Part shown: positions 1 through 32,708 of the stretch, one piece after another | How positions within the stretch are numbered: position 1 is the stretch's first letter | Layout of the letters: every line of letters starts with the position of its first letter | IMG/VR virus record: IMGVR_UViG_3300041432_000057 | Coordinates: 1-32,708 of that record | Direction: 5' to 3' (one strand) | Origin: a virus | DNA: 32,708 bases | Notes under the pieces: generated by a model | Seen by the model: only the letters and a program-made list of their open reading frames with translations | Told to the model about the DNA's origin: nothing | Databases searched by the model: none | Position numbers and translations under genes: made by a program

Positions 1-321
1 GTTTTGTCCAGTGAATGTTCCATCGCTATTTCTAAATGACCCATCGCTTCCTCTTAAGGTGCCATCGGCATTTCTTGGCTCTACATAATTACTAAGTATG
101 GTGCCATCACTATTTTTTACCGTACCATCTGCAAGGCGCACTGTGCCATCTGCATTTTTAGTCACACCATCGCTTAATCTTACTGTACCGTCTGCATTAC
201 GAACTACGCCATCATTTCTGAGTGTTCCATCTGCATTTCTTGCAAGACCGTCTGTATGAACGATTGAGCCATCTGCATTACGGATTGTTCCGTCATTATT
301 AAATTTGTTATCGAAAGTCAT
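1..321 (-). CDS. Heptapeptide (xxDGxxx) repeat protein, 3' end outside window
   Basis: The frame opens with ATG at 321-319 and stays open to base 1, so at least 107 residues are present and the C-terminus is missing. An AGGAG sits 6 nt before the ATG. After about seven residues the protein is almost entirely a 7-residue repeat of the form (N/L)(A/S)DG(T/S)(V/I/L)(R/K), for example NADGTVR, LSDGVTK and LADGTVK. About 13 copies are visible; one is a residue short and one is degenerate. At DNA level this is an imperfect 21-bp repeat. Regular Asp-Gly turns suggest a repetitive beta structure such as a fibre or solenoid, possibly binding metal, but I do not recognise the family. A spike, fibre or adhesion role is inference from the repeat and from its place beside virion genes. 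It has its own promoter-like sequence and a terminator upstream, so it is probably a separate unit. Confidence 0.75.
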   Translation of the reverse strand, partial: MTFDNKFNNDGTIRNADGSIVHTDGLARNADGTLRNDGVVRNADGTVRLSDGVTKNADGTVRLADGTVKNSDGTILSNYVEPRNADGTLRGSDGSFRNSDGTFTGQN

Positions 322-459
322 GTTATACTCCTATTGTATTATTTTATTCTTTAGCTTACTGCCTTACCCGCTTTATTTGCTTGTGAGGTTGGCAGTTAGA
401 GACTGTTTTATCTCACATCTACATACTTTGTTATACATATAATTACATAAAAAAATTCG

Positions 460-487
460 ATAATATTAAAAGTGTGTATTGTTTCAA
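460..487 (-). promoter_or_regulatory. Sigma70-like promoter for the heptad-repeat gene
   Basis: On the minus strand, TTGAAA (487-482) is followed after 16 bp by TATTAT (465-460). These match the sigma70 -35 and -10 consensus at five of six and five of six positions. The promoter lies about 140 bp before the gene that starts at 321, leaving a long leader. Within the leader, ACTGCC (358-363) can pair with GGCAGT (391-396). The assignment is by consensus only. Confidence 0.5.
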
Positions 488-494
488 CGCGTTG
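485..494. promoter_or_regulatory. 10-bp perfect palindrome overlapping the -35 box
   Basis: CAACGCGTTG is a perfect palindrome that overlaps the proposed -35 hexamer at 482-487. It is GC-richer than the very AT-rich surroundings. A dimeric regulator site is a reasonable inference; no second copy was noticed nearby. Confidence 0.3.
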
Positions 495-540
495 CAATAT
501 AAAATAATTTTGATAAAATAAATAAAATGTAGAAATTTAA

Positions 541-573
541 AACAAAAAAGCCCCAACTTTTTTGTCGGGGCTT
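541..573 (-). terminator. Rho-independent terminator after the 232-aa structural gene
   Basis: On the minus strand AAGCCCC pairs with GGGGCTT (567-573 with 548-554), with an AC/GT extension inside the loop, followed directly by TTTTTTGTTTT. It lies about 50 bp past the stop codon at 621 and would end the transcript of that gene before the downstream promoter. Confidence 0.9.
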
Positions 574-620
574 CTAAAACTCTCGAAGGGTTTTACACTA
601 GTTTACACTAGTTATTTAGA

Positions 621-1319
621 TTACTGCATTGGCCAGAAGCTGAACACTGCTTGAATCAATTGATTTGGAAGCACGCCACCAACGACTGTTGATGGAGAGT
701 TCAATGCTGATACCAATCTGTTTGGAGTGGTAACGAGTGAACCGTTTGTTTCGAAATCAATGAATGTTGCAACTTGATTCATGGTGCGTGATCCACTTGA
801 AACGCTAGATAAACAAAGTTGTCCGCCAGCGAGCACTGCGTAAAGTTTAGCACCTGGGACGCATGCTGCGCTTGTTGGAGTGATTGATGGATCTACGTTG
901 TCAAGTGTGACACCGAATACGCCTGGAGTTGCCCAGCAAGTGATTTTGCCTGAACCAGCATAAGTTGGAGGTCCGAGTGGAACTCCTGCACCTGGGCTGA
1001 AGGCTGGACCGTATGCTGTTTGGCCTGCGGTTCCGCCGACAACTACGCCGAAGGTAACGCCGTAACCTTGAAGACCATCATCTGCCAACATAAGTGGTGT
1101 TGCAAGTGATGATCCCAATTGCTTGGTAACAACTACACGCTTGTTTGGAGCAATGTATCCGTCAGATGTATCTGCCGTTGACTTGTCTGTTGAATTGCCA
1201 ACTACGACTGAGCCGAAAGTAACTACTTCGCCACCGAGAAAGCCTAATGCTAGGTCTGAATCGAGAGCGTCGAACTCGCCAAGTGGAGTTCCTGATGTGT
1301 GTTTGAGAAATAAAGCCAT
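621..1319 (-). CDS. Probable virion structural protein (232 aa), decoration or capsid type
   Basis: The start has a good SD (AAAGGATC, 4-5 nt before ATG). The protein is 232 residues, rich in Gly, Val, Thr, Ser and Ala, poor in charge, with beta-strand-like alternation throughout and no signal peptide or membrane segment. Such composition is common in phage decoration, capsid and tail-tube proteins. Its C-terminal third resembles the 231-residue product of 8526-9221: both have GSG(K/R)(I/M)TxW followed by a segment ending in LY, and nearly equal length. It has its own leader and a strong terminator, which fits an abundant product. A 6-bp stem (1340-1345 with 1354-1359) lies in the leader just before the SD. 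Which structural role it plays cannot be told from sequence. Confidence 0.75.
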   Translation of the reverse strand: MALFLKHTSGTPLGEFDALDSDLALGFLGGEVVTFGSVVVGNSTDKSTADTSDGYIAPNKRVVVTKQLGSSLATPLMLADDGLQGYGVTFGVVVGGTAGQTAYGPAFSPGAGVPLGPPTYAGSGKITCWATPGVFGVTLDNVDPSITPTSAACVPGAKLYAVLAGGQLCLSSVSSGSRTMNQVATFIDFETNGSLVTTPNRLVSALNSPSTVVGGVLPNQLIQAVFSFWPMQ

Positions 1320-1397
1320 TGTGATCCTTTTATATTTTATTAGCGTTTATAAGCGCTAAAGTCTTACACCTTTAAGAAAATCTAAAACAATATTGAA

Positions 1398-1427
1398 ATA
1401 TTACTACATTTTAGAATTTTTTTTCAA
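1398..1427 (-). promoter_or_regulatory. Candidate promoter for the 232-aa structural gene
   Basis: On the minus strand TTGAAA (1427-1422) is followed after 18 bp by TAATAT (1403-1398), about 80 bp before the start at 1319. The -10 matches consensus at only four of six positions and the region is extremely AT-rich, so chance matches are likely. Upstream readthrough could serve instead. Confidence 0.3.
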
Positions 1428-1458
1428 AAATCTTTACTTTTTTTTATTTATTCGCGAT

Positions 1459-1487
1459 TTGTGAATATTATTGTATGAGATTATACT
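1459..1487 (+). promoter_or_regulatory. Sigma70-like promoter for the plus-strand lipoprotein pair
   Basis: TTGTGA (1459-1464), a spacer of exactly 17 bp and TATACT (1482-1487) match sigma70 at four and five of six positions. It lies 37 bp before the lipoprotein start, and is the only credible plus-strand promoter seen. It would let these two genes be expressed independently of, and antisense to, any readthrough of the minus-strand late operon. Confidence 0.55.
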
Positions 1488-1523
1488 ACATTTCCTTTCA
1501 TTGGAATTGTTTTGGAGAAAATA

Positions 1524-1712
1524 ATGAAAAATATAATGGTTGCATTAATTTTAGTCGTATCATTGGTTAGTTGCGTTGGCCCAGGTGGCGGTGGTTATTG
1601 GTATTATGATGCAGATCATCATCGTATGTGGAACGATGGTAGAGGATATCACGGCGGTCATGATGGTCGTGGCGGACACCAAGAGGCTCCACATGGCGGC
1701 GGAAGAAGATAA
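1524..1712 (+). CDS. Small Gly/His-rich lipoprotein (62 aa)
   Basis: ATG 1524 is chosen over the in-frame TTG at 1512 because GGAG (1514-1517) stands 6 nt before it. The first 16 residues form a lipoprotein signal: a Lys, a hydrophobic core and the lipobox LVSC with Cys17 as the predicted lipidated residue. The mature part of about 46 residues is rich in Gly, His, Tyr, Asp and Arg, with patterns such as GGHDGRGGH, which could bind metal. It has no other domain. Phage lipoproteins of this size include Rz1-like or unimolecular spanins and superinfection-exclusion proteins, but no C-terminal membrane helix or coiled coil is visible, so neither is assigned. It is one of only two plus-strand genes and is probably co-transcribed with the next ORF. 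Confidence 0.75.
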   Translation: MKNIMVALILVVSLVSCVGPGGGGYWYYDADHHRMWNDGRGYHGGHDGRGGHQEAPHGGGRR

Positions 1713-1724
1713 AAGGAGAATAAA

Positions 1725-1814
1725 ATGTTACATCTAATAGGGATTATACTAGGAACAATTTTTATTGTAGGACTTATAGTCGGTGCGCTAGCAGTTTTCG
1801 TTGCTAAAAAATAA
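1725..1814 (+). CDS. 29-residue membrane peptide
   Basis: This ORF starts 12 bp after the lipoprotein stop with an excellent AGGAG SD (spacing 6-7) and ends 2 bp before the convergent minus-strand gene. The product is essentially one hydrophobic helix of about 22 residues rich in Ile, Leu, Gly and Val (for example GTIFIVGLIVGALAV), ending in AKK. A C-terminal Lys pair suggests an N-out, C-in single-pass peptide. Such minis in phages can act in lysis control, exclusion or membrane depolarisation; the role here is unknown. Tandem pairing with a lipoprotein suggests a two-component envelope function. Confidence 0.6.
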   Translation: MLHLIGIILGTIFIVGLIVGALAVFVAKK

Positions 1815-1816
1815 AA

Positions 1817-3190
1817 TTATTCTGTCTCAGCTTCTTCCGTTGGCGCTTGGATTTTGGCTAAGTCTGCAAGATATTTTTGTTGCTTCTCAGGAGTCCAATT
1901 CACTCTTTGATAAGTTGTTGGAGCGGCTTGTTGGGTAGTTGGTTGAACTGCTTGGGGAGTTGGTTGAACTGCTTGAGGAGATTGTTGTGCTTGTTGCTTT
2001 GCTTTAACACCAGCACCAACTTGAACTTCAACATCATTTATACCTTGTTCGGCGGCAGCAATTACTGTTTTCAATACATCTAACGCTTTTACTTCGTCGC
2101 CAACTTCATCGCCAAAGATAGACACGAACGGTGATTTTACTTTTGACCACCATGCGCTTTCTTGCGGCGCATATTCGCCAGACTTTGCGTTTGTCAAAAA
2201 GATCTCCATATCTTTGCTCAATGCTTGCAACTCAGATTTATATATTGTTCCAACATTATGAGCTTCTTGTTTTGATTCTTGCGATTGATCGTTTTCGTGC
2301 ATCTTATCAACTACTTGTGAATATTGGCTAGCAGACTGAATAATATGTGCTAAAGCACCATCCAATTTTATTAAAAATGTATCTTTTGGTCTATCTTTTA
2401 TAATATCTGACAATTGATCTTTGGCAAGTTGAGCGTTGATGGCAACATTTTTTGCTTGAGGAGACGTTTTCCATATTGCCGATGCAATGCCACTAAGTGC
2501 TGCACCAGCCATAGCACCTCCCTGCATACCAGCCCACACTCCAAAAGGCCCACCTAAAGCTCCAATAAGACCACCAACTGTGCCTCCAATCAAAGCACCT
2601 GAGCCTGCGCCTCCTGCTACGTCAGCAGCATCTTCGCCAGCATTTTCAAGCGAATTCATAAAACCTTTCCCTAGCTTATTTGCTGGTGCTGCTGGTGCTG
2701 TGGCTGCATCTTGAGATTTCTTTTTCAATTGGCGGGTGCACACGTCTGCGAGAATTCTAAACTCATCTTGTTTGAGATTGTCCATTTCAATAGCAGTTCT
2801 GATAAGGGCAGTTGCCAATTCAGCTTCGGCATACTTCTTATAAGCGATATTGCCATTTGGCATTTTTCTCATAATGTTGATAATAATGTCTTGTCTTTCA
2901 TTTACGTTTTCAACGAGACTATTTACTTTATCATGAGAGTTGAAAAATATTACTGGTTCTGGATGAGCATTTTCAACAATGTTTCTTTTATATTCCATTC
3001 CTTCTGGCTTATCATTCTTCACATCGTAAAGCTTTGCAATATCTTCGACGGATAAAGAATCAAATCTTGGGTTTGTTTGATTCATTACTTCTGTTTTTGC
3101 AACTTTCTTTTCGGGCGCAGCTGTTTTAACCATGCCCTTTTGCAAAGCAATTTGTATATAGTTATCGAATATTTCGGAATTTTTTGCCAT
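1817..3190 (-). CDS. Putative internal/ejection virion protein with glycine-zipper segment (457 aa)
   Basis: I do not recognise the family. Residues 1-20 are an amphipathic leader ending in MVKTA (20-24), a motif shared with neighbouring proteins and possibly a maturation cleavage site. A helical region spans about 45-160. Residues 192-240 are a Gly/Ala-rich hydrophobic stretch with repeated GxxxG spacing (GGTVGGLIGALGG), typical of membrane-inserting glycine zippers. Another helical region follows, then a Gln/Pro/Ala-rich linker (about 398-430) and a short charged tail. Residues 75-120 resemble residues 95-145 of the 519-aa protein at 6813-8372 (HP[DE], then a helix ending in a K-x-P-x-G-x-x-A pattern). 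A channel-forming or ejected internal protein is inference from these traits. It is the last gene of the five-gene block. Confidence 0.75.
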   Translation of the reverse strand: MAKNSEIFDNYIQIALQKGMVKTAAPEKKVAKTEVMNQTNPRFDSLSVEDIAKLYDVKNDKPEGMEYKRNIVENAHPEPVIFFNSHDKVNSLVENVNERQDIIINIMRKMPNGNIAYKKYAEAELATALIRTAIEMDNLKQDEFRILADVCTRQLKKKSQDAATAPAAPANKLGKGFMNSLENAGEDAADVAGGAGSGALIGGTVGGLIGALGGPFGVWAGMQGGAMAGAALSGIASAIWKTSPQAKNVAINAQLAKDQLSDIIKDRPKDTFLIKLDGALAHIIQSASQYSQVVDKMHENDQSQESKQEAHNVGTIYKSELQALSKDMEIFLTNAKSGEYAPQESAWWSKVKSPFVSIFGDEVGDEVKALDVLKTVIAAAEQGINDVEVQVGAGVKAKQQAQQSPQAVQPTPQAVQPTTQQAAPTTYQRVNWTPEKQQKYLADLAKIQAPTEEAETE

Positions 3191-3238
3191 TATTGTCTCT
3201 CGTTAGAAATTACTATATGGTATGCTATAATAATGATA

Positions 3239-4384
3239 TTATGTGTTTGTTGTTGTGTTAATTGGTTTGGCGGGTATTGCATTTGGCACTGGCTTTGATT
3301 GCTCGACAGGTTTTTGAGCTGGAGTTGGTTTCGGTGCGTCAGGAGATCTATTGGCAACTTCATCGATGAAATTATCTACAATATCCTTTCTAGAATGCCA
3401 TTCTCTTGGAATGGCTGTTGAGCTAGAGTTGCCGCCCTTATTGAAGGCTCTTATCTCATTAAGAGTCTTTTGGAATGTAGAGCAAGATTCAATAAGTTCA
3501 TCTTTGCCCATAAGAGCTGGATATATTTCTTCTGCCCAATGCATAAGCAAAGTTGGAAATGAGTTTTGATCTATATTGACAATCCAAAGAGACTCATTTG
3601 GGCCATTGAAATCTTCTTCGGAATAATTTGGATTTGGTTTAAATTTTGTTTGAACAGATTGTGTGGCTGAAGATTCTGGAGCATTTTTATTGCCAACGAA
3701 ATGTTTGACAATTTCACCAAGAATCATTATGCCGGCGCCGGCAAGAATGGCTTTAACAATCCAACTGATAACTGTAAATAATAAACTTTTAGTTGTGGCA
3801 GAGGCGGTGCGAAATAAACCGCCAAATACTTCTCTACCAAATTTCTTTTGCATTTTATAGCTTGAAACATTGAAGTTTGGATTTTTTTCTAAAAAAGAAT
3901 CAAGAGAAATTCTAAATAATTTAGCTTTACGCAATGTAAATGATTTTATAATTTTATCATCTGCTGGATTTGTATCTGCTGTAGCTGGAACGCTAGCATT
4001 TACTGCGTTAGAAACTATCGCATCAACTTGTTGAGGGTCTACTTGCTGACCTCCCTCAATCAATGGCCTTAAGTTATCTGTTACACTTTTTATAATATTT
4101 TCTGTTTTGAAACCGAAAAGCGATTCTGATATCCTCCACAACGCTCCTAATATTGGATGTCCGGAAAAAGCTAAAATAGTTGGGCCAATAACATCTACCA
4201 CCGCCCCAGCATTTACGCTACCATCGGGATTTTTAAATTCTCCTTTCACATGGTCGAATACGCTTTGCAAGAATGATCCAATATGTGGAACATTGGCGAA
4301 CTGAGCCGTTTTTATAATAGGCTCGCCAAGCAAAGCTTCGATAACAAGTGTATCGTTATAAAATTTTAGCTTTTCATTGAACAT
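3239..4384 (-). CDS. Putative internal/ejection virion protein with one membrane segment (381 aa)
   Basis: Unrecognised family. The N-terminal 27 residues form an amphipathic segment ending in IIKTAQ (23-28), like its neighbours. Residues 60-95 are mildly hydrophobic. Residues about 200-226 (LLFTVISWIVKAILAGAG and on) make a clear transmembrane-length hydrophobic helix. The C-terminal third is acidic and then Pro/Thr-rich (from about 345), ending in a low-complexity tail. The start overlaps the upstream stop by 1 nt (TAATG), with only a weak GAGAAG as SD, so translation is probably coupled. A role inside the head or at the ejection channel is suggested by the membrane helix and by company with other such proteins. 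Confidence 0.75.
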   Translation of the reverse strand: MFNEKLKFYNDTLVIEALLGEPIIKTAQFANVPHIGSFLQSVFDHVKGEFKNPDGSVNAGAVVDVIGPTILAFSGHPILGALWRISESLFGFKTENIIKSVTDNLRPLIEGGQQVDPQQVDAIVSNAVNASVPATADTNPADDKIIKSFTLRKAKLFRISLDSFLEKNPNFNVSSYKMQKKFGREVFGGLFRTASATTKSLLFTVISWIVKAILAGAGIMILGEIVKHFVGNKNAPESSATQSVQTKFKPNPNYSEEDFNGPNESLWIVNIDQNSFPTLLMHWAEEIYPALMGKDELIESCSTFQKTLNEIRAFNKGGNSSSTAIPREWHSRKDIVDNFIDEVANRSPDAPKPTPAQKPVEQSKPVPNAIPAKPINTTTNT

Positions 4385-5589
4385 TATCTTCTCGTTTGCA
4401 CTACATTGCGCATCATTGCTTCCATCTGGCCTTGAAGAGTTCTAATTACAGAAAGATTCTTTGGATATACGTCCGATAGTTGGGCTCCTGCATGTTTTGC
4501 ATAATCTTTTGCTATTGGGCCAGATTTATTTCTGAAATAGTCATATACAGTAGATAATGCGCTTCTGGTTCCTGTAAGTATATTAAATATAAGGGAAATA
4601 TATGGCGCTGCGGAAGTTTCCTTTCCTTGCGTTTTGCTATAAATTTCGTCGGCAAGTTCTTGAAAATTTGCGCTGCCTAAATGTAATTGTGGCATTAATG
4701 GATATCTTTCTCTGATGGTTTGAAGCAAGTTATACATATAATCATACCATTCTTCCATACCTGGCACGCCGGCATTCTTGGTTGCTAATATCCATCTTCC
4801 AATTCTGTTTAGATCAATATCATCTGGTGCCAATGGCCAAGGAACGCTTGTTAGTGCCGTTGCATAAGATTCTGCTTGAGCTTGAGATTGTGCATCTTCG
4901 CCTTGACCAGCTTGTTGCCCTTGTTGATTTTGTGCTCCAGATTGATTGCCTTTTTGGTTTCCTTGTTGGTTTCCTTGTTCACCAGTTTGATTTTGAGCGC
5001 CACCTTGTCCGCCTGGAGTTGGAGAAACATCGAAATCCGTAAGTTTATTTATTTCATTGACAAGTGCGGTGACATACGGTCTCATCATATTTGATTGAGG
5101 ATTGTTGCTACCTGTTTTATTTACTAGGTCTTCTAGATATTTTACTATTCCATCCTTATAAACATAAAATTGGAAATCATCTTCATTGCCTGTTGGTGTA
5201 GGATATTTCACATAAAGAGCTTTTTGATTTGCTGGCAATTGATTGAATTCAGGATCTCCTGGCGCTTTATCAATGCCTTGAGCACCAGTTTTGGTGTGAG
5301 GGAATGCAAGCTTCATATTATTGAAACGAATTCCATTGAATTGAATGAAAGTCATAAGAGCCTGCATATTCACCAAATTTTTCATATTTAGTTCTGCATT
5401 GTCTCTATCTGCTGTAAATGTATTATTTTGAGCTACTTGCTCTGTGAATTGAGAACGCAAATGGTCAATCATCTTTGATGCGATATCTTTGATGTCTGGA
5501 GCTACCCCTGCTTGTGGTGCTGGTAAATTGCCTTGTTGAGCAATTCTAATAAGTTCAGCCAATAGATTTTTTTCATATAAAAGTGTCAT
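4384..5589 (-). CDS. Unknown virion-associated protein with Gln/Gly/Asn-rich linker (401 aa)
   Basis: The start has a strong AGAGGA SD. The N-terminus is a short amphipathic helix ending in IRIAQQ (residues 14-19), matching the [KR]-[TIV]-A-Q pattern of the neighbours. About 25-190 is a folded-looking alpha/beta region. Residues about 195-240 are a low-complexity linker of Gln, Gly and Asn (GNQQGNQKGNQSG-type repeats). The remaining 160 residues form a second, helical domain. No membrane segment was seen. Two domains joined by a flexible linker suit a structural or internal head protein; no function can be assigned. Confidence 0.75.
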   Translation of the reverse strand: MTLLYEKNLLAELIRIAQQGNLPAPQAGVAPDIKDIASKMIDHLRSQFTEQVAQNNTFTADRDNAELNMKNLVNMQALMTFIQFNGIRFNNMKLAFPHTKTGAQGIDKAPGDPEFNQLPANQKALYVKYPTPTGNEDDFQFYVYKDGIVKYLEDLVNKTGSNNPQSNMMRPYVTALVNEINKLTDFDVSPTPGGQGGAQNQTGEQGNQQGNQKGNQSGAQNQQGQQAGQGEDAQSQAQAESYATALTSVPWPLAPDDIDLNRIGRWILATKNAGVPGMEEWYDYMYNLLQTIRERYPLMPQLHLGSANFQELADEIYSKTQGKETSAAPYISLIFNILTGTRSALSTVYDYFRNKSGPIAKDYAKHAGAQLSDVYPKNLSVIRTLQGQMEAMMRNVVQTRR

Positions 5590-5596
5590 AATTCCT

Positions 5597-6811
5597 CTAT
5601 GCGGCTGGTTGGGTTTGCATGTTATCTATTGCATTAGAAATTTCGTTTAACGTTAGATTTACTTGTTTTTGATCTTGTGGGTTTCTTCCAATCTTTTGCA
5701 TAATAGAAGAAAGCGTATTGACATTTTCAAGATCTGCTAAATAAATTTGATTTAGTCTTCCATCCTTCACACCACTAAAAGGAACATGAATTGGTTTTGT
5801 ATAAGAAGATTTTACTGCTTGTTCTTCTTTTGACAATGTGTCGGTAGCATTCTTTTGTTCTTTTCTTTTATCGTATTTTGCGAAGGACGCTGTTTGATTT
5901 ATATATTTTGCGTAAGCTGGCTTGGTGAGAACATGATTTTTGAAAGCAACGAAAACTTCCGTCATATTTTTTATCATATCTGTTAGTTTTTTCGCTCTAT
6001 CAGCAATTTCATTTTGAGGTACATCTGAATATGTGTTAGGAAGTTCTGATTTGAATTCATCAAGAGTTTCTTGGTCAAGACCTGGAAGAGTTAGATTCAT
6101 ATCGCCGGCAGCCTTGAAAATAGCAAAAGTGAGAGCGAAGATATTTTTTAAAGCGTTATTTGTTTTGCTTTTCCAAATGCCGTCAGGTTTCTTTTCAGAG
6201 CCTGGTGTGCCTATGCGTTTAATGGTGTCAATTATTCCTCGCAATGAGGTATCTTGCATACTGGCTTGTTCTCTGCCTTGTTGAAGACCAACATCGACAT
6301 TTACGTATTGGTGTCCAATTGGAGATGAGGAGCTAAGATAATTGGATACAAGAAACTTGCCAAATGGATCGGAGCCTCCAAGATATTCTTTATTTTTTAT
6401 TGTCTTTGGATTTGTGGGAGATTCTGGTTGACTATCATCAAAGTTTGGATTTGGAGTCTCAAGTTCCTGATGACCTTCTTGGGTGCTCTTATTATTTTTC
6501 ATGCTGGTAATATCAGTAGAACCAGCCATATTAGCAAAATTTATTATTGCTTCTTGCATTTCTTGCACGGCAGAACGATTGGAAACTGCATCGCTTTGGA
6601 CTCTATTTCCATCACTAGAAGGTGCTTGTTTGGCTGCCCAAGTGTTTTCGTTATCCCATGATGGCGCATCGCCTGTTTGGCCAGCATCTGTTGGTGCAGT
6701 TGGCGGCGCTGTCGGCACACCAGGATCTACAGACATGTTTGGTTCAGCCGATGCATTAGGCGCTGGTTGAGCTATTTTTTTTATTATGTTAGCTAACTTT
6801 TTGGAATCCAT
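5597..6811 (-). CDS. Unknown virion-associated protein (404 aa)
   Basis: AAGG lies 6 nt before the ATG. Residues 1-15 form a short amphipathic helix ending in KKIAQ (11-15), followed by a disordered Pro/Ala/Asp-rich stretch to about 60, then polar sequence to about 140. From about 150 on the protein appears helical and folded, with a charged segment near 300-325. No catalytic motif, signal peptide or membrane helix was seen. It sits in the five-gene block of probable internal virion proteins, 7 bp from the next gene and 1 bp after the preceding one. Confidence 0.75.
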   Translation of the reverse strand: MDSKKLANIIKKIAQPAPNASAEPNMSVDPGVPTAPPTAPTDAGQTGDAPSWDNENTWAAKQAPSSDGNRVQSDAVSNRSAVQEMQEAIINFANMAGSTDITSMKNNKSTQEGHQELETPNPNFDDSQPESPTNPKTIKNKEYLGGSDPFGKFLVSNYLSSSSPIGHQYVNVDVGLQQGREQASMQDTSLRGIIDTIKRIGTPGSEKKPDGIWKSKTNNALKNIFALTFAIFKAAGDMNLTLPGLDQETLDEFKSELPNTYSDVPQNEIADRAKKLTDMIKNMTEVFVAFKNHVLTKPAYAKYINQTASFAKYDKRKEQKNATDTLSKEEQAVKSSYTKPIHVPFSGVKDGRLNQIYLADLENVNTLSSIMQKIGRNPQDQKQVNLTLNEISNAIDNMQTQPAA

Positions 6812-6812
6812 G

Positions 6813-8372
6813 TTATGCCTTCAAAGCTTTGGCAGCAAATTGAGAAAGATTTTGCTTTGCAGAATTTAGTTTTTGTATGAATACATCTGCGCCGGCTTCC
6901 TTGTTAGGGCCCAAATTATTGAAAGCATCTTGTTGATCTGACACATATTTATTTATAGAATCTAAATATTGAAGCATTTTAGCGGCGTTTGGTGCTTGTT
7001 GAGACTTTACTTTTACTGTATAGTTATTTACATCTTGTTTGATTTCATTAGCTAATTGTAAAATTTGAGATGAACCTTTGCCGCCGGAAGATGATTCAGA
7101 TTTCGCTTCAACTCCTGCCGCAATTTTTTGTAATACATCCATGACGGGAGCCATCTTTTTATCACAGACGTCTATAACATTTTGTGCTGATATACGTATG
7201 TTGCGTATTGAAGCGCCAAGAGGTACATATGTGTTGACAACATCCCTAACATTAGAGAACCCAGTTTGTTTATCAATCATTGCTAGTGCATGATCATTTA
7301 TGGTAAATGCTACTTCTCTACAATTACTCACAGCTTGGATAAATTCGTTGATAGCTGGAAATGCTTCGGCTGGTGGACTTTTAGAATCCATTTGTGTGGC
7401 TTTTTCGGCTGCATTTTTTTGTAATTCTGAATTTTTCTTCAATTCATCGATAGCTGATGCCATCTTTGTATTTACAAAATCTTCCATGCCTGGACCAGAT
7501 CTGCTTATCTCATTTAATAATCCATCGGCAGCTTCTTTTATTTCGGTAGCACCAAATTCTGTTTCAAATAGATAATTGGCAACTTTATCACCAGCAACTA
7601 ATCCTACGATAACTGCGCCTATTAGTGGTAAAAATGATGCTGCTTCAGTGGCGGCAGCTCCTGCGGCTGCTTCACCACCTTCAGCAACTTCACCTGCTTT
7701 AGCACCAGTATCTGCCAATTCAATAGTAGATGGCTTATTTACAATATTTTTTCCAGCGTTCCAAATTCTAGAAACTAATGCTTTTCCAGCGGCTCCTAAC
7801 CCAGTTGTGGCAACTGCTTTGGCAGCATTGCCCTCATAGTCTTTTAAACCTTGAGCAAGCACCACCTTCACAGCATTGATAGCTAATGCGTTATTCATTT
7901 TACCGGCAGACTTCACTTTGTCCGCCATCTTTTTTGCCATGGCCAATTTGCCCGTTGGCTCTTTAGCAATCATATTTTTTATTGCTTTTTGCTTGTCGAT
8001 GATAGTTTCAATCATCGCATCGCCTTCAACATCTTTCATTTGATGGCTGCCATCAGGATGAGCAAAATTTATTACGTCATCACCGGTCTCGCCATGGGCG
8101 TCATATAAATGAACGGCTTTCTTCATTATGAAAAATTTTTCTTCAATTTCAACAGCGTTCTTTACGAATCCCTTTTCACGAAGAGCTGCGCACAATTTTA
8201 GAATGTTTTCTTCCAAATTTGGACCGGGCGTTAACTTTGATTGAACGATTTTTTTATTTACGCTTGCAACCTTTGTGATTGATTCAGGAGTTATAATGCC
8301 CTTTTTCACAGCAAGATTTGCGAAAGATCTCATTGTTGAAGATTGGTCAAACGGAATATTCTTATAGGTCAT
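6813..8372 (-). CDS. Putative internal/ejection virion protein with hydrophobic core segment (519 aa)
   Basis: First gene of the five-gene block, with GAGG 8 nt before the ATG. The N-terminal 37 residues lead to ITKVAS (32-37), the shared [KR]-[TIV]-A motif. Residues 60-75 carry the recurring LREKGFVKNA helix-turn-helix-like element. Residues 95-145 resemble residues 75-120 of the 457-aa protein. Residues about 186-266 are rich in Ala and Gly and include a hydrophobic stretch (FLPLIGAVIVGLVAG) long enough to cross a membrane. The rest is helical, with a Ser/Gly linker near 425. Membrane-active internal virion protein is the best guess from composition and context. An upstream 19-codon ORF overlaps its start (see 8369-8428). 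Confidence 0.75.
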   Translation of the reverse strand: MTYKNIPFDQSSTMRSFANLAVKKGIITPESITKVASVNKKIVQSKLTPGPNLEENILKLCAALREKGFVKNAVEIEEKFFIMKKAVHLYDAHGETGDDVINFAHPDGSHQMKDVEGDAMIETIIDKQKAIKNMIAKEPTGKLAMAKKMADKVKSAGKMNNALAINAVKVVLAQGLKDYEGNAAKAVATTGLGAAGKALVSRIWNAGKNIVNKPSTIELADTGAKAGEVAEGGEAAAGAAATEAASFLPLIGAVIVGLVAGDKVANYLFETEFGATEIKEAADGLLNEISRSGPGMEDFVNTKMASAIDELKKNSELQKNAAEKATQMDSKSPPAEAFPAINEFIQAVSNCREVAFTINDHALAMIDKQTGFSNVRDVVNTYVPLGASIRNIRISAQNVIDVCDKKMAPVMDVLQKIAAGVEAKSESSSGGKGSSQILQLANEIKQDVNNYTVKVKSQQAPNAAKMLQYLDSINKYVSDQQDAFNNLGPNKEAGADVFIQKLNSAKQNLSQFAAKALKA

Positions 8373-8428
8373 ATGGTTAGCCTCAATGATAGATTATCTA
8401 TATTATGCGTAGTTATAGATATCTTCAT
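8369..8428 (-). CDS. Possible 19-codon leader ORF coupled to the 519-aa gene
   Basis: An ATG at 8428 opens 19 codons whose TGA overlaps the ATG of the next gene in the classic ATGA arrangement. The SD is poor (GGTGAAAG at about 6 nt or more), so translation is uncertain. It is listed because the neighbouring gene at 8526-9221 has a clearer leader ORF of almost the same length, and the two share the 12-mer CATTGAGGCTAA just before the downstream start. A 13-bp palindrome (8389-8401) lies inside it. Confidence 0.25.
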   Translation of the reverse strand: MKISITTHNIDNLSLRLTI

Positions 8429-8525
8429 TTTCTTTCACCGTTTTTTATTTGTAAAATTATATTTTTTTTACCTTCATTGTTAGGGTCACGCACTACTATA
8501 TATCAAGCAAAATCAAAATGTTCGG

Positions 8526-9221
8526 CTAAAACCACATGGCCTCCAATAAAGTATTCATTGATGTAGGAGGCCCTGTTACCATGGCTACAGCAGGGTGAAT
8601 TGGACTAGGTTTGCGTGTTGTAAACAAACCTGTCTCACTGCAATATAAATTGGCTTTTACGGGATACACAACGTTTGTTTCCATTTGGTCGGTTTGAAAA
8701 AACATTCTATTATACCACACCGTCATACGACCAGAGCCAATCGTAGAGTTGTCGCCAGGAATGTTTGGCACCTGATATGTATAATTTACAATCGTTCTCA
8801 CGCCATTTGGATAACCAGTTCCAAGTAAATCTACGTTTAGAGGTGTGCCAGCAAGAAATACAACTATGCCATTTCTTGGAATTAGTTGAACTTCAACGGT
8901 TGATATGAAAGAATTTTTCGCAATGTTTGCATGTTGCAATTCTACTTTTATATCGGTTGGTGTAACCCATTGTCCTGGCAATTGTCCTGGAACTGGATTT
9001 GGGACAACAACTTTTACAGTTTCATTCCAAGATACTGCACTAAATGCTTTGGTGTTGATGTCATCAATAATGCCTATTGGCGCTGTGCCATTGCTGACCG
9101 TGGCCACAATTTGATTGCCAAGAACAGTTAGCTCTGCACACATTCCTGGCATGAATTCGGCGCTAGGATCGACTGGCCAGCTATATGGGAGTGCGTTGCC
9201 AACCTGGAGTAATCTCAGCAT
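8526..9221 (-). CDS. Probable major virion structural protein (231 aa), capsid/decoration type
   Basis: The 231-residue protein has low charge and is rich in Val, Thr, Pro, Asn and Gly, with beta-strand alternation throughout and no signal or membrane segment. Its middle (APIGIIDDINTKAF) is reminiscent of small capsid-decoration proteins, but this is weak. The C-terminal third resembles the 232-residue product of 621-1319. It lies two genes after the protease/scaffold, the usual place of a decoration protein or major capsid protein; it is shorter than most HK97-fold capsid proteins, so I do not call it one. The ATG has no SD of its own and overlaps the stop of a 20-codon ORF with a strong SD, which suggests coupled translation. 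Confidence 0.75.
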   Translation of the reverse strand: MLRLLQVGNALPYSWPVDPSAEFMPGMCAELTVLGNQIVATVSNGTAPIGIIDDINTKAFSAVSWNETVKVVVPNPVPGQLPGQWVTPTDIKVELQHANIAKNSFISTVEVQLIPRNGIVVFLAGTPLNVDLLGTGYPNGVRTIVNYTYQVPNIPGDNSTIGSGRMTVWYNRMFFQTDQMETNVVYPVKANLYCSETGLFTTRKPSPIHPAVAMVTGPPTSMNTLLEAMWF

Positions 9222-9283
9222 TATGATATCATTGAGGATTTAGCCTCAATGCCTCTTGTTAAAAAACTTTCTAAAAATGTCAT
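9221..9283 (-). CDS. 20-codon leader ORF coupled to the 231-aa structural gene
   Basis: ATG 9283 has an excellent GGAG SD (9294-9291, 7-nt spacing). The ORF encodes 20 residues beginning MTFLESFLTRG and ends with TAA overlapping the ATG of the structural gene (TAATG). The structural gene lacks its own SD, so ribosomes finishing this ORF are the likely source of initiation. The 3' half of the ORF contains the 8-bp hairpin at 9230-9251. The peptide itself shows no recognisable feature. Confidence 0.55.
   Translation of the reverse strand: MTFLESFLTRGIEAKSSMIS
9230..9251 (-). promoter_or_regulatory. Leader hairpin just before the 231-aa structural gene
   Basis: In the transcript CAUUGAGG and CCUCAAUG form a perfect 8-bp stem with a 6-nt loop (CUAAAU), 8 nt before the AUG. 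The stem buries the only GAGG near the gene, and the upstream half is translated as part of the leader ORF. No U-run follows, so it is not a terminator. A role in translational control is inferred. Confidence 0.55.
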
Positions 9284-9342
9284 TCTATATCTCCATTCAT
9301 GCTGCTATCATTACATATAACAATGATTTTGCAAATGAAAAT

Positions 9343-9368
9343 AAAAAAGGCGAGAAATAATTCTCGCC
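9343..9368 (-). terminator. Rho-independent terminator downstream of the frameshift gene
   Basis: GGCGAGAA (9349-9356) pairs perfectly with TTCTCGCC (9361-9368) around a 4-nt loop; on the minus strand the stem is followed by TTTTTT. It begins 7 bp after the TAA that closes the -1 frame (9375), not the zero-frame stop at 9572, which supports the longer reading of that gene. It separates the upstream late genes from the 231-aa structural unit. Confidence 0.92.
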
Positions 9369-9374
9369 GATTTC

Positions 9375-9584
9375 TTAATCTTCCTCTTCAAATGTTTCAT
9401 CTGATGCTTGCGGAGGCTTATTAGGTAAATTCTCGCCTATATCTGCATTCAACAAATCATTTATATAATTTTTATCATCAACGTGATAATCGAACGGTGT
9501 GCCTGTATGCTTTAGATTTTCCACCATTTTCTTTGGTGTTAGTCCGTACGTATAAGGATCTCTTTTAGGTTTTAGACTTTTTTT
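9375..9584 (-). CDS. -1 frame extension of the gene at 9572-10024
   Basis: This frame opens right after a TAA at 9587-9585 and lacks a start with an SD. It overlaps the end of the upstream gene at an A9 run (9586-9578 on the minus strand) and runs 67 codons past the run to a TAA directly before the terminator. The sequence looks coding: KRDPYTYGLTPKK, then mixed residues and an acidic tail FEEED. Slipping one base back on AAA AAA AAA would join 149 residues of the upstream frame to these 67, giving 216 residues. Possible causes are programmed ribosomal frameshifting, polymerase slippage on A9, or a one-base error in the sequence. Confidence 0.65.
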   Translation of the reverse strand, partial: KKSLKPKRDPYTYGLTPKKMVENLKHTGTPFDYHVDDKNYINDLLNADIGENLPNKPPQASDETFEEED

Positions 9585-10024
9585 TTATCTTTTGCAATTT
9601 TTTCGGCGATTGATCTAATAGTTGCATATTCCGCAGTATCATGAATATTGACTTGCTTTGCAATTTTTGTTGCTTCAAGTCCCTTATCTACAACTGGATT
9701 TGGAGTGATGCTTTGCTCTAAAATTTCTTGAGGAGGCTCAATAATTATTTCAGGCTCTTTTACTTCGTCCAATTCTTCGGCGGTGACAACCATTTTTAAT
9801 GGCTTACCATCTGCAAGGCTTTGTAGAATAACACCAAGAGCATCTGCATGCGCGACAAATCCTGTTCTATCAAGAATTTCAGCAGCAGCGTCAAGATAAT
9901 CAGCTACTTTTGATAATTTCTCAAAACTATACTTATTCTCCAATTGATTGCCGTATAACTCTTTTCTCATATTGGAAGCGAGTTCGGCTTCAAAAGAACC
10001 GATTTTGAACATGCTTGTGCCCAT
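9572..10024 (-). CDS. Unknown helical protein (150 aa), probably extended by -1 frameshift
   Basis: TTAGGA lies 5 nt before the ATG. The zero frame gives 150 residues: a helical N-terminal half containing KLSKVADYLDAAAE and the recurring LDRTGF..ADALGVILQSLAD hairpin-like element, then an acidic Pro/Glu-rich linker around 85-110 and a Lys-rich end (KDKKKV). The stop follows immediately after an A9 run; see the extension at 9375-9584. It lies 10 bp after the polyampholyte gene and ends before a terminator. No family was recognised. By position it could be a head-completion or minor capsid protein, but nothing in the sequence tests this. Confidence 0.7.
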   Translation of the reverse strand: MGTSMFKIGSFEAELASNMRKELYGNQLENKYSFEKLSKVADYLDAAAEILDRTGFVAHADALGVILQSLADGKPLKMVVTAEELDEVKEPEIIIEPPQEILEQSITPNPVVDKGLEATKIAKQVNIHDTAEYATIRSIAEKIAKDKKKV

Positions 10025-10034
10025 TATTTCCTAA

Positions 10035-10859
10035 TTACTTCTTTTTTGCAAATGGATTTGGTTTCTTGTCAGATTTCTTATCAGACTTTTTGGAATCTTT
10101 TGAATCCTTCTTTTTGTCTTTTGCGGAATTGCTGTCGGTCTTTTTCTTGCTCTTCTTTGAATCTTTCTTTGAATCCTTCTTTTTCTTGGCTTCAACTACG
10201 AAAGAAGCAAGTTTGAGGCTGAAAGATGCTGACTTCTCAAATCCGATTGCGTCAAGAGCTGCTGATGCATTTACAAGATTTGCAATTGCGGTGTCAAGAG
10301 CTGCGGAAACATCGTCATCATCAGCAAGTGAGCAGTCTTCATCATCTGAATCTTTCTTGTGCTTTTTGGCATCGTTAGAATCTTCGTCGGATGACTTGTG
10401 TTTACGAGCGTCGTTGTCATCATCGGATGATTTATGCTTGCGCGCATCATTTGAATCTTCGTCAGATTCTTTCTTATGTTTACGAGCATCATTGTCATCA
10501 TCAGAAGACTTGTGCTTACGTGCATCGTTAGAATCTTCGTCCGAATCTTTCTTGTGCTTGCGCGCATCGTTCTCGTCGTCAGATTCTTTCTTGTGTTTCT
10601 TTGCATCGTTAGAATCTTCATCAGAAGACTTGTGCTTTTTTGCATCATTAGAATCTTCATCAGATTCTTTCTTGTGTTTTTTAGCGTCATTGCTGTCGCA
10701 TTCACAAGGAGCACATTCGCACTTTGAGCACTTCTTTTTCTTTGCATCATTGTCGTCTTCCGCAATGACATAGTCTTTACGGAATAATGATACATTTTCA
10801 TCGCTGTTAAGTCTAGCAAACATTTCTGCTGCCATTGAATCGCCAAAATTATTTTTCAT
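10035..10859 (-). CDS. Repetitive Lys/Asp/Ser polyampholyte protein with Cys cluster (274 aa)
   Basis: AAGGA precedes the ATG at 11 nt. Layout: a normal N-terminus (1-35); a Cys cluster CSKCECAPCEC (44-54) that could bind zinc; nine copies of NDA(K/R)KHK separated by Ser/Asp/Glu stretches (57-168); a short hydrophobic helical segment (185-225) containing the AIGFEKSASFSLKLASF element found in other virion genes here; and a C-terminal tail of about 50 residues made almost only of Lys, Ser and Asp. The tail resembles histone H1-like tails in composition, and the repeats alternate basic and acidic blocks. DNA condensation inside the head or a disordered core protein are possible roles. It directly follows the protease/scaffold gene, which supports a head function. 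Confidence 0.75.
   Translation of the reverse strand: MKNNFGDSMAAEMFARLNSDENVSLFRKDYVIAEDDNDAKKKKCSKCECAPCECDSNDAKKHKKESDEDSNDAKKHKSSDEDSNDAKKHKKESDDENDARKHKKDSDEDSNDARKHKSSDDDNDARKHKKESDEDSNDARKHKSSDDDNDARKHKSSDEDSNDAKKHKKDSDDEDCSLADDDDVSAALDTAIANLVNASAALDAIGFEKSASFSLKLASFVVEAKKKKDSKKDSKKSKKKTDSNSAKDKKKDSKDSKKSDKKSDKKPNPFAKKK
10356..10691 (-). repeat. Nine imperfect ~39-bp in-frame tandem repeats
   Basis: Each unit encodes NDA(K/R)KHK plus a variable acidic/Ser spacer; unit starts are 12-14 codons apart (residues 57, 71, 84, 97, 111, 123, 137, 149, 162). Unit lengths always differ by whole codons, so the frame is kept, and synonymous codons vary between copies. This is protein-level repetition and not a CRISPR array. 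Confidence 0.9.
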
Positions 10860-10894
10860 TGTAATTAGTTCCTTGTTTGGTATAAAATAATCTC

Positions 10895-13234
10895 TTAGAA
10901 TTGACGGCTTCTAGAATTGCCGGAAAATGCTTGAGCAAGTAGCGATGCTAAATCTTCTGATTCTGTTGCACCAGAAGAATGATTATCGCTTACTCCGAGT
11001 ATTCCAACTTGTGGCATACGTCCAGCTGTTTTGACTACTGGCTTTTGTGAAGCAATTACTTTTCTAACCGATTCGAAACTTGCATCGTTCCAGCTCATGA
11101 TTTCATCAACTTGATTTGAAATTGAAGTTCTGTCGCGGGCAATCAATTCACGATCTGCCATTTCATATGCGAGTTCATTGGCTCTTGCGAGTTTGACTCT
11201 GTATTGTGCCATCTCTTCTTCTGCTTGAGCTTTAGCATGATCCTTTACAAGTTCAGTAGCGAATTGTGAGCCTTCTGGACCCATTTCACCGTAGAATTGT
11301 TTCCAGTACTTGATAGCTGCTGGGTCAACACCATTAGCAACTAAAATGTCCATGTCTGCTGGGTCAAGTTCACCAGATACTACAAGAGAGTTAATTGCCT
11401 CTGCTTGTTTCTTAGCATGTGATGGTGTGTTGGCAACATCCAACATTGATTCGTGAATTTCTTCAACTGTTTCAACGTGCCCACCATTATCTGATGGTTT
11501 GACATCGAATGTTGGATCTTCAAGATGCTTATGGAAGTCATTGAGTACTGGATTCCATTTCATTTCTGCAGCGATTTTTGCTCTTTCTGCATCGCGTCCA
11601 GCTCTTGTTGTGGTGTCAAGAGAAGCTACGTGAACATCAAGTCCCTTTGTAGCAAGTTCTTGTGCCTTCATAGGATCTTCTGTGGTGACATTTCCTGCGT
11701 CATTTGAATCAGGAGTTTCTTCGGTTGAATCATCTTCTGAATCATTGAAGTCTGGTTGATCCATATCTTCTGCTAACATTGCGTCGAATGCATCTGTGGC
11801 TGACATGTTTGAGTCAACCATAGCCATAAGGCTATCGTCCTTGTGTGCCATTGTATCATCTCCATGTGCCTTATCTGCTAGGGCTGCTTCTTGAGCGCGT
11901 TTCACGACAAGCTTTGTACCACGTGCGTATTTGACAAACGCACCGACCAATTCAAGCGATTTAGCAATTGCTTCTTTCGCTTCGACAATTGATTCGTCAA
12001 CAAGACCATTTACTAAAGACTTGTTTTCGGCTGTTACTTTGCCTAATTCATACATGCTCACGATGTCTCTGAGTTCTTTTTCGTGGGCAGTAAGTGTTTC
12101 GTGTGATTCTTTTACGGCTTCTAAAAGCATGCCGTTCAATTCTTTGCGAGCGCCGAGCATTGCTGCTGTGCTGACTTTGCTGTCAGAAGAATCGGTGTCA
12201 TCAGCGTGCATAGCGCCAACGTCGCCCATTTCTTTTTGTTCGCCAGTAAGCTCTTTGATGGTGTCGTTTAGATCTGATATAACGGCTACTGCCTTATCAG
12301 CTAGATCAAGCGCCTTCTCTTTTGGATCGCCATCTTTCTTATCATCGCCTGCTGCATCTGGTGTAGTAGGATCTGCTGGTGGAAGAGCTGGAGGAGCACC
12401 TGGACCATCAGCTGGTGGTGGTGGAGTTGGTGGCATACCTGCATCTTGTGCCTTCTTTGCAAAGCCTTCTGCAACTTTTTCAACGCCTAACTTTCTAACT
12501 TTGTTGATAAGGTCGGTAGCAAATTCTTTGGTGTAAACACCAGCGAAGAGTGCTTCTGCATTGCCTGCGGTAATATCATTTACCGAAGCTGAAAGAATTC
12601 GTTTGTCTCCGGAAAAAACTTCCCATGTGCATTTGCCATGGTCGAGGGTGCCGTCAGCTTTTGCAGCCTTGACGAATCTTGCTTTGAGAGATGCTCTTTG
12701 TAGCATTTCTTTGCGCTTGAGTTCATCCTTTTGATCGGCTGATTCTGGAGATGGGTGCAATCCTTCTGGGTCGCCTACGCCTGGAAATGGTTTTTGTCCA
12801 ACCATTTGTTTATCTTCTTTATCACGATCATGCTCTTGAAGCTTGTCAACTGGATATTTTTGCTTACCAGGAGTTGGCTCGTTTTCTTCGCCGCCACCTT
12901 GGAAATAAGCTTCTTTGATTTTGCCAAGTCTTGTTTTCACAGCTTCGGCAGTTGATTGACGTTTGAGAGCGCGTTGTTCTGCTTCTGCACGAGCAAGCAT
13001 CTTCTTACGTTCAAGTTCGCCTTTATCGAATGACTCGTAGCCTGGATACATACCATCTACTGGGCCAACGTCTGGAAATGGAGATTGTCCAACCATTTGC
13101 TTATCTTCTTTGTCGCGAAGATGATCTTGAAGTGGATCTTTCTCATATTTTATTTGCCCTGGTGTTGGCTCGTTTACTCCGCCTGCACCTTGAAAATACG
13201 CTTTCTTGTTGATGTTATCCTTATTTCCAGCCAT
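10895..13234 (-). CDS. Nested scaffold from an internal start in the protease gene (779 aa)
   Basis: Inside the protease gene, ATG at 13234 (residue 405) is preceded by AAGAGG with 5-nt spacing, a better site than that of the full-length gene. The point lies after a low-complexity linker and just before the duplicated AYFQG units, exactly where a protease-scaffold boundary would be. In lambda, scaffold Nu3 is made from an in-frame internal start in protease gene C; the same arrangement is inferred here. Confidence 0.5.
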   Translation of the reverse strand: MAGNKDNINKKAYFQGAGGVNEPTPGQIKYEKDPLQDHLRDKEDKQMVGQSPFPDVGPVDGMYPGYESFDKGELERKKMLARAEAEQRALKRQSTAEAVKTRLGKIKEAYFQGGGEENEPTPGKQKYPVDKLQEHDRDKEDKQMVGQKPFPGVGDPEGLHPSPESADQKDELKRKEMLQRASLKARFVKAAKADGTLDHGKCTWEVFSGDKRILSASVNDITAGNAEALFAGVYTKEFATDLINKVRKLGVEKVAEGFAKKAQDAGMPPTPPPPADGPGAPPALPPADPTTPDAAGDDKKDGDPKEKALDLADKAVAVISDLNDTIKELTGEQKEMGDVGAMHADDTDSSDSKVSTAAMLGARKELNGMLLEAVKESHETLTAHEKELRDIVSMYELGKVTAENKSLVNGLVDESIVEAKEAIAKSLELVGAFVKYARGTKLVVKRAQEAALADKAHGDDTMAHKDDSLMAMVDSNMSATDAFDAMLAEDMDQPDFNDSEDDSTEETPDSNDAGNVTTEDPMKAQELATKGLDVHVASLDTTTRAGRDAERAKIAAEMKWNPVLNDFHKHLEDPTFDVKPSDNGGHVETVEEIHESMLDVANTPSHAKKQAEAINSLVVSGELDPADMDILVANGVDPAAIKYWKQFYGEMGPEGSQFATELVKDHAKAQAEEEMAQYRVKLARANELAYEMADRELIARDRTSISNQVDEIMSWNDASFESVRKVIASQKPVVKTAGRMPQVGILGVSDNHSSGATESEDLASLLAQAFSGNSRSRQF

Positions 13235-14446
13235 AATTTCCTCTTGTTTATTTGAACCTGTAAATTGTTGTGCTAACTTCTCGAAATCTTTTTGCATTGA
13301 ATCTAATTTTGATTTTATGATAATCATTTGATCGTCTAATTGTTTCATTCCGCCTACTTCCATACGATCAGATGGAGGAGCAATGCTTTGATCAGTGCCA
13401 GGCATCTCACTTTCATTCATGGCTGGCGAGCTAGCCGTTTCTCCTAATGTCGAATCATTAGTAGTATTTTTAGAAAGATTTTCTTTATCTTCCGTTATTT
13501 TACGAAAATCTTCAAAAGCTTTCTCCACTTGGCTCTTCAAATCATCTATTGAAGATGATTCTAATGAAACACTGCCAGACTTGCCGCCTTCTTGTTTGTC
13601 TGGATCACTGAAATTAATTTGAATATTATATTTAAAATCAGCTAGCTTCTTGATTTCAGCTTCTTTTGAATCAATATATGAATTGAGAGTCTCGGCAGCA
13701 GCAATAACATCTTTTATTTTTGCTTGTGGGTCAGCACCGTTAACTACGATAGATAGTTCAATTGGATTGAGATCAATATTGATTTCACCATAACGGGTGC
13801 GGTTTCTCATGCATTTACAGAAATCTGCTTCAGATTTAGCCACTTGAGCACAATCTGAACAAATTGCTTTACCAACTGCAGTTCCCATACTAACTGAATT
13901 TGAATAGCCTGTTGCAACCTTTCTGGCCAAATCAGGATAATTGAATTTATCTAATGCGCATAATGCTATAACTCTTTTTGATTTACGATCATAATAAGTA
14001 TCAACAATAAAACCTCTGACATGATCTACTGAACTTGATTTATGGTCTATACATAACGGTTTTCCAACCCATTTCTTATACGCTTTGACAAGTTCTTCTT
14101 CTGGGAAAATATCGCCATTACTATTTTTGTACGGTTGTATGCTGCTATGGTTCGCCTTCCAACGCCACGTGCCACCAGATTTATCCCAATGGGCTTTTGC
14201 CACTTCGCCCTTTGCGGTCATCCTTGGTGTGCCGTCCTCATTTACTAACGAAGCTTCTGCGGCATGAATGATTACAGCTGAAAAATATAAAAAGTCCTCA
14301 GCCTTAGGGGCAATTCTTTTTAGCTTTTCTGCAAATTTAGAAAAATTTGCCATAACAGCTTGGTCAATCATTGGCTCTACTGAACTAAACTCTTCCATAC
14401 TGGAAGGTTGTATTTCTATAGCTTCGCCTAATTTTAGAAATGACAT
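10895..14446 (-). CDS. Prohead maturation protease fused to scaffold (1183 aa)
   Basis: The protease domain lies at about residues 50-250. CIDH (His135) and YSNSVSMGT (Ser186) look like the catalytic His and Ser of herpesvirus/HK97-type prohead proteases, followed by a Cys cluster (196, 199, 210, 212) resembling a zinc-finger insertion and then IELSIVVNGADP. Beyond 260 the protein is long, acidic, Gln/Glu/Ala-rich and helical, as scaffolds are. It includes a duplicated ~90-residue unit beginning AYFQG (416-597), a Pro-rich linker (about 675-700) and a C-terminal PVVKTAG motif. Codon 405 is an ATG with a strong SD, so a 779-residue scaffold may also be made. GGAG lies 11 nt before the main ATG. 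Protease-scaffold fusion agrees with the order TerL, portal, protease. The His/Ser assignment is by eye. Confidence 0.8.
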   Translation of the reverse strand: MSFLKLGEAIEIQPSSMEEFSSVEPMIDQAVMANFSKFAEKLKRIAPKAEDFLYFSAVIIHAAEASLVNEDGTPRMTAKGEVAKAHWDKSGGTWRWKANHSSIQPYKNSNGDIFPEEELVKAYKKWVGKPLCIDHKSSSVDHVRGFIVDTYYDRKSKRVIALCALDKFNYPDLARKVATGYSNSVSMGTAVGKAICSDCAQVAKSEADFCKCMRNRTRYGEINIDLNPIELSIVVNGADPQAKIKDVIAAAETLNSYIDSKEAEIKKLADFKYNIQINFSDPDKQEGGKSGSVSLESSSIDDLKSQVEKAFEDFRKITEDKENLSKNTTNDSTLGETASSPAMNESEMPGTDQSIAPPSDRMEVGGMKQLDDQMIIIKSKLDSMQKDFEKLAQQFTGSNKQEEIMAGNKDNINKKAYFQGAGGVNEPTPGQIKYEKDPLQDHLRDKEDKQMVGQSPFPDVGPVDGMYPGYESFDKGELERKKMLARAEAEQRALKRQSTAEAVKTRLGKIKEAYFQGGGEENEPTPGKQKYPVDKLQEHDRDKEDKQMVGQKPFPGVGDPEGLHPSPESADQKDELKRKEMLQRASLKARFVKAAKADGTLDHGKCTWEVFSGDKRILSASVNDITAGNAEALFAGVYTKEFATDLINKVRKLGVEKVAEGFAKKAQDAGMPPTPPPPADGPGAPPALPPADPTTPDAAGDDKKDGDPKEKALDLADKAVAVISDLNDTIKELTGEQKEMGDVGAMHADDTDSSDSKVSTAAMLGARKELNGMLLEAVKESHETLTAHEKELRDIVSMYELGKVTAENKSLVNGLVDESIVEAKEAIAKSLELVGAFVKYARGTKLVVKRAQEAALADKAHGDDTMAHKDDSLMAMVDSNMSATDAFDAMLAEDMDQPDFNDSEDDSTEETPDSNDAGNVTTEDPMKAQELATKGLDVHVASLDTTTRAGRDAERAKIAAEMKWNPVLNDFHKHLEDPTFDVKPSDNGGHVETVEEIHESMLDVANTPSHAKKQAEAINSLVVSGELDPADMDILVANGVDPAAIKYWKQFYGEMGPEGSQFATELVKDHAKAQAEEEMAQYRVKLARANELAYEMADRELIARDRTSISNQVDEIMSWNDASFESVRKVIASQKPVVKTAGRMPQVGILGVSDNHSSGATESEDLASLLAQAFSGNSRSRQF
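12656..13201 (-). repeat. Two-copy ~90-codon repeat in the scaffold region
   Basis: Residues 416-511 and 513-597 align along their length: AYFQG(A/G)G, then NEPTPG, then DRDKEDKQMVGQ(or LRDKEDKQMVGQ), PFP and a Lys/Glu-rich helix. The copies have diverged, so this is an old duplication. The conserved core suggests a binding module repeated along the scaffold. Confidence 0.75.
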
Positions 14447-14449
14447 TTT

Positions 14450-14593
14450 TTATTTGCTCCCAGATTTATCTTTGGACTGATTTTTATCGGACGATGTTTT
14501 AACAGTAATTTTGCGAGCTTCTTCATCAGGTTCGGCTTGCACTACATGTGTTATTTGTCCATCACTTGGACCGCTTCTTTTTATGAAAGACAT
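14450..14593 (-). CDS. Small charged protein before the protease (47 aa)
   Basis: ATG 14593 has a clear CGGAG SD at 6-7 nt. The product begins MSFIKRSGPSDGQ, has a short beta-like middle (ITHVVQAEPDEEARKITV) and a Lys/Ser/Asp-rich tail of about 17 residues. It ends 3 bp before the protease start and the protease SD lies inside it, so the two are likely translated together. The tail composition recalls the C-terminus of the 274-aa polyampholyte. Function unknown. The 104 bp before it hold an inverted repeat AATTGT/ACAATT (609-628 past 14000) but no convincing promoter. Confidence 0.7.
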   Translation of the reverse strand: MSFIKRSGPSDGQITHVVQAEPDEEARKITVKTSSDKNQSKDKSGSK

Positions 14594-14697
14594 TTTTGCT
14601 CCGACAAGAATTGTAAATTCATACAATTAGATAGTAAATTATTGCCACAATTTTGCAACATACTAAAAAATATTGGATTAGTGATAGGTCGTATCAT

Positions 14698-15351
14698 TTA
14701 TTTTTCATCCATATTTAGTTGTTCTTGGCGTTGATTGTAAAGATCCATCATAAGAGGAGTTTGTTTTTCTATCTTTAATTGAAGTTCTTTACTTATACTA
14801 TCAGTCCAATTTTTACCTAAAATATTAGATTGTAAATGGAAAATTATTCTTTCCTCGATTATATCATCTATATCTTCGCACTCTTTTTGGATTTCTGTTA
14901 TAGACGAAACTACATCCTTTACAAATGTTTTAGATTTTAAATCAGAAAATAACTCAACGAATTGATTTACTTCTTTTTCTAGGTCTTCAACGGACGAGAT
15001 GAAAGATTTTATTACTTTTATAGTTTGGGTGTCAGATGAAAACATCTGCATAGATGATATGCATTTGAAAGCGGCAACTTTAAAAGCATTGAAATTATCA
15101 ACTGATTTGTCTCTGAATCTGCGCAGTGCGGCTCGAAACTTGAGAACTTGCTCGTTGTCAATATCGGGATGATTTGTAAATGGAGTCTTCATAATATCAA
15201 GATGCTCTTTCGCCACTTTCAGAAGTTTCTTGGCATATTTAAAGCATTGCAACGCCCTTTCGGCTTGTGATTTTTCTTCGTTTGTTATCTCATAAGATAA
15301 CTGTATTGCATATACTTTTATACCCATGTGAGTATGGAAAATTATCCCCAT
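14698..15351 (-). CDS. Unknown coiled-coil protein (217 aa)
   Basis: Almost entirely helical with heptad-like spacing, strongly charged, no membrane segment. It begins with a short beta-like stretch (GIKVYAIQLSYEI) and then long helices (for example ERALQCFKYAKKLLKVAKEH). The start is uncertain: neither ATG 15351 nor the in-frame ATG 8 codons later has an SD, so coupling to the phosphatase gene ending 8 bp earlier is likely. It ends before a roughly 100-bp gap. Possibly a chaperone or minor virion component; no family recognised. Confidence 0.65.
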   Translation of the reverse strand: MGIIFHTHMGIKVYAIQLSYEITNEEKSQAERALQCFKYAKKLLKVAKEHLDIMKTPFTNHPDIDNEQVLKFRAALRRFRDKSVDNFNAFKVAAFKCISSMQMFSSDTQTIKVIKSFISSVEDLEKEVNQFVELFSDLKSKTFVKDVVSSITEIQKECEDIDDIIEERIIFHLQSNILGKNWTDSISKELQLKIEKQTPLMMDLYNQRQEQLNMDEK

Positions 15352-15359
15352 AATGGTTT

Positions 15360-16121
15360 TTAGGTTGAAACGTAGCCTCCACCATTATCAACTGGCGCAA
15401 CACCCTTTACTCCTGAATTATTGTCATAAAGCCCTACCAAAGGTATTTGATTTCCAGAAGATGGCGTCTTATCATTATAATCTTGTTTTGTTATTACATT
15501 CTCTCTTGTTGGAAACTGATCATAATTATAATTATAACCATATACATCATTTGGATCCATTAGCGGTGCGAAGCTTTTGAATTCAGAATTGCCAATCATA
15601 GTTTCGCTATCCCATCTTTCATTATTCACGATGTCGGCTGAATTGGTATCTTCATTACCTTTATGGTCGTGTTTTCTAGCACAGCATTTATGAATTATTT
15701 TTTCATATAACTTTACCGTTCTTGAGTCTAATCCAACGCCAAAACCTAAATGTTTAGCTTCTTTTATTGCCTTTGCGCATGGCCAGTACATGTATTGGCA
15801 CTTGAACATGGCTATCACCATTCCAGTTCTGTCTTTGCCTTCTAAGCAATGGACAAATGTTGGGCCATTCTTCATTAGTAAATTATATAAATTATAACTC
15901 AAAAGTTTTGCTATTGGCTCTAAATTGCTAAACTCAAGAGGAATAATTATATGCTCAATGCCTAATTTTTCGCATATTTCATTTATCTTATCGCCTGCGC
16001 CTTGGTCTAAGCTTACAATTTTATTTATTCCAAATTTCTTACGAAGAATGAAAACATCATCAACACCAGGTGCTCCACCACGATAAAGATCTTTGTTTAC
16101 GCGTATAAATCTTTTTATCAT
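15360..16121 (-). CDS. Tyrosine/dual-specificity protein phosphatase (253 aa)
   Basis: The first ~130 residues match the cysteine-phosphatase fold. LYRGGAPG (12-19) is the usual N-terminal signature, FGINKIVSLD (30-39) the next strand, and VHCLEGKDRTG (90-100) the CX5R P-loop with nucleophile Cys92 and Arg98. The general-acid loop is expected near IPLEFSN (60-66), where Glu63 stands instead of the usual Asp, so activity could be altered. The remaining ~110 residues are low-complexity, rich in Asn, Tyr, Asp and Gly, and end in GGGYVST; they look like a tether and not a catalytic domain. The start overlaps the upstream stop by 4 nt (ATGA). A phosphatase among virion genes is unusual; delivery with the particle is an inference. 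Confidence 0.85.
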   Translation of the reverse strand: MIKRFIRVNKDLYRGGAPGVDDVFILRKKFGINKIVSLDQGAGDKINEICEKLGIEHIIIPLEFSNLEPIAKLLSYNLYNLLMKNGPTFVHCLEGKDRTGMVIAMFKCQYMYWPCAKAIKEAKHLGFGVGLDSRTVKLYEKIIHKCCARKHDHKGNEDTNSADIVNNERWDSETMIGNSEFKSFAPLMDPNDVYGYNYNYDQFPTRENVITKQDYNDKTPSSGNQIPLVGLYDNNSGVKGVAPVDNGGGYVST

Positions 16122-16711
16122 TGGATACCCAAATATTTTACGATATTATTTATTGTCGCCCTAATGAATTGAGGATTGTTGCCGCTCAAAACATTTTTCA
16201 CATAAGTAATCGATTGTCCAATAGATGATGATGGCGGTGTTCTTTTAGCTGCTAACACATTTTCATTCAATACATAAATCTTTCTCATAATGGAACGAAG
16301 TGCTTTTGGATGCGATGTAGCATTTATCTTATTCAAAGTAAATTTTATTATATTAGAAATATATAAGCCTGCTTGTTCAGGACTTACCATTTCAGCCATG
16401 CTTGCATTTTTCTCAATTTTCAATTTTAATGGATGCAACGAATTGAATAAATCAACTGCAAATATAAGTGCTAGGTCGCCAGATTTCTCTACATTATTAT
16501 TTATTAGTAAATCAAAACACACTTTATATAACATAAGAAACTCTTTTACAGTCTCTTCGTCGCAGTCTTTTCTTAGTTTTCTCATAATAGCAGAATACGA
16601 AAAATCGTTTATATCGGTCAGATCAATCTCGGCTTCCGATGCTAATTTATATAAACAAGCATTGAAATAGTAATTGTTGAACTTGAATAAGTTTTCAAAA
16701 TTATTTCCCAC
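16118..16711 (-). CDS. Unknown helical protein (197 aa)
   Basis: The start is GTG (16711) with AAGGA 8 nt upstream, inside the preceding gene. The protein is mostly helical, with Cys residues at scattered positions and no recognisable motif. It overlaps the upstream gene by 11 nt and the phosphatase by 4 nt, so all three are translationally linked. No signal peptide or membrane helix was seen. Function unknown. Confidence 0.65.
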   Translation of the reverse strand: MGNNFENLFKFNNYYFNACLYKLASEAEIDLTDINDFSYSAIMRKLRKDCDEETVKEFLMLYKVCFDLLINNNVEKSGDLALIFAVDLFNSLHPLKLKIEKNASMAEMVSPEQAGLYISNIIKFTLNKINATSHPKALRSIMRKIYVLNENVLAAKRTPPSSSIGQSITYVKNVLSGNNPQFIRATINNIVKYLGIQ

Positions 16712-17096
16712 CGAAAAGTCCTTTTACAATTTTCGAATCTCTGGTGCTTAGGAATGTATCTCGTAAAACACCCGATTCATCTACTTCTGTAATTGTTCTG
16801 ATACCTCTTTCATTTAGACATACAATGTTTCCAATTTTCATAGTTTTTGTATTTTGATCCATATATGCACAATTCAATACCAAACATTCAGCATATGCCG
16901 TTATTACTTTGCCAACTAAAACTGCTGCATATTTCTGTGTGCTATCATCATATTTGATATCTTCAAAAGTATCACCAACATAAACTTCTACAATTTTATC
17001 TTTATATATTTTAGCGGCAAGTTCAGCAAAAGAAATACTCTTCCCAGAATTATTCACTGCATCAATTGCTAATATAAAATCCTGTTCTTTTGCCAT
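16701..17096 (-). CDS. Unknown small beta-rich protein (131 aa)
   Basis: AGGATATA precedes the ATG. The sequence alternates in a beta fashion (KIVEVYVGDTFEDI, YAAVLVGKVITAYAECLVL, GNIVCLNERGIRTITEV) and ends GLFGGK. Small beta-barrel proteins at this place in phage genomes can be head-tail adaptors or baseplate parts, but no family was recognised and this is only a possibility. It lies between the transglycosylase and a helical unknown. Confidence 0.65.
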   Translation of the reverse strand: MAKEQDFILAIDAVNNSGKSISFAELAAKIYKDKIVEVYVGDTFEDIKYDDSTQKYAAVLVGKVITAYAECLVLNCAYMDQNTKTMKIGNIVCLNERGIRTITEVDESGVLRDTFLSTRDSKIVKGLFGGK

Positions 17097-17102
17097 TATA
17101 TC

Positions 17103-18212
17103 CTATATGAATTTAAGATGAAACTGTCTATAAGCTGATTGAGCTAATTTTATATCTAAAAGTTGATAGTTAGATTTATTTTTAGATATATTTGTATTTA
17201 TTTTTATGCCACCAATTTTCTTAGTAGCAATATAAAAAGCATCAGATATGGAATTTGATAGTTGCAATATTGCTTTTTTGCAAATTTCTTCTGGCCCATG
17301 TATGGAACAATGCACTTCCACATTTTTGTTATCTGTATAAATTGATGCGTCGGCAGAAGCTTCTTCTTCAATGGCCAAACATAATATTCTTGCGAATTCT
17401 AATGAATTGATAATGTCGGAAGATTTTACTTCGATAACCACTTCATTCTTAGGCAAATATTTTTCATATGTCGCTTTCTTGATTAACTTTTCATTTACTT
17501 GCTGTTCGGAAAAAGCAGATAAAAAATTCTCAATATTTTTATTGAGCCAAGCAACATCTTGTGGCGGTGGTTGCGCCGGTGTATTTTGAGCTGGACTTGG
17601 TGCATTTTGTTTCGGACTATTTACGGCATAAGTTTGACCGCTTTGAAGTGAAGCCAAGGCACCTTCATATAATGAAGATTTTTTTGTATTTGCCATTACT
17701 CTTTGTATATCGCCATATGTTATTTTTCCATCGCCATCTAAATCCAGCCCTTTATTAGCTCTATATGCATTAGCTTCCGCCCGCAATGACACACCTGGAT
17801 ATTTTTGAGTTGTTGGATTGCTATCAATAATAACAGTGTTTGGGTCTTCTGCTTTAACACCAGGAAGTTTCAGTGCTACTGGCCAAAGATTTGCAACATA
17901 ATATTGTGCGGCAGACTTGAAAGAACCGCCGCTAAATGCCGCTTGGTTATGAACATATTTATCAACATAATCAAGCTGATCGGTTGCATCTAGTTGTCTA
18001 AAAGAATTATGGTCGCCTTTATATCCTAAACCCTTCAATGTATCAGGCATGAATTGAATTAGACCGGAAGCATCACCATTTCTATTATGGGCAGCTGGAC
18101 TTAGCCCGGATTCAAATGACATTACAGCCAACAAATCCTCTGGCTTCAATCCTACAGATTCGCTTATTTTGGTTAATTTTTCCCAAAAATTTTGGTCTAA
18201 TATAGTGGCCAT
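17103..18212 (-). CDS. Virion-type lytic transglycosylase with calcium loop (369 aa)
   Basis: Residues 8-120 form a lytic transglycosylase (SLT) domain: MSFESGL carries the catalytic Glu34, ASGLIQFMP (48-56) is the second conserved motif, and AAQYYVANLWP (101-111) the third. Such enzymes cleave the glycan strand of peptidoglycan between MurNAc and GlcNAc. Residues 157-168 (DLDGDGKITYGD) are a canonical EF-hand/dockerin-type loop with Asp at positions 1, 3, 5 and 12. A Pro/Ala/Gln linker (about 200-220) leads to a C-terminal domain of unknown type. No signal peptide, so it most likely acts from the virion during DNA entry and not as an endolysin. No SD was seen; it starts 1 bp after the upstream stop and is probably coupled. 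Confidence 0.88.
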   Translation of the reverse strand: MATILDQNFWEKLTKISESVGLKPEDLLAVMSFESGLSPAAHNRNGDASGLIQFMPDTLKGLGYKGDHNSFRQLDATDQLDYVDKYVHNQAAFSGGSFKSAAQYYVANLWPVALKLPGVKAEDPNTVIIDSNPTTQKYPGVSLRAEANAYRANKGLDLDGDGKITYGDIQRVMANTKKSSLYEGALASLQSGQTYAVNSPKQNAPSPAQNTPAQPPPQDVAWLNKNIENFLSAFSEQQVNEKLIKKATYEKYLPKNEVVIEVKSSDIINSLEFARILCLAIEEEASADASIYTDNKNVEVHCSIHGPEEICKKAILQLSNSISDAFYIATKKIGGIKINTNISKNKSNYQLLDIKLAQSAYRQFHLKFI

Positions 18213-18213
18213 T

Positions 18214-19704
18214 TTATTGAATAAGGCTTTTCGCTATTTGATTTAGTTGTTCGCTTGCTTGCTTATCATCATTCTCAATTGTTTTGGCAAATCTAAAAAT
18301 TTCCAATGCCAACTTTGATGGGCTAACAGTATCTGACATCTTTATAATTTTATTTAGAAACTCATCAGTTGATCTTCTGCTATAAGGGGTGCCACCTGGT
18401 TGAGGAGTCATCTTTGGATAAAGAACTTCGTCTTCAATTGCCCTATGAACGGCTGGAAACTTGCTTGGAGTTGGAGCTGGTGTAGGAGGTATAATTGTTT
18501 TATTTTTAGCTGGTAGGATTGTGTTGGTTTGCAAATTGATGCGCGCTTGCTCAGGAGAAATCGATTCTGCCGGTGGGTATGTAAATTTGGGAATGGCTGG
18601 TGCTTTTGGAATTGCTGACGATGCTGGCATATCAGTCGCGCCAATCGGATTTGCGTTTGGATCTACTATAATTGGTGTTGGGCGTTGTGAAGCATCAGAT
18701 GGAACAACTGGAGTAATGCGTTGCGAAGGAGTTGGAACTTCCTGCAAATCAATAGGTATATTGGATTGCGATACTTCATCAGTTTTTGGAAATGGCATTG
18801 GGCTAACTCCAGGAGCTGACGTTCCTACTGGAGCTGGTGTTCCGTCGCTTGGTAAATCCAAATCAATTTTTTTATCGCTACCTTTTTCTTCAGGCATATC
18901 AAATGATTTTTGTCTTTCGGTCTCTTTCTTTGTTTGGTCGAATTCTTTTTTAGAATCTATGTATTTCTTTACTGTGCTATTAAAATATTCATTGAAAGAA
19001 GCGTCATATGAATTGAATTTTGATTCAAATGACTCTACAACCTTCATGTACTCTTCTAGTTTTCTCGTGGCTCTAAATGATGCTAATTGTTTGAATGCTC
19101 CCTGTAAAATATTTAGAAAAACTTCTGAACGATTTATCATTCTTTCAGTTTGACGCTTTATTTCTTTTGCTTGTTTTGGAAATCTTTTTTCCCAATGTTT
19201 TAGAGCTTGGCCACGATCACTTGTCAAGTTGTGCCACCAATCTTTTACGCCAGCTTCTTTTTCTAGGCTGTCATCGGCATTACCGTCGTCAGCTTTTTGT
19301 GCTGATGCTGGTTTTGCCTTTTGTTTAAATTTTTCTGGCATTTGATTGAATAAATAATTTTTGTGCTTCTCTTCTATATCTCCAAATAAAAACTCATTAT
19401 GGATTGCATTTGCTTCATTGTTCAATCCTTTCAAAGTTTTAATTACCTTATCAACCGTATCATGGAACTCACCTAAATAGGCGATAGAAGTCATGTATTC
19501 GCGTCTGTTGAAACTACTTTTAGCTGTTTTTAATATGCCTTTTAAGTCAGCAGCATCTTCTCTTGCTTTCTCGTCCACATCGCGCAACTTATCCATAAGC
19601 TGAGTAAATTCTGGGCTAAAAGCACCAATCAAGCTTTCACCTGGGCTATTTATTTTTTCTCTTAGTTTGTTGAATATGCCGCGTCTTTGAGCAATTTTAT
19701 CCAT
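18214..19704 (-). CDS. Unknown virion-associated protein with long Pro-rich region (496 aa)
   Basis: GAGGA lies 6-7 nt before the ATG. It begins MDKIAQRRG, the same KIAQ motif as the five-gene block. Residues 1-250 are helical with coiled-coil character. About 270-430 is low-complexity, rich in Pro, Ser, Thr and Ile (for example PTPAPTPSKFPAVH). The last 60 residues form helices (SPSKLALEIFRFAKTIE). It follows the portal by about 90 bp and precedes the transglycosylase by 1 bp. A structural protein, perhaps tail- or head-internal, is plausible; no family recognised. Confidence 0.7.
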   Translation of the reverse strand: MDKIAQRRGIFNKLREKINSPGESLIGAFSPEFTQLMDKLRDVDEKAREDAADLKGILKTAKSSFNRREYMTSIAYLGEFHDTVDKVIKTLKGLNNEANAIHNEFLFGDIEEKHKNYLFNQMPEKFKQKAKPASAQKADDGNADDSLEKEAGVKDWWHNLTSDRGQALKHWEKRFPKQAKEIKRQTERMINRSEVFLNILQGAFKQLASFRATRKLEEYMKVVESFESKFNSYDASFNEYFNSTVKKYIDSKKEFDQTKKETERQKSFDMPEEKGSDKKIDLDLPSDGTPAPVGTSAPGVSPMPFPKTDEVSQSNIPIDLQEVPTPSQRITPVVPSDASQRPTPIIVDPNANPIGATDMPASSAIPKAPAIPKFTYPPAESISPEQARINLQTNTILPAKNKTIIPPTPAPTPSKFPAVHRAIEDEVLYPKMTPQPGGTPYSRRSTDEFLNKIIKMSDTVSPSKLALEIFRFAKTIENDDKQASEQLNQIAKSLIQ

Positions 19705-19793
19705 TGTAAGTCCTCATATATGCTTAACAAAATAATACAATAATATTGCCTAACTGGTTATTGTTAGTCAATAATAGGGTTGCTACTTATAAT

Positions 19794-22700
19794 TTATTTT
19801 GGTGGAGCGCCTGCTGGCGGAGTAGGTGGTGGAGGTGGCGGTCCTGCGCCTGGCGGTGGCCCTGGTGGTCCAGGAGGTGGGCCTCCTGAAGGTGGTGGCG
19901 GTAATGCTCCGAGACCTGGCAAGCCCATATCGGGTGGCGGTGGCATTCCGGGTGGTGCTCCACCTGGAGGAACTTCGCCAGGCACAAGATTTTCGCCCTG
20001 ACCATTCTGACCGGGAGGTGGTTTCACTTCTGGGATTTCATCATCATCTCCCAATGATCTAAGTTCTGGCAATGTCATTGCTGCAAGCGATGCCGCTTCT
20101 TTCTTATTGATTGCGGCTTGCTTTGCTTCCTTGCGAAGTTTTCTCACTTCATCTTCTTCTTCAAGACCGAGAGATCTATAGAGAGTAGCTGTTGAAACTC
20201 TTGGAGCAACTCCTTCACCTGCTGGAGCAGTCAATTGAACCAATGTGTTGATATAATCTCCCGCATCGAACAACGACATATGATTCCAATCAATATCAGG
20301 AACAATCAAATGTTTTTCTTGCTTTCCCGATGAGCCTTCTTTGAATTCATAAAAATCGTGAAATTTAGATATTGGAGCGAAAATTTTTCTCTTGAGCCAA
20401 GCAGATAAAATATTGCGGAATGACATGTAGCGTTGACGAAGAACGTCGAGGGCAACGCCACCGTTAGAATATGTCACGTCAGCCCCACCATCCATTAGCA
20501 CCGATGGCACCTGAAGCCCTACATAAATCTCTTTTACAAGTTGAGTTATATCTCCGCTTATATCATAAATACCTTGACCTGCGCCGACTCTTTCTATAGT
20601 GACACCGGGATGAGTAAATATTTTAAAATCTTTGTCGTACTGCGCACTGTTCGCTTGTACAGTGATTTTGCCTCCCCTCCTAGTAATAAATAATCCTGTA
20701 GGCACTTCAAAACACCAAACTTTGCCATCATACTTCTCTATTGTTAGTAAATTACGTTTCTCTTTTGTTTGACTATTTCTTGACGTTTTATAAACCAATG
20801 GGAATTTTCCTTTACCAGAATTTGACCATAACACGGTGTGTAATGGCACCCTAACATAATCTTCTCTATTGGTGTAATTTTCGCCATCTCTAACAAAACT
20901 TGTTGGCACTAAACCGCATTTATAAACAACTTCATAAACATCATCAGCCAATTGTTTAGAAGTAGAATAATACGCAAATCTATTTGATTTTTTATTTGGA
21001 TTCAAATACACTGAACCATCACCTTTTACAAGTGCATCAAGTAATATATTCAATAACCTAGTACTTAGGTTTAGCACCCAGCGAGGAATTTTTTTATAAT
21101 AAGATTTTGTTCGACCATCACTGTCGCCAACTTCTTTTACAAAATGGTCATATACATCTTTATTATTTATGGTTCCGCACCATACATCTTTCCAATTTTT
21201 ATTTATATGAGTTCTTTTAGAGGTTGTATTATAAACTTTTTTATCCAATATTTTAGCAAAATTATTTATACAATTGCTCATTTCTTGTTGAAATTTTTCA
21301 TATGTTTGATATATCCCAACACTATTACATTTGCCATTTGTAAAAACGCAACCTTCACTCAAAACATATCCCAAAAATTCTAAATACAACTCTATTGGGA
21401 TTTGTTTACCGCAAACATCGACAAATTTTACATCATCATTGCCTTCCCATTTTACTTGAGAACGCGTTCGATTATAATCTGTCATCTTTATGTCTTGCGC
21501 TTCGACTTTTTTCCACTCTCCCCACTTTGTTTTTCTCAAACTTCTGTGGCCATGATATTCATATTCTTTTCTTGAAACCCACATCTTATGATTTGGTGTG
21601 ACCTTTATATCCAATTTCTCATTTGCAAAATGATACATATCACCAGAATAATTATACACGCTAGCCCCTGTTGGCTCATGATACTCTAACTGTTCGTTGT
21701 TTGAATTGAAGCAAGCAATTTTCACACCGGCAATTGGTGCTACATGAGTAATATATGATGTATTATAAGTTCCATCCATAGCTTCGCTGAAACTAATTAC
21801 CTCGTCAAACTTCTTGAATCCTTCGGAAGTTAGCACCTCTGTTTCTTCGTCGTGGCATTCGAATACTTCGCGCCAATACTCAATGTCAGCATGAGAAGGG
21901 TGCAGCCCATCTTGGCCTTCTGAACCTATTTTTACGAGAGTTAGAGGGTTGATGAGATTGTCTGCCTGAGCGTATTTGGACTCTCTCAATTTGTCCATAA
22001 GCATCAACTGACGAAATATACACACCGGTAAACCAGTGCCCCTAACTTCATATGGCGCTATTTTTCTAGCAAGATGTGATACGTGAAAATTATCCAACAT
22101 AATATTCTTACCACGTTTTACAGAATCAATAATATGTTGGCTCAGTTGCTTTTTTTGCTCAATATCAGATGGCTTATTTGACCTAACTATATTTTGCAAA
22201 TTCAAGTCTGGCTTCAACATAATGATTGGCTCGCTAGCAACAACAGAACGATTCACAATCATATTGTCTGGATTTTGAATTATAATTCTGCTCCAAACAC
22301 CTTTTGCCGAATCAAATTCGGCATATGGAAAAGCTTCCCCAAGCAAGAAATATTCTTGTGCAATTTGAATGCAAACATTCATAAGATCAAGCTCTTCAGA
22401 CATATCGTTGAAGAAATTTTGAACCATTTGATTATGGCACTTGATTTGCAATTTGCTAATTGGATAAGTGCTATGAAGACTTATTGCGTTATGCACGAAT
22501 GGATTTAGAGCGAAAAATGCTCTGCACCACGCATTTATTGTGGCCCTATCGCGCGGTAGGTTTAGATTGCTCGACAACCACAATGGCGAATATACTTCTG
22601 GAATCTGCTTGATGGTATTGCCGGCTCCTCCGTACCCGTTGTGCATTCCTCCGCCGCCAGATAATACCTGTGCGTTCTTTTTGAATCCACCAACGCTGGC

Positions 22701-22922
22701 AGAAACTACTGAATTATAAGTAAGTCCCGTTTCACTGAAATTTGATCCGGTTCCATCTCTGAAAACACCGGCAACAACTTCATCTTGCAATATTTCTCTT
22801 CTTCTGTTTGACACTCCTTTAACCATTGAGGTGCTAACTAATGGGGCCATATCTCTATTTAGTAAATATTCGTTAGAGTATGACGAGCCTGGTGGAGGGG
22901 GATTTTTGAAATTTTTTTTCAT
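19794..22922 (-). CDS. Portal protein interrupted by an intein (1042-aa precursor)
   Basis: The start is set at 22922 because AAGG lies 8 nt upstream; the open frame extends 15 codons further but those lack an SD. Flanking the intein (residues 356-758) are portal-like segments: WCRAFFALNPFVHNAISLHS near 132-151, PYEVRGTGLPVCIFRQL near 290, and after the intein ISGDITQLVKEIYVGLQVP and the SNGGVALDVLRQRY region near 820. Removing the intein leaves 639 residues, a normal portal length. The C-terminus from about 965 is a strikingly Pro/Gly-rich tail (GPPPGPPGPPPGAGPPPPPP type). The portal forms the dodecameric ring through which DNA is packaged. The identification rests on these motifs and on adjacency to TerL. 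Confidence 0.85.
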   Translation of the reverse strand: MKKNFKNPPPPGSSYSNEYLLNRDMAPLVSTSMVKGVSNRRREILQDEVVAGVFRDGTGSNFSETGLTYNSVVSASVGGFKKNAQVLSGGGGMHNGYGGAGNTIKQIPEVYSPLWLSSNLNLPRDRATINAWCRAFFALNPFVHNAISLHSTYPISKLQIKCHNQMVQNFFNDMSEELDLMNVCIQIAQEYFLLGEAFPYAEFDSAKGVWSRIIIQNPDNMIVNRSVVASEPIIMLKPDLNLQNIVRSNKPSDIEQKKQLSQHIIDSVKRGKNIMLDNFHVSHLARKIAPYEVRGTGLPVCIFRQLMLMDKLRESKYAQADNLINPLTLVKIGSEGQDGLHPSHADIEYWREVFECHDEETEVLTSEGFKKFDEVISFSEAMDGTYNTSYITHVAPIAGVKIACFNSNNEQLEYHEPTGASVYNYSGDMYHFANEKLDIKVTPNHKMWVSRKEYEYHGHRSLRKTKWGEWKKVEAQDIKMTDYNRTRSQVKWEGNDDVKFVDVCGKQIPIELYLEFLGYVLSEGCVFTNGKCNSVGIYQTYEKFQQEMSNCINNFAKILDKKVYNTTSKRTHINKNWKDVWCGTINNKDVYDHFVKEVGDSDGRTKSYYKKIPRWVLNLSTRLLNILLDALVKGDGSVYLNPNKKSNRFAYYSTSKQLADDVYEVVYKCGLVPTSFVRDGENYTNREDYVRVPLHTVLWSNSGKGKFPLVYKTSRNSQTKEKRNLLTIEKYDGKVWCFEVPTGLFITRRGGKITVQANSAQYDKDFKIFTHPGVTIERVGAGQGIYDISGDITQLVKEIYVGLQVPSVLMDGGADVTYSNGGVALDVLRQRYMSFRNILSAWLKRKIFAPISKFHDFYEFKEGSSGKQEKHLIVPDIDWNHMSLFDAGDYINTLVQLTAPAGEGVAPRVSTATLYRSLGLEEEDEVRKLRKEAKQAAINKKEAASLAAMTLPELRSLGDDDEIPEVKPPPGQNGQGENLVPGEVPPGGAPPGMPPPPDMGLPGLGALPPPPSGGPPPGPPGPPPGAGPPPPPPTPPAGAPPK
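20649..21857 (-). mobile_element. LAGLIDADG homing-endonuclease intein in the portal gene (403 aa)
   Basis: The insert runs from Cys (codon 21857-21855) to Asn (20651-20649), followed by Ser+1. Block A is CHDEETEVLTSEGFKKFDEV; block B is VTPNHKMWV; the two LAGLIDADG helices are YLEFLGYVLSEG (21.4 kb) and LLDALVKGDGS (about 21.0 kb), with acidic residues at their ends as active-site candidates; block F/G is VWCFEVPTGLFITRRGGK then VQAN|S. The penultimate residue is Ala and not the usual His, as in some natural active inteins. Splicing would join ...WREVFE to SAQYDKDF.... The endonuclease appears intact, so homing may still be active. Confidence 0.93.
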
Positions 22923-22989
22923 TATATTACCTTGATCTATAATATGCTGCGATATTATATATATCAAAGCAAATACTAAAATTTCACAT

Positions 22990-24843
22990 TTAGAATCGAC
23001 GGGTTATAACGCCGGTAGTTACTAAGGGCTTACGATTTGCTTTTAGATTATCATTCATAAGTAACGGATTTTTGGTTGTAAAACCATTGCTTACTATAAA
23101 TTTGTACGCTATATATGCGTTCAACAACGACATGAGACCATCGTTTGGCGTAGATCCTTTTACATAATGAATTGTTGGATCTCCGAATTTTGACAACACG
23201 GGCTTTATATCCATGCTAGAACAATGAGAAACAAGCCAAGCAATCTTTTCATAATCTCCATATGGAAATCTTATTTGCCCCTTTTTCATTTGAGCAAATA
23301 ACTCTCCAATATAAAAATCTCTTTCAAATGTAATTTCTTTTGGGAATGCATCTTTATTGAATTTTACTTTATCATTCACCTTACCTTGGGATCTTGAAAC
23401 GATATATTTATCGCCATAAGTAGTGTGAAGAGTAGATGATAAATCTTCTGAATATCCTATATCCCCGATAGCCAATTGAATGCTGTATTGGCGCATAATG
23501 TGATCAATAATATTTTTTTTGCTCTCTGGGTCGTTTTTAGGAAATTTATAACAATATTCTATGGACAATAAGTTTGGACCCTTGGCAACCAATACCACCG
23601 CCGTTGAATATGATTGTCCATGCATCTTGGCTTTATCAGTATTTGCCATTTGCTCAAGATCTGATCTTTTGCCATAATCTATCCCAAGAGTCACTATAAG
23701 TTCTTCGCCTGGCATAATGCGGGCCCTAAGCTTTCTCCCTACATCGCCGCAAAATTCTCGAATCTCTTCTGCTGTAATTGGGCTTGAGTCTCCTTGAAAG
23801 AATTCTCCTAAAACTTCATTTCTATATAAACGCTCGGTGTTAAGAGGATGGTTTTCTGGCTTTTCAGCAATTATCCTTTCTTTTGGATATGTAGGCATAT
23901 ATAGTTGGTTTATGTGAAATCCAATCAACTTACATTCATTTTCATCGCGACTACCAATCCATTTACCACGTTCTACAGCCTCATTTTTATTTTGTTCGCA
24001 TCCACAATGAGTACATTTTACAATGAAAGTGTGAAGCCACACTTTCTCCCAATCATCATTTCCTGGTGTGAAAAGAGGGAAAAATTTTTCGCATTGCTCA
24101 CATCCAAGATGATAATATTGCTGATTTGATGCTTCCCACAACTTATAAAAGTCGGAGCCTTTCTTTTTTGGAGTGCCAAAATAAACTTGCACACCGTCGC
24201 CTATCGGGCCATATTTTGATTGGGCTAAAATCTTTGTGGCATTTATTATGGCTCCGCCGCTCATATCCTGGACTTCATCAAAGAATATAATATCGTTAGA
24301 GCGTCCACGAATTCGGTCAGCGTCAATGCCGATTGAATTTACTTCTAATGTGTTGCCATTTATAAATTGCTTGAAGCTAAGGGAATCATTTGTAGAGGTA
24401 TTTTGATCCAACTTCTTTTCCATAAATGATTTATTTTTACCTTTTACATTGGTGTCTTCCCTTTTAGAATTCATAATCATTGGGTTGAGCTTTGTTTTAG
24501 AATATATTGTAGCCATTTCCAATTGAGGGAATGCGTGCATTATTCTAACCGGCGGTCTTCCGCCTGTGCCGAAACCATCTGAACCAGTAAAATACATTTC
24601 TAATGCGGCAGCCATAATGGTGCCTCCAACCTGACGTCCTTTCGTAAGGATGACTGGTTTGCCATTTATTTCTAATGCTTTAATTCCAATGTATCTATAA
24701 ATATCTGAGAATGGTTTAAATCCATTACCATTCAAACGGAATGCTTCACCTTCTAATGTAAGATGACTTTCTGCGAAATATACAGGATCAAGATCAAGAA
24801 TTTTAGTTTTTATTTCTTTGAAAAGGTCTTTATCAACCGTCAT
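22990..24843 (-). CDS. terL: Terminase large subunit (617 aa)
   Basis: The ATPase domain has a Walker A variant KGRQVGGT (68-75), a Walker B DIIFFDE (184-190) and a likely coupling motif YFGTP (221-225). An insertion at about 245-285 carries CEQC and CTHC, a zinc ribbon of the kind seen in several terminases. The nuclease domain shows LGIDYGKRSD (Asp389), AIGDIGYSED (Asp461) and TPNDGLMSL (Asp568), the three acidic residues of an RNase H-like fold. It packages DNA into proheads through the portal encoded next. Length is normal. No SD was visible before the ATG, unlike most neighbours; the gap to the upstream gene is 31 bp. Confidence 0.95.
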   Translation of the reverse strand: MTVDKDLFKEIKTKILDLDPVYFAESHLTLEGEAFRLNGNGFKPFSDIYRYIGIKALEINGKPVILTKGRQVGGTIMAAALEMYFTGSDGFGTGGRPPVRIMHAFPQLEMATIYSKTKLNPMIMNSKREDTNVKGKNKSFMEKKLDQNTSTNDSLSFKQFINGNTLEVNSIGIDADRIRGRSNDIIFFDEVQDMSGGAIINATKILAQSKYGPIGDGVQVYFGTPKKKGSDFYKLWEASNQQYYHLGCEQCEKFFPLFTPGNDDWEKVWLHTFIVKCTHCGCEQNKNEAVERGKWIGSRDENECKLIGFHINQLYMPTYPKERIIAEKPENHPLNTERLYRNEVLGEFFQGDSSPITAEEIREFCGDVGRKLRARIMPGEELIVTLGIDYGKRSDLEQMANTDKAKMHGQSYSTAVVLVAKGPNLLSIEYCYKFPKNDPESKKNIIDHIMRQYSIQLAIGDIGYSEDLSSTLHTTYGDKYIVSRSQGKVNDKVKFNKDAFPKEITFERDFYIGELFAQMKKGQIRFPYGDYEKIAWLVSHCSSMDIKPVLSKFGDPTIHYVKGSTPNDGLMSLLNAYIAYKFIVSNGFTTKNPLLMNDNLKANRKPLVTTGVITRRF

Positions 24844-24874
24844 AAAAGAATATGATAATATTGATAATTGAAGA

Positions 24875-25507
24875 TTATACCACCTTCACTGACGGTGTAA
24901 GGGCATGAAGAGCATCATCATTTGATGGGTCAATTTCTTCATCATTAAAGGTTGGCATTTTACCTAAATTATGAAGATTGGTATCTTGATTTGGGTGCTT
25001 TTTCTTTTCTCCTATATTTTTATTATTTAGCCAAATAATTAACTTAGGATCATCCCAGCCAGCATCATTGGAAACATCGGATCTATGAATTGTTTTTAAT
25101 TTATCTATAATGGCTGGCAATGGTAAATTACCGTGGGTGCTTTCAATATAGTTTGTTGCTGTCATTTGTAATTGAGGTACGGTTTTGAAAAGCTCTGGAG
25201 TATTGTCAGATTTCTTTTCTACTTTTTCTTGAGCATGAGATTGCAACTTAGTAAAATGATTTAAGCCACTTCTTTCCTTCATATCTTCAACTGCCGCGTC
25301 AACTGTAGAATGTTTTGATTTATATCCCATAATTGAAGAGATTTGATCGTAGATAGAGTGTTGTGCGCGAGTTTTTGACTCAACGCTTTGTTTTGCTAAG
25401 TTATTTGCGAAATCGCTTAGCCAACCTGGAAGCACTTCCCTTCTCTCAATATCGTGAGATTGCGGCATGATTACAGGATCAACTCTTTGTGGGTATCTTC
25501 TAGACAT
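24875..25507 (-). CDS. Unknown protein before terminase (210 aa)
   Basis: AAGGA precedes the ATG at about 7 nt. The protein is polar, with a helical segment at 25-60 and a Lys/Asn/Asp-rich C-terminal third. No motif, membrane helix or signal peptide was seen. It starts 9 bp after the upstream stop and ends 31 bp before TerL. A terminase accessory or virion role is possible by position only. Confidence 0.65.
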   Translation of the reverse strand: MSRRYPQRVDPVIMPQSHDIERREVLPGWLSDFANNLAKQSVESKTRAQHSIYDQISSIMGYKSKHSTVDAAVEDMKERSGLNHFTKLQSHAQEKVEKKSDNTPELFKTVPQLQMTATNYIESTHGNLPLPAIIDKLKTIHRSDVSNDAGWDDPKLIIWLNNKNIGEKKKHPNQDTNLHNLGKMPTFNDEEIDPSNDDALHALTPSVKVV

Positions 25508-25516
25508 AATAATTCC

Positions 25517-26518
25517 TTAGCTTTGGTAATTTGCGGCAAAGTCAAAGTTATCGGAAGAAGTATAATCAACATCTTCATCTGGCAAATAACCACGATCTGA
25601 GCGCATCTGCCAACCCATATCAGCAAATAGTTGCATACATTCAAAAATTTGTTTATCATCCAAATTGAATTTGTCGGCTAATTTTTTAAACATGTCAGAC
25701 ATATCATGTCCGGCAGAAACTTCGCCGTTTATGCAAGTTCTAACTATTGATGATATGAAAAGCGGCACCGTCACCACAATTCCTGTTATGCCAGGAATTT
25801 TTTGAGCTTCTTTGACAAAACCAAGTTCGCTTAGTTCGATTGAAGCCTTCTTCTTTTTCTTACCGCTTTTCTTTGATTTTGAAATTTTGTCAATGCGGTC
25901 ATGCAACATTTCAATGCCATTGTCAATAGTAGATCTAACTTCTTCAATTTTGTTAGCATCCAATTCACCATCAACATCAAGCCTCATGGCTTTTGATATT
26001 TCGCTGTCAAGCTTATTGAGATAAGATAGGGCTCTCTCCACACCGGCAGTATCGTAGCCTGAGTGTTGTGGAACGCTTTCTAGACGCTCTTTTACCCAAG
26101 CAATAAAGCCTTTTGCACCCTTGGCCTGCCAATCCCACTTTGGCGGGACTTTTGATTTCTTATCATCGTCAGCTTTAGCCTCTTCCTCTGGTGCTTCTAC
26201 TACTTCAAGTTGTTTTTCCATTGCTGGGTCTAAATGATCAGCCCCTGGCAATCCCTCAAACTCAAATGATAATTCTTCTGGATGATTTTCTGAAACTTCA
26301 AAAGGCTCTTCTGAAACTTCTAATGGTGAATTGTCGCCTTGCAATACTTCTGGGTCATGCAATTCCATAACTGTTTCTGGTGCTGGTGGTTGCGTATAAA
26401 CTACAACATGATCCCCAGATTCGTTAGGATTCAAAACAAGTGCCGGCGCATGAGCATCAGGTTGCTCTTCTACGACTAAATCTTCCATCATTTGTGCTGT
26501 TGTTTGTCCTAATGACAT
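25517..26518 (-). CDS. Unknown acidic virion-type protein (333 aa)
   Basis: AGAGG lies 6 nt before the ATG. The first ~125 residues are acidic and disordered (rich in Glu, Pro, Val), then a helical domain (about 130-220), a Lys-rich patch (KSKKSGKKKKKAS), the recurring LSELGFVKEAQKI element at about 229-241, and a C-terminal domain of ~90 residues beginning GITGIVVTVPLF, with an acidic tail. No enzyme motif. Possibly a structural or scaffold-interacting protein. Confidence 0.65.
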   Translation of the reverse strand: MSLGQTTAQMMEDLVVEEQPDAHAPALVLNPNESGDHVVVYTQPPAPETVMELHDPEVLQGDNSPLEVSEEPFEVSENHPEELSFEFEGLPGADHLDPAMEKQLEVVEAPEEEAKADDDKKSKVPPKWDWQAKGAKGFIAWVKERLESVPQHSGYDTAGVERALSYLNKLDSEISKAMRLDVDGELDANKIEEVRSTIDNGIEMLHDRIDKISKSKKSGKKKKKASIELSELGFVKEAQKIPGITGIVVTVPLFISSIVRTCINGEVSAGHDMSDMFKKLADKFNLDDKQIFECMQLFADMGWQMRSDRGYLPDEDVDYTSSDNFDFAANYQS

Positions 26519-26584
26519 TAAATACCTCTAAATTATTGATCTATTCTAATAGACTATGCTAAAATAGTAGTTTCTCATAACGAA

Positions 26585-26956
26585 TTATTTTTTCTTCTTA
26601 TCATCGACATAATGATTGTCAAGTCGTCCATAGTAAAGATTGGTTACAGGTTTAGCGTCAAGATCTTCTTGTGGATAGATTCCGTCCAACATTCCTAGCG
26701 GTCCGCATGGTTCTTCTGGGCTCCAAGGCATTTCCGTCACTTGGCTTTCTAGTGTATCTTGTAAATTATTTTTATCTGTATTTGGTTCTGCTGTAAGAAT
26801 TTCAAGCATAGCAAGTCTTCTTTTATTCATTTTCGCTTTTCTTTGTTTTTTACGAAAAGAAGCAAGATCCTTATATTTATCCATATTAGCGTAAAAGCCT
26901 TCGCCATAATCGAAGTTTCTTCGAAATACAATATTTTTTTGACCATTTTTATTCAT
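26585..26956 (-). CDS. Unknown small protein (123 aa)
   Basis: The start overlaps the upstream stop by 1 nt (TAATG) with AGG 7 nt before it. The N-terminal half is basic (RKKQRKAKMNKRR), the C-terminal half acidic/aromatic, ending KKKK. A segment near 80-97 (GPLGMLDGIYPQEDLD) recalls the GPVDGMYPGYESFD part of the scaffold repeat, which may be a shared binding motif or chance. Function unknown. Confidence 0.65.
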   Translation of the reverse strand: MNKNGQKNIVFRRNFDYGEGFYANMDKYKDLASFRKKQRKAKMNKRRLAMLEILTAEPNTDKNNLQDTLESQVTEMPWSPEEPCGPLGMLDGIYPQEDLDAKPVTNLYYGRLDNHYVDDKKKK

Positions 26957-27714
26957 TATTTACCTGTAATTCTTTTCATATAATACGGATATATTTCTTT
27001 TGTTATTGGAATTTGTTGCCATAAACCCATCTCATCTAATAAATAAGTAGTTCTTCTTGCGTTATAAATAAGTGCTTTATTTAGCTTTTCTGCAAGTGCC
27101 CTGTCTGAGGCAAACCTCATTGATTCTGGGTGTTCCTTTATCCAAGTCATAAGATTTGGATCGAGTTCGAAATTCAACTTAGCGGCAAGATAAATAGCTC
27201 TAACCACCCTATTTTTATTTGTAAGCAAAGTGACTTCTGGTGCTAAACAAGTTTTTATAACTTTTTCTTGAATATCTTTGAATCCACGATTTGTTGGGTC
27301 TGTAATAGTTTTCAAATCTAAACTCATAAGTAAAGCATTGCAAGTGAAATCTCTACTATATAATTCTCTTTGCATAGCAGTAGGATCTTCAATTCCAAGT
27401 TTTGCTAGGTATTTATCAATATTTGGAGCATTGAAGTTAGATGAGAAATCAACTTTGAATCCGCCTATAAAAATAGAACTATGACCATCATCCATTACTT
27501 TGGTGTCTATTTTGAATTTTTTATTCAAATAAATTGAAAGTTCTTTCGCTAAATTATGAATTGAATCATCACCAGTTGTAATATCCAGATCTTCAATTGA
27601 TTTTAGATTGCCAAGTAGCTTGTCGCGAGGAGTGCCTCCGACGATCATTGGGGTCGATATACCTTTGCGCTTAGCTATGCTGGTCATTAGCTTTAATAAT
27701 TCGCGAAGTTTCAT
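26956..27714 (-). CDS. Minimal CCA-adding/poly(A) polymerase-type nucleotidyltransferase (252 aa)
   Basis: The class II tRNA nucleotidyltransferase/poly(A) polymerase head domain is clear: IVGGTPRDKLLGN (24-36), EDLDITTGD with the catalytic DxD (Asp42, Asp44), a third carboxylate in FKVDF (Asp89), RDFTCNALLMSLD (121-133), and TDPTNRGFKDIQEKVIKT (138-155), followed by NRVVRAIYLAAKLNF (168-182), the usual nucleotide-recognition helix. Bacterial enzymes of this family are about 400 residues; this one ends after the neck region and lacks most of the body and tail that bind tRNA. Substrate (tRNA 3' end, other RNA, or none) cannot be told. AAGG precedes the ATG. Its place inside a virion gene cluster is unusual. 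Confidence 0.88.
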   Translation of the reverse strand: MKLRELLKLMTSIAKRKGISTPMIVGGTPRDKLLGNLKSIEDLDITTGDDSIHNLAKELSIYLNKKFKIDTKVMDDGHSSIFIGGFKVDFSSNFNAPNIDKYLAKLGIEDPTAMQRELYSRDFTCNALLMSLDLKTITDPTNRGFKDIQEKVIKTCLAPEVTLLTNKNRVVRAIYLAAKLNFELDPNLMTWIKEHPESMRFASDRALAEKLNKALIYNARRTTYLLDEMGLWQQIPITKEIYPYYMKRITGK

Positions 27715-27720
27715 GTTGCC

Positions 27721-29628
27721 TTATACTGCTGGCGGAGCCGCTGGTTTTGGAGTTGGTGGTGCTCCAGGAGTGCCCGTTTGAGCTGGTCCACCTAAATCTT
27801 CTTCCACCTCAAGTTCTGGCTCAGGTTTGGCGCCGCCTTGCTCAATTTGTGCGTCCTCTTGTTGCTTCTTCATTTGTTTTCTAGCTTTTTCTTTATCTTG
27901 GTCAGATTGAAGCTTGCCTTTTGCAGCCTCTACATCTGGAGAACCTGGCGCAACATTTTTCCCTTTGAGGTCAATGGCATTTGTTTTGGCAGAACCTTGT
28001 AATGCCGAAGAAATATTATCAAGACGAGTCAAAATATATTGATTAGAGTCAAGTGCTTTATTTGTGGCTTCTGCTAATTCTGGGAAATAGTTTGCCATAG
28101 ATAAATGTTTCAACATCAAATCAATAATAGATAATTGTCTCGGGATTTCTCTTGTTTTGAATATTTTAGATATATCTTCAACTTTTTCTATAACATCATT
28201 TATTGTTAATCCTTGAAATGCTTGTTCAAGTTTTTTATCAAATTCATTAACGTCAGAAACTTCAGGCACGTTTCCAGGTGCGTTATCTGGCTGTTCTTCA
28301 ACTTCTAAATCTGCTTCTGGCGCAGCTTTTGGCTTTGGAGTTGGTGCTTTAAGCGGCGGAGTAGGATTTGCAATTGGAGCGGCTTGAGCTTCAACAATCC
28401 AGCCATCCAAATTATTTTTTTGAAATTGACGAATCATAACATCAAGATTTGTTAAAGAGGCTTCAACTAACCAATCTTCGGCTTCATTTACTTCCAAATC
28501 ATCATCGTTCGATTCGTCGGTTGACTCATCTTCCTCACCTGAAAGACCATCAAGAAAACTTTTCATGCCTTCGCTAATTGGCTTTTCTATTTGCCCTGGT
28601 AGCTGAGGATTTGGAGGTGAATTGGTTGGAGGAGATGTTTGGCCAGGTCCTTGACCAGGAACTGCACCAGGCAAGCCTCCACCATCTGTCATTGGGTTTG
28701 CTGGCTCGGATGGAAGCGGCACCGTTGCCTTTGGAGCATCGCCTGCAACACCATCGGCAATTTTACATAAATATGCGGCAGCCTTTACAAATCCTTTTTT
28801 ATTTAGAATGTTAGCTTCGCGAACAATCATATCTTCATAAAGTTTAGTTGAAGAACTTTTCTTATTTACTGTGTGAATTTTCTTTTTCAATTCATAAATG
28901 ATGTGCATCAAAGTTTCGAATTCATTGCCAGCAAATGTTTGGCCATCTTCAGATCTCAATAATTTCTCGGCTGAATCTAATCTGCTTACAATTTTATTTC
29001 TTTGCTTCTCTATAAGAGATCTTTTTTCATCGTCTTGCACCATTTCATTGGTGGCTGGGTCTTTGGCAAAATCTATATCTTTGCCAATATTTTGCTCTTT
29101 ATGAACGGGAACGAAATATCCAGGGTTATGGTCATTTGTCCAATATCCAATTTGTGCAAGCTTTGTTTGCTTAGGAGTTTCTTTAGCCGCATCAGAATAT
29201 TTCTTATGTGCTCTTTCTTCGTAAAATTTGAACCAATTTTTGAAATCAAGCTTTTCCATTTCATCCCATCCAGATATAACTTTATTTAGTGCGGCACCCT
29301 TATCGTTGCCATTATGGACTAAATAATATAAATTTTTCACAGTAGCTACCCATTTAGATACATCTCTTGGAGCCTTATAACTAATGTATTCGTTGTAGTT
29401 TGGATAAGCCTTGGAAGACAAATCTTTTTTTGGCTTATAATCTTTTATTGATTTTTCGATGTCTTTTGCGTCATCAGTAGTTAGCCCATAATTAGAAAGA
29501 GTTTTGCTATCTTGCAATAATTTTTTTCTAATATTTTCTGGCAAGTCTTTTGGCAATTTGGATTTATTTTTTTCAAAAAATTCATTCATTGGCTCTTTTT
29601 CAAAAGTAATTAATTTTGGATTATACAT
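27721..29628 (-). CDS. Unknown large virion-type protein with Pro-rich linkers (635 aa)
   Basis: ATG 29628 is chosen because GAGG lies 6 nt before it; the frame has earlier ATGs at 29634 and 29640 without an SD. Residues about 1-260 are a charged helical region with an aromatic segment (WTNDHNPGYFVPVH). Near 271-293 is the recurring ILNKKGFVKAAAYLCKIAD element. A Pro/Gly linker (about 300-345), an acidic stretch, a helical domain, a second Pro/Ala linker (about 415-440), a helical domain, and a Glu/Pro-rich tail follow. No enzyme motif. The multi-domain, linker-joined layout suggests a structural or scaffold-like protein. Confidence 0.7.
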   Translation of the reverse strand: MYNPKLITFEKEPMNEFFEKNKSKLPKDLPENIRKKLLQDSKTLSNYGLTTDDAKDIEKSIKDYKPKKDLSSKAYPNYNEYISYKAPRDVSKWVATVKNLYYLVHNGNDKGAALNKVISGWDEMEKLDFKNWFKFYEERAHKKYSDAAKETPKQTKLAQIGYWTNDHNPGYFVPVHKEQNIGKDIDFAKDPATNEMVQDDEKRSLIEKQRNKIVSRLDSAEKLLRSEDGQTFAGNEFETLMHIIYELKKKIHTVNKKSSSTKLYEDMIVREANILNKKGFVKAAAYLCKIADGVAGDAPKATVPLPSEPANPMTDGGGLPGAVPGQGPGQTSPPTNSPPNPQLPGQIEKPISEGMKSFLDGLSGEEDESTDESNDDDLEVNEAEDWLVEASLTNLDVMIRQFQKNNLDGWIVEAQAAPIANPTPPLKAPTPKPKAAPEADLEVEEQPDNAPGNVPEVSDVNEFDKKLEQAFQGLTINDVIEKVEDISKIFKTREIPRQLSIIDLMLKHLSMANYFPELAEATNKALDSNQYILTRLDNISSALQGSAKTNAIDLKGKNVAPGSPDVEAAKGKLQSDQDKEKARKQMKKQQEDAQIEQGGAKPEPELEVEEDLGGPAQTGTPGAPPTPKPAAPPAV

Positions 29629-30391
29629 TGGCATCCTCATTCAATTTCTTAAACATCGTTTCGCTAATGATTTTTGCTTCAGCCAATCTTGCCTCTGTAT
29701 TTAGTTCTTTTTCATTTTTAGGATTTAGTTTATTGATTTTGTTATTGAATATCTCCATAAAACGCATGGAAGTTTCAATATCTATTTCGGCTAATGTTTC
29801 TCTAATAGCTTCATGAAATACTTGGATTTGTTGATCAATATGTTGAACTGTAATGTTATGTTGTATAACTTGGTCAGGCGCACCTAATACAAGTTTATGC
29901 CATTTTTCTAAATGGGTGCCAAGCTGATCAAAATACTCAATTAAAACTCTATCATTGCTCGAATTTATTTCTCTTGGGTCTTCTTGAATCTTATCGAAAA
30001 TTTGAGAAGCCCTTGTTTCAATTGCGAATATAAGGTTGGCTAACATTTTTTTAATGTCAATTTCGTTGCTTGCCAATTGGAGCATTTTGCTCTTATAAGT
30101 TGGATTGTCTTGCACGGCTAGCATCAACGAACTCTCGTTGGAAGAAGCGACTGCTTGCTTTGTTTTTATTAGGTCTTTCTTTATGAAATCGTAAATATCT
30201 AAATAATTGGAAGCAAAAGATTGTAATGATTTAACTGACACGACAAACTTTGACTCTGCCGGATTTGAATACGTATTGACAAGCCATTCGTGTATATCTT
30301 TTGCGCTAATACCTATAATTAGCTTAGATATAATCTCATCCCTATCTGGATGCTCTATGACTTTTTTTAATGCGTTTTTGTTATTCACCAT
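29621..30391 (-). CDS. Candidate small terminase or other DNA-binding protein (256 aa)
   Basis: Residues 17-41 (RDEIISKLIIGISAKDIHEW and on) read like a helix-turn-helix segment, followed by long charged helices (about 60-110 and 140-245) that could oligomerise. That layout, length and a position upstream of TerL fit a small terminase, which recognises packaging DNA, but the five genes between them and the lack of a family signature keep this tentative. No SD was seen for ATG 30391. It overlaps the next gene by 8 nt. Confidence 0.45.
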   Translation of the reverse strand: MVNNKNALKKVIEHPDRDEIISKLIIGISAKDIHEWLVNTYSNPAESKFVVSVKSLQSFASNYLDIYDFIKKDLIKTKQAVASSNESSLMLAVQDNPTYKSKMLQLASNEIDIKKMLANLIFAIETRASQIFDKIQEDPREINSSNDRVLIEYFDQLGTHLEKWHKLVLGAPDQVIQHNITVQHIDQQIQVFHEAIRETLAEIDIETSMRFMEIFNNKINKLNPKNEKELNTEARLAEAKIISETMFKKLNEDANV

Positions 30392-30429
30392 GTAATATAT
30401 GCAAATAGTTTGGCAGAACGCACTAACTA

Positions 30430-31155
30430 TTAGCTTTTATATACATCAAACATTTGTAATTTTTGTTCGCGCGTATCGAACTGCGAGGTTGGTTGTGGCC
30501 AAGAGTTGGGAGTTTCTGCCGCAACTGAACCACCTGGTACCTTGTTGCCACGATCATCGGTATAACCATTTTCATAATTAAATATTGCTTTATCCAAATC
30601 ACATTGCCAGGTATTTTCTCCTATTCTGGCCATTTGCGCCCCGTGATGGATCGGACAGCCACGAGTTGACAAAGCGTGCTCCATAATTCTATATTCTTTG
30701 GTATATGGGCTTTTCTCTAAAGCCTTAACAGTGTCTCCAACTTTTTGTTGCTCATGCAAAGCTTTGTTTACATCTTGGTATTTGGCTTTCAAAACATCAA
30801 TCTTGCGCTCTTGTGCTTCTTTAAAGTTTTTCACTGCGTCTGGTGGCGCTGCAATTGTAAGCAGTAGCTCATCAAGCACCGAAGCGCTCTTTATCAAATC
30901 TGGATCGCCAGACTCGTCAAGGGCTTGCGCAATTTCTGTAAGAGCATCGATTGAGCTTGGTGTGATTAGGCTTTCTTGCGCTGGTTCAATAGCATCTACT
31001 GATGCAGCTCCGGACTTCAATATCTCGGCAGCCTTTATGCAAGTTTCAGCAACTTTCTCAAGGCAAGCATCATCATATTCAGCCAATAGCATGGCTTCAT
31101 TATTTGGACTTTCTAACCATTCAGCAACGGCTATAAGCATTTCAGAAATTCTCAT
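30430..31155 (-). CDS. Unknown virion-type protein with CxxHH...C motif (241 aa)
   Basis: GGAG lies 8 nt before the ATG, which overlaps the upstream stop by 1 nt. Residues 1-110 are two helical hairpins (VAEWLESPNNEAM..., IAQALDESGDPDLIKSASVL). The region 165-212 has RGCPIHHG (Cys167, His170, His171), WQCD (Cys185) and NYENGY...VPGGSV, and looks like a small zinc-binding fold. I recall similar segments in uncharacterised phage proteins but cannot name a family. Function unknown; virion association is inferred from context. Confidence 0.65.
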   Translation of the reverse strand: MRISEMLIAVAEWLESPNNEAMLLAEYDDACLEKVAETCIKAAEILKSGAASVDAIEPAQESLITPSSIDALTEIAQALDESGDPDLIKSASVLDELLLTIAAPPDAVKNFKEAQERKIDVLKAKYQDVNKALHEQQKVGDTVKALEKSPYTKEYRIMEHALSTRGCPIHHGAQMARIGENTWQCDLDKAIFNYENGYTDDRGNKVPGGSVAAETPNSWPQPTSQFDTREQKLQMFDVYKS

Positions 31156-31820
31156 TATTTGGCTCCTTTACCTTTTGCCGCTTCTTCTTGTTCCCTTTCT
31201 TTCAAAAGTCTTTTCATCATTTGACCGGAAGTTTCTGGCTTCGTTGGATTTTTTATAAATGTTGGTTTAGCTGGATTTTTACCTGGGCCATAATCCCATG
31301 TTCCAATTCCAGGTTGATTGCCAAACATTTCTACAAGTTCTGGTGTGTCAGGTAATATCCCTCTGATATCGTGGATGTTCAAAATTCTTTTGCTTTGTTT
31401 CCAAATGTAGTCTTGAATATTTTTTATACCTTCATCCATTTGCAACATTTTATCGCGATCCATTTTTATTCTTGGAAGAGCATCGCGCAATTGGTTTAGT
31501 GCTTTCAATAATTTTTGAGATAAGTGCCACCCTTCTTTCAATGGTAAAAATTCTACTTCTGCGGCTAGATTATCAACCAAAGCTTTGAAAACACCCCAAT
31601 ATTGTTCGCCAGCTAATTCCTTATTTAGAAATTGATACATTGGTAGTTGAGTTATGCCGTCATGAATTTTATCATACGTCAAAATAAGTTTGTCTTTTAA
31701 AAGTCTGGTCTTCTCCGGACTAATTGGCTTTCCAAAAGAAGTGTCTGCTAATCCAGATGCAAAGTTTTCATCGCCAGCATACTTTGCAAAGAAGTATTCT
31801 GCTAATCCTAACATTCCCAT
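31155..31820 (-). CDS. Unknown helical protein (221 aa)
   Basis: AGG lies 5 nt before the ATG. The N-terminus MGMLGLAEYFFAKYAGDEN resembles the amphipathic leaders of other virion genes here. The body (about 40-160) is helical, and the C-terminus is Pro/Lys-rich ending in KREQEE-like and Lys/Gly residues. No motif was recognised. It overlaps the next gene by 1 nt. Confidence 0.65.
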   Translation of the reverse strand: MGMLGLAEYFFAKYAGDENFASGLADTSFGKPISPEKTRLLKDKLILTYDKIHDGITQLPMYQFLNKELAGEQYWGVFKALVDNLAAEVEFLPLKEGWHLSQKLLKALNQLRDALPRIKMDRDKMLQMDEGIKNIQDYIWKQSKRILNIHDIRGILPDTPELVEMFGNQPGIGTWDYGPGKNPAKPTFIKNPTKPETSGQMMKRLLKEREQEEAAKGKGAK

Positions 31821-31821
31821 G

Positions 31822-32708
31822 TTAACCTAATATTTTAGCGTTCATAAAATAAGCGCTTTGATAAGTTTCGTCCATTCCCTGTCTGTAAAGCGGATGACAA
31901 TCTCCATGCTCATCTTGATAAACTTTGTGAAGTGGTAAGTTTGTGTGGCCACAAAATGAGTGAGAGCTGTTTGCTGTTTTGACAACCATTGAGCAAGTAG
32001 TTTCTTTAGATGCAGTCTTTACGGTTCCACCTATGCTTGCCATATAGGCAATGAACGCATCTTTATATGCCTTTTCATTTCCTGATTGTTGAAGAATATT
32101 CAAAGCATCTTCTGCCTTAGTATAATTTTGTTCGGCAACGGCAGTTTTGATATTTTGAATGAGTTCTGATGTATTTAAACCATGTTGTGGCGATGTGGCT
32201 GCAACAACTTTTGAGTCGGTTGCATTTTTCACGAATAAATCGCTAATTGTTTCTTTTGAGAAACTTCCAACTTGACCGTTGCAAATCAATATGGTTGGAT
32301 TCAAAATTCTATTATTAGCAAGCTTTACAGGAACTTTGAAGGCTGTTTTGCCTCCGAACAATGACACACCAAAGAAAATTGTATTTTCATCAGATGATAC
32401 AACGCTAATTTGTGGGTTCTTAATGCCAAAGCTGGATAGCACACTCATAACAGCGTCTCTAGCAATGTTTAGTTTATCCTTTCCTAATGTGAAGCTCGCA
32501 GCACCTTCAGCGCTTGAAAGTCTCTCAGCGAATGAATCTGCTTGCTTGGACTTCTGAATAGCTACGTCGGCTCGCGGAGCAATGAATGCCTCTTGTCCAA
32601 CAATTCCAGAAAAATCTCCAACATGTTCTTTGCCGGCTTTTACTTTTGTCGCAGCCATTTTCACTAAATCAATTTCTTTTGTTCCAATAACTTCTCTTGT
32701 GAGAACTG
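31822..32708 (-). CDS. Unknown protein with C-terminal Cys/His cluster, 5' end outside window
   Basis: The frame stays open to the right edge, so the gene probably begins outside. GTG 32664 and ATG 32658 lie in frame, but neither has a good SD and the codons above them read as ordinary protein. The visible 280 residues after 32664 include a beta-rich middle (about 80-130: FGVSLFGGKTAFKVPVKL), helices (about 165-215) and a C-terminal ~58-residue region with Cys at 224, 238, 256 and His at 235, 240, 246, 253, 257, which could bind zinc. Two VKTA motifs (near 215 and 229) flank the start of that region. Function unknown. Confidence 0.65.
   Translation of the reverse strand, partial: VLTREVIGTKEIDLVKMAATKVKAGKEHVGDFSGIVGQEAFIAPRADVAIQKSKQADSFAERLSSAEGAASFTLGKDKLNIARDAVMSVLSSFGIKNPQISVVSSDENTIFFGVSLFGGKTAFKVPVKLANNRILNPTILICNGQVGSFSKETISDLFVKNATDSKVVAATSPQHGLNTSELIQNIKTAVAEQNYTKAEDALNILQQSGNEKAYKDAFIAYMASIGGTVKTASKETTCSMVVKTANSSHSFCGHTNLPLHKVYQDEHGDCHPLYRQGMDETYQSAYFMNAKILG

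Follow-up and report, generated by a model that had tools for sequence, protein, structure and literature searches.

Does the gene at 9572..10024 of this virus fragment end where its reading frame stops, or does the run of nine As next to that stop lead to a second, longer protein? The window, i.e. the whole 32.7-kb stretch of DNA analyzed, carries terminase, portal, head maturation protease and other head and tail genes. The initial annotation had proposed that -1 ribosomal or RNA polymerase slippage at the run gives a short and a long form of a virion gene, a label based on the position of the gene in the head module. Comparison with homologues supports slippage with two products.

The junction in the window and in related phages

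The short-form ORF (9572..10024, minus strand; 150 aa) consists of a helical N-terminal domain, of the type called A below, and a linker, and it ends in KKKV*. As had been noted, this 150-codon gene stops right after nine As: read directly, the run is exactly nine As long (9586..9578, minus strand), it is in codon phase (GAT AAA AAA AAA GTC TAA) and the 0-frame stop TAA (9572..9574, minus strand) lies one codon past it. The -1 frame is open from within the run to a TAA at 9377..9375, providing an extension of 67 codons plus stop (9375..9578, minus strand). The resulting fusion, a long form of 216 aa, can be reached by re-reading one A or via one extra A in the mRNA. A stop at the T just before the run blocks the -1 frame from upstream, indicating that a shift would be productive solely inside the run. 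An intrinsic terminator with a stem of 8 bp (9349..9368, minus strand) was confirmed beyond the -1 stop, although it starts 6 nt past that stop and not 7 bp as first annotated.

The 150-aa ORF had no match in PHROG, and the fusion protein had no significant match in Pfam and no tblastn match among 50,697 phage records, all in single-sequence searches. A direct search with the fused protein found no relatives either. Relatives were gathered via two adjacent genes, encoding a head maturation protease-like protein (10895..14446, minus strand; phrog_18299, E=1.1e-14) and a conserved, downstream 231-aa all-beta protein (8526..9221, minus strand), followed by alignments of the fusions and tails. All of the relatives are IMG/VR contigs, many of 200-480 kb, and the group is one of uncultured huge phages. 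One scan of a large collection of prokaryote genomes with the 231-aa protein yielded no confirmed relative, and the INPHARED phage records had no match to this protein or to a B-like consensus peptide; thus no host or cultured member of the group is known.

The layout of the window is kept in eight uncultured huge-phage lineages, its own included, each with NNT AAA AAA AAA in the 0 frame, a stop one to three codons on and the tail in the -1 frame. Besides the window, the junctions were GAT AAA AAA AAA ATC TAA in L015, GCT AAA AAA AAA GTT TAA in L016, AAT AAA AAA AAA GCG TAA in L003, GCT AAA AAA AAA GCA TAA in L072, TCT AAA AAA AAA GTT TAA in L102, TCT AAA AAA AAA GTC TAG in L151 and GAT AAA AAA AAA GTC CAA AAG TAG in L139. 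The run was A9 in seven of these single-gene lineages and A10 in one, and in five of the eight a terminator lies at most 6 nt past the -1 stop. In the A10 lineage, L015, an A replaces the G that elsewhere succeeds the nine As and the frame relation is the same, indicating that the run was lengthened by substitution and not by an indel.

The 67 codons that had looked coding in the window correspond to a tail conserved across the eight lineages. The conserved part (GLTPKKMVENLKHTGTPFDY...FEEED; 9378..9563, minus strand) is found in frame in 63 related lineages, and a profile built from in-frame tails only matched it with E=3.5e-14. Across the -1 tails the same kind of profile gave E values of 1e-11 to 1e-19 in seven lineages and 9e-4 in L102. 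Differences between the window and L015 tails fell 16/13/37 by codon position of the -1 frame (pN 0.22, pS 0.85). In the seven alignable tails dN was far below dS in the -1 frame, substitutions tracking its codons. These comparisons indicate that the -1 frame past the run encodes a conserved protein segment.

The main alternative named in the initial annotation was an error of one base in sequencing or assembly, which would make the gene an ordinary continuous one; homopolymers are indeed prone to such errors, and the contig comes from a metagenome. For the family, error is excluded by the conserved out-of-frame layout in eight diverged lineages, two of which are moreover identical in two separate assemblies each (L016/L017 and L003/L008); the substitution in L015, which kept the frame relation, also argues against it. 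We therefore give error practically no weight. The conserved homopolymer and both reading frames, which the annotation had suggested looking for in homologues, were kept in all eight lineages, and among the homologues none was found that lacked the run and ended at the 0-frame stop.

Alternatively, re-initiation after the 0-frame stop, which closely overlaps the -1 ORF, could allow the tail to be translated as a small gene of its own. In the window, however, there is no ATG, GTG or TTG in the -1 frame between the run and an ATG within the conserved tail motif. Independent initiation would therefore cut the domain. The same search in seven lineages showed no ATG, GTG or TTG before the motif, save for one TTG in L072 and another, well within the ORF, in L102; the first usable ATG again lay within the motif, where in-frame relatives do not initiate. 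Re-initiation is accordingly very improbable.

Tandem genes in relatives with the tail in frame

The remaining 63 lineages that have the tail encode it in frame, as the last part of a gene here called B (MIKKSVFEDELI...). In 61 of these 63, B is directly preceded by a short paralogue, A (MFKxxSFEDEI..NQLENK..), and the N-terminal domains of A and B are homologous (hhalign probability 99). The frameshift lineages (8/8) have a single gene with an A-type N-terminal domain, scoring 73-98 bits against A and 46-64 against B; the short form of the window scored 80.3 bits against the A profile and 49.3 against the B profile. As judged by these profiles, the 0-frame product would resemble A, and the shifted product would combine an A-type domain with the tail of B. 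The simplest reading is that slippage apparently substitutes for the A/B pair, one gene supplying what other phages get from two. A fourth layout was seen in two deeper relatives, L176 (2995-3663) and L177 (2992-3657), in which one gene carries the tail in frame without A9. The B protein was predicted, with low confidence (pLDDT 66), to form a helical hairpin followed by a largely disordered tail, as might suit an internal or assembly protein.

A tree of the 231-aa protein (78 rows, quick search), in which many forks are weakly supported, placed the frameshift lineages in one or two groups outside a large A+B clade (2 changes). These lineages are separated by long branches, indicating that the frameshift state is old. 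About 6 changes were required on this tree for the in-frame A9, and about 8 when both kinds of A9 were taken together, suggesting that A9 was gained or lost repeatedly.

Run length and the mechanism of slippage

The longest A run inside the tail or at most 150 nt upstream of it was determined in 71 distinct lineages. The distribution was bimodal: 51 lineages had a run of 0-7, none of 8, 19 of 9 and one of 10. The runs of nine were not confined to the frameshift lineages. A9 was also present ahead of the tail in twelve in-frame B genes and in all three codon phases, for example phase 0 in L005, L116 and L124, phase 1 in L022, L029, L085 and L094, and phase 2 in L035 and L048. At the ten in-frame runs that were read through, a one-base slip in either direction would end the protein within about 3-21 codons; the runs of L036 and L169, outside those ten, have the same context as L028/L089.

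Long A runs were rare elsewhere. On the coding strand of 86 non-redundant loci, runs of at least nine As numbered 18 in the A/B genes, 8 in a Lys-rich gene and 2 in other genes, a count for which the Lys-rich genes of L042, L050, L077, L102 and L011 had been moved by hand from the "other" class; there was no run of nine or more Ts on that strand. The 2 runs in genes outside the A/B and Lys-rich classes compare with 43 A8 runs in about 569 kb of coding DNA. The L094 record (480,838 bp) has one A9 over either strand, located at the tail site. Two were found in the L003 record (472,749 bp) and two in that of L017 (239 kb), one of them in each case at the slippery site, and the L022, L048, L005 and L151 records were similar. 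A 29-A run was observed in the L126 record (G021, 117927-117955), a 359-kb contig that otherwise has just two A9. Chance probabilities multiplied over lineages are merely indicative, since the lineages are related and not statistically independent. Taken as sequence evidence, these counts indicate that A9 is selected as a homopolymer length, whatever the phase.

A9 tracts are able to slip during replication, and the run length might change between phage generations and switch the tail on and off. Such phase variation is very improbable, given that the run is uniform in all 20 lineages that have it (nine As, or ten in one case via substitution) and that no member of the frameshift lineages was found with a single gene continuous through another run length. 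No near-identical contig with a run of different length turned up in a search that may miss near copies.

We consider it probable, on these comparisons, that the A9 run is a programmed RNA polymerase slippage site giving a short and a long form. Most transcripts, with nine As, would yield the 150-aa short form with its A-type helical domain. In a fraction of transcripts the polymerase would slip, adding one A or omitting two, and translation of these would pass the stop into the -1 frame and add the conserved acidic C-terminal tail, yielding the 216-aa long form. Together the two forms would stand in for the tandem A (no tail) and B (tail) proteins of related phages. The sequences themselves show the layout and its conservation, that the -1 frame is coding, how the forms correspond to A and B, and the selection for A9. 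Slippage at transcription rather than at translation, the ratio of the two forms and a role for them as internal head or assembly proteins are all inferred, the role from the position of the gene between those of the head protease and the 231-aa protein.

The same two products would arise by programmed -1 ribosomal frameshifting, through a tandem slip of Lys-tRNAs on A_AAA_AAA followed by translation of the -1 tail, and in all eight frameshift lineages that heptamer stands in the 0 frame, is read by two Lys codons and has a stop close behind. In phage T7 the major capsid gene 10A/10B has a -1 ribosomal frameshift at a heptamer site near its 3' end that gives a minor extended product; single-sequence searches detected no relation of it to the window protein. 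Every extension found goes in the -1 direction, including those of the Lys-rich gene (A_AAA_AAG or A_AAA_AAA), as also expected from a ribosomal slip, whereas a polymerase need not slip that way, and this counts against polymerase slippage. On the other hand, a heptamer requires seven bases, yet 19 of the 20 runs are exactly nine, one is ten and none is eight. What is constrained is a run of nine in any phase, rather than a heptamer in a fixed one, the in-frame homologues retaining A9 in all three. Furthermore, AAG makes up about 39% of the Lys codons in these loci, yet all eight lineages use AAA for the first Lys codon. A conserved stimulator was not found either: the frameshift sites share no upstream Shine-Dalgarno sequence and no conserved 3' fold, the z-scores of downstream folds ranging from 0.06 to -4.1. 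Some of these folds were better than shuffled sequence, that of L003 being the most stable (z -4.1). For these reasons polymerase slippage is preferred, and ribosomal frameshifting is left as a minority possibility with a modest share of the probability. Fifty-one lineages lack the run, which counts against its being necessary: phages with separate A and B genes can dispense with it.

Head-module neighbors, known systems and significance

The Lys/Asp/Ser-rich gene upstream (10035..10859, minus strand) is unshifted in the window. In seven lineages its homologue ends at A9/A10 plus a stop, followed by a -1 extension of 35-177 aa (L042 3269, L050 3280, L102 1120, L030 3129, L077 1060, L137 1091 and L011 8296). 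The L042 and L050 extensions share homology with one another, and in L027 a homologous segment forms the end of this gene in frame. Among the sequences compared, matches of the other five were confined to their own locus, and it is plausible that these too are coding.

Other features of the head module were also recorded. The 231-aa protein is possibly a capsid decoration (cement) protein, as judged from its structural model (pLDDT 86) and weak Foldseek matches to such proteins (best PDB E 0.03), and homing-endonuclease-like ORFs lie beside its gene in L157 (3431-4198), L159 (3560-4198), L005 (13316-14431) and L007 (11689-12507). In homologues of window 1817-3190, a third gene of the head module, an in-frame A9/A10 was seen in only four lineages among those readable: L180 (L048 record), L183 (L022), L185 (L124) and L186 (L035). 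There the run sits between an N-terminal domain and a hydrophobic stretch, and slippage would truncate the protein. The portal gene (window 19794-22967) contains an intein-like insert with a LAGLIDADG domain (LAGLIDADG_3, E=5.7e-9) and portal matches on both sides. Interspersed with the head-module genes are genes for a tyrosine-phosphatase-like protein and a tRNA nucleotidyltransferase (window 15360-16121 and 26956-27714). By eye, a short helical motif, L..AA.ILD..GF..A..L..IL..LA., is apparently shared by several head-module proteins (window 10035-10859, 9572-10024, 6813-8372 and 27721-29640).

Among bacterial slippage sites, A9 is a common length (PMC1088944). Slippage at A9 is counter-selected in many bacteria and exploited by Thermus dnaX (PMC1088944; PMC5009743). 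Poly-A cassettes shifted 10, 40 and 63% with 7, 9 and 11 As, values not tied to one mechanism (PMC3711429). As in the phage gene, Thermus thermophilus dnaX has an A9 on the sense strand at which transcriptional slippage gives a long and a short protein from one gene (PMC1088944; PMC5009743). The in-frame-A9 B genes have exactly this layout, with a long unslipped and a truncated slipped product (PMC5009743). Unlike Thermus dnaX, the phage genes also occur in the opposite arrangement, in which the unslipped product is short and the slipped one long, and as tandem genes, and they belong to a head module. Both layouts and both mechanisms are already described within the dnaX family (PMC5009743).

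In Citrobacter rodentium tssM1 a stop likewise follows a poly-A run, and inserted As restore the C-terminal domain and give two length variants, but the run is A11 in a type VI secretion gene (PMC4256274), whereas the present run is an A9 that a family of phages conserves. Transcriptional slippage adds a C-terminal extension to a fraction of the product of Shigella mxiE and spa13; these are bacterial secretion genes, for which the accessible portion of the source describes no tandem-gene alternative (PMC5009743). Phage lambda G/GT resembles the window gene in being a morphogenetic gene with a -1 shift near its 3' end and a minor extended product, but it is a tail gene and uses a ribosomal heptamer (PMC5009743), and no relation to the window protein was detected in single-sequence searches. 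IS elements also have an out-of-frame A9 with a fusion product in the shifted frame, in transposase and not virion genes (PMC1088944). A Campylobacter phage paper brings up slippage solely as a way in which a methyltransferase might be rescued (PMC2853527), and an open-literature search found no report of slippage sites in genes of the present phages. The type of site is thus known (A9 to A11 slippage in dnaX, tssM1, mxiE, spa13 and IS elements), and its present use appears to be new.

The odds are about even for the wider proposal that this huge-phage lineage uses A9 polymerase slippage as a general device of the head module, in which tandem genes, an in-frame truncating A9 and an out-of-frame extending A9 are interchangeable and the Lys-rich neighbor is extended likewise. 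For annotation, such genes of huge phages will be cut short and their tails missed. Gene duplication and recoding look like alternative solutions for one protein pair across some 70 lineages, which makes it possible to follow how a programmed slippage site evolves. Polymerase slippage, known in bacterial dnaX, IS elements and secretion genes, is suggested to set protein ratios in phage head assembly too.
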